From IMG/VR virus record IMGVR_UViG_3300032313_000852, positions 1 to 51,541 of that record: a DNA stretch of 51,541 nt. One strand, 5' to 3'. This DNA comes from a virus. The notes beneath the pieces are model-generated. The model saw only the letters and a list, made by a program, of their open reading frames with translations, had not been told where the DNA came from and made no database searches. How positions within the stretch are numbered: position 1 is the first letter of the stretch; each line of letters opens with the position of its first letter. Shown here piece after piece: positions 1-51,541 of this stretch. Made by a program: the position numbers and the translations under genes.

Positions 1-390
1 AAGGTCATCAATTGCTATCCAATTTGATATCTTATTATCTTTAGCCCACTTAACAACTTCTAATGCTCTTTCGTGGTCTATGGATGGTCTACTCATTTTG
101 TTCCATAGGTCCTGATGTGTGGTGATATCAATCAATCGGGCAGTTATACCATAATGTCTAAAGATTCGTTTAAGCTGATTGAATGTGAAATGTTTTTTCC
201 AATCTGAACTAACTACTAGCTCAGCGTTTGTTTCCTCACATATTTTTTGTAGTGCTTCGCAGTCTTCTTTAACCCAAGGGTAGGGTATTTGAAAATCTTC
301 TGCACCACCTGTTATAGTGACCTTACCATCTCTCCAAGTTCCCCAAGCTAATGGACCATCAATGTCAATGAATATTATCTTCTGTCTCAT
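1..390 (-). CDS. HAD-like hydrolase/phosphatase (partial, C-terminus outside window)
   Basis: The reading frame starts with ATG at 390 and is still open at base 1, giving 130 residues of an incomplete protein. It begins MRQKIIFIDIDGPLAWGTW, where the DIDG segment fits the HAD motif I (DxDx) with the nucleophile Asp followed by the acid/base Asp. A later stretch, ELVVSSDWKKH, resembles motif II (hydrophobic residues, then S/T). This pattern is typical of the small HAD family of phage and Swiss-army-knife RNA-repair proteins, which act as phosphatases on nucleotides or nucleic-acid ends. Its start overlaps the stop of the upstream HExxH gene by ATGA, so the two are translationally linked. The substrate is unknown. 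Confidence 0.75.
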   Translation of the reverse strand, partial: MRQKIIFIDIDGPLAWGTWRDGKVTITGGAEDFQIPYPWVKEDCEALQKICEETNAELVVSSDWKKHFTFNQLKRIFRHYGITARLIDITTHQDLWNKMSRPSIDHERALEVVKWAKDNKISNWIAIDDL

Positions 391-1070
391 TTTGTAAAAT
401 TACTAAAATTCTTCTTAAATTCCTTTTCATATACCTTTAATTCTTTTGTATTCAATCCATTATATAAACCTGTTGACATAAATGCTTGAATCTCATCATC
501 AATGATTTTCTTATCATCAACATAACCCATCTTGATGAGTTTATTCTTCAACTTATCGTAATGAGTTGGTTTAATGTTTTTAATTAACTTGGTTACGTTA
601 TTTTTATATTCTTTATTTGTGAAATATAAACCGTGAGCAATTTCATGATTGGTGGTTCCTTTATCTTTTGAACTTGCACCAATCAAATACCAATTACATC
701 TTGTTCCGTCATTTTTATTTTGAGAATCGATTGCACAATAAAAATAAATGTCATTCATAATTTTATCATATTCAGTATCCTTGTAGAATACATTATTTGC
801 TCTTTCCATAATATTACTTGGAATGTTATAACCAGACCAATCATCAGGATAAGTGAATGTTCTTTTCTTCCAAGCCAACTTATAATGTCTCATGTACTCC
901 ATCCATGTGAATGGTTTACCTCTGAATTTTTTATATGGGGATTCGTAGAACTCTTGATAACGACAAAATAACATTGCCCTATCATAATCGTCATCTATCT
1001 CAACACAATAGATGAATGGTTTTATTTCTTTTACTTTACCCTTAACTAATGGGTGTTTAATCTTTTTCAT
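387..1070 (-). CDS. HExxH-motif putative zinc metalloprotein, 227 aa
   Basis: No family is recognised with certainty. The one clear signature is NHEIAHGLYF in the middle of the protein, an HExxH zinc-binding motif of the kind used by metallopeptidases (two His ligands and the general-base Glu). A downstream acidic stretch (DDEIQAFMSTG) could supply the third ligand, as in gluzincin-like enzymes where Glu follows on the next helix. There is no signal peptide and no membrane segment, so it would act in the cytoplasm or virion. It overlaps the SGNH-like gene upstream by 14 bases and the HAD gene downstream by ATGA. A role in head or tail maturation or in host attack is possible but not shown. 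Confidence 0.6.
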   Translation of the reverse strand: MKKIKHPLVKGKVKEIKPFIYCVEIDDDYDRAMLFCRYQEFYESPYKKFRGKPFTWMEYMRHYKLAWKKRTFTYPDDWSGYNIPSNIMERANNVFYKDTEYDKIMNDIYFYCAIDSQNKNDGTRCNWYLIGASSKDKGTTNHEIAHGLYFTNKEYKNNVTKLIKNIKPTHYDKLKNKLIKMGYVDDKKIIDDEIQAFMSTGLYNGLNTKELKVYEKEFKKNFSNFTK

Positions 1071-1836
1071 TTATATAATTTATGATACGGTTGGCAACTA
1101 TTTTATGAGCTTCAATTCCCATATGTTCATCTGTCGCTAAACCATTAGTTTCATCTTTAATTAATAATTTTTGTTCTGTTAACCAATGAGTCATTGGTGT
1201 GGTGTTGTATGGCCAATTTGGTCCTTCAAACCAAATATAATTGTAATCACCTTTTACTTTGTTTCTAAATAAAAAATGTTGGAAATCTCCAGTATCAATC
1301 AATATGTATTTGAGATTGTTTAATTTAAAATAAGAAAGTAATCCCAATATCCCCCTCATCCATTTATCTAATTCTAAATCATAATCAACAAATGCCTCAA
1401 AATATGATGATATAACTTTATGTATTTTATGTAAATCTTTTTTATCATGGCCACCGGCAAAATCTGTTGGGTCATCAGGTGACAATATATTTCCTATTGT
1501 CATATTAACCATACGTTTTAATTCATTTGAATAGACCTCTTCTCTCCAACCTGGTGGTATTTCAATAATGAATAAGGTATCATTTAAATCATTAATATTT
1601 TTAAATATGTAATCATAAGTAAGTCTTAATAATCTATGTACAGATCCACCAAAGTCTCCTTCATTTACCACCGGCACATTAAAGTGTTTACCAACAAGGG
1701 TTGGGTATGCAACATCTAAATGATTTTCAATTTCCAAATTGAAAATTTCTTTATAGACTTTTTTAACTTCGGGCCAATTAAATCCACCACCAATACATTG
1801 ACTACCTCCACTTATGTATAATTTTTTTATATCCAT
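1057..1836 (-). CDS. SGNH/GDSL-like hydrolase family protein (putative)
   Basis: The frame opens with a TTG upstream, but the ATG at 1836 overlaps the stop of the preceding methylase gene as TAATG and is the more likely start (MDIKKLYISGGSQCIG). The N-terminal beta strand followed by GGS and the C-terminal DEHMGIEAH (Asp-x-x-x-x-x-x-x-His) resemble block I and block V of SGNH esterases, with Ser, Asp and His as the triad. The middle contains PPGWREE and DPTDFAGGHDKKD segments without an assignment. Similar proteins recur later in the window next to sugar-modifying genes, where SGNH enzymes could add or remove O-acyl groups. Here the match is weaker than in those copies. Confidence 0.5.
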   Translation of the reverse strand: MDIKKLYISGGSQCIGGGFNWPEVKKVYKEIFNLEIENHLDVAYPTLVGKHFNVPVVNEGDFGGSVHRLLRLTYDYIFKNINDLNDTLFIIEIPPGWREEVYSNELKRMVNMTIGNILSPDDPTDFAGGHDKKDLHKIHKVISSYFEAFVDYDLELDKWMRGILGLLSYFKLNNLKYILIDTGDFQHFLFRNKVKGDYNYIWFEGPNWPYNTTPMTHWLTEQKLLIKDETNGLATDEHMGIEAHKIVANRIINYINEKD

Positions 1837-2450
1837 TACAAACAACTTTTTAATATTTCTTTACAAAGGTTTTCAGGGATTTTACTTCTTTCATAAGCAT
1901 TCGCCCTACCTTGAGTACCAGTACGAGAACCTCTTGGCGCCGCAACATGACAAGGGTCACCATTCTTACACATAGGTTTTGGAACCCACTCATCACTGTT
2001 AGTCCATATGTCAGTTGGTTTCATTCGTTCATCTCCGTATTGACAATATGTGACAGAATTCTTTTTCAATCCTTTAACAACATCTAATTTACGAAGAACT
2101 CCACGTGGGTTTTCCATAAACCAATATGTTGGTTGAAAGTGATTGATAATTTCTAATGTCTTCTTAACTAATTCAATACCTAATCGTGCGGTATCTGTTT
2201 TGGGGATGTAGGCTCCTTTACCACCTGTCCAATGATGTCCTATTGCCGCCACACTAAATCCGGTACATGGTGGTGATGCCCAAATGATATCGGGTTTAAA
2301 CGGGACTTTTGTAACATCAAAGTCCAATATACTAATAGGGTAATCAATACCCTCAAATTCAATTAAATCGGAAGAAAAAACCTCCATTCCAAGTTCCTTG
2401 GCAATCTTACCAACTGAACGACTACCAGCAAATAATTCTAATACCTTCAT
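1836..2450 (-). CDS. Small C5-cytosine DNA methyltransferase-like protein, 204 aa
   Basis: This is a compact member of the Dcm fold. It starts MKVLELFAGSRSVG (motif I, SAM binding), has SPPCTGFS around residue 60 with the catalytic Cys of motif IV, and MENPRG around residue 133, corresponding to motif VI. It is much shorter than the roughly 320-400 residues of typical C5 methylases and seems to lack a separate target-recognition domain. Such mini-methylases are common in phage genomes, and their target is generally unknown. It may modify DNA with the larger methylase at 4835-5809, or may have changed function. It is followed by the SGNH-like gene with a TAATG overlap. Confidence 0.75.
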   Translation of the reverse strand: MKVLELFAGSRSVGKIAKELGMEVFSSDLIEFEGIDYPISILDFDVTKVPFKPDIIWASPPCTGFSVAAIGHHWTGGKGAYIPKTDTARLGIELVKKTLEIINHFQPTYWFMENPRGVLRKLDVVKGLKKNSVTYCQYGDERMKPTDIWTNSDEWVPKPMCKNGDPCHVAAPRGSRTGTQGRANAYERSKIPENLCKEILKSCL

Positions 2451-2488
2451 AGGTATAATATAAAAAAAATAAATGAGAAAAAGAAATA

Positions 2489-2818
2489 TTAGAGTGCGAA
2501 TGACTCACCACAACCACAAGTTCGACTTGCCTGAGGGTTAATCCAATTAAAACCTTTTCCGTTTAATCCATCGGAATAGTCTAATTCGGTACCATATAGA
2601 TATAGTACTGATTTTTTGTCTATAATCACTTTCAATGAGTTTAAATCAACCACTTCATCCATATCTGTCACTGTATCATCAAAATCCATGGCATATGATA
2701 ATCCACTACACCCACCTCCTTTAACTCCAACACGAAGATAATGAGTGTCAGGATTTATCCCCTGATTCATCATTAATTCAATAACATGTTCAAGTGCTTT
2801 CTCTGAAACTGTAACCAT
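2489..2818 (-). CDS. iscA: A-type Fe-S carrier protein IscA/ErpA
   Basis: At 109 residues this is the normal size for the HesB/IscA family, which accepts Fe-S clusters from IscU and passes them to target proteins. All three conserved cysteines are present: Cys37 in GVKGGGCSGLSY, and Cys101 and Cys103 in the C-terminal CGCGESF. It is the third gene of an apparent iscU-fdx-iscA unit, one base downstream of the ferredoxin. Nothing in the sequence is degenerate, so it is probably functional. The cysteine desulfurase IscS and chaperones HscA/HscB are not in the window, so sulfur supply would have to come from the host or from elsewhere in the genome. Confidence 0.93.
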   Translation of the reverse strand: MVTVSEKALEHVIELMMNQGINPDTHYLRVGVKGGGCSGLSYAMDFDDTVTDMDEVVDLNSLKVIIDKKSVLYLYGTELDYSDGLNGKGFNWINPQASRTCGCGESFAL

Positions 2819-2819
2819 C

Positions 2820-3128
2820 TTAATTATATTTTAAACCAAAGAATTCATAATTTTTATGAACGTATTCTTCTTCACCTGCACTAATTGCAATGTCTTCATC
2901 TTCGTAAATAGCACTAACAGGACATTCAGGAACACAAGCCCCACAATTTATACAAGTGTCTGGATTAATATAAAGTTGTCCACCAGGGAACGATTCTCTA
3001 CCATCTTTTGCAACTTCTGAACCCGAACCATCAACATTAATTGGTCCGTGGATACAATCAACCGGACAAGCATTTGCACAAGCGGTATCCATACAATCAA
3101 CACAAGCCCTCCCAATAATAAAACTCAT
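2820..3128 (-). CDS. fdx: 2[4Fe-4S] ferredoxin, FdxA-like
   Basis: This 102-residue protein carries two four-cysteine motifs. The first is C-x2-C-x4-C-x3-CP (residues 9-22, CVDCMDTACANACP), and the second is C-x2-C-x2-C-x3-CP (CINCGACVPECP). The layout is that of FdxA-type bacterial ferredoxins, but the second Cys of the first motif is present, so two [4Fe-4S] clusters are predicted rather than one [3Fe-4S] and one [4Fe-4S]. It sits between iscU and iscA. Unlike the [2Fe-2S] ferredoxin of bacterial isc operons, this is a low-potential bacterial-type carrier. It may supply electrons for cluster assembly or for another phage enzyme. Confidence 0.93.
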   Translation of the reverse strand: MSFIIGRACVDCMDTACANACPVDCIHGPINVDGSGSEVAKDGRESFPGGQLYINPDTCINCGACVPECPVSAIYEDEDIAISAGEEEYVHKNYEFFGLKYN

Positions 3129-3140
3129 ACTTTATATTTT

Positions 3141-3551
3141 TTATATATGTGATTCTTCAAAGATTAAAACCTCCAACCCTTGTTTTTTTCTATAATCGTT
3201 TATTGCTGATTTGATAGCATCTTCAGCCAATACTGAACAATGTATTTTAACAGGAGGTAAATTCAATTCCTCTACCAAATCCATATTATCAATGGTTACA
3301 GCTTCATCTAAACTTTTTCCTTTCAACCATTCAGTTGCTAAGGAACTAGCTGCGATTGCAGAACCACAACCAAAGGTTTTGAACTTAGCATCGGTTATGA
3401 TACCTTCATTTACTTCAATCTGTAATCTCATTACATCACCACACTCCGGAGCACCTACTAAACCTGTTCCTACATTGTTTTTAGATTTGTCCAAAGTTCC
3501 TACATTTTTAGGATTTGCGTAGTGGTCTAAAACTTTATCTGAATATGACAT
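3141..3551 (-). CDS. iscU: Fe-S cluster scaffold IscU
   Basis: This is a full-length IscU (136 residues; the family is about 128). All cluster ligands are visible: Cys37 and Asp39 in GAPECGDVM, Cys62 in TFGCGSAIA, and His104 and Cys105 in KIHCSVLAED. The chaperone-binding motif LPPVK (98-102), which bacterial HscA recognises, is also intact. The first gene of the trio, it is preceded by an A/T octamer at 3567-3574 resembling the motif found before virion genes. Because LPPVK is kept while no hscA is visible, it may plug into the host chaperone system. The protein is clearly IscU rather than SufU, since the usual SufU insertion is absent. Confidence 0.95.
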   Translation of the reverse strand: MSYSDKVLDHYANPKNVGTLDKSKNNVGTGLVGAPECGDVMRLQIEVNEGIITDAKFKTFGCGSAIAASSLATEWLKGKSLDEAVTIDNMDLVEELNLPPVKIHCSVLAEDAIKSAINDYRKKQGLEVLIFEESHI

Positions 3552-3566
3552 ATGTTTTGATTATAT

Positions 3567-3574
3567 GATAAATA
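3567..3574 (-). promoter_or_regulatory. Putative TATTTATC promoter octamer upstream of iscU
   Basis: Read on the minus strand the octamer is TATTTATC, 15 bases before the iscU ATG in an otherwise empty 49-base gap. Near-identical octamers precede several other first genes in the window. Assignment as a phage promoter is inference. Confidence 0.3.
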
Positions 3575-3600
3575 TCATATTTTTTAATTTATAAATCACA

Positions 3601-3768
3601 TTATGAGTAAAAATCGTCGTGTGGTGATTTTCTAAATAAGTCCCTTAACTTTTTTCCAGGTTTAGTGATTCTACCCTTATCATCCATTTCAGGAGCAACA
3701 TACATCGCATAAGCAATCGAAATTCCACTAAGAATCATTAATGAACCAACAATTTCAAATGTTGTCAT
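3601..3768 (-). CDS. Small single-pass membrane protein, 55 aa
   Basis: A GTG at 3804 would give 67 residues, but the ATG at 3768 forms an ATGA overlap with the upstream stop and is preferred. The protein begins MTTFEIVGSLMILSGISIAY, one hydrophobic helix near the N-terminus, followed by a basic tail (KPGKKLRDLFRKS). This suggests an inner-membrane protein with a cytoplasmic C-terminus. No family is recognised. It is the last gene of a four-gene set of small proteins (3601-4612). Confidence 0.6.
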   Translation of the reverse strand: MTTFEIVGSLMILSGISIAYAMYVAPEMDDKGRITKPGKKLRDLFRKSPHDDFYS

Positions 3769-4058
3769 AGTTCTATGAATTTGGGTTTGAAAATTTGCCA
3801 CCACTTTCTTTTAATGATGGGTTTGCATTGAGAAAATGGATTTTCTCCGTATGAAACTTTATTAATATATTTTGATGTTAATACGTTCATGAAAACTTCA
3901 TGATACTTTTCGGGAATCTCAGCAAAATCGGCAATAATATCTACACTTAATTCAATAGGTCCTTCTTGTGTGAAAACGGTGAAACTTTCATTTAATTTTA
4001 CGGTAGACGACGCTTTTACATTCACATAGTCGTTACCTAAATTATATACTGTACTCAT
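3765..4058 (-). CDS. Hypothetical protein, 97 aa
   Basis: Not recognised. The protein is soluble by sequence, with a beta-rich N-terminal half (VNVKASSTVKLNESFTVF) and a basic, aromatic C-terminus (KRKWWQIFKPKF). It lies one base downstream of the neighbouring membrane protein gene (4059-4313) and overlaps the next by ATGA, so it is co-translated with two small membrane proteins and may associate with them. No catalytic motif is visible. Confidence 0.6.
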   Translation of the reverse strand: MSTVYNLGNDYVNVKASSTVKLNESFTVFTQEGPIELSVDIIADFAEIPEKYHEVFMNVLTSKYINKVSYGENPFSQCKPIIKRKWWQIFKPKFIEL

Positions 4059-4313
4059 TTACTCTGTTTGTGTTGCTTTTATTAATTCAATTTCTTGAAC
4101 GGCCTTAGGATTTATTTCTTTATACATTTCTAAGGCCATTTCATATTTACCCGCATCATTAAAATATTGCATTTGTAAACTATCGATTTGTTTTGATGAT
4201 GACACTTTAAGTTCCTGATATACCCTATCTTTTTCTAAAAATTTAAATGTCATAATAACTAGTCCTAACAATGTCATTGTTAATCCCGCCCTAAATTTAG
4301 TTTCGGTAGTCAT
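4059..4313 (-). CDS. Small membrane-anchored protein, 84 aa
   Basis: A single hydrophobic segment (residues about 9-25, AGLTMTLLGLVIMTFKFL) is followed by a charged, helical region with spaced hydrophobic residues that could form a short coiled coil (YQELKVSSSKQIDSLQMQYF). The shape, an N-terminal anchor with an exposed helical domain, is like phage i-spanins, but the region is short and no partner outer-membrane lipoprotein is visible. The start overlaps the upstream stop as TAATG. Function unknown. Confidence 0.6.
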   Translation of the reverse strand: MTTETKFRAGLTMTLLGLVIMTFKFLEKDRVYQELKVSSSKQIDSLQMQYFNDAGKYEMALEMYKEINPKAVQEIELIKATQTE

Positions 4314-4612
4314 TAGTCTAAATTTTTAATGTCAGTCAATATTTTTTCTACATTTTCTTCCGAAAGGTAACCAAGTACATCATCTGTAATTGGTGTACTA
4401 TATGATATTTCACCATCTTTACCAAAGACGGCAATTTCATATAAACCATTCTTACCTCCGTAAGTATGTTCACCTTTTACAATGCTAGCTCCGTAACCAT
4501 TTGGAAACTGAACTATACATTGATTTCCTATCCCCATTGGGTGGACTTGGAAGTTCAATTCTTTGAACACTACTGTGTCGAAGTTGTTCGTTGGCCTTTC
4601 TGTTGTTTTCAT
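4313..4612 (-). CDS. Hypothetical protein, 99 aa
   Basis: Not recognised. The sequence is mixed alpha/beta without a membrane segment; the central part (QCIVQFPNGYGASIVKGEH) has regularly spaced glycine and aromatic residues. It is the first gene of the 3601-4612 set of overlapping small genes, with its ATG at 4612 and a stop shared with the next gene by TAATG. No motif suggests an activity. Confidence 0.6.
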   Translation of the reverse strand: MKTTERPTNNFDTVVFKELNFQVHPMGIGNQCIVQFPNGYGASIVKGEHTYGGKNGLYEIAVFGKDGEISYSTPITDDVLGYLSEENVEKILTDIKNLD

Positions 4613-4657
4613 CTTTTAATTTTTTTACAAATGCGTGAGTTAAATAATGATTCATAT

Positions 4658-4822
4658 TTAAAATATTTCTTCGGCAATACCTAAACCTTCAGCAAATGCG
4701 AATAACAATGCTGAACTTTTAATGTCACCATTAAATAAAAAATAACATGCTCCAAATCTTATGATGGACTTTATTATACTAATCCAAAAATGACTATTTG
4801 TTTTTGATTCTTTTTCTTGCAT
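4658..4822 (-). CDS. Small membrane protein, 54 aa
   Basis: This short frame fills the gap between the C5 methylase and the small-gene set. It starts with ATG at 4822 (MQEKESKTNSHFWISIIKS), contains a likely membrane helix (IIRFGACYFLF) and a second hydrophobic stretch (SSALLFAFAEGLGIAEE), and stops at 4658. The coding look (no rare gaps, fits exactly between genes, same strand) supports it. No known family is recognised; a two-helix hairpin in the inner membrane is possible. Confidence 0.55.
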   Translation of the reverse strand: MQEKESKTNSHFWISIIKSIIRFGACYFLFNGDIKSSALLFAFAEGLGIAEEIF

Positions 4823-4834
4823 AATCTAATATAG

Positions 4835-5809
4835 TTAAATTTTCTTGGATTTCAAAACCTTTTTAGATTCCACATAATTGTCAATGAAATTAATTCGTTG
4901 TCCAATCCAATACATTACATTGACAGTCATTGAATTACCAATAGCACCTTTAACGGAAGAATAACTTGGTTTCTTACCATTAATTTCAAAATCCAAATAC
5001 CCATCAGGGAAACCTTGTAGTCTTTCTAATTCACGTTCAGTAAACCTTCTAATACCTTCTTTATCCGCCCAATAGTTTGATGTTGATACTTTACCAAAAC
5101 CATCGACCAATGTTTGAGCATAAGATTTAGTTACCGTACCAGCGAGTTTAATTTGTCCAAGAATATTTTGGGTGTACTCATCCCTCTTGATTCTATTCTT
5201 TTCTTCAACGCTTTCAAAACATCCTTGCTCAAATAATACTGAGAATGGGATTTTCCAGTTTTTTCCACGATATCCGACAATATAGATTCTTTTGCGTCGT
5301 TGGGGAACTCCGAAGTATTGGCTGTCGAAAACCCTATAAGCGATTGAGTATTCTTCACCTTGGACAACACCTTGTTTGTCAAGACTTTCTGGTTTGAAGT
5401 CAACACCTGTGAAAGAGGAGATGATTTCACATAAGGCTTTTTTGTGTTTGTTTTTAAAAACGCCCTCGACATTTTCCCAAATGAACCATCTTGGTTGTTT
5501 TTCTTTAAGAATTCTTGCATATTCAAGGGAGACTCTACCACGGATATCATCCATTCCTTTGTTGAGTCCTGCATCGGAAAAAGATTGACAAGGCGTTCCT
5601 CCGACCAATAAGTTGAATTTGATTTTTTTGTAGCTTTCATGCTCGTTTAGTTTAGTGATGTCTGAAAATAAATTTGTACTTGGATAATGATGAGATAATA
5701 CATTTTGTGGGAAGGATGCAAAATCACAAAGACCCACACATTCCCAATCTAATGGGGACCAAGCTACGGTAGCGGACTCAATACCGCTACACACGGAAAA
5801 ATACTTCAT
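4835..5809 (-). CDS. C5-cytosine DNA methyltransferase (Dcm family)
   Basis: At 324 residues this is a full C5 methylase. Motif I is MKYFSVCSGIES; motif IV is GGTPCQSFSDAG with catalytic Cys74; motif VI is WENVEGV; motif VIII (QRRKRIYIVG) and the C-terminal motifs (RELERLQGFPDGY, then IGNSMTVNVMYWIG) are all visible. The variable region between (about residues 190-250) would be the target-recognition domain. No cognate endonuclease is adjacent, so it is best read as an orphan methylase protecting phage DNA from host restriction. The 96-base leader upstream carries no obvious SD sequence. Confidence 0.93.
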   Translation of the reverse strand: MKYFSVCSGIESATVAWSPLDWECVGLCDFASFPQNVLSHHYPSTNLFSDITKLNEHESYKKIKFNLLVGGTPCQSFSDAGLNKGMDDIRGRVSLEYARILKEKQPRWFIWENVEGVFKNKHKKALCEIISSFTGVDFKPESLDKQGVVQGEEYSIAYRVFDSQYFGVPQRRKRIYIVGYRGKNWKIPFSVLFEQGCFESVEEKNRIKRDEYTQNILGQIKLAGTVTKSYAQTLVDGFGKVSTSNYWADKEGIRRFTERELERLQGFPDGYLDFEINGKKPSYSSVKGAIGNSMTVNVMYWIGQRINFIDNYVESKKVLKSKKI

Positions 5810-5905
5810 GTTGTTTATTGTTTAGTGATGAAACAAAATTAAGTATTAATTATGAAATTCCAAAAAAAATAAGAATATATTTTTAATTAAAATATATATT
5901 GAAAA

Positions 5906-7300
5906 TCAATTAGTTATGATTGAATATTTTTCTTTTTTCCACTCAATATTTGTGTGATGTTTAAATCTTGAGGTTAAAATTGTGGTGGCCTCATTAAAAA
6001 TTTTATTGACTGGTGTGTTGGCCTTTCCAAATGATTGGATTAGATGTCCTTTTCGATATTGTAGATTGATTCTTTTCCGATTAAGTTGTATCGCCACAAA
6101 AATATAAATGGCTCCGTGTGGAAACTGTTTTGACATACAGTTTTTCATTTTGTGACCCTCAATTCTAAAGTCATCCTCATTCAATATTAATTTTGGTTTA
6201 AAGACTTCACCATCAATTACGATTTCTCTTTCAATGTCATTAATAAATTCTTCAGGTAAATTGTATTTTAACTTATACCCTCTCGAAAAGTGTCGTTTAA
6301 TTCCCGACCAATTCTCATATAAATTATCAAAGTCTCCATCGTTTTTTGATGTGTATTTTAAATCAATACCCCTTTGTTCTAACTGTTCCCTAATTGTGAA
6401 TAATTTATTTAAGGAGTATATTAATGAATCTGTTTTGATACTCTCGGTCTCCCATTTATTTATGGTTAGAACCATGTAATTTTTTTCCGAATCATTTTTT
6501 AAATAATGTAACTTTTTATTTGGGACATTTTCATAACAATGTCGATCCCAATTAATTTGTTTTAAATAATCAATATAGTTTTCTCCAAATAATTTACATA
6601 AATAATTAAGTGAACCTATTTGTATTTTTCTACCAAAATTTTTATTTAATTCACCAATTAGGTATTTAGATTTTATCCCATAAGAGTCCAAAATTGATGG
6701 TAGAAATTTATAATCATTTTTAATTAACCATTTCTTTTTTGGGTATTCGGTTTGTATATCATCATATACACCATCGTGTCCTTTAATCCCTTTCATATCT
6801 AAATGAAAATCAACAATTAATGTATATAAATTAAACACATCTGAATCAGGTTGGTAGTTTTTGTTTATTAAAAAATCAGATTTAAATTTAACTCTTAGTA
6901 AATTTAAAATAATATTAAACATATTTTCAATCGACCTATTATATTTTACTCCCCAATATCCTTTTCTTTTTTCTCCACGAACATATCCATTCTCAATTAA
7001 ATCATGTAACATACTAAAATCATTTCTCTTGGTTTTAGTGGTTGTTTTGAATATACGTTCATTTGTTAATCCATCATTTATTATATCATATTTCACATTG
7101 ACATCTCCATTGTTTGTGTCAATTTCCAATGTGTGTTCAAATGTTACGTGTTTCCTGTTACCATACCTCTGATAATTAAATTCAAAAATTGCCGAATATA
7201 TGATTGTACTTCCATCGTAAAATAATTTTAAACTACAAGTTGAGCTACCATAACTATTTTTTTCCGACTTTTCTTGATTGTGTTTAAATAAAAAATCCAT
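5906..7300 (-). CDS. PcfJ-like domain protein A, 464 aa
   Basis: The C-terminal third carries the PcfJ signature: EGHKMKNCM (residues 381-389), an antiparallel strand region with NRKRINLQYRKGHLIQSFG, and the closing GKANTPVNK. PcfJ proteins occur on plasmids, phages and mobile elements; their biochemical role is not settled. The N-terminal two thirds has no assignment but parallels the next gene: ILDSYGIKSKYLIGELN and SLNYLCKLFGENYIDYLKQIN have counterparts there at the same relative place. The two genes are therefore diverged tandem paralogues. This one is the shorter copy and follows the longer by 36 bases. Confidence 0.7.
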   Translation of the reverse strand: MDFLFKHNQEKSEKNSYGSSTCSLKLFYDGSTIIYSAIFEFNYQRYGNRKHVTFEHTLEIDTNNGDVNVKYDIINDGLTNERIFKTTTKTKRNDFSMLHDLIENGYVRGEKRKGYWGVKYNRSIENMFNIILNLLRVKFKSDFLINKNYQPDSDVFNLYTLIVDFHLDMKGIKGHDGVYDDIQTEYPKKKWLIKNDYKFLPSILDSYGIKSKYLIGELNKNFGRKIQIGSLNYLCKLFGENYIDYLKQINWDRHCYENVPNKKLHYLKNDSEKNYMVLTINKWETESIKTDSLIYSLNKLFTIREQLEQRGIDLKYTSKNDGDFDNLYENWSGIKRHFSRGYKLKYNLPEEFINDIEREIVIDGEVFKPKLILNEDDFRIEGHKMKNCMSKQFPHGAIYIFVAIQLNRKRINLQYRKGHLIQSFGKANTPVNKIFNEATTILTSRFKHHTNIEWKKEKYSIITN

Positions 7301-7336
7301 ATAAGAAATATATATGGATTTTATTACATTGTGTAG

Positions 7337-9157
7337 TTAAAATGGAACGGGGTTCCTTAACCCGAGGTCACCCCACAAATCATTTACACGTCTTGGTTCT
7401 CTATCTTCCACCACAATTTCAACTCCGTTTATCTTAACAGGAACTCGTTTTTGTTCTAATGAATGTAATAAACCAATTCTAGCATAATATTCTGTTTTGT
7501 CTCTAAGTTCTTCTATTGCCAACTCCATTTCTGGTGGTGGTTGTTTATTACAAAAATGTTTGGCTTGAATTAATTTTCCTGTTTGACAATCGAACTCACA
7601 AGTTGTTCTATCAGAACCGTCTTTAGTTCGAATAGAAATAATTATTGACGATTTCTTATCTGAATATGTTGCAACACAATGATGCATAAATGAACCCTCT
7701 TCATCATATTCTTCATCTCTCTTTAAAATATACGGATAAAATATATCTAATGTTTGTTCACCATCAGGTAATTCTATCTCAACATTAATTGGTTTTTCAA
7801 CCTCCAATATCATTCTATCTACAAATATATATTCGGTCACCCACCCTTTTTTTATTAATGATATTTGTTTTGATAATTCGCTATGTTCACCTTTAAACTC
7901 AATATAGGTTCTTGCCCTCATTTGTAAATCAGAAGTGTATTTGCGTAACTTTTTTATCATATTAAAATGGTCTAAAAGTTCATGTTGTACAAAATCAAAA
8001 TCAATAAACTCACCGCTATTAATAATTTTAACAATATTTTCTTTTTCGTTATCTGACAATATATATCCGTGCGTACTTTTATCTTTAATGAACATGTTTT
8101 TTGCCGGAATATAATCTTTCATTTTTTCTACGTTACTTTTCTTAAAAAACTTCGGATTAATATTACCAACATATTTGGAATATTTCTCACCAAACAAATA
8201 ACATAAAATACTTAATCCGAAGATGTCTAATTTTGTATTGTCATGTATTAATTTAATGGTTATTTTAGATTTAATTTTAAACATATCTAAAATAGATGCC
8301 ATTAGTTTCCTTTCATTTTTTTTAAGGTACTTTTCCGTAGGATAAAAATTTTCAATCCAAAATTCGTAATTGTTTGATACTTTAATTTTTTTAACGTAGA
8401 CAAATTTGGTCATTATCTTATTAAAAAAATCTTTACTAAAATGGTCTAACCCCAATGAATCTATAGCAACGTTTTGAAATTCTACATCATTAAACGATTC
8501 GTGGTACAAGTCGTAGACATTAGAATTCTCGTTAATGTCTTTTTTTTCAAATAATCCACTGGTTTTTAATAATATCTTTTTTAATGAACTAAAACTATTT
8601 GTTCTAAACTGTTTCTTGGCAGGTAGTTTACTTCCTTTACTAATAAATAACGTGGTGAAATTACCGGTAACTAAATTTAATGTGATTGAAGAAACATTAA
8701 ACATTTTTTTAAAATAAATTGCGTTTAATTTTCTTCTTTTGAAACCCTCATAAATTTTAATTGTAACTTTATCGCCATGTCGTCTTATTGACCTCTCAAC
8801 AGTATGAATCGTTATATCGGAAAATGGGTTACCAAAATGTCTTTTGATTTGATTATCTTTTATGGTATCAAATGAATGGTCTTTACCCGAATACAAATAA
8901 TTTAATTGGAAATTTTCCTGTACGTCATTATTTTCTGAATGAAAGTAATGAGTTCTTTTTTTACCTCGTTTTTCGGGTAAACTGAATATTGTACCCTTTG
9001 TGTGGAATGACCTATTTTCATCTAAAAATAGTCCATCTAACCTATCCAAACTATCGTTAAATGTGGTTAGACTGGGATTTTTATCACACAGTCTAGAATA
9101 ATCCTTATAGGGTATAATACTAGCGTAGTGAAACCTTTGTGTTAAGATATCTTCCAT
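7337..9157 (-). CDS. PcfJ-like domain protein B, 606 aa
   Basis: The PcfJ-type C-terminal domain is clearer here: EEGSFMHHCVATYSDKKSS (FMHHC at 490-494), then IIISIRTKDG, a strand ending TCEFDCQTGKLIQAKHF, and a final NKQPPPEM segment. Upstream, ILDMFKIKSKITIKLIHD and LSILCYLFGEKYSKYVGNIN align with the shorter neighbour, showing a shared ancestor. A long basic N-terminal domain is present, rich in Lys and aromatic residues. The gene is first in its transcript and faces a divergent promoter region (9158-9227). A DNA- or RNA-related role on mobile elements is plausible, but no activity is established. Confidence 0.72.
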   Translation of the reverse strand: MEDILTQRFHYASIIPYKDYSRLCDKNPSLTTFNDSLDRLDGLFLDENRSFHTKGTIFSLPEKRGKKRTHYFHSENNDVQENFQLNYLYSGKDHSFDTIKDNQIKRHFGNPFSDITIHTVERSIRRHGDKVTIKIYEGFKRRKLNAIYFKKMFNVSSITLNLVTGNFTTLFISKGSKLPAKKQFRTNSFSSLKKILLKTSGLFEKKDINENSNVYDLYHESFNDVEFQNVAIDSLGLDHFSKDFFNKIMTKFVYVKKIKVSNNYEFWIENFYPTEKYLKKNERKLMASILDMFKIKSKITIKLIHDNTKLDIFGLSILCYLFGEKYSKYVGNINPKFFKKSNVEKMKDYIPAKNMFIKDKSTHGYILSDNEKENIVKIINSGEFIDFDFVQHELLDHFNMIKKLRKYTSDLQMRARTYIEFKGEHSELSKQISLIKKGWVTEYIFVDRMILEVEKPINVEIELPDGEQTLDIFYPYILKRDEEYDEEGSFMHHCVATYSDKKSSIIISIRTKDGSDRTTCEFDCQTGKLIQAKHFCNKQPPPEMELAIEELRDKTEYYARIGLLHSLEQKRVPVKINGVEIVVEDREPRRVNDLWGDLGLRNPVPF

Positions 9158-9202
9158 TTAGTTATTAGTTATATAACAAATATACGAAAATAATTTATAA
9201 AA

Positions 9203-9210
9203 TATTTATA
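9203..9210 (+). promoter_or_regulatory. Putative TATTTATA promoter octamer
   Basis: TATTTATA lies 17 bases before the ATG of the small basic protein gene, inside the 70-base divergent intergenic region. The same octamer recurs at similar distance before other first genes here. Function is inferred from recurrence only. Confidence 0.35.
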
Positions 9211-9227
9211 AGGATAAATTTAATAAA

Positions 9228-9356
9228 ATGGCAAAAGCAAAAGGTGGAACGGCTTCAATTAAGAAGACTTTCGGAAAAAGAAAAAAGGGTGTTTATAAAA
9301 AGAGTTACGGTCCTAAAGCCCAAAAACCCAAAAAATACCAAGGTCAAGGTCGTTAA
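9228..9356 (+). CDS. Small very basic protein, 42 aa
   Basis: The frame runs from ATG at 9228 to TAA at 9356. The product is dominated by Lys, Arg, Gly and aromatic residues (KKTFGKRKKGVYKKSYG, ending KKYQGQGR), with almost no acidic residues. Such a composition suggests binding to nucleic acid or to an acidic surface of the capsid. The gene is monocistronic, divergent from the PcfJ-like gene, preceded by AGGA and a TATTTATA octamer, and its stop codon overlaps the stop of thyA on the other strand. Small conserved basic proteins of this type are familiar from large aquatic phages, but no function is known. Confidence 0.7.
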   Translation: MAKAKGGTASIKKTFGKRKKGVYKKSYGPKAQKPKKYQGQGR

Positions 9357-10480
9357 TTACTTAACGAAGCTTTTATTGGGGGATGTGATTCATATCCTTC
9401 CAATAAAATCTGATGAGGTTGTAAATTATTTATAAACCCATCAAACGTATCTCTATGATGTTCAAATTGTGCCAATACAAGTGGACTAAAGTTTAGTGTG
9501 GGTAAATTTTTATATGGTTCCCTATCGAGTTGTTCCTTGGCTTGTTCTATATGATTAGAATACAAATGAACGTCCCCTAAGTTACCTATTAGGTCTTCTG
9601 GCACCATATTAACCTCTCTACCAAGGATTTCTAATAATAAACCATATGATGCGATGTTAAATGGTAATCCTAAAAATGTGTCTACAGATCTTTGGTTCCA
9701 CATTAATGATATTGCTCGTTCAGGTATTCTACATGATTGTAACTCTTCACTTAACCCACCACCAAATGGGGCTAAATCATATACCATTGATTTAAACTTA
9801 TCGTCACCAACCTTCTTTTTTAATAAATCCCACATCTCTTCTCCTGTTAACTTTCTAGTGTAAACTTGGAACCCGTAATGACATGGTGGCAAAGTCATTT
9901 GGTCTAACTCACCCACATTCCAAGCAGATACCATTAATCGTCTACTATCTGGGTTTGTTTTAAGTTCATTGATTAGGTTTTGAATTTGGTCAGTATCTTT
10001 CGGACTCCAATCTTCTTGCCAAAATTGACTAGTATCCACACTTCCCCAATTTCTCCATTGTGAACCATAGATTGGTCCTAAATCTCCAAAGTCGTTTGCA
10101 AATTCATCATCCTGAAGAATCATTTCCTCAAATTCTTTTACATCTGCAACGTCACCACAATTATTATACTGTCTTTTTATTTCTTTGGTTTCTCTATAAC
10201 GTTTATAAGCGTCGCCCGTCCATATATGACAATCATTTTCTAAAAGGTATTTGATATTGGTATTTCCTTTTAAGAACCAAAGTAGTTCGGTTACCATTGT
10301 TTTGAACGATACTTTCTTTGTGGTAAGTAAAGGAAATCCTTGTGACATCTTATGTTTAATTTGTCTACCAAATACCGATATTGTACCTGTACCAGTTCTG
10401 TCCGTTTTTACGACTCCATTATCTAAAATATCTTGTAATAAATCTTGATATCTTTTATCTAATCTATTCATGTTTACCAT
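9353..10480 (-). CDS. thyA: Thymidylate synthase ThyA
   Basis: This enzyme methylates dUMP to dTMP using methylenetetrahydrofolate. Conserved parts are TDRTGTGTISVFGRQ (phosphate/loop region), GPIYGSQWRNWG, the active-site LPPCHYGFQVY (Cys200), MWNQRSVDTFLGLPFNIASY, and GDVHLYSNHIEQ. At 375 residues it is longer than the 264-residue E. coli enzyme because of two insertions, one around residues 97-130 and one of roughly 50 residues (209-257) just after the catalytic strand. ATG at 10480 overlaps the previous stop; ATG at 10471 is an alternative. It would help supply dTTP for phage replication. Its stop overlaps that of the convergent small gene. Confidence 0.96.
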   Translation of the reverse strand: MVNMNRLDKRYQDLLQDILDNGVVKTDRTGTGTISVFGRQIKHKMSQGFPLLTTKKVSFKTMVTELLWFLKGNTNIKYLLENDCHIWTGDAYKRYRETKEIKRQYNNCGDVADVKEFEEMILQDDEFANDFGDLGPIYGSQWRNWGSVDTSQFWQEDWSPKDTDQIQNLINELKTNPDSRRLMVSAWNVGELDQMTLPPCHYGFQVYTRKLTGEEMWDLLKKKVGDDKFKSMVYDLAPFGGGLSEELQSCRIPERAISLMWNQRSVDTFLGLPFNIASYGLLLEILGREVNMVPEDLIGNLGDVHLYSNHIEQAKEQLDREPYKNLPTLNFSPLVLAQFEHHRDTFDGFINNLQPHQILLEGYESHPPIKASLSN

Positions 10481-10842
10481 TTTGGCGATTCTAACCTTTT
10501 TATATTATCTTGTTCGTCTTGTCTATTAAAACTTTCTTTATGTGATAAAATTCTATGAAACTCTCTATACGCTTGTGGTTGATAAATTTTTAAATGGTCA
10601 ACTCCATATTCATACTCAAATAAAATTTCAGAATATCTTCTTTCTTTGGAATCAAACCCATCTGATTGCATTTTCAAATCCATTTGTAATTCATTAATAA
10701 CATTTTGTAATGAATCTTCCTTACAGATTGTAGTTGTCACAACGGGTGTGGGTTTATCGTTAAAATACATTAACGAAATCACCACTCCAAACAAGGACAC
10801 AATGGCCCCCATTATTAATATACTTCTATCTTTATTCTCCAT
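10474..10842 (-). CDS. Single-pass membrane protein with helical domain, 122 aa
   Basis: The longer frame needs a TTG; the ATG at 10842 just after the upstream stop is preferred (MENKDRSILIMGAIVSLFG). A short charged N-terminus and one membrane helix (about residues 7-27) are followed by a predicted helical periplasmic or cytoplasmic region with charged residues (NVINELQMDLKMQSDGFDSKE). The shape resembles an i-spanin, the inner-membrane part of the lysis spanin pair, but no lipoprotein partner is visible, so this is only a possibility. It overlaps thyA by 7 bases at its end. Confidence 0.55.
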   Translation of the reverse strand: MENKDRSILIMGAIVSLFGVVISLMYFNDKPTPVVTTTICKEDSLQNVINELQMDLKMQSDGFDSKERRYSEILFEYEYGVDHLKIYQPQAYREFHRILSHKESFNRQDEQDNIKRLESPKW

Positions 10843-10843
10843 A

Positions 10844-11032
10844 TTAATAAATTTTTTGTATCTGAAATCCAACCATATATTGTAACCATCTAATAGTTAA
10901 TCCCCATGATGGTGAAGTTTTACCGTCATCTAAGTACTCATCCTTGTCATAGTAAAATATAATCGCAGGTAAAATATACCAATGATGTTTTTTCTTATAA
11001 ACAAAGAAATCTTTATAGTACTTATTTAACAT
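10844..11032 (-). CDS. Hypothetical protein, 62 aa
   Basis: Not recognised. The protein is rich in Tyr, Trp and Lys with one hydrophobic strand (WYILPAIIFYYDKDEYLDDG) and a second (WGLTIRWLQYMVGFQIQ). It starts with an ATG overlapping the cyclophilin stop (TAATG) and ends just before the membrane protein gene, so the three are probably translated together. It may be a small beta or peripheral membrane protein. Confidence 0.5.
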   Translation of the reverse strand: MLNKYYKDFFVYKKKHHWYILPAIIFYYDKDEYLDDGKTSPSWGLTIRWLQYMVGFQIQKIY

Positions 11033-11463
11033 TATAATAACTCCATTGAATTAATAATATCTCTTTCTTGAACTTGATCTATCACTTCTAAACCTTCAAT
11101 TACAATACCAAAACAAGTGTGGTTTCTATCTAAATGTGATGTGTTGGTTCGACTATGACAAATAAAGAATTGTGACCCACCAGTATTTCTACCAGCATGT
11201 GCCATTGATAATACACCTCTATCGTGATATTGTTTCTCAGCGTTTACTTCACATGGAATGTTGTAACCTGGTCCACCTGCACCAGACCCATCTGGACAAC
11301 CACCTTGGATTACAAAATCAGGAAGTACTCTATGAAAGTTTAGTCCATTATAGAATCCTTTACTGATTAAATCTTTAAAGTTATTAACTGTGATTGGGGT
11401 TTCGTTATCATATAACTCTACAATCATATCCCCTTTACTTGTTGAAATTTTTACTTTGCTCAT
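11032..11463 (-). CDS. Cyclophilin-type peptidyl-prolyl cis-trans isomerase
   Basis: Nearly the whole 143-residue protein is a bacterial-type cyclophilin. Diagnostic parts are NFHRVLPDFVIQGGCPDGSG (active-site Arg, Phe, Gln), GGPGYNIPCEV, MAHAGRNTGGSQFFI, and LDRNHTCFGIVIEG. There is no signal peptide, so it works in the host cytoplasm or is packaged. It accelerates proline isomerisation during folding. In a phage it might help fold virion proteins, or might serve host takeover. Start and stop fit neighbouring genes, with a TAATG overlap at the 3' end. Confidence 0.95.
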   Translation of the reverse strand: MSKVKISTSKGDMIVELYDNETPITVNNFKDLISKGFYNGLNFHRVLPDFVIQGGCPDGSGAGGPGYNIPCEVNAEKQYHDRGVLSMAHAGRNTGGSQFFICHSRTNTSHLDRNHTCFGIVIEGLEVIDQVQERDIINSMELL

Positions 11464-11476
11464 TTGTTTATTTTAT

Positions 11477-11962
11477 TTATTCTGTTATTGTTGTTGAATA
11501 ATCTCCGACTTCGATTGTTATCGAATCGATACCACCATTAAATTCATACCAAGAATCATTTATGTCTCCCTGATTATACATATCCCATTCACTTGGTGCG
11601 AGTTCTTGCTCTTCTTCTGTTAATGGTGAGTCCCAATCAAGGTCATAAAAACTTGTGTCTCCGTCTCTTGTTTCAATTAATTCCAAACCACTAAAATCTT
11701 TATGAGTCATTTCCGTGATGTTTTTGTTTCTCAATAATTTAACTAATTGAAAAACATCCATTTCGGTTGTTTTTAACTCACCACTTCTCCAATTAATATC
11801 TGCGGATATTGAATAACTATTACCTTCCCAACCACCACTAACATAAAGTGTTTCAGTTAAACATTTCCTACCAAATGATAATGTAATAGTTAAACTATCA
11901 ACGTTCATGTAATCTTTTAATTCCCTAATAATTTTAGGATATTGTGTTGGTTTTCTAGACAT
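11477..11962 (-). CDS. Hypothetical acidic protein, 161 aa
   Basis: Not recognised. The N-terminal half is predicted beta-rich (VDSLTITLSFGRKCLTETLY, then YSISADINW), and the C-terminal half is strongly acidic (SPLTEEEQELAPSEWDMY). No membrane segment or catalytic motif is seen. It starts two bases... downstream of the small membrane gene at 11964-12143 (TGATATG), indicating cotranslation. The acidic character could suit a DNA-mimic or inhibitor, but nothing in the sequence proves that. Confidence 0.55.
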   Translation of the reverse strand: MSRKPTQYPKIIRELKDYMNVDSLTITLSFGRKCLTETLYVSGGWEGNSYSISADINWRSGELKTTEMDVFQLVKLLRNKNITEMTHKDFSGLELIETRDGDTSFYDLDWDSPLTEEEQELAPSEWDMYNQGDINDSWYEFNGGIDSITIEVGDYSTTITE

Positions 11963-11963
11963 A

Positions 11964-12143
11964 TCAATTCTTTTTACGGTTTCTAATATAATCTAACACA
12001 ATGTTAAACGAACCCAAACTAATTGCTCCCCAACCAAAATATTTAACTAACTCTGGGTCGGCATTTTTGATACCATATTTCTCCACCAATATTCCCGTTA
12101 GTATCATCATTATGTACACGATTTCTCTTATTTTAATCTTCAT
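11964..12143 (-). CDS. Small membrane protein, 59 aa
   Basis: Starting with ATG at 12143 and stopping at 11964, the product begins MKIKIREIVYIMMILTGILV (first helix) and has a second hydrophobic segment (YFGWGAISLGSFNIVLDYI), ending in a basic tail (RNRKKN). Two short membrane helices with charged ends suggest an inner-membrane protein, with size and shape of small phage membrane proteins. It is followed immediately by the acidic 161-residue protein. Family not recognised. Confidence 0.6.
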   Translation of the reverse strand: MKIKIREIVYIMMILTGILVEKYGIKNADPELVKYFGWGAISLGSFNIVLDYIRNRKKN

Positions 12144-12199
12144 TGTTAATTTTTTACTAATATAAAATTTTATTTTGGTAAATCCAAATAATTATAGAT

Positions 12200-12565
12200 A
12201 TGTCTGTACACATTAATAATAAAACCTTCAATGCTGAGTATCTATCAACCCCAGAAGATATTCGTAAGGGTATGATGGGTCGTGAGTCATTGGATGGTTG
12301 TATGGTCTTTAAAATGGGTAAGGGACATCATTCATTTTGGATGAAGAATTGTCTTATTCCACTTGACATCGTATTTGTCCTTAATAATCGAATCAGTCGT
12401 ATCCATCCAAACTGTCCCGTTGAAGATTCACATAGAATGACACCACCTCATTACACCGGTATTGGTGACCACGTAATTGAATTCCCATCAGGAACATCAG
12501 ATGGTTGGAGAGTTGGTGACCGAGTTGCTATGTACTTAGGGTCTCCTCAAAATCCTGTTCGATAG
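12200..12565 (+). CDS. DUF192 family protein, 121 aa
   Basis: The hallmark of DUF192 is visible: RKGMMGRESLDGCMVFKMG, then HHSFWMKNCLIPLDIVFVLN, followed by a strand-rich C-terminus ending FPSGTSDGWRVGDRV. Cellular members usually carry a signal peptide and the sequence MKNT; here there is no signal peptide and the Thr is Cys, so it is a cytoplasmic phage version. The biochemical function of DUF192 is unknown. Its 3' end overlaps the convergent methyltransferase gene by 38 bases. Confidence 0.88.
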   Translation: MSVHINNKTFNAEYLSTPEDIRKGMMGRESLDGCMVFKMGKGHHSFWMKNCLIPLDIVFVLNNRISRIHPNCPVEDSHRMTPPHYTGIGDHVIEFPSGTSDGWRVGDRVAMYLGSPQNPVR

Positions 12566-13226
12566 AGTAAGGTTCAATGTTTGAAAAATCGTATTTAACT
12601 TTTGGTTTAGTTTTTTGGAACACCCAAAAATAACTGTGATATTTCCGTGCATGTTCTTGTTTAGTCCATTTAGTCCCAAAACTATTAATTCTTAAATTTG
12701 CAACTAAGACAAACAAATCTTTAGGGTAAAATCCTAACTCCATTGCCATGTTCATAACCATTGAGTGAGTAAAATGGTTCTTACCACCTGAAACCGTGTC
12801 TTGACATTTGAAAACTACCAAACCATCTTTTTCGGTTATTCTATACAATTCCTTCAATGTATTATAATAATTCTTCATTAGATGTCCATAGGTTTCATAT
12901 CCCTCATAACGTTTAGCAATAATAGAACTACCCTCTTTATTACCTCTATATGACTTACCCGCTATTACAAATGGAGGGTCGTACATAATACTCTTCATAC
13001 TTCCATCCTCAAATGGTAAATGTTCTGAACTAGCCTCAATAATTGTGTCATTTTTGGGGAATAAATCTGATTTAAACTTTGGTGTTGGGAGTTCCTTCCA
13101 AAAATTCCCAGTAGAATAGGTACAATCTAAATCGAAACAATCGATTTTATGTAACTCCATTATGTTTTTAATCACTTCGTAATTGGTGTTATAAACACTT
13201 TTTATCGGTTTGAAGTCTTTTTCCAT
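12528..13226 (-). CDS. DNA adenine/N4-cytosine methyltransferase-like protein
   Basis: The protein of 232 residues has the amino-methylase motif IV as DPPF (residues 83-86, in SIMYDPPFVIAG), preceded by a strand and Asp-rich segment, and followed by GLVVFKCQDTVSGGKNHF, which matches the strand after motif IV in beta-class methylases. A SAM-binding FxGxG-like motif I is not obvious. It may methylate adenine N6 or cytosine N4 in DNA. No endonuclease partner is near, so an orphan protective or regulatory role is more likely. Its end overlaps the DUF192 gene on the opposite strand. Confidence 0.75.
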   Translation of the reverse strand: MEKDFKPIKSVYNTNYEVIKNIMELHKIDCFDLDCTYSTGNFWKELPTPKFKSDLFPKNDTIIEASSEHLPFEDGSMKSIMYDPPFVIAGKSYRGNKEGSSIIAKRYEGYETYGHLMKNYYNTLKELYRITEKDGLVVFKCQDTVSGGKNHFTHSMVMNMAMELGFYPKDLFVLVANLRINSFGTKWTKQEHARKYHSYFWVFQKTKPKVKYDFSNIEPYSIEQDFEETLST

Positions 13227-13292
13227 TTGTTTTTTAATATTTTTTATGTATACTTTAGTAAAATATAAGAAATAAAAAACAATAAACCAAAA

Positions 13293-13300
13293 TATTTATA
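13293..13300 (+). promoter_or_regulatory. Putative TATTTATA promoter octamer
   Basis: TATTTATA lies 14 bases before the ATG of the Cys/Lys-rich small protein, within an 88-base divergent gap. The context AAAATATTTATAA matches the one at 9199-9211. Confidence 0.35.
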
Positions 13301-13314
13301 AAAAAAGAAATACT

Positions 13315-13446
13315 ATGGCCTGCGGATGTAAAAAAAAGAACCAAGAAGCTCCAGCTCAACCAGCTCCATCAACAATAAGATTAACTGAAGTAATGACACC
13401 GGCGCCGACGTCGATACCTACGGCACCTTCAACACCTAATCAATAA
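13315..13446 (+). CDS. Small protein with MACGCKKK N-terminus, 43 aa
   Basis: The frame runs from ATG 13315 to TAA 13446. It starts MACGCKKKNQ and continues as a low-complexity Pro/Ala/Thr tail (TPAPTSIPTAPSTPNQ). The two close cysteines could bind metal, but no hydrophobic signal is present, so it is not a lipoprotein. Small proteins of this type are common just outside structural gene sets in aquatic phages; their role is unknown. It has its own putative promoter octamer and a strong terminator 25 bases downstream, so it is probably highly transcribed as a single gene. Confidence 0.65.
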   Translation: MACGCKKKNQEAPAQPAPSTIRLTEVMTPAPTSIPTAPSTPNQ

Positions 13447-13471
13447 TATCGTCTTAATAAACGATTAAATG

Positions 13472-13501
13472 AAATATCGTCTTAACTGACGATATTTTTT
13501 T
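13472..13501 (+). terminator. Intrinsic terminator
   Basis: AAATATCGTC and GACGATATTT form a perfect 10-base stem around the loop TTAACT, directly followed by a T run. It would end transcription of the small Cys/Lys-rich gene and insulate the long plus-strand operon that follows. A 13-base part of the left arm is also present 28 bases upstream. Confidence 0.85.
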
Positions 13502-13526
13502 CACTACTTGTATATATTTATTATAT

Positions 13527-13847
13527 ATGGATATAAACTACACATATCTTTACGAACTAATCGATGAAGAAACTGAAGAAATTTTTTACATTGGTAAAAC
13601 AAATAATCCACCTACAAGATTTAGTGGTCATAGATCGTCGAGTAATTTTGGTAAAACTAAATTTTATATGAAGATTGTAAAGAAGTATATCGACGTTGAG
13701 GATGAGGCAATAAATAAATACATAAATGAGGGTTATACTCTTTTAAATAAGAGAAAAAATGATTACTTTAAACAAGAGTATGATATAAATCATGTAATAA
13801 AATATGACCCATATTACATAATAAATAAAATTTTCAATAACAAATGA
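13527..13847 (+). CDS. GIY-YIG nuclease domain protein, 106 aa
   Basis: The N-terminus has the GIY-YIG pattern in variant form: YLYELIDEETEEIFYIGKT, then PTRFSGH, with the conserved Arg and His, and later DEAINKYINEGYTLLNKR holding the metal-binding Glu and the final Asn. The domain is roughly the whole protein, with a short Tyr-rich tail and no DNA-binding module of the kind found in I-TevI. It may be a freestanding homing endonuclease that helped move the adjacent sugar operon, or a repair nuclease. The ATG comes 25 bases after the terminator, and the stop overlaps the next gene by ATGA. Confidence 0.75.
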   Translation: MDINYTYLYELIDEETEEIFYIGKTNNPPTRFSGHRSSSNFGKTKFYMKIVKKYIDVEDEAINKYINEGYTLLNKRKNDYFKQEYDINHVIKYDPYYIINKIFNNK

Positions 13848-14041
13848 GAAACGAAATTAAATTAACAAGTGTTAACATATTGAAAGATGTTTATCTTGAG
13901 TTTAAAAAAAATACTGTTGAAACAGATATGAATTTACAAAAATTAGTTAATAGATGTATTGATTTATACTCTAAAGATGAAAAATTTAAAGAAATAATCA
14001 ATACCCATAAAACTCTTGGGGTTAAAAATTCAAAATATTAA
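13844..14041 (+). CDS. Ribbon-helix-helix-like small protein, 65 aa
   Basis: The sequence EIKLTSVNILKDVYLEFKKN followed by TDMNLQKLVNRCIDLY has the strand-helix-helix spacing of Arc/CopG-type DNA-binding proteins: a polar strand, then a helix, a short turn, and a second amphipathic helix. It overlaps the GIY-YIG gene by ATGA and precedes the first glycosyltransferase. It could regulate the sugar operon or the nuclease, but this is inferred from fold and position only. Confidence 0.5.
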   Translation: MRNEIKLTSVNILKDVYLEFKKNTVETDMNLQKLVNRCIDLYSKDEKFKEIINTHKTLGVKNSKY

Positions 14042-14045
14042 TATA

Positions 14046-15404
14046 TTGAAAAAGAGAATATTATTGTTATCGGACGATTTAAGAATGACTTCAGGTATTG
14101 CTACGATGTCAAAAGAATTTGTTTTAGGTACTCTTCACAAATACGATTGGATACAATTAGGTGCGGGTATTAACCATCCTGAAGTTGGTTCTGTGGTTGA
14201 TATAAACGAAGATGTTAGGAAACGTACAGGAATTAAAGATGCAGACTTAAAAATAATACCTAATAATGGTTATGGTGATATACATACACTTAGAAAATTA
14301 TTAAAAGAAGAAAGAATAGACGCTATTTTACATTTTACCGACCCACATTATTGGCAATGGTTATATGAGAATGAGCATGAGATAAGACAACAAGTTCCAA
14401 TTTTATATTATCACATATGGGATAATTTACCAGACCCTTTTTATAATAGAAATTTTTATGAAAGTTGTGATTGGTTAGGTTGTATTTCTAAACAAACATA
14501 TGGTATTGTTCATCGTGTTGGTAAATCAAAAAAAGAATTGACATATAAACCATTAGAAGATTGGCAAATTAGTTATGTTCCTCACGGTATTAATCCTGAT
14601 GTTTTTAAACCAATAGATGAAGTCCCTGTGGATGTTAAGAATACTTTGCTTCAAAATAGACAATATGATTTTGTTTTATTTTATAACAGTAGAAATATAA
14701 GAAGAAAACAACCGAGTGATGTTATCTATTCATTTAAATTATTTTGTGATAATCTACCTAAAGGTGAAGCTGATAGATGTTTACTTTTAATGCACACAAA
14801 CCCTATTGATGAGAATGGTACGGATTTACCTGCGGTTAAAGATGCGGTTTGTCCTAATTACATGGTGACATTTATAAACACTAAAATTGAACAGAGTCAA
14901 TTAAATGAAATCTATAATTTAGTTGATTGTACAATCAATATTGCAAACAACGAAGGTTTTGGTTTAGGTACATCAGAAAGTATTATGGCCGGTACTCCAA
15001 TCATTGTAAACGTTACTGGTGGTTTACAGGACCAATGTGGTTTTGATTATAGTGCCGATGATTATATTGAAATTGGTTCATTACATGATAAGAAAAGATT
15101 TGGTGACACTCCTTCGGGTGAATGGGTAATTCCAGTTTGGTCATCAGCTAGTAACATCAATGGTTCAGTAATGACCCCATACATCTTTGACGACAGAGTT
15201 AATGATTATGATGTGTCAGATGCAATTATGAAAATGTATAAAATGGGTGGAGAAAAAAGAAAAGAGTGTGGATTGAAAGGAAGAGAATGGGCAATTAAAA
15301 ATGTTTCATCTAAAGTTATGTGTGATAGTATGATTGAGGGTATTGAAACCACATTTAAAAATTATAAACCAAAAAAGAATTTTAATTTATATAAGATAGT
15401 ATAA
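14046..15404 (+). CDS. Glycosyltransferase, GT4-like
   Basis: The longest frame starts at a TTG at 14016, overlapping the previous gene, but the TTG at 14046 gives MKKRILLLSDDLRMTSGIA, a normal beginning for a GT-B fold enzyme, five bases after the upstream stop. No ATG is nearby. The donor half contains NNEGFGLGTSESIMAGTPII, the ExFG-like motif of GT4 enzymes with the acidic residue for nucleotide-sugar binding, and TGGLQDQCG. The N-terminal acceptor half has HFTDPHYWQW and LYYHIWDN. It would transfer a sugar from a nucleotide sugar. It is the first of a run of glycosyltransferases. Confidence 0.85.
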   Translation: MKKRILLLSDDLRMTSGIATMSKEFVLGTLHKYDWIQLGAGINHPEVGSVVDINEDVRKRTGIKDADLKIIPNNGYGDIHTLRKLLKEERIDAILHFTDPHYWQWLYENEHEIRQQVPILYYHIWDNLPDPFYNRNFYESCDWLGCISKQTYGIVHRVGKSKKELTYKPLEDWQISYVPHGINPDVFKPIDEVPVDVKNTLLQNRQYDFVLFYNSRNIRRKQPSDVIYSFKLFCDNLPKGEADRCLLLMHTNPIDENGTDLPAVKDAVCPNYMVTFINTKIEQSQLNEIYNLVDCTINIANNEGFGLGTSESIMAGTPIIVNVTGGLQDQCGFDYSADDYIEIGSLHDKKRFGDTPSGEWVIPVWSSASNINGSVMTPYIFDDRVNDYDVSDAIMKMYKMGGEKRKECGLKGREWAIKNVSSKVMCDSMIEGIETTFKNYKPKKNFNLYKIV

Positions 15405-15405
15405 T

Positions 15406-16668
15406 ATGAATAAACAAACATTATTATTTAGAGGTCCGGTTAAATCAAGAAGTGGATATGGTTCACATTCAAGAGATTTGTTAGAAGCGTTGTATCAAAT
15501 GGATATATACGACATAAAAATTGATAGTTGTTTATGGGGAAACACTCCGATGAATGCTCTTGAAAAAGATAATAAATTTCATAAATGGATAGTTGAAAAT
15601 TCAGTATCAGAATTTAATGGTTTACCAGACATATATGTTCAAGTAACTGTACCGAATGAATTTCAACGTTATGGTAAGTTTAACATTGGAATCACTGCCG
15701 GTATTGAAACCACGTTAGCACCTAAAGATTGGATTGATGGATGTAATAGAATGGATTTAATTATTGCCACTTCTAATTTTTCGAGAGATGTTTTATTAAC
15801 AACAGTTTATGACGAAAAAGAAAAAAATACTGATAAATTAGTAAAAAAACATAGAATTGAAAAACCTATAGAGGTTTTATTCGAGGGTGTTGATACTAAC
15901 ATTTACAATAATGTTGTTAACCCATCATTTGAATTAGACATTAAGGAAGATTTCGCATATCTTTTTGTTGGTCATTGGTTAAAAGGAAACATAGGTCAAG
16001 ATAGAAAAGACGTGGGTATGTTGATTAAAACATTTGCCGAAACATTTAAAGATAAATCTGAATGTCCTGCACTTATTTTAAAAACATCATCAGCAGTATT
16101 TTCAGTAATTGAACGTGAATCGTTTAGGAAAAAAATTAAGAGTATTTTAACCGGTATAAACAATCCACCCCCAATATATTTGTTATTTGGTGACCTAACA
16201 AATAAAGAGATGAATGATTTATATAATCACCCAAAAATTAAATCAATGGTGTCGATAACCAAAGGTGAGGGATTTGGTAGACCTTTATTAGAATTCACAA
16301 TGACAGGTAAACCTGTGATAGCATCAAATTGGTCAGGACATAAGGATTTTCTATCAATGGAAAGTTCAGTAATGATTGGCGGGGCTTTGACTGAAGTTGA
16401 TGATAGTGCAGTTGATAATTTTATATTAAAAGGTTCAAAATGGTTTACTGCCAATTATGATGAGTTTTCTCAGGTTTTAATTTTAGTTAAAGAACAATAT
16501 GATAAATTTTTAAATCGTTCAGAAGTGTTGAGAATTGAAAATTCAAATAAATTTTCATTGACTAAAATGAAAGAAGTATTCTCATCCTTAATTCAAAGTA
16601 AAGTAATGGTACCAACTAAAGTAAATTTAATATTACCTAAATTAAATAAAGTACAGGGTAAAATCTAA
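15406..16668 (+). CDS. Glycosyltransferase, GT4-like
   Basis: The 420-residue protein starts two bases after the preceding GT. It begins with LFRGPVKSRSGYGSHSRD, a glycine-rich GT-B loop, and has VLFEGVDTNIYNN in the middle and TKGEGFGRPLLEFTMTGKPVIASNWSG in the donor half, the GT4 signature with the two acidic residues. Similar layouts are found in the N-terminal part of the 911-residue fusion at 34105-36840. The acceptor is unknown; position suggests it extends the same glycan as its neighbours. Confidence 0.85.
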   Translation: MNKQTLLFRGPVKSRSGYGSHSRDLLEALYQMDIYDIKIDSCLWGNTPMNALEKDNKFHKWIVENSVSEFNGLPDIYVQVTVPNEFQRYGKFNIGITAGIETTLAPKDWIDGCNRMDLIIATSNFSRDVLLTTVYDEKEKNTDKLVKKHRIEKPIEVLFEGVDTNIYNNVVNPSFELDIKEDFAYLFVGHWLKGNIGQDRKDVGMLIKTFAETFKDKSECPALILKTSSAVFSVIERESFRKKIKSILTGINNPPPIYLLFGDLTNKEMNDLYNHPKIKSMVSITKGEGFGRPLLEFTMTGKPVIASNWSGHKDFLSMESSVMIGGALTEVDDSAVDNFILKGSKWFTANYDEFSQVLILVKEQYDKFLNRSEVLRIENSNKFSLTKMKEVFSSLIQSKVMVPTKVNLILPKLNKVQGKI

Positions 16669-16677
16669 AAATTAACT

Positions 16678-17013
16678 ATGGATTTTAAATTTTTTTCTGG
16701 TAAACAATCTGGGTTAGAACCAACACAATTATTATCATTAAGACGTAATGATTTTAAATTTTTTCATGGGTTAGTTAAAGGAAGAACGACAGTTGTGTGG
16801 ATGCCTGAAACTGATGGTAGAGATTATTATGGTTTGGATGTTGAACAAGAATTAACAAGACTAATGTCAAGAGAAATCGCTCGTGGAATTGATAATGAAA
16901 TTATTAATAGACTAACAGAATTAATGAGCGATGAGGGTAATCAAATAGTTGAAAGAAATGTAAATGCGGATTACCTACAACGTTATTTAAATATGGGGGA
17001 AAACGTAGCATGA
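16678..17013 (+). CDS. Hypothetical protein, 111 aa
   Basis: Not recognised. Two related short segments, DFKFFSGKQSG and DFKFFHGLVKG, appear in the first 35 residues about 22 residues apart. The second half has a helix EQELTRLMSREIARGIDNEI that faintly recalls helices of T4-type capsid proteins; this is visual only. There is no membrane segment. It lies inside the sugar operon, nine bases after a glycosyltransferase gene, and its stop overlaps the next gene by ATGA. Its role in the operon is unclear. Confidence 0.5.
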   Translation: MDFKFFSGKQSGLEPTQLLSLRRNDFKFFHGLVKGRTTVVWMPETDGRDYYGLDVEQELTRLMSREIARGIDNEIINRLTELMSDEGNQIVERNVNADYLQRYLNMGENVA

Positions 17014-17321
17014 AATGTAATAGACATGAATGGGATACTGACGATAAAGAGTGGTGTTGGAGATGTGAGGAATTAACATTAGAAGAAAATAAGAAAAAAT
17101 ATAACGATAAAATGGAAACTTTAGATATTAAACATTTTAAAAACCAACTAAATAAAGGAACAATTCTACCTGAAAAACTTTTCTATATGTTACAGGAGGA
17201 ATTAGAAAATGGAGAAGATAAACTGACTTTATTAAGTCATGATATTGAGGATGATTTACCCAATTATCAATTTATTAAATTTGGTTCAAATTCATTAATG
17301 TTTCCAATAGTTAAAAAATAA
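17010..17321 (+). CDS. Putative zinc-finger small protein, 103 aa
   Basis: The N-terminus has cysteine and histidine residues in a possible zinc knuckle (CNRHEW, then EWCWRCEEL), followed by a helical charged domain. No exact family is recognised. It starts with an ATGA overlap, so it is cotranslated with the 111-residue protein. Both are unlike sugar enzymes although they sit between glycosyltransferases. Confidence 0.5.
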   Translation: MKCNRHEWDTDDKEWCWRCEELTLEENKKKYNDKMETLDIKHFKNQLNKGTILPEKLFYMLQEELENGEDKLTLLSHDIEDDLPNYQFIKFGSNSLMFPIVKK

Positions 17322-17323
17322 TT

Positions 17324-17944
17324 ATGAAAATAAGTTTTGCCATTACTGTGTGTAATGAAATAGAAGAAATAAAAAAATTGGTTTCATTTATTTTAGAACA
17401 CAAAAGACCTCAAGACGAAATTGTTGTTCTATATGATGATAAAAATGGTAATCCTGAAATATTAGATTTCTTACTTCCATTTAACATCAAACCAAATGTT
17501 CAAACATGGAGATGTTTTGATTGGAATAATAACTTTGCAGATTGGAAAAACATATTAAATGGTTATTGTGAGGGTGATTACATTTATCAGTTAGATGCCG
17601 ATGAAATGATTAGTGAATATATGATTAAAAATCTATATCAAATATTAGAAATGAATTCTAACGTGGATTTAATATTTGTTCCTCGTATTAATACCGTTAA
17701 TGGTATAACCCAAGAACATATCGATAAATGGGGTTGGAGGGTTAATGAAAATGGATGGGTAAATTTTCCAGATACTCAAGGAAGAATATACCGTAAAGGT
17801 ATGAGTTGGTATGGTAAAGTACATGAACGAATAATTGGTGGTCAAAAATTTTCATCATTACCATTAGATGAGGAATATTGTATCCAACATCATAAGACAA
17901 TCGAACGTCAAGAAAAACAAAACAATCTATATAATACAATATGA
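17324..17944 (+). CDS. Glycosyltransferase, GT2-like
   Basis: The 206-residue protein starts MKISFAITVCNEIEEIKKL, a typical GT-A first strand with CNE, and has YIYQLDADEMISEYM, in which DADE is the metal- and nucleotide-binding DxD. The C-terminal part has WYGKVHERIIGG and a His-rich end (CIQHHKTIER), as in the family of waaE-like and SunS-like GT2 enzymes. It overlaps the epimerase gene by four bases. Target and sugar are unknown. Confidence 0.83.
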   Translation: MKISFAITVCNEIEEIKKLVSFILEHKRPQDEIVVLYDDKNGNPEILDFLLPFNIKPNVQTWRCFDWNNNFADWKNILNGYCEGDYIYQLDADEMISEYMIKNLYQILEMNSNVDLIFVPRINTVNGITQEHIDKWGWRVNENGWVNFPDTQGRIYRKGMSWYGKVHERIIGGQKFSSLPLDEEYCIQHHKTIERQEKQNNLYNTI

Positions 17945-18933
17945 AAATTTTAATTACGGGAGTTGCCGGTTTAATTGGTTCAAGACTTGCAGACTATATT
18001 ATTATGAATGAACCAGATGTGTATATAGTTGGTATTGATGATTTAAGTGGTGGGTACATTGAAAATGTTAACCCCAAAGTTGAACTGTGGCAAATGAATT
18101 TAATAAATGGAAACATTTCAGAATGTTTTGAAAGACATCAATTTGATTATGTTTATCATATGGCTGCATATGCGGCTGAAGGGTTGTCTCCATTCATAAG
18201 AAGTTACAATTATCAAAACAATTTAGTTGCCACATCTCGTATTATCAATGAATGTATAATACACAATGTTAAAAGACTAATCTTCACATCTACGATGGCG
18301 GTTTACGGGCATGGTAATGGTGACATATTTAATGAAACTCAGGTTCCTTGTCCGGTAGACCCATATGGTATCGCAAAGTATGCGTGTGAAATGGATATTA
18401 AGGTCGCTGGTGAACAGCATGGGTTGGATTGGTGTATTGTACGTCCACATAATGTTTATGGTGTTAAACAAAACATATGGGACAAATATCGTAACGTATT
18501 AGGTATTTGGATGTATCAACATATGAATGGTGAACCAATGACAATTTTTGGTGATGGTATGCAAAAAAGGGCGTTTAGTTATGTTGATGACTGTTTGGAA
18601 CCCCTATGGAAAACATCTCAACAAGATAATTGTTCAAAAGAAATCATCAACCTTGGTGGTACCATTCATTATACAATTAATGAAGCAAATGATATTTTAA
18701 AAAATGTAATTAAGGGTGGTGAAACAATATATAAAGAACAAAGACATGAAGTTAAAAATGCCGTACCCACCTGGCAAAAATCTGTAGATTTATTGGATTA
18801 TAAAGATGAGACTTATTTACATGATGGTTTAGTTAAAATGTGGAAATGGGCTCAAACACAACCTAATCGTGAAAGATTTGTTTGGGAAAATTATGAAATT
18901 TCTAAAGGAATTTATGAATTTTGGAAAAAATAA
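17941..18933 (+). CDS. NAD-dependent nucleotide-sugar epimerase/dehydratase
   Basis: An extended SDR enzyme of 330 residues with the NAD-binding GVAGLIGSRLA at the N-terminus, DDLSGG at the end of the second strand, TSTMAVYG, and the catalytic YGIAK (YxxxK). RPHNVYGVKQ matches the sugar-binding part. The layout fits UDP-glucose 4-epimerase-like enzymes, although the exact substrate cannot be told. It sits just ahead of the aminotransferase and could provide the keto-sugar or epimer for it. No rare features in the active site are seen. Confidence 0.87.
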   Translation: MKILITGVAGLIGSRLADYIIMNEPDVYIVGIDDLSGGYIENVNPKVELWQMNLINGNISECFERHQFDYVYHMAAYAAEGLSPFIRSYNYQNNLVATSRIINECIIHNVKRLIFTSTMAVYGHGNGDIFNETQVPCPVDPYGIAKYACEMDIKVAGEQHGLDWCIVRPHNVYGVKQNIWDKYRNVLGIWMYQHMNGEPMTIFGDGMQKRAFSYVDDCLEPLWKTSQQDNCSKEIINLGGTIHYTINEANDILKNVIKGGETIYKEQRHEVKNAVPTWQKSVDLLDYKDETYLHDGLVKMWKWAQTQPNRERFVWENYEISKGIYEFWKK

Positions 18934-18960
18934 CGTATATTATATTATAAATTAAAAAAA

Positions 18961-20142
18961 ATGAAAAAAGAAATCCCTTTATTTAAAGTTTTTATGGCTG
19001 ACACTGCAGCTGAAGAAGTAGGAAAGGTACTAAACAGTGGTTTTATTGGTCAAGGATCTAAGGTTGATGAGTTTGAAACTAAATTAACCGATTATTTTCA
19101 ACATCCATACATTACAACATTAAACTCAGCAACTTCAGCTGAACACTTAGCTTTACATTTAATTAAAAAACCAAAAAGTTTTACAAAGGCGGATGGTTAT
19201 GGTGTAAGAGAAAATGTTTGGGAAGGTATTGAAGAGGGTGATGAAGTTTTAACAACACCATTAACTTGTACCGCAACTAATTGGCCAATACTTGCTAATA
19301 ATTTTAAAATTAAATGGGTTGATATTGATCCTAATACATTAAACATGGACATGGATGATTTAGAAAGAAAAATCACCAAAAAGACTAAAGTCATTATGGT
19401 TGTTCATTGGGGAGGTTATCCAAATGATTTAGAAAGACTTAGACAAATTCAAGAAAAATCAATGCGTTTGTATGGATTTAAACCTGCGGTTATTGAAGAC
19501 TGTGCTCATTCAATGGGTAGTAAGTATAAAGGTAAACTAATTGGAACTCACGGTAACATTTGTACATTTTCATTACAAGCAATTAAACACATCACATCGG
19601 TAGATGGTGGTTTGTTATTTTTACCTCATCAAGAATTAAACAAAAGAGCTCGATTATTAAGATGGTATGGTATTGATAGAGATAGTCCAAGAAAAGACTT
19701 TAGATGTGAAGCCGACATTGAGGAGTGGGGTTTTAAATTTCATATGAATGATGTTAATGCTGCTGTGGGTATTGAGAATTTTAAACATATTGATGAGATT
19801 GTTGGTAAACATAAGGCTAATGCAAAATATTATGATGATAAACTAAAAAATGTACCAGGTCTAACATTATTAGAAAGGAACCCTGATATGGAAAGTGCGT
19901 TTTGGATTTATTCAATACTTGTTGATAGGAAAAATGACTTCATGAGATATATGAAAGAATGTGGAATTGCTGTTTCTCAAGTACATGAAAGAAATGATAT
20001 TCATACTTGTGTTAAAGAATATCGTTCATTGTTGCCAAATTTAGATAAAACTATTGGTCGAGTAATTTCGATACCTATTGGCTGGTGGTTAAGTGATGAG
20101 GATAAAAAATACATAGTGGACTGTATTAAAAAAGGATGGTAA
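18961..20142 (+). CDS. DegT/DnrJ/EryC1/StrS-type sugar aminotransferase
   Basis: This PLP enzyme of 393 residues transfers an amino group to a keto-sugar nucleotide. The PLP lysine is Lys209 in FSLQAIKHITSVDGG, the Asp contacting the pyridine nitrogen is Asp180 in IEDCAHSMGS, and the N-terminal LNSATSAEHLAL holds the phosphate-binding part. The family makes amino sugars such as viosamine and perosamine. A 26-base leader and A-rich start precede it. A following set of methyltransferase, ketosynthase, reductase and acyltransferase genes may finish an acylated amino sugar. Confidence 0.93.
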   Translation: MKKEIPLFKVFMADTAAEEVGKVLNSGFIGQGSKVDEFETKLTDYFQHPYITTLNSATSAEHLALHLIKKPKSFTKADGYGVRENVWEGIEEGDEVLTTPLTCTATNWPILANNFKIKWVDIDPNTLNMDMDDLERKITKKTKVIMVVHWGGYPNDLERLRQIQEKSMRLYGFKPAVIEDCAHSMGSKYKGKLIGTHGNICTFSLQAIKHITSVDGGLLFLPHQELNKRARLLRWYGIDRDSPRKDFRCEADIEEWGFKFHMNDVNAAVGIENFKHIDEIVGKHKANAKYYDDKLKNVPGLTLLERNPDMESAFWIYSILVDRKNDFMRYMKECGIAVSQVHERNDIHTCVKEYRSLLPNLDKTIGRVISIPIGWWLSDEDKKYIVDCIKKGW

Positions 20143-21107
20143 TGGATAAAGTGATAGACGAATCTTTTTTAAAATCTGATGTAACGGAATTTGCATTAGG
20201 ATACGATAGAGTTAAAAACCACACATGGTATGATAACTTAAATTATTTAGTTGACTTATCTAAAGAATATTTCAATGACGATGATTTTATTATGGATTAC
20301 TCTTGTGGTACTGGAATATTTCCTGAAAGATTACTGAAATCAACTGTTAGTTGTCCAAGGATTTTGATGATGGACTCATCTCCAAAGTATCTTAAATTAT
20401 CATATGATAAATTTGGTAATAATTACAAATTCTTTTTTAGATTAATGAAATATCTAAAAGAAGAGAATAGATTACAAACCATCGATGAGTCTATGGGTAA
20501 GGACTATAAAGAACTGTTAGATGGTATTATATGCACCAACGCAATTCATCTTTATCCAAACATTTCAGACACAATAAAGTCTTGGGATAAACTATTAGTT
20601 AAAGGGGGTAAATTGTTAATAAATTCTGGTAATATATTCAACCCGTCTATGGATAGTGAATCAAAATTAATAGACCAAACGGTAAATGAAATTGCTAAAC
20701 TGTCTTATAAAATTGTTAAAGAAACACCAAAATATTCAAAATATTCTGATTTAATTAACGATATCGAATATATAAAAAAACACGATTTATTAAGAGATAA
20801 GTATTTTTTGCCTGTTAAGAATATTGAATATTATACCAATGAAATTTTAAAGAACAATTTTAAAATTTTAGAAATAAAAACAATCAATATCGATGCGAAA
20901 GTTGATGAGTGGTTTGAATTTCTAAAAGTATATCATGAAGGCATTATTAGTTGGGTTGGTGGTGCAAATAAAATAACTGGTGTTGACCCAAAAGAAAATG
21001 AAGTTGGAGATAGGATTGAAATAATAAAATTGGCTTTAAATGAAATGTTTAATAATAAAAACGATTTTAAAGCATGTTGGAATTACATAATTTGTGAAAA
21101 ACTATGA
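20142..21107 (+). CDS. Class I SAM-dependent methyltransferase
   Basis: The ATG at 20142 forms a TAATG overlap with the aminotransferase stop; an ATG six bases earlier is also possible. The N-terminal third has FIMDYSCGTGIFPERLL (motif I), LMMDSSPKYLKL (end of strand 2), and DGIICTNAIHLYPN (motif II), followed by GGKLLINSGN. It is a Rossmann methyltransferase of about 321 residues with a helical C-terminus that likely binds acceptor. In this context it could O-methylate a sugar. The exact acceptor is not shown. Confidence 0.82.
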   Translation: MDKVIDESFLKSDVTEFALGYDRVKNHTWYDNLNYLVDLSKEYFNDDDFIMDYSCGTGIFPERLLKSTVSCPRILMMDSSPKYLKLSYDKFGNNYKFFFRLMKYLKEENRLQTIDESMGKDYKELLDGIICTNAIHLYPNISDTIKSWDKLLVKGGKLLINSGNIFNPSMDSESKLIDQTVNEIAKLSYKIVKETPKYSKYSDLINDIEYIKKHDLLRDKYFLPVKNIEYYTNEILKNNFKILEIKTINIDAKVDEWFEFLKVYHEGIISWVGGANKITGVDPKENEVGDRIEIIKLALNEMFNNKNDFKACWNYIICEKL

Positions 21108-21853
21108 GTAAGTGTGCTAAAGTAATATGTACTTATTTCGGTAATCGTAGAACTCATGTCTATAATAACCCAAAAGATATGATGTCATTTTTTTTAAAAA
21201 TGATGAAAAATGAGGTTAGTGTTGATATGGGTATTGATACAGATGTTATTTTAGTTAATAATGATTGTGGAAAGCCCGAAATTAATGAAGGTGTTAACAG
21301 ATTTAATAACAATAAAACAAAAAATGGTAAGGTTATTGTTGAACAAAGAGAAAACATTGGTGGTTCTTTTGGTTCATATTTTGATATGTTTGAAAAATAT
21401 TCTTCAGAATACGATTATTTCTTTTTTTGTGAAGATGATCATATAATCTTTAAAGAGGGTTATATGAAAGATTTTGTGGACTTTATTGATTCAGATGAAA
21501 AGGTTGGGTATGTTGCGTTAGCTCCAATCACTTTACTTGGATTAAATAACTTACCCGTTCATTCTGGTGGAGGTATTGGATTAACTTCAACCAAAAATTT
21601 TAACAAGGTGTATGGTGAAGGTTCAAAATGTAATTTTAGAAAGGAAATGAGACATAATCAACCGTATCATTTCTTACAAAATTATGAAAGTAGATTTAAC
21701 TCTAATTTCATATTACATGGTGGATTTGAAATTAAAAATCACCCAAAATATTCTTGCATTCCAAATAATTATAAAAATTTCGAATCTAACTATATAAATT
21801 ATTTAAACGAAGAAAGTTTACAAAAAGAGTTTATTTATAATGTAGGAGAATAA
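21104..21853 (+). CDS. GT-A fold glycosyltransferase-like protein
   Basis: The 249-residue protein has an ENIGGSFGSYFDMFE stretch and YFFFCEDDHIIFKEGYMKDF, where EDDH takes the place of the DxD motif of GT-A enzymes. The N-terminal CTYFGNRR region and the later HSGGGIGLT also fit a nucleotide-sugar transferase. It overlaps the methyltransferase by ATGA. There is no close family name; a GT2-related glycosyltransferase is the best reading. Confidence 0.7.
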   Translation: MSKCAKVICTYFGNRRTHVYNNPKDMMSFFLKMMKNEVSVDMGIDTDVILVNNDCGKPEINEGVNRFNNNKTKNGKVIVEQRENIGGSFGSYFDMFEKYSSEYDYFFFCEDDHIIFKEGYMKDFVDFIDSDEKVGYVALAPITLLGLNNLPVHSGGGIGLTSTKNFNKVYGEGSKCNFRKEMRHNQPYHFLQNYESRFNSNFILHGGFEIKNHPKYSCIPNNYKNFESNYINYLNEESLQKEFIYNVGE

Positions 21854-21863
21854 TATTAAAACT

Positions 21864-22751
21864 ATGAAAAATTACACACAAAACTCAGAAGAAATGAATT
21901 GGCCATGGGTCGAATCCCCGTTTTTTAATGAGTTATTAAAAAATCAGGATTTAACTGACGAACAAAAGGAATTAGCTACCAAATTTAACAAGGATGGTTA
22001 TGTTGTTATTGATTTAGGATTAAGTGACGAAGAAATCGAACAATGTAAACTTGATGTTAATTTTTTAAATAATAAGGATGATGCTAATATTCAAAATCCA
22101 AGATACCATTACTCACAAGGTAAGAGAATATTTGAGGCTTGGAAAGAGTGTGAATCTTTATTATGGTTAGCAAATCACCCTAAGGTATACGATACATTAA
22201 AGATGTTATATAAAAGAGAACCATACCCTTTTCAAACAATAACCTTTAATTATGGTTCTAATCAACCATTACATAGTGACACAATACATTTTGATTCAAT
22301 GCCACAAAGATGGTTATCCGCAGTGTGGGTGGCTCTTGAAGATATGACCGAAAGTAATGGTTCCTTACTATATGTTCCTGGTTCACATAAACTACCCATA
22401 TTTGATTTTTATGACTTAAAACTTAAATGTGCAGGGTTCGATGACCAATTTGATTCTTATGCTGAATATGAAGAATTCATTAGAAAGTTAGTTGAGGTTG
22501 GTAATTTAAAAACAGAACCGTTAATTTGTAAAAAGGGTCAAGCTCTTATTTGGTCTGCGAATCTAATACACGGGGGTGACATAATCAGAGACCCCAATAG
22601 TACTCGTTACTCTCAAGTAACCCATTACTATTATGATGATTGTGATGTATATCATTCTCCGATGTTTTCTGAAAGATGGAAAGGTAAATTCGCACATAAA
22701 GATTTAGTTTCAAAAAATATTAGAGACCATAAAATAAATAAAAATGATTAA
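21864..22751 (+). CDS. Phytanoyl-CoA dioxygenase (PhyH) family 2OG-Fe(II) oxygenase
   Basis: The iron ligands are His137 and Asp139 in QPLHSDTIHF and His236 in NLIHGGD, and Arg248 in NSTRYSQ is placed to bind 2-oxoglutarate. VPGSHKLP is the PhyH consensus. The 295-residue enzyme would use O2 and 2-oxoglutarate to hydroxylate an organic substrate. Between the sugar aminotransferase and the FabH-like gene, the acyl chain or sugar itself is a plausible substrate. It overlaps FabH by 8 bases. Confidence 0.88.
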   Translation: MKNYTQNSEEMNWPWVESPFFNELLKNQDLTDEQKELATKFNKDGYVVIDLGLSDEEIEQCKLDVNFLNNKDDANIQNPRYHYSQGKRIFEAWKECESLLWLANHPKVYDTLKMLYKREPYPFQTITFNYGSNQPLHSDTIHFDSMPQRWLSAVWVALEDMTESNGSLLYVPGSHKLPIFDFYDLKLKCAGFDDQFDSYAEYEEFIRKLVEVGNLKTEPLICKKGQALIWSANLIHGGDIIRDPNSTRYSQVTHYYYDDCDVYHSPMFSERWKGKFAHKDLVSKNIRDHKINKND

Positions 22752-23682
22752 AATAGATAATGTTGGTATTATTGGGATAGGTTCATATGTTCCTGATAAA
22801 ATATTAACAAATGAAGAAATTGATTTATCAGGAATAGGAACTGATTCATCTTGGACCAAAGAAAAATTAGGGATTGAAGAAAGAAGAGTTGTTGTGGATG
22901 AGAACCCATCAGATTTGGCATATCACGCAGCGATTGCCGCAATCAAAGATGCCGGTATTGATAAGGAAGAAATTGATTTAATAATTGTTGCAACATCAAG
23001 TCCAGATAGGATATCGCCATCTACGGCATGTATAATGGCTAAGAGATTAGACGTTAAAAAACCTGCGTTTGATATAAACGCCGTATGTACTGGATTTGTA
23101 TACGGTGTCCAACTCGCGACAAATTTAATTAGTACCAAACAATATAAAAAAATATTATTAATAGGTGCCGATGCATATTCTAAAATAACAGATTGGACTA
23201 AAAGAGATTGTGTATTCTTTGGTGATGGTGCTGGTGCAATTATATTATCAGAAGTTAATGGTGGATGGGTTAGTACTGATATATTTGGTGACGCAAACGG
23301 TAAAGAGGCGTTCACTTGTCATCATTCAGGTAAGTTTAGAATGGATGGTAAAGCGGTTTATGAATTTGGTACAAGTACATTACCTAAAACAATTAAAAGT
23401 TCATTAGAAGAATTACAAATACCTAAAGAAGATGTTGCTTGGATAATACCACATCAACCTGGTCATAGAGTTTTATTAAAAACCGCCGAACTTCTTGATT
23501 TTCCTTTAGATAAAATGGTTTTTAACATGACAAAGTTTGGTAACACTGCAGGTGCTTCTATTCCTATGGCTTTAGATTCATTATATAGACAAAATAAAAT
23601 TAATAATGGGGATATTTTAGTTCTACCCGCAATCGGGTCTGGTTGGACATTTGGTGTAAGTGTTATAAAATATGTAAAATGA
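22744..23682 (+). CDS. 3-oxoacyl-ACP synthase III (FabH/KAS III-like)
   Basis: A complete 312-residue thiolase-fold enzyme. The catalytic triad of KAS III is intact: Cys115 in DINAVCTGFVYG, His237 in IPHQPGHRV, and Asn267 in FGNTAGAS. FabH condenses acyl-CoA with malonyl-ACP to a 3-oxoacyl-ACP. In this operon it more likely makes a short 3-oxoacyl group for sugar decoration than starts fatty acid synthesis. An SDR reductase starts right behind it (ATGA), which could reduce the 3-oxo group. No acyl carrier protein is seen in the window, so the host carrier would be used. Confidence 0.93.
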   Translation: MIKIDNVGIIGIGSYVPDKILTNEEIDLSGIGTDSSWTKEKLGIEERRVVVDENPSDLAYHAAIAAIKDAGIDKEEIDLIIVATSSPDRISPSTACIMAKRLDVKKPAFDINAVCTGFVYGVQLATNLISTKQYKKILLIGADAYSKITDWTKRDCVFFGDGAGAIILSEVNGGWVSTDIFGDANGKEAFTCHHSGKFRMDGKAVYEFGTSTLPKTIKSSLEELQIPKEDVAWIIPHQPGHRVLLKTAELLDFPLDKMVFNMTKFGNTAGASIPMALDSLYRQNKINNGDILVLPAIGSGWTFGVSVIKYVK

Positions 23683-24323
23683 AAAAATTAATAGTATTTG
23701 GAGGTACAGGTGGATTAGGACAAAAACTAATACCATTTTTAGAAAAAAAATATGATGTTACTTCAGTTGGTAGTAAAGATGTTGATATCACGTCATTTAG
23801 TGAAGTTCAGAAATACTTTAATGATAAAGATTTTGATATTGTACTAAACATGAGTGGAAGTAAGTACGATGTGTTTTTAAGTAAAATTAAAGATAGTGAC
23901 CAAGAGGACATCAATAAAATGATTGATGTTAATATAAAAGGAAATATCAATATTGTATCTTCTTGTTTACCTAAAATGATTGAAAAGAAATATGGTAGGA
24001 TTATTTCAATCTCTTCAGTTTTTTCTGAACTTAATGTTCCCAAGAATTCAATCTATTGTGCGTCAAAGGCTTTCGTTGATAGATTTATAAGTAACGCAAA
24101 TAAAGAAAATGTGAAGTTTGGTATAACTTGCAACACAATTCAATTAGGTTATTGGGATGGAGGTATGTGTTATAGGGTAGATGAAAAATATCAAGAGATG
24201 GCTAAGGAAAAAATTGGTTTAAAGAGGTGGGGAAAAATTGAGGAATTACATAACACCATTGATTATATCATAGAAAATGAGTACGTTTCTGGTACAAATT
24301 TAAGGATAGACGGAGGACTATAA
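23679..24323 (+). CDS. Short-chain dehydrogenase/reductase, FabG-like
   Basis: The start at 23679 (MKKLIVFGGTGGLGQ) overlaps the FabH stop as ATGA; a longer frame upstream has no support. The 214-residue enzyme has the NAD(P) glycine motif, NMSG, and the catalytic Ser (SISSVFSE) with YCASKAF (YxxxK). It ends LRIDGGL, as FabG enzymes do. Coupled to FabH it would convert a 3-oxoacyl to a 3-hydroxyacyl thioester. Direct reduction of a keto-sugar is the alternative. Confidence 0.88.
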   Translation: MKKLIVFGGTGGLGQKLIPFLEKKYDVTSVGSKDVDITSFSEVQKYFNDKDFDIVLNMSGSKYDVFLSKIKDSDQEDINKMIDVNIKGNINIVSSCLPKMIEKKYGRIISISSVFSELNVPKNSIYCASKAFVDRFISNANKENVKFGITCNTIQLGYWDGGMCYRVDEKYQEMAKEKIGLKRWGKIEELHNTIDYIIENEYVSGTNLRIDGGL

Positions 24324-24332
24324 ATAAATCAT

Positions 24333-24911
24333 ATGTACATACACAAAAACGGAATTGCATTACGCAAATTAGAAAGAACGGACCTACCAAAATTAAAAGA
24401 TTTAAAAAATGAATCTTGGTTTGGTACGCACAACATCACATTATTAAATGATTATGAACAAGAAAAATGGTTCGAGTCTTTAAGTAGACACACTCATTTA
24501 ATATTAATTGCTATTGACACTAAAACAAACAATGAAGTTGGTTTGTATAAAATACAAAACATTGATTGGTATAATAGAACCTACGATTCCTCTCATGATG
24601 TTTTTAAAGAACATAGAGGTCAAGGATTATCAAAACCAGTTCTTTGTGCCGGTACCGATTTCGCCTTTGAAGTTTTAAACATGAATAGGATTGACGGTGA
24701 GATATTAGAAAACAATGTCGCTAGTATAAAGTCAGCTGAATATGCTGGTTTTAAACATGAAGGTATTAGAAGAAAATCAATCCATAAATGTGGTGAGTAT
24801 TTGAATAGTATTCATATTGGAATATTAAAAGAAGATTGGATTAACTTAGATAGAATAAAACAATATGGTGGAATATGTAACACATCTTACCAACCTAAAA
24901 ATGATTTATAA
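24333..24911 (+). CDS. GNAT-family acyltransferase, RimJ/RimL-like
   Basis: The protein of 192 residues has the acetyl-CoA-binding HRGQGLSKPVL and the RimL-type MNRIDGEILENNVASIKSAE, then YAGFKHEGIRRK. The family moves acyl groups from CoA (or carrier) to amines, including 4-amino sugars. Following FabH and SDR, it may attach a 3-hydroxyacyl or acetyl group to the amino sugar made by the aminotransferase. The acyl donor cannot be told from sequence. Confidence 0.88.
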   Translation: MYIHKNGIALRKLERTDLPKLKDLKNESWFGTHNITLLNDYEQEKWFESLSRHTHLILIAIDTKTNNEVGLYKIQNIDWYNRTYDSSHDVFKEHRGQGLSKPVLCAGTDFAFEVLNMNRIDGEILENNVASIKSAEYAGFKHEGIRRKSIHKCGEYLNSIHIGILKEDWINLDRIKQYGGICNTSYQPKNDL

Positions 24912-24914
24912 ATT

Positions 24915-25661
24915 ATGAAACTTAATAAATTTTTAATCGCAATCGTTTATTACGAGAGACCTAAAGTGTTAATAAATGCTTTAAAATCTATTTTAGATAT
25001 TTCATACCCTGAGTTTGAAGTTCATTTAATTGACGATGGTTCCACTAACAGAGCTGAACCTATTGTTAGAGATGTGTGCGCATCAATAATTGATAAGTTT
25101 AAGTTTAGTTACATAGAAAATACCATTGAACAAAAGAAAGAACAAGGTGGTAGTCTTCATGGACAATACTTAACTGAAGCGATAAAGGAAAGTGATGCTG
25201 ACCATGTTATTGTGTTATGTGATGATGATGCGATTTATCCACATTTTTTAACTAAATTAAATTTACTAATAAACAAACCAGAAAATAAGGATAAGAACTA
25301 TTTTTACCATAACATAGTTTTATATGATTGCCTTAGAGAACCATACACTAACGGTGTTGAAAGGGGTGATTTAAGTTATTTTACTAATCAGTGGAAAGTG
25401 CCAATACATTGTTCAGGTAGAGTTGATGGTTCACAGGTGACTTATAATAGAAAAAGATTTGTTGAGGATGGTATCATATATCCTGCACCACAAACGTCTG
25501 GTTTAGACTCTTCATCATTTATACAAATGTTTGATAAATGGGGATTAGCCGAATATAGTAAATTGATATCTCAAGTTAAATCTAATAATGAAGATAATTT
25601 AGTTTGGAAAGATATGGACGAAAACAAGGATGTTATTTACCAAACAAAAGATATGAAATAA
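24915..25661 (+). CDS. Glycosyltransferase, GT2 family
   Basis: The N-terminal LIAIVYYERPKVLINALKS and LIDDGSTNRAEP are characteristic of GT2, with a later HVIVLCDDDAIYP carrying the DxD motif. At 248 residues it is a soluble single-domain enzyme. It starts three bases after the acyltransferase stop. It may transfer the finished acylated amino sugar, though this is inferred from position. Confidence 0.85.
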   Translation: MKLNKFLIAIVYYERPKVLINALKSILDISYPEFEVHLIDDGSTNRAEPIVRDVCASIIDKFKFSYIENTIEQKKEQGGSLHGQYLTEAIKESDADHVIVLCDDDAIYPHFLTKLNLLINKPENKDKNYFYHNIVLYDCLREPYTNGVERGDLSYFTNQWKVPIHCSGRVDGSQVTYNRKRFVEDGIIYPAPQTSGLDSSSFIQMFDKWGLAEYSKLISQVKSNNEDNLVWKDMDENKDVIYQTKDMK

Positions 25662-25662
25662 T

Positions 25663-26400
25663 ATGAAGATTACATTATACACCATTTGTTATAACGAACA
25701 AGAGATTTTACCATATTTTTTAAACCATTATTCTAAAATGGTTGATAAAATTGTGGTTTATGATAATCAATCTACAGATAATTCAAGACAGATATTAGAA
25801 TCATTTAAAGATTGTGAAATAGAAATAATTGATTACGATACCGATAATCAGTACAGCGAAGAATCTCAAACAAACCTTAGGAATAATTGTTGGAAAAATG
25901 ATACAGATTCTAACTATATTATTGTTGTAGATATTGATGAGATAATATACCACCCTAAGTTTAGAGAGTTCTTAAGAAATAACATAACCGTTGATTGTTT
26001 TAAACCAGTTGGATATGACATGATTGGTGATGATGTTCCTACTGATTATAGTAAAGAAATTTATGAAATTATTAAAACTGGAACATTAAACACTATGTAT
26101 TCTAAAGTTGCACTTTTTAGACGTAAAAATATATTAGAAACAAATTTTACATATGGTTCACATTTTTCATCTTTCATTGGTGATAAACCATTAATAATTC
26201 ACGAATCAAAAGGTGATTTAAAATTATTACATTATAAATGTTTAAGCTACGAGTATGTTGTTAAAAAACATAATGATTATTCCAAAAGAAAATCTGAATT
26301 TAGCAAAAGACTTGGTTTAGGATTTCATTATGATTTTGGTAGAGATAAAATTTTAGAAGAGTTTAATAAATTAAAAGATAGCTCAACTCAAGTTATTTAA
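25663..26400 (+). CDS. Glycosyltransferase, GT2_4-like
   Basis: The start MKITLYTICYNEQEILPYFL, then VVYDNQSTDNSRQILE and IIVVDIDEIIYHP (DxD as DID), fit the Glyco_tranf_2_4 group. A His-rich C-terminal part (HFSSFIGDKPLIIHESKG) may bind acceptor. It shares its stop with the following epimerase (TAATG), so expression is coupled. Confidence 0.83.
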   Translation: MKITLYTICYNEQEILPYFLNHYSKMVDKIVVYDNQSTDNSRQILESFKDCEIEIIDYDTDNQYSEESQTNLRNNCWKNDTDSNYIIVVDIDEIIYHPKFREFLRNNITVDCFKPVGYDMIGDDVPTDYSKEIYEIIKTGTLNTMYSKVALFRRKNILETNFTYGSHFSSFIGDKPLIIHESKGDLKLLHYKCLSYEYVVKKHNDYSKRKSEFSKRLGLGFHYDFGRDKILEEFNKLKDSSTQVI

Positions 26401-27374
26401 TGAAAAAAATATTAATATTAGGAGGTGGTGGATTCATAGGTGGACATCTTTCAAAAAGGTTAATGAATGAAGGTAACTTTGTTCGTGTTGTTGATATTAA
26501 AAATCACGAATACTTTGATGAAAATGAATTTTGTAATGAATTCATTAAATGTGATTTGAGAAAACCATATGAGGTACATAAGGTTATGTGTTTAGTTGAG
26601 GGTTCTTTTGATGAAGTGTATCAATTAGCCGCTGATATGGGTGGGGCAGGTTATATTTTTACGGGAGAAAATGATGCTGATGTTATGCATAATTCGGTGC
26701 TAATTAATTTAAATGTTTTGGACACCGCAATTAGAACGGGTGTTAAAAAAATATTCTATTCATCATCAGCATGTATATATCCTGAACATAATCAATTAGA
26801 CCCTAAAAATCCAAATTGTGAAGAGTCGTCAGCATATCCTGCAAATCCTGATTCTGAATATGGTTGGGAGAAATTATTTAGTGAGAGGTTGTATTTGGCT
26901 TATAATAGAAATTATGGAATTGATGTTAGAATTGCTCGTTTTCATAATATATTTGGACCATATGGTACATATAAAGGTGGTAAAGAAAAGGTACCAGCGG
27001 CATTATCTCGTAAAATTGCTGAAGCATTAGATGGTGGCGAAATTGAGGTTTGGGGTGATGGTAAACAAACTCGTTCATTTTTATATATTGATGAGTGTAT
27101 TGAAGGTATGATTAGATTGATGGATTCTAATTTTACGGGACCATTCAACATTGGGTCGGAAGAAATGGTAACAATAAATGATTTAGCTAATAACATCATT
27201 GACATTAGTGGAAAAATGATTTATATTAAAAATATTGAAGGTCCTACGGGTGTTAGGGGTCGAAATAGTGATAATAATTTAATAAAAGAAAAGATAGGTT
27301 GGTCACCCACACAACCATTATATACCGGTCTAATTCAAACATATGAATGGATTGAAAAACAAATAAAAAAATGA
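26400..27374 (+). CDS. GDP-mannose 3,5-epimerase-like extended SDR
   Basis: This 324-residue enzyme is very close in pattern to GDP-mannose 3,5-epimerase, which makes GDP-L-galactose and GDP-L-gulose. It has GGGGFIGGHLS, QLAADMGGAGYI, SSSACIYPE, EYGWEKLFSE, ARFHNIFGPYGTYKGGKEK and GDGKQTRSFLYIDECIEG. Ser123, Cys125, Tyr154, Lys158 and Lys197 correspond, at a constant offset of 20, to the known catalytic residues Ser143, Cys145, Tyr174, Lys178 and Lys217 of the plant enzyme. It should be active. It implies that an L-galactose-type or L-gulose-type sugar is used in the glycan. Confidence 0.9.
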   Translation: MKKILILGGGGFIGGHLSKRLMNEGNFVRVVDIKNHEYFDENEFCNEFIKCDLRKPYEVHKVMCLVEGSFDEVYQLAADMGGAGYIFTGENDADVMHNSVLINLNVLDTAIRTGVKKIFYSSSACIYPEHNQLDPKNPNCEESSAYPANPDSEYGWEKLFSERLYLAYNRNYGIDVRIARFHNIFGPYGTYKGGKEKVPAALSRKIAEALDGGEIEVWGDGKQTRSFLYIDECIEGMIRLMDSNFTGPFNIGSEEMVTINDLANNIIDISGKMIYIKNIEGPTGVRGRNSDNNLIKEKIGWSPTQPLYTGLIQTYEWIEKQIKK

Positions 27375-28480
27375 ATATAAGTTTCGTATTAGCCGTTTAC
27401 AATAAGTTAGAATTAACAAAAGAATGTTATAAAAATCTTCGTAAGGTTTATCCAAAGGCACCATTAGTTATTAGTAGTGGTGGTTCTTCAGATGGAACAA
27501 AAGAGTGGTTAGAATCGTTAGACGATGAGAACTTATCATTATTTCATGATGATGATAGATTAACATTTTCAGAAACTTATAATGCTGGTATTGATTTAGT
27601 TGATACCGAGAAATTGGTTCTTATTCATAATGACATGGTCATTGGTAAAGGGTTTTTAGAAAATTTAGATAGGTTGTTGGATGAGAATCCAAATACGTTA
27701 TTATCATACACAACGATTGAACCACCAATCTTTGAAGGACATAAAAGACCAGGTAAAGTGATACTTGATTTGGGAACTGGTTTTAATAATTTTAATCAAA
27801 AAAAGTTTAACAAATACGTTAAAGAAAATAATAATAAATGTGACTTATATGACGGAGCAGTATTCTTTATGAGTGGTCGTAAAGAAATGTTTGTTGACTT
27901 GGGTGGTTTTGATGGATTTAGTTTTGTTCCATGTTTTTGCGAAGATGATGATTTTTTAATTAGAGCAAAATTAAAAGGATATAAATTAAAAACAACAGAA
28001 TGTGCAATCACATATCATTTTGTTTCTCAAACATCAAGATTTAGTGATGAGATGAAAGATAAAAGACAGGACATTGAAATATTTTCAAATAGAAATTTTA
28101 TTAGAAAATGGGGTATAACGATATCTACATTTAATCAATTAGGTTATCAAACTCAAGATGATTTTACATTTAAAAAATTATCATTAGGGTTAACAACAAA
28201 TAACAATGAATATATTGGTTTATTGGAACCATTCTTTAATAAAATTAAAACGGATTCATTACCAACGGATTATATTAAATTTGAACAAGAAACCACTAGA
28301 TATGATTTGAAATCTAAGTTTGAAGGTACTCCTGACGTGGATGTGATGGTTAATATCTTATCAGAAATTACACAAGATGATTTCAATGTTTTAACAACAT
28401 TAAGATTGGCAGTTCAACAATACTCACCAGGGACATATAAAATTGGTAATTTAACAATAGAGATTTTAAAAGATTTGTAA
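27371..28480 (+). CDS. Glycosyltransferase, GT2 family
   Basis: The 369-residue protein starts MNISFVLAVYNKLELTKECY, with SSGGSSDGTKEWLE and LVLIHNDMVIG (NDM in place of DxD) and GGFDGFSFVPCFCEDDDFLIRAKLKG, a typical GT2 layout including the ED acidic site. The C-terminal 100 residues are an unassigned extension. It overlaps the epimerase by ATGA and is the last gene of the plus-strand operon; its stop lies one base from the stop of the convergent gene, with no terminator hairpin between. Confidence 0.85.
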   Translation: MNISFVLAVYNKLELTKECYKNLRKVYPKAPLVISSGGSSDGTKEWLESLDDENLSLFHDDDRLTFSETYNAGIDLVDTEKLVLIHNDMVIGKGFLENLDRLLDENPNTLLSYTTIEPPIFEGHKRPGKVILDLGTGFNNFNQKKFNKYVKENNNKCDLYDGAVFFMSGRKEMFVDLGGFDGFSFVPCFCEDDDFLIRAKLKGYKLKTTECAITYHFVSQTSRFSDEMKDKRQDIEIFSNRNFIRKWGITISTFNQLGYQTQDDFTFKKLSLGLTTNNNEYIGLLEPFFNKIKTDSLPTDYIKFEQETTRYDLKSKFEGTPDVDVMVNILSEITQDDFNVLTTLRLAVQQYSPGTYKIGNLTIEILKDL

Positions 28481-28481
28481 A

Positions 28482-29123
28482 TTACTCAGCTCCAAAAGCG
28501 TACATTCCAACATGTTTAACGTCCATACTTAATATGGTGTCAATATGTACGTCATATCCTACTTCTCTAAATTTTCTAAGAAGGTTAAAATCTTCTCCGT
28601 GCCAATCATCTGTATCCTCTTTGTAGGTGAATTCAAAGTATGGTTTGGTAATATTTTTGAAAATGTCAGTTTTTACTAACATACAACCCATACCCACACC
28701 TTGTACTTTAACTAACTCATCTTTAGGTTCCATAGGTAACCAACTGTCCCAATCATTTAAATCGGTATATGCGACCGTTTTAAGAGGTTTTGTACGTCTC
28801 ATATAGTTACACGCAACAATGTCCTTATTGTGTTCTAAAAGACGAATGGCGGTGGTCTGAGGGAACATCATATCACTATCTAACCACAACATATAATCTG
28901 ATTTAGATTCGATAGCCATATTGACCAATCTACCCCTTTGATTTGTTAGAATGGTACTTGAATCGTAATATAAATTAACATCAATTCCAACATCTGAAGT
29001 CGTTTTATATAATTGAGCCAAACAATATGAGAAATGTGAATGTACGGTGTCTCTGGTTGGGACTAATATTGATAATTTAATGGGTTTAACATCCCATAAT
29101 GTACTATTATTAATGTTTTTCAT
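28482..29123 (-). CDS. GT-A fold glycosyltransferase-like protein
   Basis: The 213-residue protein contains IKLSILVPTRDTVHSHFSY, TNQRGRLVNMAIESKSDYML and WLDSDMMFPQTTAIRLLEH, with DSD as the DxD motif. GDDP-like acceptor motif is replaced by DDWHGEDFNLLRKFREVG, the acidic catalytic region. This is a well-known type in tailed phages with unassigned targets. Its ATG overlaps the upstream stop (TAATG). Confidence 0.82.
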   Translation of the reverse strand: MKNINNSTLWDVKPIKLSILVPTRDTVHSHFSYCLAQLYKTTSDVGIDVNLYYDSSTILTNQRGRLVNMAIESKSDYMLWLDSDMMFPQTTAIRLLEHNKDIVACNYMRRTKPLKTVAYTDLNDWDSWLPMEPKDELVKVQGVGMGCMLVKTDIFKNITKPYFEFTYKEDTDDWHGEDFNLLRKFREVGYDVHIDTILSMDVKHVGMYAFGAE

Positions 29124-29566
29124 TATAAACCTGGTATGTCATTTGAGACATTGTTACTTTGGATGGCAAGATTTCTACCTGAAATTATTAACTCTTCGGT
29201 TCTTTTTAGTAGTAATTGATAATCACGTATTGGTAAATTACTAATTGTTGTGAAGGTTTCTCTTGAGTATACGTTTGTTAATAGAATGTCTGTTGCAGCA
29301 ATTCTCGCCCATTTTTCAATAAAACATAATCTAACGATGTTCTCATCATTATTTAACAAACCCTTAATACGAACATCATCGTATGTACTTAGAATGTTTT
29401 TTAAAATTTTATGTTCCTTTCTATAATATGGTATAAATGAAAAAAAATACGTTAATCTGAGACGTTTAATAAACTTGACAAGTATTTCTCTATCAAAGTT
29501 AATTCCGTTCCATTTAACGTATTCTAATTCGTATTTTGAAGGGGTATTATTATACGTAATATTCAT
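29123..29566 (-). CDS. Hypothetical protein, 147 aa
   Basis: Not recognised. It is basic and helical in the middle (RLRLTYFFSFIPYYRKEHKI) with no membrane helix and no catalytic motif. A TATTTATA octamer lies 8 bases before its ATG. It is between a putative virion protein gene and a glycosyltransferase, so a virion or assembly role is possible. Confidence 0.5.
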   Translation of the reverse strand: MNITYNNTPSKYELEYVKWNGINFDREILVKFIKRLRLTYFFSFIPYYRKEHKILKNILSTYDDVRIKGLLNNDENIVRLCFIEKWARIAATDILLTNVYSRETFTTISNLPIRDYQLLLKRTEELIISGRNLAIQSNNVSNDIPGL

Positions 29567-29574
29567 ACATATAA

Positions 29575-29582
29575 TATAAATA
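29575..29582 (-). promoter_or_regulatory. Putative TATTTATA promoter octamer
   Basis: On the minus strand the sequence reads TTTTATTTATATT, with the octamer 8 bases from the ATG at 29566. The spacing is shorter than in the other cases, which lowers confidence. Confidence 0.25.
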
Positions 29583-29604
29583 AAATTTTTAGTAAAATCA
29601 AATA

Positions 29605-29832
29605 TTAAGGTGGGTACACTCCTGAACCTGATAATCCACCAAATCCAGCACTTTCGGCAATTTCAGAACCTGAAGCTACACTTGCAACACCTGAAGTGGT
29701 TCTATTACGACCAACACCTAATGACGAGTTTAACCCAAGATTCGCTACAGTACCTGTGTTGGCAAATAAACCTAACACTACACTTATTTTTCCCATACTT
29801 ACTTCGGATCCTGTTGCTGGTACTACACCCAT
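29605..29832 (-). CDS. Putative small virion protein, 75 aa
   Basis: This low-complexity Gly/Ser/Val protein starts MGVVPATGSEVSMGKISVVL and has GRNRTTSGVASVASGSEIAES. The SEVSMGKI segment resembles motifs at the beginning of phage tail-tip and adhesin proteins (Ser-x-Ile/Val-Ser-x-x-x-Ile). Its place beside the tail fibre gene and a promoter octamer before it support a structural role. Confidence is moderate because the sequence is short and compositionally biased. Confidence 0.5.
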   Translation of the reverse strand: MGVVPATGSEVSMGKISVVLGLFANTGTVANLGLNSSLGVGRNRTTSGVASVASGSEIAESAGFGGLSGSGVYPP

Positions 29833-29861
29833 GATATATAATTATTTAATTAAATTCTTTT

Positions 29862-29869
29862 TATAAATA
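29862..29869 (-). promoter_or_regulatory. Putative TATTTATA promoter octamer
   Basis: GAGTATTTATAAAAAG on the minus strand, 29 bases before the ATG at 29832. It abuts an inverted repeat (29868-29900), so termination of the tail fibre transcript and start of the next transcript may be combined here. Confidence 0.35.
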
Positions 29870-29900
29870 CTCACTATATTTTTTTAGAACATAGTGAGTA
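29868..29900. repeat. Inverted repeat between virion genes
   Basis: TACTCACTAT (29868-29877) and ATAGTGAGTA (29891-29900) pair perfectly around a 13-base loop. On the minus strand it follows the tail fibre gene and leads into UUUAU, so it could act as a weak terminator, although the U tract is poor. Confidence 0.55.
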
Positions 29901-29913
29901 CTTTCTAATTTAT

Positions 29914-31251
29914 CTATTTTATTTTAGATTCTAAAGCCTCAATACGTATTAACAATTCTTTGTTTGTTTGAATTAACAAAGCAACTAATTTTTCGTATTT
30001 AACAGCCATATAACCATTGTCTCTTGTAGTTACAATTTCAGGTAAAACTGAGTTAATTTCTTGTGCTATTACCCCAATATCGTGACCTTCGTTCTCATGA
30101 ATACCTTCCATTGGAACCCAATCGAAATAATAACCATTAATTTGTTTCAATATGTCTAAAGAACCTGTAATTGATTGGATATTTTCTTTTAGTCTTTCAT
30201 CAGAACCATAGTAGGCAATAACGTCATTTGTTGCTCTAATTAAACCTGTAGTTGTTGGTGTTGATGTACCCACACCTAACGCACCTGCAACATATAGGGT
30301 TGTTCCGTTAAATGTTAAATTTGCCTCACCATTTAGGGTAACTCCACCTTCACTTGTCATTACACGGTCTGCACTTGCATTTGTAATTGTTGTTGTACCA
30401 GATGATCCTGAAGAACCGTTAGAACCTGAAGAACCGTTAGAACCTGATGTTCCTGAAGAACCGTTAGAACCTGATGTTCCTGAAGAACCACTAGAACCTG
30501 ATGTTCCTGAAGAACCTGATGAACCTGAAGAACCTGATGTTCCTGAAGAACCTGAAGAACCATTAGAACCTGAAGTTCCTGAAGAACCATTAGAACCTGA
30601 AGTTCCTGATGAACCACTTGAACCTGAAGTACCTGACGTCATTGCACTGAATGAAACTCCATTCATAACCAATGTTCCTGTGGTACGTATAGACCCTGTA
30701 ACTTCTAAATCGTCTCCAAAAACAACTTTATTTCCACCTGAAGATGTTATTTTATTACCATCTTGCATTTGTAATGTTCCCTTAACGGTAATTAAACCAG
30801 TCGTTGGGTCTAACGCAATATCACCACCACCTGAGGATTTTAATTCAATATCACCATCAGCAGTTTGTAATGTAATATTGTCAGTACCAAGTTCATTAAA
30901 TTTAATTGATTGGCCAGAATCTGTTGAGAAAATTACCTCAGTAGAGTTTGAAGAAATTACTTGGGTTCCGTCAATATATAATGAACCTGAAGAAAGATAC
31001 AAATCTCTCCATTGATAATCCAAACTACCCAAATCGTAGATATCATTAACTGAAGGGAGAATAGAACCACTTACAGTTTGATTTCCAACAAATAAGTTAC
31101 TACCAGTGGTAGCAAAACGTGCAGAACCTGTTGTGCTTAAGGTTAGTGCATTAGATGTTGTACCACTAATTGTTGCGTTTATTGTACCATTTACGGTTAA
31201 ATCTCCCGTAATTGTTGCCGAACCAGTTATAATCGGATCAAATATTTTCAT
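29914..31251 (-). CDS. Tail fibre with collagen-like repeat and S74 chaperone domain
   Basis: The 445-residue protein has three parts. Residues 1-200 are beta-rich repeats with short Gly-Thr segments (SATITGDLTVNGTIN, NDIYDLGSLDYQWRDLYL), typical of trimeric fibres. Residues 207-285 are about 26 Gly-X-Y triplets made only of Ser, Thr and Asn (GSS, GTS, GSN), a collagen-like stretch without proline. Residues 349-445 are a peptidase S74 intramolecular chaperone, with SDERLKENI carrying the Ser350/Lys355 dyad and a C-terminal coiled coil. S74 domains trimerise fibres and then cut themselves off. The next gene upstream encodes an O-heptosyltransferase-like protein, for which this Ser/Thr-rich stretch is an attractive target. 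Confidence 0.9.
   Translation of the reverse strand: MKIFDPIITGSATITGDLTVNGTINATISGTTSNALTLSTTGSARFATTGSNLFVGNQTVSGSILPSVNDIYDLGSLDYQWRDLYLSSGSLYIDGTQVISSNSTEVIFSTDSGQSIKFNELGTDNITLQTADGDIELKSSGGGDIALDPTTGLITVKGTLQMQDGNKITSSGGNKVVFGDDLEVTGSIRTTGTLVMNGVSFSAMTSGTSGSSGSSGTSGSNGSSGTSGSNGSSGSSGTSGSSGSSGSSGTSGSSGSSGTSGSNGSSGTSGSNGSSGSNGSSGSSGTTTITNASADRVMTSEGGVTLNGEANLTFNGTTLYVAGALGVGTSTPTTTGLIRATNDVIAYYGSDERLKENIQSITGSLDILKQINGYYFDWVPMEGIHENEGHDIGVIAQEINSVLPEIVTTRDNGYMAVKYEKLVALLIQTNKELLIRIEALESKIK
30397..30633 (-). repeat. Gly-X-Y coding repeat in tail fibre
   Basis: A 9-base periodic region encodes the GSS/GTS/GSN triplets (residues 207-285). Copies are near-identical at the DNA level, so length changes by slippage or recombination are likely between related phages. 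Confidence 0.9.
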
Positions 31252-31270
31252 AATTATATGTTATTATTCA

Positions 31271-31278
31271 TATAAATA
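31271..31278 (-). promoter_or_regulatory. Putative TATTTATA promoter octamer before tail fibre
   Basis: GAGTATTTATATGAATAA on the minus strand, 19 bases before the tail fibre ATG, in a 65-base gap. It shares the GAGTATTTATA core with the one before the next virion gene. Confidence 0.38.
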
Positions 31279-31316
31279 CTCGATATTTCATCTTTATGAT
31301 TAAAACTTTAAAATTT

Positions 31317-33446
31317 TTATATTAATTTTTTAATTTCATCAATAACTTGGTCTGAAGTGATTGATTTTGAACATTCAAATTGATTTTCAGTACCTTTTAA
31401 TTCGGGACACCAATTCCAATCTCCTGGATCAAAATCATGATTTGACCAACAACTATTACAAACATTTTTGTTAATTATTCTTGTTACACCGTCTATTGGT
31501 TCTAAATCAACGTCGGTAAATCCAGAAATAATAACAGTTGGGGTTTCAGTTGCCCATGATAACCAACTTAAACCACTGCTTATACCTATAAATAATTCAG
31601 ATTCCTGTAAAGTTTTTATTAATTTTTCTATTGAACCCGTTGGTTGAAGTGTGATTCCTGTTGGGTGTGTATTCCCCATGTAACCATTTTCCTCTTTTGA
31701 TAATAGTCTGACCTCATATCCTTTATTTTTAAGGTAGTCAACTACATCTTGCCAACCAGTCGGATTGTTCCAATATTTACATTGAGCGGTTGAATGTATT
31801 CCAATACAAACTCTTTTTTGTTTCTTTTTACCTAATTTTTTTAACTTGGGTCTTAATTCTTCATAAGATAATCCTAAAATATCGGACGCAACTTTTAATA
31901 ATGGTTCCTTTTTAGGGTCGGTAATATGTTTAGTGTAATCAATATTACGTTTATCATCATAAAATATCCCTAAACGATATAATGCATAAACATTATCCAC
32001 CGAAGTACCTGGTAACACAAATTTAATATTGGGATATTCAGATTTAAATAAATCATTATGGAATGTTGAACAAACAACCTCACAATTATTTTCTTTTCTA
32101 AATTTCTCAACGTATGGTATCCAAGCTAAACTATCCCCCAAAGATTTTGATTCAAAACAAATCATTGCTTGTTTACCTTTAAAGTCTAAATCATATTCAT
32201 AATAAAAATCATTATCAATACCTTTAATTTTAACAAACCAATCAATGTAGTATTTTTTTGCCGACCTACACCAATGATTACTCTTTAAATTAATTTCAAA
32301 TTCAATTTTATTGTTTTTCTTATTTATGAATTGTACATTGTATAAATTGTCTCCATCTTCTTTAATTTCTAAAAATGGGCCATCAACAAAATGTGCAATA
32401 ATGTTTTTCTTTTTATTAATTCCACTATTATGTTTGATTACTTTATTTTTTCTTTTAAATTCCTCAACATCACTTGTTAATTGTTGGTTAAAGATTTCAA
32501 CTCCTCTATAGAAAACTTGAAAAGATTGTCCTTGACGATATTCATCAATTTTCTCTAAAATGTATTGTCCCTTCTTAACCGTTAAGAATTTTTTAAAACT
32601 ACCGTAATTAATTTCAACCAAATAATCCAAGTTAGCGGGTTTCTCTGAAAACCCTGAAATGAAATGAACATATAGTTGATTAAAATCATCCACACCTAAA
32701 TAGGTTTGTAAACGAGCACCGTTTTTTGTAATCCCATTTCTATTCCATGCCGCAAATATGTTTAGTTCGTTATCGTTAGCGATGTACTTACTTACAAAAA
32801 TATTATTGGTGATACTTTTTAATGTTTGATAGAATACCTTTTCTAACTGCCATCTATTTGGTTTATTTTTAAAGTATTCTTCTTTAGTGTTAATCTTATT
32901 AATCAATTCTAACGCAATATCGGTTTTTATTGAAAATAGATATGTTGCACTGTATGGATTTTCTTCTTTAGTTGATCCTTCTGAATATTCATACACAACA
33001 GCATCGTTGCTTCTCATATATTCCATAAAAGATTGACGATACTGAATTTCATCGGGTAAGTTATCGTACTCCAAGAAGTGAATATATTTTTTTCCTAATT
33101 GTTTAACTAAATTAAACGCATTTTTCATTGTCAACCAAATGGCATAATCATGATGAAACTCAACTTTATTGGTAATTTTATAATTTCCCATGTCAGTCCA
33201 TCTATCACTATTAACTCCATACTCTTCAAAATCTTTTTCCAATAAGATATCATTATTTGAATCGTAAATGTAATAATCTGCCAATTTTTGAATGTCAGGG
33301 TTTACAGGATAATGTCCACATAAAATAATTGGACAATTATATACCTTTAAACTTGTGAGTAATTTCTTTAAAACGTTTTCTTTATCTTTATTATCTGGCC
33401 AGCAATCGACCACAAATACATCTTCAGTAAATTGTGTGTATCCCAT
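31317..33446 (-). CDS. Two-domain glycosyltransferase with TibC-like O-heptosyltransferase C-terminus
   Basis: The first third (to about residue 200) looks like a GT-A domain, with CGHYPVNPDIQKLADYYIYD and IHFLEYDN in the DxD position. The C-terminal third, from about residue 440, matches autotransporter heptosyltransferases of the TibC/Aah group (GT9-like): CFESKSLGDSLAWIPYVEKF, then IGIHSTAQCKYWNNPTGW and FIGISSGLSWLSWATETPTV. Cys663, Cys666, Cys680 and Cys692 (in NVCNSCWSNHDFDPGDWNWC and FEC) correspond to the four-Cys iron finger that binds iron in TibC. TibC uses ADP-heptose to glycosylate serines of bacterial autotransporters. Next to the Ser/Thr-rich tail fibre, this protein may glycosylate the fibre. 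Confidence 0.85.
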   Translation of the reverse strand: MGYTQFTEDVFVVDCWPDNKDKENVLKKLLTSLKVYNCPIILCGHYPVNPDIQKLADYYIYDSNNDILLEKDFEEYGVNSDRWTDMGNYKITNKVEFHHDYAIWLTMKNAFNLVKQLGKKYIHFLEYDNLPDEIQYRQSFMEYMRSNDAVVYEYSEGSTKEENPYSATYLFSIKTDIALELINKINTKEEYFKNKPNRWQLEKVFYQTLKSITNNIFVSKYIANDNELNIFAAWNRNGITKNGARLQTYLGVDDFNQLYVHFISGFSEKPANLDYLVEINYGSFKKFLTVKKGQYILEKIDEYRQGQSFQVFYRGVEIFNQQLTSDVEEFKRKNKVIKHNSGINKKKNIIAHFVDGPFLEIKEDGDNLYNVQFINKKNNKIEFEINLKSNHWCRSAKKYYIDWFVKIKGIDNDFYYEYDLDFKGKQAMICFESKSLGDSLAWIPYVEKFRKENNCEVVCSTFHNDLFKSEYPNIKFVLPGTSVDNVYALYRLGIFYDDKRNIDYTKHITDPKKEPLLKVASDILGLSYEELRPKLKKLGKKKQKRVCIGIHSTAQCKYWNNPTGWQDVVDYLKNKGYEVRLLSKEENGYMGNTHPTGITLQPTGSIEKLIKTLQESELFIGISSGLSWLSWATETPTVIISGFTDVDLEPIDGVTRIINKNVCNSCWSNHDFDPGDWNWCPELKGTENQFECSKSITSDQVIDEIKKLI

Positions 33447-34108
33447 TATCTTTTTGTTATTATTATGATTCCGTTAAGGAAAGTTATTGATTCTATATCA
33501 GTTCTACAATCGGGTTGTACTTTATTTGAATATGGTATTAGTTTATCTTCTCTTCTATCCCACACTGCGGCTTGGTCGTCTAAATTCTCAACACCTCTAA
33601 AGTTAATGTCATCCGTTAATTTCTTAAAGTATTCCATCATACTCTTAGGGTCATTTAAACCCCCACCATACCAAGGAAAATAGGAGGTTGCAACATCTTC
33701 AACAATGTATATACCACCTGATTTAACATATTGAAATAGTGTTTCAAACGAATAAATAACATGTTCATTCATATGTGAACCATCGTCTAAAACGAAATCA
33801 AATGGTCCGAATTCATTTGAAATTTGATTAAGGAATTTGTCATCCGCTTGTGACCCTATTTCAACAAAAATTCTATCCTCTTCATATTTTTTACAATCAG
33901 GATTAATGTCAACACCTAAAATATTAGAACGATAAAAATAATCCTTCCAAGTTAATAGTGATTTACCATCTAAGACACCAATTTCCAATATGTTTAATTT
34001 ATCATATCTGTTAAATGGTAAATACTTTTCATATTTAACACAATAATTGTGATTATCCGAAGACTTATCCGTTCCGTGTATTTTGGCTAAATTATTTAAT
34101 GTACTCAT
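33446..34108 (-). CDS. Class I SAM-dependent methyltransferase, TylF/CmcI-like
   Basis: The ATG at 34108 makes an ATGA overlap with the 911-residue fusion gene and is preferred over the TTG at 34114. The 220-residue enzyme has HGTDKSSDNHNYCVKYEKY, LNILEIGVLDGKSLLTWK (motif I), GVDINPDCKKYEEDR, and FDFVLDDGSHMNEH, which with YIVEDVATSYFPW fits the metal-dependent methyltransferases of the MycE and CmcI type. Those methylate sugar hydroxyls of macrolides. A role in methylating glycan hydroxyls is therefore likely, but the acceptor is unknown. Confidence 0.85.
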   Translation of the reverse strand: MSTLNNLAKIHGTDKSSDNHNYCVKYEKYLPFNRYDKLNILEIGVLDGKSLLTWKDYFYRSNILGVDINPDCKKYEEDRIFVEIGSQADDKFLNQISNEFGPFDFVLDDGSHMNEHVIYSFETLFQYVKSGGIYIVEDVATSYFPWYGGGLNDPKSMMEYFKKLTDDINFRGVENLDDQAAVWDRREDKLIPYSNKVQPDCRTDIESITFLNGIIIITKR

Positions 34109-36840
34109 TTCCAAAAATATATCATTTGTAAAGCATTATTGTTCCCCATAAATAATAGGTATGAATTAAACCCTAATCCATTCATTTTTTTAATGAAGTT
34201 TGACCTTAATTCATCATCAAAATTAAAATGACTATTATGATACTCCATTGCAATGGTTTTAACTTTTTGTAAGTTGTCATCACTAATACCTGCGAATGCA
34301 GCATATTCCGCACCTTCAATATCAACCTTAAGAAAATCAATATGGTCAATTAAACCACTTTCAAAAAGATAATCTAAAGTATATGTTTTAACACTATACC
34401 CTTCTTGACCTACAATTCCAAAAACATTTGATCCACCTAAGTGAGTACTCTCAAATAAATTAAGTTCTCCCATTTCGTGAGCAACCGCAGCGTTGAATAA
34501 TATAGAACGTGGGTCAGCATTAAGTGAAAGTAATTTAAAATATCTTCTATCCGGTTCAAATGAAATTACTTTACTCGCCCCTTGATGATATGCCCATCTA
34601 TTAAAGATTCCCATATTACCACCTAAATCAACTACAACATCACCTTCGTTTATTCTTCTTTCATTACCACCTTTATAGTAATCGTGTAAATTAAAAATCT
34701 CATGATAAATTGCTCGAGCCCATCCATACTTACCGGCAATTTCCATAGTACCTCCTTGTACATCTTTAATGTCACCTAAGTTCTCTAACTTATATGTATT
34801 AACATCTAATGATGTGTAGAATTGTTCTGATTTATAGAAACTATCATCGCGTTTCATTTTGATGAAATTCATCATGAAATCAGACATGTCAGCATTCTTA
34901 TTGCCGTGAAAATATAAAATTTGATTTTTATCTTTAGGTATTGCTTGATAACCAAACACCCTATTGAAATTCTGAGGACCCTCTTCGTTCCAAAATTTTA
35001 AGAAATGATGTTGTGTTTCATCTGTCATTCCATCATCACCGTCATAAGATGACGTATCAAAGTTTGATAGTGGTAAGTGTTTTTTAAAATTATACTTCCA
35101 TCTCATCACATTATCAATACCCTCATCATTCCATAGGTATAGACGTTTGTAATCTTTACCTCCGTCTTTCATTACTTTCACGTAATGACTTATAATTTCC
35201 TCAAACCACCATTTACACTCTTTATTATAGACATACATACAAACATGCATATAAGGTTGTTGTTTTTCTACTCCCCAATCATTTGCAACTTGTTCGTTGA
35301 ATAGTTGTGAATTTTTTCCATCATCATACCAACCAAAAAATTCTTCTTGTACGTGTATATCGGATATTGGATAGTTTTCAATTTCTGAGAAATATTTTTT
35401 AATATCATCAACGTTATAGTTTACAACAACATCACCATCCATCCAAACGTAGTTATCAAAACCTTCATTAACTGATTCAATACACGCCATTTGTTTCCAA
35501 TACCATTTATCATGTTCTGATATCTTTTGTGTTGTTATAGTTCTTTTAATGATATTTGGATAATCAAATGGAACCTCACAATCGATACCATATACTATAA
35601 TCTTACGTTTAGAAAATTCTAATAGTGATTGAACTAACTTTTCAATCACCGGCATATAACCAATGTTGCCTGTTGTTATGAAAGCAAAATCATCAAACTT
35701 ATTTTCAAGGATTTTACACGCACCTTTAGCTATTGTATCCCAATTAAAATCTTTATGGATTCTTTTTGAGTCTGCGTTTGATGTAATCCACATTGCGGTA
35801 TCATAATCATAAGCTTGACGCATTTTAAATCTTAAATCGTTCCAATCAGGTTCACAATATTCACCAGGGAAATCTTTGTGTTCGTGATTAGCAGGTGTTA
35901 ATCCTTTAATTGAAACGGGAACCCCTTTATCTAATGTAAATTGTAATTGTCCACCCCAATTTGAATATAACGACGGGGTTCCGCAAGCCATGGCCTCAAT
36001 CAATGGTAAATTCCAACCCTCACTTCTTGCACAAGAAATGAAAGCATGTGCTGTTTGTAAATAATTAACGTATTCGGCTTGTGATGGAAACTTAACGAAC
36101 TTAATATTTTTGGTATCAATACCATAGTGTTTAATTCTTTCTTCAGTTGTTTTTAATCCGTCAGATGGATATGGGTTTTCAACTGATGCGATTAACTCAA
36201 TATCATCTTGATCTTTAAACTCTTCCGCAAATGCTTGTAATATTTCAGTGGTTCCTTTTCTCCATTCCCATCTACCAAACAACACAAATCTTTTCTTATC
36301 TCTTTTCGGAAATTTAGTTAACGGTTTAAATGTGTCCACATCAACTCCCTCAGGAACTATTGATATTTTATGTGATGGGTAACCCTGTTCAACTAAACAA
36401 TCAAATTGCCATTGGGTTGGTACCCATACTTCATCAAAGTAATGTAATCTTTGGAAGAAATCATCAGGATAACGTGTTGATTCCCAAACATTATATGCTA
36501 TTTTATATCCGTCGTAATTCTCGTAGAAATAGTAGTTATTAGTGTCAACCAAAACAATATGAACATCTGGTTTAAATCCACCATTATACCCGTAAATGGG
36601 GTAATCTGACCTACTACCGTCCGCATTGTTAAGGGTCTGAAGGATTAACATATCCTTCATTTCGGTGGTCATATAGGTCTCATTATCGTGCGGGGTGTTA
36701 TTCATCCCTTTCCATCCACTACCTACTGTTGAATTTCTAACCTTTACCGTGTGGTATTTGTTTAGAGCACAAAAAAAGGACTTTGCGTGATTTGCATATC
36801 CTGTTACTCCAATAAAACATGTGTGAGCTAATATTTTCAT
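34105..36840 (-). CDS. Trifunctional GT4 / GT-A / FkbM methyltransferase fusion, 911 aa
   Basis: Three catalytic modules are fused. Residues 1-380 form a GT4 enzyme with IVPEGVDVDTFKP, FGRWEWRKGTTEI and SEGWNLPLIEAMACGTP. Residues about 385-650 form a GT-A type transferase with NYVWMDGDVVVNYN (DGD 468-470) and a conserved LWNDEGIDNVMRWKYNF and FHGNKNA near its end. Residues 730-880 form an FkbM methyltransferase with VVVDLGGNMGIFNRWA (SAM), SFEPDRRYFKLL, and KVDIEGAEYAAF. The enzyme could add two sugars and cap the product with an O-methyl group. It starts the transcript that includes the TylF-like methyltransferase and probably the TibC-like gene. Confidence 0.88.
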   Translation of the reverse strand: MKILAHTCFIGVTGYANHAKSFFCALNKYHTVKVRNSTVGSGWKGMNNTPHDNETYMTTEMKDMLILQTLNNADGSRSDYPIYGYNGGFKPDVHIVLVDTNNYYFYENYDGYKIAYNVWESTRYPDDFFQRLHYFDEVWVPTQWQFDCLVEQGYPSHKISIVPEGVDVDTFKPLTKFPKRDKKRFVLFGRWEWRKGTTEILQAFAEEFKDQDDIELIASVENPYPSDGLKTTEERIKHYGIDTKNIKFVKFPSQAEYVNYLQTAHAFISCARSEGWNLPLIEAMACGTPSLYSNWGGQLQFTLDKGVPVSIKGLTPANHEHKDFPGEYCEPDWNDLRFKMRQAYDYDTAMWITSNADSKRIHKDFNWDTIAKGACKILENKFDDFAFITTGNIGYMPVIEKLVQSLLEFSKRKIIVYGIDCEVPFDYPNIIKRTITTQKISEHDKWYWKQMACIESVNEGFDNYVWMDGDVVVNYNVDDIKKYFSEIENYPISDIHVQEEFFGWYDDGKNSQLFNEQVANDWGVEKQQPYMHVCMYVYNKECKWWFEEIISHYVKVMKDGGKDYKRLYLWNDEGIDNVMRWKYNFKKHLPLSNFDTSSYDGDDGMTDETQHHFLKFWNEEGPQNFNRVFGYQAIPKDKNQILYFHGNKNADMSDFMMNFIKMKRDDSFYKSEQFYTSLDVNTYKLENLGDIKDVQGGTMEIAGKYGWARAIYHEIFNLHDYYKGGNERRINEGDVVVDLGGNMGIFNRWAYHQGASKVISFEPDRRYFKLLSLNADPRSILFNAAVAHEMGELNLFESTHLGGSNVFGIVGQEGYSVKTYTLDYLFESGLIDHIDFLKVDIEGAEYAAFAGISDDNLQKVKTIAMEYHNSHFNFDDELRSNFIKKMNGLGFNSYLLFMGNNNALQMIYFWK

Positions 36841-36889
36841 ATACCATAATATAATGAAAATCTATGGAAATATCAAATATATTTGAAAA

Positions 36890-37564
36890 TTATATCAATT
36901 TATTAAAACTGAATCTTGTCTTAATATTATTTTTTTTTCTCTTGTCCTTTTCGTCTTTGACAAAGTATGAATAAGGTTTCCAATTAATTCCCATCTGAAT
37001 ATATTGTAATTCTGCGTTCCATCTATTTTTATAAACACCAGTAACATCTATGGTTTTAGCATATTCACCAATCATCCACCAAAAATTTCCAGAATAGATT
37101 ACATTTTTAGAATCATTTACGGTTTCTAATAAAACACCATATGTGTTATATAAACCACTATTAAAAACTTCAAATATATTATTAATGTGTTGGATATTAT
37201 ATAGTTGCATGAAATTTCTCCATCGTTCACTTTTTGCATATTCTTTAGTATTTTGTTTGGAGGCACCTTTGGTGTGTAAATACAAAATGTAATCGGTGTC
37301 ATCAAATGATGATTTATCTGATTCAATTAAGTTTAATGTCACAAATTCATTACCCATTAATTTAGTGTCACCAATTATAATTTTTGAATCATAATCATAA
37401 ATTAACTTAATTATGTTGTCCACTGAATTATTATTTTCTGATATTGAGAATCCTACAGTTAATGAGTGTGGTTGATTAATATATTTTTGTATTAATGAAA
37501 GTTGTTCATTTATTATAGACTCAACTCCCTCTATTGCATATATGTGATAATATATTCTAATCAT
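36890..37564 (-). CDS. Glycosyltransferase-like protein, 224 aa
   Basis: The protein has a pattern seen in a glycosyltransferase-like family of phages and large viruses: YILYLHTKGAS, then ERWRNFMQLY, VIYSGNFWWMIGEYAKT, and NRWNAELQYIQMG. A first strand with IRIYYHIYA and a basic C-terminus frame it. No DxD is evident. The best reading is a transferase or glycan-binding protein, without an assigned reaction. Its 3' end is about 50 bases downstream of the GT4/FkbM gene start, and it overlaps the SGNH gene upstream by ATGA. Confidence 0.65.
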   Translation of the reverse strand: MIRIYYHIYAIEGVESIINEQLSLIQKYINQPHSLTVGFSISENNNSVDNIIKLIYDYDSKIIIGDTKLMGNEFVTLNLIESDKSSFDDTDYILYLHTKGASKQNTKEYAKSERWRNFMQLYNIQHINNIFEVFNSGLYNTYGVLLETVNDSKNVIYSGNFWWMIGEYAKTIDVTGVYKNRWNAELQYIQMGINWKPYSYFVKDEKDKRKKNNIKTRFSFNKLI

Positions 37565-38367
37565 ATTAAATAAGTTTTTATGTCATTACTTTCTTTATGA
37601 ATATAATTTGGATAATTTTTTTGAATAAAATTGTGTAAATTCAATGCATAATTTTTAAGATGTATTGGGCCGCAATGTTTATTATCCACTCCTTTATCTA
37701 ATACATTTAAGAAAAAATCACCATCATATCTAAATTCATCTTTGTATGATGAACGAATTAAACTTCCATTCCAGATAAAATTACACTTTTTGGATTCTAA
37801 AAATAATTTTATCAATTGATGATTTTTATACCAATTTATAAAATCTTCATTATCATTTTGTAATTCTATTTTCAATTTTTGAGTATTCATACCTTCAATA
37901 GTTTCTTCGGTAAATCCCCAGGCCGATGTTGGCATGTATGGTTCAACTCCACCATCTTTAGTATATATTTCTCTTCTAACAATTTCTGGATAAAATATTA
38001 AAACTAAATCAGGTTTAATTAAATCATAATAACTAAATAGACATCTCACTACAAAATCTCCGCTTCTTCCACCCGTACCAAAGTTTATATTAACACCATT
38101 TAGAATTAGTTTTGCAAATTGTGCTGGCCACGTTTCATCGTTATTGACTCCAACTCCTTCGGTATGTGAACAACCCAATGACATCACTTTAAATCCATCT
38201 TTTTTTATACTATCACCTCTAAATCCTAATTCATTATAGGTGTATGTACATAAACCTGTATTATCTGATCCCGATGTTGTATATGTTCTGCCGACCCTTT
38301 CTTTTAGAGAATATTTATAAGATGATATTTCAAATCCTTCTGGATTCCAATATTTTATTACTTTCAT
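37561..38367 (-). CDS. SGNH/GDSL-like hydrolase
   Basis: The catalytic Ser is in MSLGCSHTEGVGV (block I, GCSH), Gly of block II is in FGTGGRSGD, and the C-terminal HCGPIHLKNYA gives the block V His. At 268 residues it is longer than the other SGNH copies, with an N-terminal extension. SGNH enzymes add or remove O-acyl groups from carbohydrates; near the oxygenase genes it may trim or add acyl groups on a glycan. Its stop overlaps the next gene by ATGA. Confidence 0.75.
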   Translation of the reverse strand: MKVIKYWNPEGFEISSYKYSLKERVGRTYTTSGSDNTGLCTYTYNELGFRGDSIKKDGFKVMSLGCSHTEGVGVNNDETWPAQFAKLILNGVNINFGTGGRSGDFVVRCLFSYYDLIKPDLVLIFYPEIVRREIYTKDGGVEPYMPTSAWGFTEETIEGMNTQKLKIELQNDNEDFINWYKNHQLIKLFLESKKCNFIWNGSLIRSSYKDEFRYDGDFFLNVLDKGVDNKHCGPIHLKNYALNLHNFIQKNYPNYIHKESNDIKTYLI

Positions 38368-38864
38368 ATTAATTTATTTATATCAAATTTTACATGTTCA
38401 CTTTGTAAAAACCAAAGTAATGAGTATCTTTCCCCACTTAAAATAGGTGTAATTTCATGTTCAATTCTCACATCAAATAAATAAGTATTTCCCATTTCTT
38501 TATTTAACATATATTCATCTGGATTGTATAATTTAAAATCACCACCACTAAAATCATTATTTAATAAAACACCAACAGCATATACCCTATCGTCTCTAAT
38601 ATCGTTATGTTTTCCGAACCAATCACCTTTCGTAAATTTATGAAAATGTATCGTTTTATTTATTGTTCTAATTTCAATTTTTGTTTCCTTTTCCACATAA
38701 TCCTTCAATTTATCAAATAACCAAATAGTATTTTTACTATATTCTATACTCATTGATTCATATATTCTATCTTTGTAGTTCCAATTTTGTTTTTTTAATT
38801 TTGATATATCAATAATTGATTGACATTCTTGTTGATTAAATAATATTTTTTGTATTAAAAACAT
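38364..38864 (-). CDS. 2OG-Fe(II) oxygenase, P4H-like
   Basis: The 166-residue protein fits a prolyl 4-hydroxylase-type double-stranded beta helix: FHKFTKGDWFGKHNDIRDDR (HxD), VGVLLNNDFSGGDFKLYN, and IEHEITPILSGERYSLLWF with the distal His and the 2OG-binding Arg. It needs Fe(II), O2 and 2-oxoglutarate. Despite the family name there is no proline-rich target in the window, so hydroxylation of a sugar or other residue is more likely. It overlaps both neighbouring SGNH genes by a few bases. Confidence 0.88.
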   Translation of the reverse strand: MFLIQKILFNQQECQSIIDISKLKKQNWNYKDRIYESMSIEYSKNTIWLFDKLKDYVEKETKIEIRTINKTIHFHKFTKGDWFGKHNDIRDDRVYAVGVLLNNDFSGGDFKLYNPDEYMLNKEMGNTYLFDVRIEHEITPILSGERYSLLWFLQSEHVKFDINKLI

Positions 38865-39490
38865 TATAAAATTTTATTTTTGTTTTTAAATTTATTTATA
38901 AATAAATCCGATAGTTGTATATGCCCATTTTCACTAAAATGCCAATCATTTAATTTTCCGTTTGTTTCTGCAAATATAGTTTCAAATTTATTTAAAAACA
39001 TACAATCCAATCGTTGGTCAAATGGTGTCCAATGAATTATGTTTTTATCTAAATTGTTTAATAATTTAATCCAACTATTTACTTCATTACAATATCTTAT
39101 ATCATCTCTGTTTAAAAGAATCTCAATAAGAGTAGATTCGGATATTTTTGTTTTGTCAATTTCTTTAGTTGAAAATTTATCATAATTTGGTAAAATTGTT
39201 ATCCAATCGTTAGAAACTAACCTAAATCTCAACGGAGATGACCATCCAATTATTACTAAATCGTTTTTTTTAATATTTTTTACGTTATCACAAAATTTTT
39301 GTAATATAGAATAATTGTCCGATGCATTATCGGCTAGATTAATTAATTCTAAATTTAATTTTTGTGAAATGATTTCGTCAAACCCTTTTGGTGTATAACC
39401 TTTCCAATTTACATAATTATTTGTCCAATTAGATTCAAATGAAAATCCAGCAGAAAAACTATCTCCAAATATATAAAGTTTTTGTTTCAT
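38864..39490 (-). CDS. SGNH/GDSL-like hydrolase
   Basis: The N-terminus KLYIFGDSFSAGFSFE holds the GDSF block I; ADNASDNYSILQKF matches block III (Asn); and DWHFSENGH is block V with catalytic Asp and His. LIEILLNRDDIRYCNEVNSW and the surrounding residues are paralogous to the protein at 49885-50613. At 208 residues it is a compact enzyme. It is likely an esterase or acyltransferase acting on glycan. Confidence 0.85.
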   Translation of the reverse strand: MKQKLYIFGDSFSAGFSFESNWTNNYVNWKGYTPKGFDEIISQKLNLELINLADNASDNYSILQKFCDNVKNIKKNDLVIIGWSSPLRFRLVSNDWITILPNYDKFSTKEIDKTKISESTLIEILLNRDDIRYCNEVNSWIKLLNNLDKNIIHWTPFDQRLDCMFLNKFETIFAETNGKLNDWHFSENGHIQLSDLFINKFKNKNKIL

Positions 39491-39504
39491 TTAAATTAAA
39501 TAAT

Positions 39505-40092
39505 TTATATTAGATGCATTTTTTCTAATATATCTTTTTTCAATATAGTTAAAACAATTGACCACCTCTCACCATCTAAAATTTCTTTTATTTCATGTGA
39601 TGTTGTAGCATCATATGCAATCGCGTTGCCCACTTCTTTACTTAACAAAATTTCTTTATTGTTTTCATCGTAACAAATATATTCACCACCGATATAATTG
39701 TCATTTAATTGTATTCCTAAATTCCATCTTCTATTTGGAAAGTTAATGTTAAAATCCATATGTTTCATAAAAGAATCGCCTTTTGAATATTTATGCAAAG
39801 AACAACCAATTGGCGTATTATCGGGATTACGTTCAACTTTTGAAACGTTTGAAAACCAATTAAAAAGTTTTTCAAACATCCACCCCGATTCTGTATCATT
39901 TACTATATCCCAAACATTAAAAAATTTACCCAATTTTTTACCATTTTCCATTTTTGCAAATTCGTTAATTCTTCTATTAGCTAAATCTAATCTAGATTCT
40001 AATTTTCTAAATGGTAAATCGGTATATATTTTTGTATATGATAATATTTTATCACATTCTTCTTTTGTAAATATTTTTTCTTGATAAATCAT
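39505..40092 (-). CDS. 2OG-Fe(II) oxygenase, P4H-like
   Basis: The 195-residue enzyme has HKYSKGDSFMKHMDFN (HxD), LGIQLNDNYIGGEYICYD, and SHEIKEILDGERWSIVLT (distal His and Arg). The order of motifs equals that of the neighbour at 38364-38864, so it is a related paralogue. The N-terminal half has helical parts (ECDKILSYTKIYTDLP). Substrate not known. Confidence 0.87.
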   Translation of the reverse strand: MIYQEKIFTKEECDKILSYTKIYTDLPFRKLESRLDLANRRINEFAKMENGKKLGKFFNVWDIVNDTESGWMFEKLFNWFSNVSKVERNPDNTPIGCSLHKYSKGDSFMKHMDFNINFPNRRWNLGIQLNDNYIGGEYICYDENNKEILLSKEVGNAIAYDATTSHEIKEILDGERWSIVLTILKKDILEKMHLI

Positions 40093-40102
40093 ATTAATTT
40101 AA

Positions 40103-40579
40103 TTATATAATATTTTTTACTTTTTTACTAACCCATACCACCATCATCTCTCTCAGGCCTGATTTTATTTCTTTAACTTCATGATATTCTTTCTGTCCAT
40201 CGAATACCACCACATCTCCTTTTTTAAATGGAATTAAATTGTCATTAACATATAACTCCCCTCCTTCGAAACTATCATTTAACATAATCAAATACGTTTT
40301 ATTTGCTTTAATATCTAGATGTTTTTTGGCATAATAACCGGATTCATATTTAATATAGTGTAATGAATATATTATTTCATCTTCTTCTAATGTTACATAT
40401 TTTAATAATGTATCAACTAATATCTTATTAGTTAAATCACAATAAAATATTTCTTTTAAATGAATTACATTTTTAAAATCGTGATATGATTTTATTTTTT
40501 TATTTTCATTTCCAAAATTATAATTTTTTAACATTATATCAATGTCATCATAATTAATTTTATTTTTAAATATATTCAT
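40103..40579 (-). CDS. 2OG-Fe(II) oxygenase
   Basis: The 158-residue protein has IKYESGYYAKKHLDIKANKT (HxD), IMLNDSFEGGELYVNDN, and KEYHEVKEIKSGLREMMVVW (His and Arg). It is the shortest of the five clustered oxygenases and is very Lys- and Asn-rich, as the local AT content would predict. It starts with ATG at 40579, just after the sulfotransferase stop. Confidence 0.85.
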   Translation of the reverse strand: MNIFKNKINYDDIDIMLKNYNFGNENKKIKSYHDFKNVIHLKEIFYCDLTNKILVDTLLKYVTLEEDEIIYSLHYIKYESGYYAKKHLDIKANKTYLIMLNDSFEGGELYVNDNLIPFKKGDVVVFDGQKEYHEVKEIKSGLREMMVVWVSKKVKNII

Positions 40580-40585
40580 TGAGTA

Positions 40586-41143
40586 CTAAATAAGTGTTTT
40601 TGTTTTATTAATTCTATATTTGTTACCAATTGGAAATCCTATATTTTTAACTTCTTCTATATTAAGATAATTAACAATTTTTTTAAATCCATTATTATAA
40701 TATAATTCTTCGTAAGAAATTGTAAAAAAATCTTTATTAACATATTTTTCTTTAAATTCAGATTTCAATATCTTAAAATATTCTGTTTTTTCTTTGGTAA
40801 TTGAATTTTCTGATGTTTTATAAACATATGGTAGATGCCAGTTATCCGTATTTACCGCATTTAAAAATGATTCCAATTGTTCTTGTGTATTTTCTCTATA
40901 TAGTACAATAATTTTATTGGATACATTTAACAATGAATTCCAATTTAAAGTAGGATAATATATTTCTTTAATACAAAGATGTTTAGTTTTATATTTATAA
41001 TCTTTTGGGTCAATATTATTTTGAAACCATTTACTATTAGGATTTTCTGGTTCAAATAGTGTGGTAAAGTTTTTATTAAAGTAAAACCAATTAGTAAGAT
41101 TTGTTGAACCACTTCTCGGTTCTGCTAAAATTGTGATAATCAT
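40586..41143 (-). CDS. Sulfotransferase-like protein A
   Basis: The 185-residue protein begins MIITILAEPRSGSTNLTNWF, where EPRSGST is the 5'-phosphosulfate-binding loop of PAPS-dependent sulfotransferases. The 3'-phosphate-binding part is probably IIVLYRENTQEQLESFLNAV, with the typical Arg and a helix following. It transfers sulfate from PAPS to a hydroxyl or amine of a glycan or protein. It has no signal or membrane anchor. An APS kinase at 45584-46018 may help supply PAPS. Confidence 0.8.
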   Translation of the reverse strand: MIITILAEPRSGSTNLTNWFYFNKNFTTLFEPENPNSKWFQNNIDPKDYKYKTKHLCIKEIYYPTLNWNSLLNVSNKIIVLYRENTQEQLESFLNAVNTDNWHLPYVYKTSENSITKEKTEYFKILKSEFKEKYVNKDFFTISYEELYYNNGFKKIVNYLNIEEVKNIGFPIGNKYRINKTKTLI

Positions 41144-41161
41144 ATTAATAATATTTTTATA

Positions 41162-41749
41162 TTAAAGTATTGTTTTTTTTTCCTTTAAAATCGGAAAATC
41201 AAACAATACATTTCCTGCAATTACAATTCTATCGATAGTAGAATTAATTGAAGTATCAGGTCTATGATATACATCCGCAGGAAAAATAACAAGTTCATTT
41301 TCTTCTGGTAAAAACATCCTTTGTACATTATCTTCTTTATCCATAAAAAATAATTTACCATCGTTCCCAGTTAAATTATTTGGCATTTGTACATAATAAG
41401 TGAATGTGCAATTGCTTTCTATTGATTTTTTTACATGTGGAGCAAACATTGTGTGGTTATGATAATGAGATTGTGTATCCTCATCTCTAGAAATAAAAAT
41501 CCAAGAATATAAACAATAATCAACTTCTTCAACTTTTTTATCTTTTTTAAATAATTCTATACATCTCTTAACACCATAATTTAAAATAAAATCAATTTCT
41601 TTACATGTTAATACTATGTTAGTTTGAATACCTGGTGTCAGATGTGATGGTTCATAATTAAATAATGATACGTTTTGATATATTTTTTTTATCAAAATTT
41701 CTTTTTCATATGGATATTTTATTTTTTCTCTATATATTTTATCAATCAT
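41162..41749 (-). CDS. 2OG-Fe(II) oxygenase, PF13759-like
   Basis: The 195-residue protein differs from its P4H-like neighbours. It has TQSHYHNHTMFAPH (His-x-His-x-His in place of HxD), CTFTYYVQMPNNLTGNDGKLFF, and IFPADVYHRPDTSINSTIDR with distal His and Arg, as in the putative 2OG-Fe(II) oxygenase family PF13759. It starts with an ATG overlapping the next gene by four bases. Substrate unknown. Confidence 0.8.
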   Translation of the reverse strand: MIDKIYREKIKYPYEKEILIKKIYQNVSLFNYEPSHLTPGIQTNIVLTCKEIDFILNYGVKRCIELFKKDKKVEEVDYCLYSWIFISRDEDTQSHYHNHTMFAPHVKKSIESNCTFTYYVQMPNNLTGNDGKLFFMDKEDNVQRMFLPEENELVIFPADVYHRPDTSINSTIDRIVIAGNVLFDFPILKEKKTIL

Positions 41750-42360
41750 AGTAAACTAATTATATTTTTTGTTTTAAGATTTGTTTCATAAATCCACCCA
41801 CTTATAGAATATCTTTTATAATTTTTATCAATAATTTCATCTACACAATGTGAATCTTTTATATTTTCAACATCAAAAATATTTAAACTATTAAATTTGG
41901 GTAATAATTTGTATGTAATATTATTTTTATCATCTATGAAGTTTAAGCAACCACCTTTTTTTTCATCTGCATCTTTTGTTAAATTGTAAACAAAAGCATA
42001 TTTTCTACCCAAAGATGCATCGTTATGTGGAGATAAAAAATGGCCATATGTATATTTTGAGACAAATACACTCTGTGCTTTAAAAACCTTATCTTCTAAC
42101 AATTTACTAATTTCTAATTCCAAATTTAATAGAAAAAATAAGTTTTGTATAAATTCTTTGTTTTCAATACTACTATACCAATATGAAAATTCACCTTCTT
42201 TAAATTTTGATTTTTCATATTCATAAGATTTTTTATGTTTTGAATTTGTAATCCAATCAGTTTGAGAATCGATTATATCATATACATTATTTGCAATACC
42301 ATCAGATAAAAAATTTTCTATTTGTATTGGTTTTTTTTTTAATTCTTCAATATACCCCAT
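41746..42360 (-). CDS. 2OG-Fe(II) oxygenase, SM-20/P4H-like
   Basis: The 204-residue enzyme has YGHFLSPHNDASLGRKYAFV (HxD), YNLTKDADEKKGGCLNF, and DSHCVDEIIDKNYKRYSISGW (His and Arg). Its pattern, with the YNLTKD strand, is the SM-20/Ogg1 branch of oxygenases. It overlaps the previous gene by ATGA, so the two are cotranslated and may act on successive positions. Confidence 0.87.
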   Translation of the reverse strand: MGYIEELKKKPIQIENFLSDGIANNVYDIIDSQTDWITNSKHKKSYEYEKSKFKEGEFSYWYSSIENKEFIQNLFFLLNLELEISKLLEDKVFKAQSVFVSKYTYGHFLSPHNDASLGRKYAFVYNLTKDADEKKGGCLNFIDDKNNITYKLLPKFNSLNIFDVENIKDSHCVDEIIDKNYKRYSISGWIYETNLKTKNIISLL

Positions 42361-42371
42361 AACACTTAATT

Positions 42372-43061
42372 TTATACTAAATTACCTTTTTTTACAAATC
42401 TTGATTCAAAAGTATCCCACAAAAAAGTTTTTAGTTCATTATTAATTTCTATTTTATTTTTTATTTTTTTAGTATCATTCATTTTGGTAATTTCTAATTT
42501 TACTCCAAATCTATTGTTTATAAAATTAATAAATTTATCAATTTCGGTTATATCAAATTCGTATGTACATTTTTCATTTTCTTTCCAATATTTTTGGGAA
42601 TTAAAAATATATAAAGTCTCAGGTAGATTTTTATTTATTTTTATAAATAAACTGTTATAATAGTTTTGTACTTCAGACTGGTTTTCAGAATATATAGCAT
42701 TTGCAAAATCATTATTAAAATATTTGTATATAAATTTATTATCAACATCTTCCCAATTACAAATTAATTGATTATTATGTTGTATTGTAGAACAATAGAA
42801 AAAATATTCAAATGCACTTAATAATCTGTCTAACCAATTTCTTGTTATACAAATAGTATCTTTATGGCCGAATTGATTTATACAATCTCTTTTTCTACTA
42901 TGAGCATGATATTTAATTTTATTTTTAGATTCTTCTATTAAATGTCTTTCACTTATAACTTTTTTTATATTTAAAGATGAATTATAAAGTGAGTTTTCAA
43001 TTGAAACGGATGCACATCTTGGAATTGATATCCAAATCAATTCATTGTTGATAAGAAACAT
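42372..43061 (-). CDS. Sulfotransferase-like protein B
   Basis: The 229-residue protein has ELIWISIPRCASVSIENSL (the phosphosulfate-binding loop, IPRCAS in the group related to Sulfotransfer_2) and TICITRNWLDRLLSAFEYFF (the 3'-phosphate-binding Arg and Ser). It is unrelated in detail to protein A apart from these two sites. A cytoplasmic PAPS-dependent transferase is predicted. It starts with ATG 11 bases after the zinc-ribbon gene. Confidence 0.82.
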   Translation of the reverse strand: MFLINNELIWISIPRCASVSIENSLYNSSLNIKKVISERHLIEESKNKIKYHAHSRKRDCINQFGHKDTICITRNWLDRLLSAFEYFFYCSTIQHNNQLICNWEDVDNKFIYKYFNNDFANAIYSENQSEVQNYYNSLFIKINKNLPETLYIFNSQKYWKENEKCTYEFDITEIDKFINFINNRFGVKLEITKMNDTKKIKNKIEINNELKTFLWDTFESRFVKKGNLV

Positions 43062-43072
43062 TTAAATTTAAT

Positions 43073-43336
43073 TTAGATTATATTTTTTAGTTTATTTTCT
43101 GAAAAATATTTAAAATCAACCTCATTCCACTTCCCTTTAGGACATGCATTTTGTTTTTCAGAAAATACCTTTTTTGTAATTGGGCAACCACATGCCGAAC
43201 AAATAGGTTTTTTAATTACATATTTTTTGTATTCACATGTATCACATATGTTAGCTCTATTTAATGCAAGTGTTTTTTGTTTTTCATTTGGATTGAATGA
43301 AATAATCCATGCATTAATTATCTCTGCAATTTTCAT
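43073..43336 (-). CDS. Small zinc-ribbon protein, 87 aa
   Basis: Five cysteines sit in a zinc-ribbon pattern: ANICDTCEYKKY, then KPICSACGCPITKKVF and a final NACPKGKWNEVDF. This spacing (C-x2-C and C-x2-C-x-C, then CP.GKW) is familiar from a family of short phage zinc-binding proteins without known function. It may bind DNA or stabilise a structural protein. It is the start of the oxygenase and sulfotransferase gene set. Confidence 0.7.
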   Translation of the reverse strand: MKIAEIINAWIISFNPNEKQKTLALNRANICDTCEYKKYVIKKPICSACGCPITKKVFSEKQNACPKGKWNEVDFKYFSENKLKNII

Positions 43337-43353
43337 AACCTATTTAATAAAAT

Positions 43354-43431
43354 TTAAGAATTTGAAGCTACAATTAATGAACCTATTTGTGTCATTATTG
43401 TATTGATTGTAGTAATTTCTTGTGTTGTCAT
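43354..43431 (-). CDS. Possible short peptide, 25 aa
   Basis: ATG at 43431 to stop at 43354 gives MTTQEITTINTIMTQIGSLI and five more residues, almost filling the gap between the zinc-ribbon and Hint-domain genes. The composition is amphipathic helical. No family is recognised and the frame is short, so this could be chance. Confidence 0.35.
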   Translation of the reverse strand: MTTQEITTINTIMTQIGSLIVASNS

Positions 43432-43453
43432 ATTTTAAGTATTTTTAATTATA

Positions 43454-44962
43454 TTATAATGGTAAACAAACCAATCCAGATGCAAAACAAGGTCCTCCAC
43501 CATTATATGTACAATATTCATACATTTTGTCACATCCACCGGAACCTATACCCTGAGTATTACAAGGTTGACATTGATAGTTATGTTCAATTGCCACAAA
43601 CATACCATCATTTGTTTTGGTTAGGAATAAATGTTCATCTTGAACAGTTATTGTCCATCCGTCAAACCCATTAACACTATTCGTTATATTTGTAACGGTT
43701 TTTTCTACCACACTTACTGTTTCTAAATTATCTGTCTGAACTAAAAGGATTTTATCACCAATTTGTAACATATCTAATGTAGTATCTTCCAAATTTAAAG
43801 CAGTCCATTTAACAATATCTCCTCTTTTTATTAGATATTGTGATATTGATGTATCTTCCCACGTTGTATTATCATCAAATGTAATAGTTGTCATTGGTGA
43901 CAAAACATTTGATTTTTGTTTACCTAAAACTACATTTGTTGAAAATGTTGAGTTTGATAAAAATTCAGTAAAATTAACACTATATCCTCTAAGTTCATCT
44001 GATTCTGTTAAATTTGGTTGATTTTCGTATAACTTTATTGTTTTTACCACATCTCCAACTTGTAATTCTAATCCTGTCTTATATGACCCATCTGCCATCA
44101 TAACCAAATCATCATCCATTAATTTTGGTTTATTAATAGTTTGTGTACCTGAAATATATGATTTTCTGAAATTAGGATTTACTTCAAACGTTTCAGTATT
44201 GTAAGTAACATCTTCAAATAATTGAACATTGCCATGTTTAGTATATGCTCCAATTGCAATTGATTCTAATGTAGGTGGATATAATAGATTATATGAACGA
44301 ACTACTGTTGCAGTATTATTTTCAATTTTTTCAGCGTTAAAATAATACTCCATTAAAAAATATTCATTAGTTACATTTTGTAATACTACATCTAATTGTT
44401 CTTGAGTTACAACTTTAAAAAATTTAGGATATTCGTTTCTATCATATATTGGATATTTTGCTTTTAAAACAAAATTTGGGTGAACTCCATTGTCGTTAAA
44501 TGTTGTAATGTTTGACACTAATTGGTTTGACTCATCCATATAAGCAAATTGACAACCAAATTCGGTAGATTGTATTAACTTTAAAAAGTTTACCTTATCT
44601 TTACAATAAGTTTCATCTACAATTGCGGTTACATCATATGCACTTCTTATGATTAAATGTGTATCAGAATCTTCAACATAAGGTATGGTTATATTACCAT
44701 TCGTCTCTAAAAATTCATACTCAATATTTGTATTACTACACATTGGTTCCAATCTATCATGAAACTTAAGAATTCCACCAATATATGTCACCTTTGTAAA
44801 ATTATTGGAACTAATGAAATTAGCCAATTCAGTCAAATTGAATAAACTATCATATTGTTCTTCCGTTAATCTATTTATACCTGCGTTTGTATTTATTTCA
44901 ATTGGTTTTAAATTACCTAATGAATTATATACTAAATCGGTTCCTAATAATACAGTTCTCAT
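43454..44962 (-). CDS. Protein with degenerate Hint (intein-like) domain, 502 aa
   Basis: The N-terminal 270 residues start MRTVLLGTDLVYNSLGNLKP and include IEINTN, a piece found in ATP-grasp-like phage proteins; the rest is unassigned. From about residue 280, DDDLVMMADGSYKTGLELQVGD fits the first block of a Hint/intein fold, and DEHLFLTKTNDGMFVAIEHN (ending at 461) fits the last two blocks. The position expected to be the nucleophilic Cys holds Lys280, so splicing or cleavage should be lost, while the terminal His-Asn is kept. A 41-residue Cys-rich tail follows (six Cys, such as YQCQPCNTQ and GGCDKMYEYC). It has a promoter octamer and is likely virion related. Confidence 0.65.
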   Translation of the reverse strand: MRTVLLGTDLVYNSLGNLKPIEINTNAGINRLTEEQYDSLFNLTELANFISSNNFTKVTYIGGILKFHDRLEPMCSNTNIEYEFLETNGNITIPYVEDSDTHLIIRSAYDVTAIVDETYCKDKVNFLKLIQSTEFGCQFAYMDESNQLVSNITTFNDNGVHPNFVLKAKYPIYDRNEYPKFFKVVTQEQLDVVLQNVTNEYFLMEYYFNAEKIENNTATVVRSYNLLYPPTLESIAIGAYTKHGNVQLFEDVTYNTETFEVNPNFRKSYISGTQTINKPKLMDDDLVMMADGSYKTGLELQVGDVVKTIKLYENQPNLTESDELRGYSVNFTEFLSNSTFSTNVVLGKQKSNVLSPMTTITFDDNTTWEDTSISQYLIKRGDIVKWTALNLEDTTLDMLQIGDKILLVQTDNLETVSVVEKTVTNITNSVNGFDGWTITVQDEHLFLTKTNDGMFVAIEHNYQCQPCNTQGIGSGGCDKMYEYCTYNGGGPCFASGLVCLPL

Positions 44963-44979
44963 GTTTTTTTGTTATTTAT

Positions 44980-44987
44980 AATAAATA
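44980..44987 (-). promoter_or_regulatory. Putative TATTTATT promoter octamer
   Basis: AAGTATTTATTATAAATAAC on the minus strand, 17 bases before the ATG of the Hint-domain gene. The octamer differs by one base from the TATTTATA form before other genes. Confidence 0.3.
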
Positions 44988-44988
44988 C

Positions 44989-45204
44989 TTATTTTTTATC
45001 TTTTAGTCCAAATTTTATCCATTTATACCAAATTCTTTCATGAAGATAATATTGAATGGGTTTATATATCAGTTCTACCACCCCGAAAGCCGTACCAACC
45101 TTGATTGATCCACTTACCCACCATATTATTAAAAACCCAATAAGAGTACTTACAATACGATATGAGATGGTTTTAGCAATATGTCGTTTACGTTCTACTA
45201 TCAT
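44989..45204 (-). CDS. DUF2061 family membrane protein, 71 aa
   Basis: The sequence VERKRHIAKTISYRIVSTLI, GFLIIWWVSG and VELIYKPIQYYLHERIWYKW follow the DUF2061 consensus, a predicted two-helix membrane protein with the conserved Lys and Tyr-Tyr-x-His-Glu-Arg segment. In bacteria DUF2061 genes often occur next to sulfate-activation genes; here it lies two genes from a CysC-like kinase. Its role is unknown. It overlaps the nucleotidyltransferase gene by ATGA. Confidence 0.85.
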   Translation of the reverse strand: MIVERKRHIAKTISYRIVSTLIGFLIIWWVSGSIKVGTAFGVVELIYKPIQYYLHERIWYKWIKFGLKDKK

Positions 45205-45587
45205 TTGTCATTCATATCTGGATATTCTATAATATCTCCGTTTGAATCAATATACCCGTTTCTGATACTTGTACCACTAATTTTAGCAACTTCTTCAGGT
45301 GGTTCGTGGTAAATAACATCGTACCCAACCCCTCTACCGTAATTGATACTCTCAATATCAGGGATGATGGATATGTTAATTCTATGTGAATTTTCTTTAA
45401 AGAAAGTCTCCTCAGATAAATCCATCATTACCTGTTGTGCGGTTTTTGGGTTATTTTCATCTGTGGGTACGTTTCTAATTGCAACCCATACGTCTTTTCC
45501 TTTCTCTAATTGTTGGTTAATAAGCCATTCGTGACCCTTATGCCAATTTTGCCAACGCCCCACATACATTGCGTACTTTTTACTCAT
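45201..45587 (-). CDS. Nucleotidyltransferase (HxGH family, cytidylyl/NMN-adenylyltransferase-like)
   Basis: The protein of 128 residues has YVGRWQNWHKGHEWLINQQL (the HxGH nucleotide-binding motif as HKGH) and KISGTSIRNGYI (the second ATP-binding motif, ISxTxxR). The family couples a nucleotide to a small phosphate compound: NMN adenylyltransferase and pantetheine-phosphate adenylyltransferase are relatives. Given its place between DUF2061 and CysC-like genes, a role in nucleotide or sugar activation is likely, but substrate is undetermined. Confidence 0.82.
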   Translation of the reverse strand: MSKKYAMYVGRWQNWHKGHEWLINQQLEKGKDVWVAIRNVPTDENNPKTAQQVMMDLSEETFFKENSHRINISIIPDIESINYGRGVGYDVIYHEPPEEVAKISGTSIRNGYIDSNGDIIEYPDMNDK

Positions 45588-46018
45588 ATTTTTAATTTTA
45601 TTGTTAATTCAATAAACGAATCAACCTCTTTTCTGTTACTTGTGTCAATATCTACAAAATTATCCGTAGGTTTTTCATAATTAGACACGTGAAACCCTTC
45701 TCTACCTCGTTCGTCCGTGGTGTGAACATAAACCTCAATTACCTCATTAGTTTGTTTAAATTGGTCTCTTTGGTCCTTGTATGGTGAAACTAAGGACACA
45801 ATCACGTTAAAACCCTTTTCACTCATAAATCTTGCAATATCCTGAGCTCTTTCGATGTTTTTCCTTCTTCCAACCTCAGAATAGTCTTTGTTTTGGAAGA
45901 TGTCACGTAAGTCGTCACCATCAATGTGAATTACATTGATGTTCTCAAAATAATTAACCAAATGTTTGGCCAATGTTGTTTTTCCTGCACCAGGTTGTCC
46001 TGTTAACCAATATATCAT
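45584..46018 (-). CDS. cysC: Adenylylsulfate (APS) kinase, CysC-like
   Basis: The kinase phosphorylates APS to PAPS, the universal sulfate donor. Walker A is GQPGAGKTTLA, followed by IHIDGDDLRDIFQNKDYS and GRRKNIERAQDIARFM, which are CysC hallmarks. At 144 residues it is shorter than the roughly 200 residues of cellular enzymes; the C-terminal part has REGFHVSNYEKPTDNFVDID in place of the usual FTGIDDPYEPP region. It overlaps the nucleotidyltransferase by ATGA. With two sulfotransferases about 3 kb away, it may supply PAPS for phage-directed sulfation. APS itself would come from host sulfate adenylyltransferase. Confidence 0.87.
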   Translation of the reverse strand: MIYWLTGQPGAGKTTLAKHLVNYFENINVIHIDGDDLRDIFQNKDYSEVGRRKNIERAQDIARFMSEKGFNVIVSLVSPYKDQRDQFKQTNEVIEVYVHTTDERGREGFHVSNYEKPTDNFVDIDTSNRKEVDSFIELTIKLKI

Positions 46019-46081
46019 AATACTAAAATATAGATAAATTATTCGAAATTACCAAATAACTTACCTATGATTTTTATCATA

Positions 46082-46198
46082 TTAATGATTGTAGATAAAT
46101 GGGTCTCTTTTACGTAGTTCTTCTAATTTCTTCTTAAATTCTTTCTTTCTTTTGCGGTCTGCAAAATACTTCTTAATCCAATTAATTAACTTCATCAT
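46082..46198 (-). CDS. Small basic protein, 38 aa
   Basis: ATG at 46198 to stop at 46082 gives MMKLINWIKKYFADRKRKKE, a Lys/Arg-rich helix, and the C-terminus LEELRKRDPFIYNH. The ending with Lys-Lys/Arg-Arg-Asp-Pro-Phe-Ile-Tyr is a pattern that recurs in short proteins of aquatic phages. A helix with basic and hydrophobic faces suggests binding of membrane or nucleic acid. It fills a 188-base gap between the CysC-like gene and the SGNH gene. Confidence 0.65.
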   Translation of the reverse strand: MMKLINWIKKYFADRKRKKEFKKKLEELRKRDPFIYNH

Positions 46199-46206
46199 AT
46201 TATTTT

Positions 46207-46875
46207 TTATTTTAATTTATTTTTTATGTAATTAGCAAATAAACTGTGAGTTTTATCATCCCAATGATGATCATGTTTACGTCCACTTTTTCCGTTAGTT
46301 TCGACATATTCATCATGTGACGTTCCTAAATATCCCAAATTTTTCTCTATTTTTGATTTATCCTCAATAATATCCAATTTTTCATCCATCTCATCCCATG
46401 AAAAAATTAACACTTTACATGGGGTTATTTTATATAGTGAACTGATAATATCTAAATAATTAAGACTTGCCGCTTTTGAAGAATTAATCAACTGCATTGT
46501 CTGTATTATTTTATTATAATCGTCTTTTTCTGACTCAAACACATCAATTAAATCTACGCTTGGTTGATATTTGTGTATACCAACAAACCTATTTGTTGAT
46601 GTGAGATTTCCAGTTAAGTTATCGTCCCAAAAATTAGTTTCGTTAAATGGTAATCTAGTTCTTAAAAAAGTTGGTAACATTATTATTAGAGAATCGTCAT
46701 CATTTAAGTTTGGAATACTAACAATCCACTTATCAAGTATTGTTTGTACATCTCGACTAGGTTGTCCGTCAACAAATACTGTTTTAAAATTATCTTTTAA
46801 AATATCAACCCACGAATCGTATATTGGTCTACCTTTACCAACAAAACTATCTCCTATAATTAAAATTTTAGACAT
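46207..46875 (-). CDS. SGNH/GDSL-like hydrolase
   Basis: The start MSKILIIGDSFVGKGRP holds block I (GDSF), and the end HDHHWDDKTHSLFANYI gives the block V Asp and His. The middle part (LNDDDSLIIMLPTFLRTRLP) fits a strand and loop of the fold. At 222 residues it is similar in size to the copies at 38864 and 49265. An acyl ester hydrolase or transferase on glycan is the likely role. It starts one base from the carbamoyltransferase stop. Confidence 0.83.
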   Translation of the reverse strand: MSKILIIGDSFVGKGRPIYDSWVDILKDNFKTVFVDGQPSRDVQTILDKWIVSIPNLNDDDSLIIMLPTFLRTRLPFNETNFWDDNLTGNLTSTNRFVGIHKYQPSVDLIDVFESEKDDYNKIIQTMQLINSSKAASLNYLDIISSLYKITPCKVLIFSWDEMDEKLDIIEDKSKIEKNLGYLGTSHDEYVETNGKSGRKHDHHWDDKTHSLFANYIKNKLK

Positions 46876-48540
46876 TTACTTATATATTATATAATTACCA
46901 ATAACCAACAAATCCATGTCGGTATCGTAAAAAGTATCCACCGCGTCTTTGGGTGTTAATACCATTGTTTTATCTTTAACATTAAACGACGTGTTTAATA
47001 ATATTGGGTATCCTGATACTTTTTCAAATGCTTTTAGTAAATCATATATCGCAGTATTTTTATATACCGTCTGTACCCTCGCTGAACCATCCACATGAGT
47101 AACAGCCTTTAATATGTCTCTATATTCGGGTCTAACCTTAACCACCTGATTCATGTAAGGGATATCATCTGTCATTTCAAAAAATTCGTCTTGTCTATCT
47201 TTTGTCACCATTGGTGCGAATGGTCTGAACCCCTCTCTTTTTTTAATAACTTTATTAATCCTATCTTTCATTCCCTCAATAGTTGGGTCTGCTAATATTG
47301 ATCTGTTACCAAGAGCCCTAGAACCAAATTCAATGTGACCATAAAACCAACCCACAACCTTACCTTCTTTTAATTTTTTTGCAACATAATCTCTAAGACT
47401 GGCGTCTGATGCAAACTTATAATTTTTGGTTTTCTTAATCGCTTCTTTAATTTCATCAAGAAAATACATCGGTCCTAAAAATGGATTCTTGGTTATTTTA
47501 CTTCTAACTTTCTTTTCTTTAACCAAATAATGAATAACAGCACCTATAGCAGAACCAGCGTCAGATGGTGCTGGTGGTATCCATAAATGATTGAATGATG
47601 AGTCGTTTACTATTTTACCATTCGCAGTTCCGTTATAAGCACACCCACCACTTAAACATAAATTCTGACTTTCACTTATAATTGAAATTGATTTCAAAAT
47701 TTTAAACAATATCTCTTCATAAACTTTTTGTACGGACGCCGCCAAATCTTTATGTACTGGTTCTAAACTATCGTCAGGTATACGTTGGTCAATACCAAGT
47801 AATGTGGAAAGATTATCATTAAACATAGTTTTGTCAGATGTATTCCAACAAAAAACGTCCATATTACATTCTAATTTACTATTTTTATATGTGATTAACT
47901 TTCTAACCTTATCAATATAAATCTCAGAATTTCCATATGGTGCCAATCCCATCATTTTATATTCACCTTCGTTTGGCCTAAACCCTAAAAATGAGGTCAT
48001 TGCAGAATAAAATAAACCTAATGAATGTGGATATTTTGCCATACTACCATATTCAATACCCTGATAGTCACCAAAACCAACAGATAACGTATCAATCTCA
48101 CCAACACCATCTATTGACAAACACGTTGCCTTTTCAAATGGTGATGTGTAAAATGAATAATATTGGTGAGCTTCATGGTGTGTAGAATAAAAAACATTAG
48201 GTGATAACTCTTTAAGTCTTTTATCTAAAGTCTTCATATTTCTTTTAATCTTTAAAAAAGATTTAATGGAATAGAAAAGATTTTTAAATAGTTGTGGTCT
48301 AATATTGTCAACAACCCTTTTATATTTTAATTTAGGGTCTTCGTAATAACAAACCGCCTGTAAATTTTTACTATTTATTTTATATTTTTTATATATGTAA
48401 TCTAATGCCACATCGGGAAATGAACTATCGTGTTTAATTCCTGTAAACTTTTCTTCTTCGCAAGCAAATATTAATTGGTTATCTCTGAATAAACATACAG
48501 AGGAGTCATGATAAAATGCCGATATTCCGATTATATACAT
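46876..48540 (-). CDS. Carbamoyltransferase, NodU/CmcH family
   Basis: The 554-residue protein has the O-carbamoyltransferase pattern: GISAFYHDSSVCLFRDNQL, FACEEEKFTGIKHD, STHHEAHQYYSFY (the His-rich nucleotide site), LSIDGVGEIDTLSVG, LCLSGGCAYNGTANGKI, and the C-terminal YrdC-like half with GHIEFGSRALGNRSILAD. The enzyme uses carbamoyl phosphate and ATP to put a carbamoyl group on a hydroxyl of sugars or antibiotics. In this locus a glycan hydroxyl is the natural candidate. Full length and complete. Confidence 0.94.
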   Translation of the reverse strand: MYIIGISAFYHDSSVCLFRDNQLIFACEEEKFTGIKHDSSFPDVALDYIYKKYKINSKNLQAVCYYEDPKLKYKRVVDNIRPQLFKNLFYSIKSFLKIKRNMKTLDKRLKELSPNVFYSTHHEAHQYYSFYTSPFEKATCLSIDGVGEIDTLSVGFGDYQGIEYGSMAKYPHSLGLFYSAMTSFLGFRPNEGEYKMMGLAPYGNSEIYIDKVRKLITYKNSKLECNMDVFCWNTSDKTMFNDNLSTLLGIDQRIPDDSLEPVHKDLAASVQKVYEEILFKILKSISIISESQNLCLSGGCAYNGTANGKIVNDSSFNHLWIPPAPSDAGSAIGAVIHYLVKEKKVRSKITKNPFLGPMYFLDEIKEAIKKTKNYKFASDASLRDYVAKKLKEGKVVGWFYGHIEFGSRALGNRSILADPTIEGMKDRINKVIKKREGFRPFAPMVTKDRQDEFFEMTDDIPYMNQVVKVRPEYRDILKAVTHVDGSARVQTVYKNTAIYDLLKAFEKVSGYPILLNTSFNVKDKTMVLTPKDAVDTFYDTDMDLLVIGNYIIYK

Positions 48541-48543
48541 TGT

Positions 48544-49290
48544 CTATTTTTTAAAAAGAACCTTTTTTAATTGTTTTGGTTCAATGTGTCTTATTGGGTT
48601 ATGAACACCTAAGGGGTTTTTTGAAAATACGTCTTCCATACTAAATTTTGACGCGGTTTCAACATCAGCAACCCCTATTCCTTTCATATGTTTCATAAAA
48701 TAAATATCTTCCCAAATTTGTTCTGTAACTGGATTATTTTCACAAATTTCAATCATTTTACTGACGGTTCTTAATGATAATCCACCATTTCCAACCCATT
48801 GATTTTCTTTTGGTTTTCTCCACGGAGCACCTACGTAATCATATGGTAAGAATTCATCAACACCGCTTCTTAATAATAAAGAATCTGTCTGAAAGATTAA
48901 AGCCTTATCCCCCTTTACATTTTTCCAAAAATTTGACGTTTCCATGTACTCACTATGTTCAATATTTGAAAGGTTTCTAACTCCCATATTAAAATATTCA
49001 ACTCCAACCCAATCTTTGGTTATATTTTTCACATAGTCTTCGTTGTTCGTACCATGAAAAATTTGTAATCCCCACTTAATTGGTGATTCATTCTCATTTA
49101 AATAATACATTGTTGATTTCATCACCAATGCTAAATTAAGATGTTGTCTAGGTTCAATTATAACCGCATAGTGTTTTGAGTCGTTTTGAATTTTTGGTTT
49201 ATATCCATTAAATTTAATATCAACATGAGTTAAGTAGTCCCCCCATATTTTGATATTATCTTCGTTATATAATTTTATTGATTTGTTCAT
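48544..49290 (-). CDS. DUF5672 family glycosyltransferase-like protein
   Basis: The ATG at 49290 is preferred over the TTG at 49305. The 248-residue protein carries the DUF5672 signature: ALIFQTDSLLLRSGVDEFLP, DYVGAPWRKPKENQWVGNGG and LSLRTVSKMIEICENN. Members are found in large viruses, phages and bacteria with surface-glycan clusters, and are predicted GT-A transferases. It overlaps the SGNH gene by 26 bases and comes directly before the carbamoyltransferase. Reaction unproven. Confidence 0.82.
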   Translation of the reverse strand: MNKSIKLYNEDNIKIWGDYLTHVDIKFNGYKPKIQNDSKHYAVIIEPRQHLNLALVMKSTMYYLNENESPIKWGLQIFHGTNNEDYVKNITKDWVGVEYFNMGVRNLSNIEHSEYMETSNFWKNVKGDKALIFQTDSLLLRSGVDEFLPYDYVGAPWRKPKENQWVGNGGLSLRTVSKMIEICENNPVTEQIWEDIYFMKHMKGIGVADVETASKFSMEDVFSKNPLGVHNPIRHIEPKQLKKVLFKK

Positions 49291-49888
49291 ATATGTAATC
49301 TCCAATTATTTTATATCCATTTAAATTGGGGTGATAATCTCCCTCGTAGAAATTTTCCTCGTCATTCCATACACTTCTACTACCATACTCCCAAACCGAT
49401 TCATCATTTTTAATCTCATATTCTCTTAAAACATCTGAAACACATCCATCAGGGTTAATGAAATATGAGGGTAGTTTTTTGGTGTCAACATCCTCTTCCC
49501 TAAATGATGGGTAAAATGAATTAAAATAAAAATGTTTATAATCTTTTAAAATTTCTTCCATTAATAAAAATACCTCAACAACGTTGTGACTATCTTTAGA
49601 TTTATACCTATATGGATATGAGAACATAACAATAATGATGTCGTCTTTTGATAATAATCCAAAATTTTTAATTCCGTCAATCTCATTTAAAATGTATTCG
49701 TTTCCATAACCACAAACACCAAGATTAACATATGGACAATCCAGTTTTTGTGCAACCCATCTTGGCCACGAATTCATATCTCTTAATTTTTGTGTAAATG
49801 CGTCGGGAAATGGTTCCTCTTTGTATTTTATATCAGTTTCAATACCATGACCTGCGGTCCAACTGTCCCCAAATGTAATTAACCTCAT
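49265..49888 (-). CDS. SGNH/GDSL-like hydrolase
   Basis: Block I is RLITFGDSWTAGHG, block II NLGVCGYGNEYIL, and block V DYHPNLNGYKIIGDYI with catalytic Asp and His. At 207 residues it is complete. It overlaps the preceding SGNH gene (49885-50613) by ATGA, so two SGNH enzymes are made as a pair, possibly working as acetyltransferase and esterase on the same sugar. Confidence 0.87.
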   Translation of the reverse strand: MRLITFGDSWTAGHGIETDIKYKEEPFPDAFTQKLRDMNSWPRWVAQKLDCPYVNLGVCGYGNEYILNEIDGIKNFGLLSKDDIIIVMFSYPYRYKSKDSHNVVEVFLLMEEILKDYKHFYFNSFYPSFREEDVDTKKLPSYFINPDGCVSDVLREYEIKNDESVWEYGSRSVWNDEENFYEGDYHPNLNGYKIIGDYIYEQINKII

Positions 49889-50613
49889 TCTATATATTGT
49901 TTAATGTGGTTATAAAAATAATCAGCTTGTTTAATATGACCATGTTCTCCTAAATGTAAATCATTTACAGCATTTTCGGTTTCTTGTTTTATTGTTAAAT
50001 AAGAACCTAACGAATATGAAATATAATTAATCAACGAACACGTTTTAAAATGTTTTTCTTTGGGGGGTAGAATATAATTTTTATCATTAATAAATTTAGA
50101 ATCCATATCAAATATTAAATTATCACTGTTCCAATGAAATACTTCTACATTTTTTAATCTACAATAATCATTAATGAACTTAATCCAATTTTGAACTTCC
50201 TCAGCCCATAATGGATGGGATCTATTTACTAAAATCTCATCAATAGTTGTTTTTGAAAGCCCAACATCGACATTATAAGATTGTTTTGGTAACATTTCAT
50301 TCATTCGGTGTTCTTTTTCATTTACAACACTGAATCTAAGTAATTGTGTCCATCCAAATATTAAAATGTCCCCTTCACTAATATTATCTATCACATTAAT
50401 AAATTGTTTTAATATATTATAATTAGACGCCCCTCCAATACCGCAATTTTTAATATCGGAATTTAATTTTTTAGCCAAAATAGTTGACCACATATTTGGT
50501 AATGTACCTCCTCTAAATTTTTTATATTCGTCATACGTTGATGGTAAATGTTCGTACCCCACTGGATACCATTCAGCGGTAAAACTGCAACCAAAAGTCC
50601 ATAATGTCCTCAT
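49885..50613 (-). CDS. SGNH/GDSL-like hydrolase
   Basis: Block I is LWTFGCSFTAEWYPVG (GCSF), NCGIGGASNYNILKQF is block II/III, and DLHLGEHGHIKQADYFYN is block V. TIDEILVNRSHPLWAEEVQN aligns with the protein at 38864-39490, making these paralogues. The start overlaps the upstream gene stop, and the 242-residue product has an insertion at residues 120-180 relative to the smaller copies. Confidence 0.86.
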   Translation of the reverse strand: MRTLWTFGCSFTAEWYPVGYEHLPSTYDEYKKFRGGTLPNMWSTILAKKLNSDIKNCGIGGASNYNILKQFINVIDNISEGDILIFGWTQLLRFSVVNEKEHRMNEMLPKQSYNVDVGLSKTTIDEILVNRSHPLWAEEVQNWIKFINDYCRLKNVEVFHWNSDNLIFDMDSKFINDKNYILPPKEKHFKTCSLINYISYSLGSYLTIKQETENAVNDLHLGEHGHIKQADYFYNHIKQYIE

Positions 50614-51541
50614 TAAATTAAGTTTTTAAAAAATTCATAATCATCATTAACTAAATCTAAATTTTTAATGATTTTTCTTTTATTATTCTCAAATCTTTCT
50701 TGATTATTTTTATAAAATTCTATGATTTGGTCTTTATTTTGAAATATCCTCTCAATTTCTTTAACAAATGAATATAACCTGTCTCTATCATTTTTAATGC
50801 CGTCATAACTATGGTCAATAATATCATCAAAAAAATCTAAATCGTACCTATCTCTCATTTTTTTAACATGTCCTTCAGATGCTAATATTAGTGGTATTTG
50901 ATAATAATAAAAAGGTCTAAATGATTTTTCCGATATATGAATTACATTATGTTTTTTAAAAAATTTAGATTCAGTAACAATATTAACATATGAATTTTCA
51001 TAATTTTTTGGGTATTCGGGAATTGTCATTATTTTTGGTAACCCATCCATATTAGGTTCTTTATGTTTAGTAAACCAATTTTTTTCTTCTTCAAAATCAC
51101 TAACTTTCATTTCTAATTTAGAAAATATATTAATTTCAGGTTTGATATCATTTATATCATCTTCATTTAATAAATCTTTAAAATATGATTCATCTATTAC
51201 AACATTATATGTTGGCACAAACGACCAATTCATCTGGTTAAGTAATTCATTTTTCATTAATAAGCATAATAAACTTGCTCTTTGAGATCTAGGTGATTTA
51301 TTAAATAACATAGCAAATTTACCCGTTTTTTTAGGAACAAAATTACATCCCCCTACATAATCTAAAACTTTTGTTGATGAGTGTGATATGAATTGTAAGG
51401 AATGAACATTAATTCCGCTATTATATTTTAATTTATATTCATCTAGTTTTGCATTATTGTTTATAACGTAAAATTGACTTTCATTTAATTTATGATAAAG
51501 TATGAATTCTCGTAACATTCTAAATCCATTTTCAGTATCTG
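50613..51541 (-). CDS. Putative glycosyltransferase-like protein (start possibly outside window)
   Basis: The frame is open to the window end; an ATG at 51518 gives 301 residues, but the eight codons before it (ending ENGFR) are also open, so the true start may be outside. ISEKSFRPFYYYQIPLILAS followed by YDLDFFDDIIDHSYDG has the look of the C-terminal donor half of fucosyltransferase-like GT-B enzymes of viruses (Glu-Lys-x-Phe, Pro-Leu/Ile-Ile). GKFAMLFNKSPRSQRASLL forms an N-terminal strand and turn. It shares its stop with the next SGNH gene (ATG overlap). Reaction not identified. Confidence 0.6.
   Translation of the reverse strand, partial: DTENGFRMLREFILYHKLNESQFYVINNNAKLDEYKLKYNSGINVHSLQFISHSSTKVLDYVGGCNFVPKKTGKFAMLFNKSPRSQRASLLCLLMKNELLNQMNWSFVPTYNVVIDESYFKDLLNEDDINDIKPEINIFSKLEMKVSDFEEEKNWFTKHKEPNMDGLPKIMTIPEYPKNYENSYVNIVTESKFFKKHNVIHISEKSFRPFYYYQIPLILASEGHVKKMRDRYDLDFFDDIIDHSYDGIKNDRDRLYSFVKEIERIFQNKDQIIEFYKNNQERFENNKRKIIKNLDLVNDDYEFFKNLI

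Follow-up and report, generated by a model that had tools for sequence, protein, structure and literature searches.

The gene set and its surroundings

The stretch of DNA analysed here (the window, 51,541 nucleotides of the IMG/VR record IMGVR_UViG_3300032313_000852) derives from a lake-type tailed phage, whose hosts are probably Flavobacterium-like bacteria. At 18961-24911 it contains seven genes, all in the same direction and some of them overlapping, which encode a DegT-family aminotransferase, a methyltransferase, a possibly glycosyltransferase-like ORF, a PhyH-type oxygenase, a KAS III (FabH), an SDR, and a GNAT acyltransferase, in this order (Table 1). The coordinates, the strand, and the six gene families given in the initial annotation all agree with the profile matches, but the annotation had missed the ORF that follows the methyltransferase gene. 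Further glycan genes are found upstream and downstream. A collagen/S74 fibre gene is located nearby, and a homologue of thymidylate synthase as well as DNA methyltransferases are also encoded in the window.

Table 1. Genes of the proposed acylated amino sugar set and of the surrounding glycan locus
Feature	Position	Strand	Basis of assignment
Two glycosyltransferases heading the locus	14016..16668	+	Syntenic with Immutovirus gp181-gp180
Family 2 glycosyltransferase, just upstream	17324-17944	+	Syntenic with Flavobacterium phage immuto
NAD-dependent sugar epimerase, just upstream	17941-18933	+	TSTMAVYG; below the 4,6-dehydratase cut-off
DegT-family sugar aminotransferase, CalS13/AtmS13-like (NDP-4-ketosugar C4 amination)	18961..20142	+	PF01041, E 5e-77
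SAM-dependent methyltransferase, optional	20136..21107	+	Weak Methyltransf_12/23 matches (Methyltransf_12, E 8e-5)
ORF, possibly a GT-A-like glycosyltransferase	21104..21853	+	FCEDDH motif, by eye
PhyH-type Fe(II)/2-oxoglutarate oxygenase, optional	21864..22751	+	PF05721, E 5e-19
KAS III (FabH-like)	22744..23682	+	PF08541/PF08545; PRK09352, 306 bits (cut-off 249)
SDR, FabG-like ketoreductase	23679..24323	+	adh_short_C2, E 2e-24
GNAT N-acyltransferase (proposed acceptor: the 4-amino group)	24333..24911	+	GNAT match, E 5e-11
GT2, downstream	24915-25661	+
ORF among the downstream glycan genes	25663-26400	+
GDP-fucose-synthase/3,5-epimerase-like SDR, downstream	26400-27374	+
GT2, downstream	27371-28480	+

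Flavobacterium phage immuto (NC_055915) shares a syntenic block of two glycosyltransferases, a small ORF, a GT2, and DegT, the latter being 58% identical. It differs in what follows, because no GNAT, FabH, or SDR is found after DegT, but instead a PglD-like acyltransferase and another DegT-like protein, which is short. The 74-residue immuto gp176 was considered as an acyl carrier protein (ACP) and rejected, as it does not contain the DSL motif and the immuto genome has no PP-binding match.

Conservation and modular composition

Compared with their relatives all seven genes are under purifying selection (dN/dS 0.03-0.17). The order of DegT followed downstream by FabH-SDR-GNAT is repeated in three related viral contigs (G001, G003, and G004), and in G002 it agrees up to the contig end, which lies inside FabH. 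Thus, the arrangement is not due to chance, and the linkage on which the initial annotation had built its proposal is kept in related phages. Between the window and G004, FabH, SDR, and GNAT (80, 81, and 91% identity, respectively) are better conserved than DegT (64%). In three other phages (L025, L026, and LR756511) a GNAT homologue comes immediately after DegT, without FabH-SDR at that place. Therefore, DegT and GNAT form the core, or minimal pair, to which FabH-SDR is added as an acyl-building module. LR756511 is a 595-kb phage.

The remaining genes are more variable. PhyH and the methyltransferase are optional: the methyltransferase is missing from G003 and G004, PhyH is missing from G004, and one relative has a formyltransferase-like gene in place of this tailoring. 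The route to an N-acylated 4-amino sugar, including a KAS III and a ketoreductase of the phage, is supported in its main part as first proposed, but relatives can do without the methyltransferase and PhyH. By sequence the methyltransferase can hardly be assigned, and no solved structure matches it at E<=0.05. PhyH, whose 3' end overlaps the FabH start, has its HxD...H motif (H137, D139, H236) and R248 invariant in three phages. The additional ORF has homologues in G001, G002, and G003 and is absent at that place in G004; it has no Pfam or NCBIfam match, and its AlphaFold model is poor (pLDDT 35).

The aminotransferase and the identity of the sugar

The PLP lysine of DegT, K209, is located in the motif SLQAIKH and aligns with CalS13 and AtmS13 (PDB 4zas and 4xau/4zwv). 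Against the PDB, DegT scores 406 bits with AtmS13 (51% identity) and 363 bits with CalS13 (45% identity), the next family reaching 120 bits. Because of this score gap of more than 240 bits and the conserved motifs, the phage protein is, within the sugar C4 aminotransferases, a clear member of the CalS13/AtmS13 subfamily. Both enzymes serve actinobacterial antibiotic sugars. Among 396 Bacteroidota genomes the closest DegT is at best about 42% identical, and therefore a recent cellular donor was not found in this sample.

At 45-51% identity to CalS13 and AtmS13, viosamine and a 4-aminopentose are both possible as the sugar. AtmS13, the closest solved relative and nearer to the phage DegT than CalS13, is reportedly assigned to aminopentose biosynthesis, so that the phage sugar may be a 4-amino-4-deoxypentose made from a 4-ketopentose nucleotide, which would leave the acylation logic unchanged. 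We regard this as rather unlikely, given that G003, one of the relatives, has a gene for RmlC, an enzyme of the dTDP-hexose pathway that acts on the dTDP-4-keto-6-deoxyglucose pool, and that a gene of the UDP-glucuronate decarboxylase type was not identified in the window. Viosamine is thus what we infer as the sugar. A sugar 4,6-dehydratase was not found above the TIGR01181 cut-off in the eight phage records, which are mostly fragments.

The proposed acyl-building and acyl-transferring enzymes

The catalytic residues Cys115, His237, and Asn267, already noted as intact in FabH, are invariant in the four phage FabHs. The SDR has the motifs GGTGGLG and S112/S113-Y126-xxx-K130. Its start is the conserved ATG at 23679 (the mechanical ORF list had called 23643), and the junction with FabH reads ATGA, as originally claimed. 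FabH and SDR could in principle be auxiliary metabolic genes for the fatty-acid synthesis of the infected host and be unrelated to the sugar genes, in agreement with the full catalytic triad, with the match of FabH to the general KAS III model, and with a study of viral contigs from the rumen, whose fabH was taken to be an auxiliary gene of fatty-acid metabolism (PMC5704599). However, in the tree the phage FabHs group with five special Bacteroidota FabHs (100/99), outside the separate housekeeping plsX-fabH-fabD clade (99/96), and the reading as a housekeeping FabH was therefore rejected. This grouping, which the initial annotation had named as a refuting outcome, thus did not occur for FabH. 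At the inspected housekeeping loci FabH has plsX-like and fabD-like neighbours, but in the phage relatives found it is always located between DegT and GNAT and not with plsX, fabD, or fabF. In addition, the top-scoring cellular FabH of the 396 Bacteroidota genomes resides in a polysaccharide locus with the order GNAT-FabH-SDR-Wzx-GT. A role in fatty-acid synthesis is thus very unlikely. An aminotransferase-like ORF, recognised by eye, is also present in that cellular locus. Three of the five special cellular FabHs adjoin a FabI-like gene and not glycan genes. The FabH matches in INPHARED are at most 39% identical, come mostly from unannotated contigs, and were set aside.

The five GNATs nearest to the phage protein, from 251 genomes of one Bacteroidota family, are all encoded in polysaccharide loci, where their neighbours are genes resembling sugar aminotransferases or NeuB. 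The relation to characterised sugar acyltransferases is weak (PseH model, E 1e-5; spermidine acetyltransferases, E 7e-9). Among solved structures, spermidine/diamine acetyltransferases rank first and Rim proteins are weaker. Because of these weaker matches and the polysaccharide loci of the nearest relatives in the sampled family, a ribosomal-protein acetylase (RimJ/RimL) was rejected, consistent with the role initially suggested for GNAT. A scan of genome contigs with the GNAT gave a single, irrelevant match in Hymenobacter (29%), which was used only as the centre for the Bacteroidota sampling. The AlphaFold model of GNAT has a pLDDT of 34-35.

The proposed pathway and the destination of the sugar

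We think it probable that the phage encodes a cytoplasmic pathway making a rare, N-acylated 4-amino sugar, which is most likely placed on a virion protein. Concerning its substrates, the order of the steps, and the acyl length, we infer that DegT would transaminate a 4-ketosugar nucleotide, most likely dTDP-4-keto-6-deoxyglucose of the host, to dTDP-viosamine (4-amino-4,6-dideoxyglucose). FabH would form 3-ketoacyl-ACP from an acyl-CoA, probably acetyl-CoA, and malonyl-ACP of the host, which the SDR would reduce to 3-hydroxyacyl-ACP, and GNAT would acylate the amine of the sugar with this 3-hydroxyacyl group, most likely a short one. Further hydroxylation by PhyH and methylation by the methyltransferase might follow in some relatives, and in one the formyltransferase-like gene would act instead. 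The phage glycosyltransferases would then add the sugar to a glycan, whose carrier is most likely a virion protein of the phage itself, such as the collagen/S74 fibre. No PP-binding match for an ACP was obtained in the eight phage records, most of them fragments, with control genomes being positive. Because neither an ACP nor a 4,6-dehydratase above cut-off was found, the pathway probably draws on host ACP and host dTDP-4-keto-6-deoxyglucose.

The same chemistry might serve the host surface, if LPS or capsule of the Bacteroidota host were altered during infection, for example to block superinfection. The best cellular parallels are indeed O-antigen-type loci, and in the Flavobacterium psychrophilum O-polysaccharide a 4-amino sugar is equipped with a 3,5-dihydroxyhexanoyl group by KS, KR, and acyltransferase genes (PMC6519341). 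However, neither a Wzx-type flippase nor a lipid-linked (undecaprenyl-phosphate) sugar transferase was found in the eight phage records, which include a complete 160-kb genome and a 595-kb genome besides mostly fragments, and the window does not encode a polytopic membrane protein. Host flippases could still be used, and a product on the host surface is unlikely rather than implausible. The missing flippase and lipid-linked sugar transferase make decoration of a virion protein, judged from gene content, more likely than an exported polysaccharide. It is even harder to imagine that the glycan is attached to phage DNA as a base hypermodification. DNA is among the possible targets of phage glycosyltransferases, which can hypermodify it (Pyle et al. 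2024, as cited in PMC12619734), and the thymidylate-synthase homologue and DNA methyltransferases would fit, but a base-hydroxylation or hypermodification gene was not identified, and glycans on protein agree better with the many glycosyltransferases, the enzymes that modify sugars, and the fibre gene close by. We consider this highly improbable.

Comparison with known systems

The initial annotation had likened the set to the flagellin viosamine island of Pseudomonas syringae, which comprises vioA, M, T, S, B, R, and acp (PMC3927599). By gene content, aminotransferase, methyltransferase, KAS III, ketoacyl reductase, and acyltransferase clustered with glycosyltransferase are common to both, and these five gene types are linked at 18961-24911. 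The likeness does not extend to the dedicated ACP, which is absent here; in addition, the phage set has an extra PhyH, its methyltransferase is optional, and the adjacent DegT-GNAT pair forms its core. F. psychrophilum belongs to the same bacterial phylum as the likely host, and its R-group genes wfpC-wfpG share with the phage set a 3-ketoacyl synthase, a ketoacyl reductase, and an acyltransferase, which together supply a 4-amino sugar with its hydroxyacyl group. There, however, the acyltransferase wfpG is PglD-type instead of a GNAT, wfpD is an ACP, two synthases are present, export is by Wzx/Wzy, and the sugar is Qui2NAc4N, whereas neither an ACP nor a Wzx-type flippase was found for the phage set. 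The Mimivirus pathway to 2-O-methyl-4-N-acetylviosamine (R141, L136, L142, and R132; PMC8456856, PMC10117803) likewise combines a viral 4-amino sugar aminotransferase with an N-acyltransferase and also has a candidate O-methyltransferase, and the glycans are on the virus's own particle. Mimivirus is, however, a eukaryotic giant virus that adds only an acetyl group; KAS III and ketoreductase are not reported in its cluster, and it encodes its own 4,6-dehydratase, which the phage records, mostly fragments, do not above cut-off.

Until now, the chemistry of acylated amino sugars was known for the surface sugars of bacteria and, as a simpler version, for giant viruses. It could be possible, as a tentative extension, that tailed phages of Bacteroidota use precursors of the host to make an N-(3-hydroxyacyl) amino sugar whose acyl chain is built by a KAS III and a ketoreductase of the phage, that this sugar is displayed on the virions, and that strains exchange the tailoring genes for the methyltransferase, the PhyH oxygenase, and the formyltransferase-like protein. 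The result would be a phage surface serotype, similar to the swapping of O-antigen side groups in bacteria. If the product is on virions, phages would have an exchangeable coat of sugar that carries acyl side groups. This would parallel both the variation of O-antigens and the viosamine glycan found on giant viruses, and would raise questions about the adsorption and recognition of phage particles. Linkage and tree point FabH to glycan tailoring and not to the fatty-acid auxiliary role assigned to the rumen viral genes, which would change how viral fabH is interpreted. With phage immuto, a cultured relative carrying the DegT half of the locus is available, and part of the pathway can be tested now.

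Composition and conservation of the gene set

The linear record of 51.5 kb carries seven successive genes with overlaps or gaps of about ten bases at most (Table). One of them, an ORF without family match, was missing from the initial annotation. The catalytic residues assigned there to FabH (Cys115/His237/Asn267) are correct and unchanged across four phages, and the FabH stop and the SDR start indeed have an ATGA in common. The HxD...H motif and the 2-oxoglutarate arginine of PhyH are kept in three phages, and purifying selection acts on all genes of the set (dN/dS 0.03-0.17). The data show which genes the set contains, that they are conserved and linked, and to which subfamilies they belong; as the best-supported reading, the set probably encodes a pathway for an N-(3-hydroxyacyl) 4-amino sugar. 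Viosamine as the sugar and the virion as the target are tentative parts of this reading, as are the length of the acyl group and the steps assigned to PhyH and the methyltransferase.

Coordinates of the gene set and of other features in the window and related phages
Record	Position	Strand	Feature
Window	18961-24911	+	DegT, SAM methyltransferase, ORF 21104-21853, PhyH, FabH, SDR, GNAT (in this order)
Window	2489-3551		Consecutive HesB/IscA-like, ferredoxin-like, IscU-like ORFs (by eye)
Window	16678-17013		M-x(1-4)-[FY]KF[FL] ORF
G003 (L014-L016)	mainly 37.4-47.0 kb		M-x(1-4)-[FY]KF[FL] ORFs
G001	1.5-2.5 and 25.5-26.1 kb		M-x(1-4)-[FY]KF[FL] ORFs
Window	26400-27374		SDR epimerase with SSACIYPE
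Window	31317-51518	opposite	Second glycan-tailoring block: GT4-FkbM methyltransferase fusion, GT9-type protein, GDSL/SGNH-type hydrolases
Window	42372-43061		Possible sulfotransferase of this block (by eye only)
Window	45584-46018		APS kinase of this block
Window	46876-48540		Nol-like carbamoyltransferase of this block
Window	38364-42360		Short-ORF run; 2OG-Fe(II) oxygenase matches at 38364, 39505, 41162
G004 (L017)	11043-11645		Formyltransferase-domain ORF (PF00551, E 9e-11)
Immuto (L048)	14736-15949		Short DegT-like protein (214 aa, annotated WecE), then PglD-like acyltransferase

Predicted sugar and acyl group

In a comparison with every solved structure, AtmS13 (406 bits, 51% identity) and CalS13 (363 bits, 45%) are the best matches of the phage DegT; the next family reaches 120 bits, and the PLP lysine region aligns. 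The PDB title of 4zwv/4xau, which we take to be AtmS13, reads only 'putative aminotransferase'. CalS13 aminates dTDP-4-keto-6-deoxyglucose, giving the configuration of viosamine (4-amino-4,6-dideoxyglucose); AtmS13 acts in the synthesis of an aminopentose. Based on these similarities, the prediction of a C4 amino sugar as product has good support. Viosamine is the leading candidate, with a 4-aminopentose, as expected from AtmS13, being a real alternative.

The view that FabH is distinct from its fatty-acid counterpart is borne out by both scores and phylogeny. In a sample of 396 Bacteroidota genomes, five FabHs score clearly above the rest (289-328 bits), one reaches 235, and the tail of the remaining ones begins near 221 bits. 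In the maximum-likelihood tree, the phage FabHs (100/100) group with these five (100/99), and the housekeeping clade is separate (99/96). The program gave a long-branch warning at this node and the exact sister group is unsure, but the separation from housekeeping FabH is also supported by the bit-score gap. Housekeeping loci, where inspected, show the order plsX-like, FabH, fabD-like. The top-scoring cellular FabH (genome G253) lies in a locus that runs, in this order, aminotransferase-like ORF (called by eye, without Pfam match), GNAT, FabH, SDR, Wzx-type flippase, glycosyltransferase-like ORF. A FabI-like gene adjoins three of the other four, and glycan genes are therefore not the only neighbours of this group. 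Among 251 genomes of the G253 family, the five GNATs closest to that of the phage are all found in polysaccharide loci beside aminotransferase-like or NeuB-like genes, these neighbours being identified by eye or by their likeness to proteins of the window. The phage SDR resembles FabG but stays under every curated FabG cut-off.

In eight phage records, six of which are linear IMG/VR records and probably fragments, no dTDP-glucose 4,6-dehydratase above curated cut-off, acyl carrier protein, Wzx-type flippase, or undecaprenyl-phosphate sugar transferase was found, the controls being positive. The window encodes no polytopic membrane protein, and G003, a FabH-bearing relative, encodes RmlC (E 8e-61). 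The pathway would draw on dTDP-4-keto-6-deoxyglucose, malonyl-ACP, and ACP of the host, and a protein would be decorated in the cytoplasm. Both would fit these findings but are not proven by them.

Linkage in related phages

Four relatives with FabH were found in IMG/VR (G001-G004). G001 has all seven genes, G002 keeps the order of the window up to the contig end inside FabH, and G003 has the set without methyltransferase. G004 lacks methyltransferase and PhyH, and ORF 21104 is without a close counterpart there at the same place. Between its DegT and FabH a formyltransferase-domain ORF is found where other relatives carry methyltransferase and PhyH, a position hinting at exchange of tailoring genes. 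FabH, SDR, and GNAT of G004 are 80%, 81%, and 91% identical to those of the window but DegT only 64%, which suggests that FabH-SDR-GNAT is a cassette moving together. DegT directly adjoins GNAT, with nothing between, in a further three phages: L025, L026, and LR756511 (595 kb). In the simplest reading, N-acylation has DegT-GNAT as its core pair, into which tailoring modules have been inserted: FabH-SDR, PhyH, and genes of methyltransferase or formyltransferase-like type. We infer that this pair is ancestral. The cultured Flavobacterium phage vB_FspM_immuto, here called immuto, has a different aminotransferase-acyltransferase pairing.

Comparison with known systems

The viosamine island of P. 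syringae comprises vioA, M, T, S, B, R, and acp, and its product is N-(3-hydroxybutyryl)-2-O-methylviosamine on flagellin (PMC3927599). In F. psychrophilum, a 3,5-dihydroxyhexanoyl group has been proposed on Qui2NAc4N of the O-polysaccharide, built by two ketoacyl synthases, reductase, ACP, and a PglD-type acyltransferase (PMC6519341). The fibrils of Mimivirus carry 2-O-methyl-4-N-acetylviosamine, which the virus produces by enzymes of its own (PMC8456856, PMC10117803). The phage set is viral like the last and acyl-building like the first two, and would work like a mixture of all three. In gene content it differs from the vio island, which contains acp, and because it lacks an ACP we do not class it as a member. 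Among the open-access papers covered, viral-contig fabH has been interpreted as fatty-acid metabolism (PMC5704599), and one prophage survey contained zero fabH (PMC8224337). In this limited search, we found no report linking a phage KAS III to sugar N-acylation.

Host and other features

The annotation of the window's record names no host. The window is syntenic with immuto in the glycosyltransferases at 14016 and 15406 (~46% and ~42% identity), GT2 at 17324 (~49%), and DegT (~58%). Its other genes include a thymidylate synthase of phage type and one that resembles a collagen/S74 tail fibre. Our best guess is a Flavobacterium-like host of the Bacteroidota.

In the short-ORF run at 38364-42360, the ORFs 40103 and 41746 resemble, by eye, the three with 2OG-Fe(II) oxygenase matches. 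The HesB/IscA-like to IscU-like ORFs, which by eye form a phage-borne set for iron-sulphur assembly, are kept in G002 and partly in G003. The SDR epimerase resembles GDP-mannose 3,5-epimerase by eye; its best curated match is GDP-L-fucose synthase, under cut-off. Short, otherwise dissimilar ORFs starting with M-x(1-4)-[FY]KF[FL] number about 18 in G003, five in G001, and one each in G002 and the window. This start could represent a leader common to these ORFs, a tag for targeting, or a DNA element embedded in them. In G003, the motif has 17 matches in the first 45 aa (118 ORFs) versus three in 13,033 interior residues.

What the first reader, a model, noticed from the sequence alone, without database searches (positions are those of the whole stretch)
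46876..50613. Carbamoyltransferase linked to DUF5672 and three SGNH enzymes
A full-length O-carbamoyltransferase is flanked by SGNH hydrolase-like genes and a DUF5672 transferase. Carbamoylation is known in Nod factors and antibiotics; on a phage it adds another sugar modification and may hide the virion or its host from recognition.
Basis: partly seen in the sequence, partly recalled or inferred. Interest (0 to 1): 0.55.

Follow-up and report, generated by a model that had tools for sequence, protein, structure and literature searches.

The report
Phage sugar-decorating carbamoyltransferase gene cluster
An uncultured virus of bacteria carries an apparently intact enzyme that adds a carbamoyl group to a hydroxyl, packed tightly with sugar-adding and esterase-like genes; such enzymes are already known in phages, so this is mostly a new example, with an unreported-looking link to a small nucleotide-activating gene cassette.

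Summary
ORF 46876-48540 (-) is a full-length class III O-carbamoyltransferase (CTase): both Pfam domains match end to end, and the catalytic His, the essential Tyr and all four iron ligands known from GdmN are present (by alignment; no CTase model was built). DUF5672 models as a GT-A glycosyltransferase (VIA Z 13.6). Two SGNH genes lie inside the coordinates, a third just outside (46207-46875), a fourth at 38864-39490. All lie on one strand; the five junctions from 51539 to 46207 are nearly gapless.

Relatives show two separable modules: [GT301-SGNH242-SGNH207-DUF5672], and the CTase followed downstream by an APS-kinase-like kinase, an HxGH nucleotidyltransferase and DUF2061. None of 1090 ORFs in 80 related loci looks polytopic (15 of 181 in chromosomal control loci). 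Best explanation: cytosolic O-carbamoylation of a phage-made glycan, probably on virion proteins; the acceptor is inferred, not shown.

DNA carbamoylation (5hmC type) is disfavoured: every thymidylate synthase read keeps Asn. CTases in phages are known (145 of 50,697 records match). What looks new: DUF5672's likely fold, the kinase/nucleotidyltransferase/DUF2061 linkage, and one published 'PyrBI' label that its genome does not support. Interest is modest.

The parts
46876..48540 (-). class III O-carbamoyltransferase (Kae1-like + YrdC-like halves), 554 aa
   Evidence: PF02543 and PF16861 full length; GdmN E 9e-79, NovN, TobZ; active-site residues mapped; dN/dS 0.08-0.09
48544..49305 (-). DUF5672 protein, predicted GT-A glycosyltransferase, 253 aa (TTG start, overlaps SGNH207 by 41 bp)
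   Evidence: PF18922 E 4e-29; AlphaFold2 mean pLDDT 88; Foldseek top E 1.6e-6 to BoGT6a; VIA Z 13.6 LARGE1, 13.4 BoGT6a
49265..49888 (-). SGNH207, SGNH/GDSL-like protein with GDS and D184-x-H186, 207 aa
   Evidence: GDSL_2 E 3.5e-6, below cut-off; G7 D8 S9 and H186 invariant in 15 of 15 rows, D184 nearly invariant
49885..50613 (-). SGNH242, SGNH-like with GCS and D218-x-H220, 242 aa
   Evidence: G8, S10, D218, H220 invariant in 20 of 20 rows; homologous to SGNH208
46207..46875 (-).
   Evidence: G8 D9 S10, D202, H204 invariant in 8 of 8 rows; model hits
50613..51539 (-). GT301: C-terminal part of a protein cut by the window end; no Pfam match; glycosyltransferase-like only by my reading
   Evidence: ORF; no Pfam family for it or for a 424-aa relative
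45584..46018 (-). APS-kinase-like P-loop kinase, 144 aa
   Evidence: PF01583 E 2e-19; PDB APS kinases, best E 1.9e-17
45201..45587 (-). HxGH nucleotidyltransferase, nearest to NMN adenylyltransferases, 128 aa
   Evidence: NF002243 E 8e-6, below cut-off; PDB NMNAT E 2e-6 by profile
44989..45204 (-). DUF2061 small membrane protein, 71 aa
   Evidence: PF09834 E 2e-15; found in 39 of 94 related loci at 45-100% identity
38864..39490 (-). SGNH208, fourth SGNH-like gene, 208 aa
   Evidence: PF00657 E 6e-4, below cut-off; aligned with SGNH242

Best explanation
The CTase makes carbamoyl-AMP from carbamoyl phosphate and ATP and passes the carbamoyl group to a hydroxyl, His11 acting as base at an iron site (class III mechanism; inferred from conserved residues). 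The acceptor is most likely a sugar of a glycan that the phage builds in the host cytosol with its own glycosyltransferases, DUF5672 (GT-A type) being one of the last. The cytosolic SGNH proteins most likely trim or transfer ester groups (acyl or carbamoyl) on the same glycan. The glycan is more likely attached to virion proteins, for instance fibres, than to a lipid-linked host polymer. Shown here: family, intact key residues, gene order, recurrence, absence of polytopic membrane proteins. Inferred: sugar acceptor, order of steps, SGNH role, virion as final carrier, any benefit.
For: Complete family match and key residues. No GdmN-type C-terminal dimerisation domain (554 aa, ending at GdmN position about 566); class III CTases without it are said to act on polar acceptors such as tobramycin (PMC9633730, passages). 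Neighbours in the window: at least eight GT-family hits, two NAD-dependent epimerases, DegT aminotransferase, methyltransferases, FkbM, GNAT, 2OG oxygenases. DUF5672 models as GT-A. DUF5672 lies within 300 bp of SGNH207 in 35 of 44 loci and within 10 kb of the CTase in 26 of 44. No ORF of 150 aa or more with four or more hydrophobic stretches: 0 of 46 in the window, 0 of 1090 in 80 related loci, against 15 of 181 in 18 Bacteroidota CTase loci. The three SGNH genes begin with the catalytic motif within about ten residues, leaving no room for a signal peptide. Isolated Pelagibacter phage HTVC008M has its CTase beside a glycosyltransferase, methyltransferase and UDP-glucose dehydrogenase.
Against: No acceptor, product or virion glycan has been observed. 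The link of the CTase to DUF5672/SGNH207 is loose: DUF5672 lies upstream within 7 kb in only 5 of 30 dereplicated loci, directly adjacent in 3; SGNH222 follows the CTase in one other contig only (L009/L084) and in 0 of 33 dereplicated loci. In S-SSM7 and P-SSM2 the matched CTase sits among replication and structural genes, not sugar genes. Lack of polytopic proteins does not exclude use of the host's own flippases and ligases. The hydrophobicity scan is crude. The SGNH spacing D-x-H differs from the usual D-x-x-H. The window itself gave no terminase hit, so virion genes are not at hand to test.
Confidence: 0.5

Rival explanations
1. The cluster remodels the host's surface polysaccharide (LPS or capsule) during infection, for example to exclude other phages; the CTase decorates that polymer.
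For: Cyanophage papers place sugar genes of P-SSM2, S-SM2 and S-SSM7 under LPS biosynthesis, with function unknown (PMC3037559, passages). Bacterial surface chemistry is a usual target of such genes (general knowledge).
Against: No flippase-, polymerase- or MBOAT-like protein in the window or 80 related loci; SGNH proteins have no signal peptide by reading.
Confidence: 0.22
2. The CTase carbamoylates hydroxymethylated cytosine in DNA or dCTP pools, as the 5hmC carbamoyltransferase of Yang et al. 2021 does, protecting phage DNA.
For: A homologous phage-type CTase does this in vitro (PMC8670742, passages). The window holds a thymidylate synthase and two C5-cytosine methylase matches, and a distant clade has TS 5-7 kb from the CTase in five loci. 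TobZ W408, G421, R423, singled out in that paper, correspond by spacing to W398, G411, R413, but the passages do not say which state marks DNA-modifying enzymes: inconclusive.
Against: In that paper the TS partner mostly has Asp177, and CTases of unmodified contigs lie beside glycosyltransferases. Here every TS read keeps Asn: the window, four CTase-locus copies and the six records with a match among 16. Contigs are fragments, so absence of a dCMP hydroxymethylase is not proven.
Confidence: 0.06
3. The CTase decorates a nucleotide-activated small molecule: it, the APS-kinase-like kinase, the HxGH nucleotidyltransferase and DUF2061 form one pathway that makes an unusual donor later used by the GTs or sulfotransferase-like proteins.
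For: CTase loci have the kinase downstream in 19 of 33, nucleotidyltransferase in 18 of 33, DUF2061 in 17 of 33 dereplicated loci. Searched from the other side, 23 of 29 nucleotidyltransferase loci with 7 kb on both sides hold a CTase within 10 kb, and 80 of 80 hold DUF2061. L077 keeps the neighbourhood in swapped order. DUF2061 is fused or adjacent to an APS kinase in 2 of 15 Bacteroidota genomes that have it.
Against: The 80 nucleotidyltransferase loci are the best of at least 569 and overlap the CTase contigs, so the two counts are not independent. The cassette is far commoner than the CTase. In the window 188 bp and one SGNH gene separate CTase and kinase. No substrate is known for either enzyme.
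Confidence: 0.15
4. The CTase serves pyrimidine or arginine synthesis (PyrB/ArgF-like), as some cyanophage papers write.
For: So described for phages MS29 and S-SZBM1 (PMC10436341 and PMC9146016, passages).
Against: The window protein matches the Kae1/YrdC-type CTases and no PyrB/ArgF family. The S-MS29 record has no PyrB/ArgF N-terminal domain (0 of 1; control 14 of 14 genomes) and one Carbam_trans_C match.
Confidence: 0.01

Closest known systems
GdmN, NovN and TobZ (class III O-carbamoyltransferases)
   Same: Same two domains, about 29% alike to GdmN over 540 residues by eye of the alignment, E 9e-79; catalytic His, Tyr and four iron ligands kept.
   Different: Lacks GdmN's C-terminal dimerisation domain; lies on a phage among sugar genes, not in an antibiotic cluster.
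'Nol-like' carbamoyltransferases of cyanophages and Pelagibacter phages (phrog_1601; P-SSM2 nol, S-SSM7, HTVC008M, Mosig)
   Same: Same family on phages; HTVC008M also has sugar genes beside it.
   Different: Only 28-33% identical; no match to SGNH207, SGNH242 or SGNH222 in phage records; no nucleotidyltransferase match in cyanophages (5 records, none cyanophage).
5hmC carbamoyltransferase of Yang et al. 2021 (PMC8670742)
   Same: Phage-associated CTase of the same Pfam pair.
   Different: That one goes with an Asp177 thymidylate synthase homologue; here all TS read keep Asn.
Bacteroidota chromosomal carbamoyltransferases
   Same: Closest cellular relatives found, 34-46% identical in the rows listed, in 163 of 395 genomes.
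   Different: Their genes are followed by a small SxtJ-like membrane protein in 14 of 18 loci; no such gene in the 94 phage loci or the window. They fall on the other side of a 99% branch (midpoint root).
sxt clusters (SxtI carbamoyltransferase with a GDSL-lipase-like SxtL)
   Same: Published precedent for a GDSL protein, an APS kinase and a sulfotransferase near an O-carbamoyltransferase; SxtL was proposed as a decarbamoylase (PMC2679770, passages).
   Different: Different pathway and organism; phage loci lack SxtJ/SxtK-like genes. No claim that the phage makes such a compound.

Membership tests
class III O-carbamoyltransferase | Kae1-like PF02543 and YrdC-like PF16861 halves, full length | tested here: met
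   206 and 217 bits, cut-offs 24 and 27
class III O-carbamoyltransferase | catalytic His27, Tyr82 and iron ligands H133, H137, D156, D333 of GdmN | tested here: met
   H11, Y66, H121, H125, D144, D327, invariant in 41 of 41 rows; mapped by counting the alignment
class III O-carbamoyltransferase | carbamoyl-phosphate pocket residues of the YrdC-like half | not tested
   many invariant residues there (R408, K433, K434, R435, R439, N516, S518), but none was assigned to the pocket from a source, and no CTase model was made
GdmN-type homodimeric subclade | C-terminal dimerisation domain after the YrdC-like domain | tested here: not met
   the protein ends at GdmN position about 566-568, domain is D574-L674
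NodU (NF041651) | equivalog score cut-off 1000 | tested here: not met
   174.7 bits
5hmC DNA carbamoyltransferase system | thymidylate synthase homologue with Asp at E. coli position 177 | tested here: not met
   Asn in the window, four locus copies and six records; contigs are incomplete
SxtI/SxtJ/SxtK-type operon | small SxtJ-like and SxtK-like proteins after the CTase | tested here: not met
   blastp of the Bacteroidota clusters (names recalled) against 2575 ORFs of 94 loci and the window: no hit
DUF5672 (PF18922) | Pfam gathering score | tested here: met
   101.7 bits, cut-off 24.4
GT-A glycosyltransferase fold | structural match of a confident model | tested here: met
   pLDDT 88; Foldseek E 1.6e-6; Z 13.6 over 198 residues, rmsd 3.7; a shared fold does not show activity
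SGNH/GDSL hydrolase superfamily | nucleophile Ser in an N-terminal G-D-S block | tested here: met
   GDS in SGNH207 and SGNH222; GCS in SGNH242, where relatives have GCS or GDS
SGNH/GDSL hydrolase superfamily | C-terminal D-x-x-H dyad (recalled motif) | tested here: inconclusive
   all three have D-x-H, one residue shorter; Asp and His conserved
APS kinase equivalog (TIGR00455) | score cut-off 138.7 | tested here: not met
   71.7 bits; Pfam APS_kinase cut-off is met
nicotinamide-nucleotide adenylyltransferase (NF002243) | score cut-off 127 | tested here: not met
   25.6 bits; profile match to PDB NMNATs at E 2e-6

The most novel reading that the evidence does not exclude
These freshwater-type phages run a complete cytosolic glycan-decoration line that both carbamoylates and, through the APS-kinase-like/HxGH/DUF2061 cassette, makes a second, possibly new nucleotide-activated donor (sulfate-like or other) for the sulfotransferase-like proteins; the doubly decorated glycan ends on hydroxylated, collagen-like tail fibres, a virion coat chemistry not described so far.
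Probability: 0.12. Interest if true: 0.65.

Novelty: new member of a known kind. Interest (0 to 1): 0.38.

Why it matters
It shows that phage O-carbamoyltransferases reach well beyond marine cyanophages and form their own clade apart from the isolates compared. It gives DUF5672, an uncharacterised family, a testable glycosyltransferase hypothesis. It ties the CTase to a conserved kinase/nucleotidyltransferase/DUF2061 cassette whose product is unknown and can be assayed. It also shows that one published 'PyrBI' annotation in a cyanophage is not supported by its genome.

Tried and rejected
PyrB/ArgF-type function: rejected. 5hmC DNA carbamoylation: disfavoured by Asn in every TS read; the three TobZ positions of the MetaGPA paper gave no decision. 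NodU equivalog: not met. SxtJ/SxtK partners: not found in phage loci. Cellular homologues of the nucleotidyltransferase in Bacteroidota: 0 of 395, but nothing rang, so that empty answer shows nothing. Genome-collection scan with the CTase profile returned one locus, a Saprospiraceae MAG contig with chromosomal genes, CTase cut by the contig end. PDB sequence search for SGNH207: no match up to E 1. Terminase (phrog_2): 3 of 17 records, not in the window. Papers: DUF5672 is held in one paper, an unrelated effector study (listing only); carbamoyltransferase with SGNH and phage gave one unrelated paper (listing); 'Nol-like' with phage gave none; four-term searches gave none or unrelated listings. 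Novelty statements rest on these searches of an open-access library only. Host of the phage: not determined.

The tree is a quick one: long branches of the six isolates make their places unsure, and the root is a drawing midpoint, so no direction of gene transfer is claimed. Rows dropped: tree rows under 500 aa; for, 80 loci were reduced to 36 at 95% CTase identity; for, 20 of 64 DUF5672 loci without a half-length hit were left out. An earlier count said DUF2061 is in 40 of 94 loci at 77-100%; the recount is 39 of 94 at 45-100%.
Full report
What is there. The minus strand from 51539 down to 46207 carries six adjoining genes: the end of a protein cut by the window (GT301), SGNH242, SGNH207, DUF5672, the CTase and SGNH222, with gaps of -1, -4, -41, 3 and 0 bp; 188 bp further come the kinase and nucleotidyltransferase (overlap 4 bp) and then a DUF2061 gene at 44989-45204. 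The window is a 51,541-base virus record, 29.7% G+C, without tRNA genes.

The carbamoyltransferase. Both Pfam halves match end to end and phrog_1601 at E 5e-120. The best solved relatives are GdmN (E 9e-79), NovN and TobZ. In GdmN, H27 is the general base, Y82 is essential, and H133, H137, D156 and D333 hold the iron (PMC9633730, sections 8 and 10 read, passages otherwise). Counting along the alignment, these fall on H11, Y66, H121, H125, D144 and D327, all invariant in 41 of 41 rows. The protein stops before GdmN's dimerisation domain; the same paper says that class III enzymes without it usually modify polar acceptors. dN/dS against two relatives is 0.08-0.09, with dS near 1.9. No structural model of the CTase was made, and the carbamoyl-phosphate pocket was not mapped.

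The neighbours. DUF5672 was modelled from 14 sequences (pLDDT 88). The 50 Foldseek rows shown are almost entirely glycosyltransferases of GT-A type (as I recall the classes), led by BoGT6a; VIA-align gives Z 13.6 to LARGE1 and 13.4 to BoGT6a. The SGNH proteins have GDS (SGNH207, SGNH222) or GCS (SGNH242) and a conserved C-terminal Asp-x-His. Their spacing is one residue shorter than the usual D-x-x-H, so catalysis is likely but not certain. Their motifs begin at residues 7 to 8, so they look cytosolic.

The wider window. There are many sugar genes: GT families 1, 2 and 9, an Anp1 match, epimerases, DegT aminotransferase, FkbM and other methyltransferases, a GNAT, a KAS III, PhyH and, between 38364 and 42360, five 2OG-Fe(II) oxygenase matches (four over their cut-off, one just below) and a sulfotransferase-like gene, plus a fibre-like protein with collagen repeats and an S74 chaperone.

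Relatives. In IMG/VR 94 of 96 candidate stretches encode a relative; the 80 best run from 43 to 77% identity. Among phage records 145 of 50,697 match, all under 60% identity, mostly cyanophages. In Bacteroidota, 163 of 395 genomes match. In the tree the 56 viral rows lie on one side of a 99% branch, apart from 28 Bacteroidota rows and six isolates. Three of 17 records gave a terminase.

Two modules. After reduction to 36 distinct CTases, the kinase lies downstream within 7 kb in 19 of 33 loci, the nucleotidyltransferase in 18, DUF2061 in 17; upstream, DUF5672 and SGNH207 in 5 of 30, SGNH242 in 4, GT301 in 18. From the other side, DUF5672 is within 300 bp of SGNH207 in 35 of 44 loci and within 10 kb of the CTase in 26 of 44; the nucleotidyltransferase has DUF2061 within 10 kb in 80 of 80 and the CTase in 46 of 80, or 23 of 29 where 7 kb are known on both sides. 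These 80 are the best of at least 569 and share contigs with the CTase set, so the counts are not independent.

Where the product goes. Of 46 window ORFs of 150 aa or more and 1090 in 80 related loci, none has four or more hydrophobic 19-mers, against 15 of 181 in 18 Bacteroidota CTase loci; the window has three small ORFs with one stretch each among 70. That argues for a soluble, cytosolic pathway and mildly for virion proteins over a lipid-linked host polymer. It does not exclude use of host export genes.

DNA modification was the most serious rival, because a phage-type CTase carbamoylates 5hmC in vitro (PMC8670742, passages). That system goes with a thymidylate synthase homologue mostly bearing Asp177, while CTases of unmodified contigs lay beside glycosyltransferases. 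Here the window's enzyme, four copies near related CTases and the six records with a match among 16 all read LPFNIASY, with Asn.

The downstream cassette is the most unexpected part. The kinase is nearest to APS kinases (best PDB E 1.9e-17) but fails the APS kinase equivalog cut-off; the nucleotidyltransferase is nearest to NMN adenylyltransferases and fails that cut-off too. DUF2061 is fused in frame with an APS-kinase domain in one Bacteroidota genome and adjacent in another, of 15 that have it. The product could be a PAPS-like donor for the weakly matching sulfotransferase-like genes, or something else.

Comparison with what is known. Phage 'Nol-like' CTases have been annotated for years; 16 cyanophage genomes included some (PMC3037559, passages), and HTVC008M shows one beside sugar genes. 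A GDSL protein beside an O-carbamoyltransferase, proposed as decarbamoylase, is in print for sxt clusters (PMC2679770, passages). One paper labels a carbamoyltransferase of phage MS29 PyrBI (PMC10436341, passages); the S-MS29 record has no PyrB/ArgF N-terminal domain but one Carbam_trans_C match at 172018-172509, inside the ORF found. MS29 and S-MS29 are equal in length; that the paper means this ORF is inferred.

Verdict. A real, probably active O-carbamoyltransferase in a phage glycan cluster: a new member of a known kind, with two points worth following, DUF5672 as a GT-A enzyme and the linked kinase/nucleotidyltransferase/DUF2061 cassette.

Noticed in passing
44989-45204: DUF2061 gene is identical in DNA to the one in L084 over 71 codons, while the adjoining nucleotidyltransferase differs at about half of its synonymous sites: looks like recent gene-scale recombination.
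   Followed up: partly
43454-44962: 502-aa protein with no clear family match; by eye it resembles a Hint-like domain with a cysteine-rich tail. Relatives lie downstream of the CTase in 18 of 33 dereplicated loci.
   Followed up: no
38364-42360: Five 2OG-Fe(II) oxygenase matches in a row with a sulfotransferase-like gene, 7 kb from a fibre-like protein with collagen repeats at 29914-31251; hydroxylation of collagen-like repeats would be testable.
   Followed up: no
9353-10480: Thymidylate synthase, 375 aa, with an insertion of about 45 residues against solved enzymes; keeps the dUMP-type Asn.
   Followed up: partly
22744-24911: KAS III-like, SDR and GNAT genes inside the plus-strand sugar cluster, suggesting an acylated sugar.
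   Followed up: no
L086:3923-6004 and L091:3770-6004: Tandem SGNH242 paralogues, three in a row, so this family expands in these phages.
   Followed up: no
L158 (OQ504980.1:167018-178604): Cyanophage S-MS29 CTase lies among 2OG oxygenases, a phytanoyl-CoA dioxygenase and near a tail fibre gene, echoing the window's gene set.
   Followed up: partly
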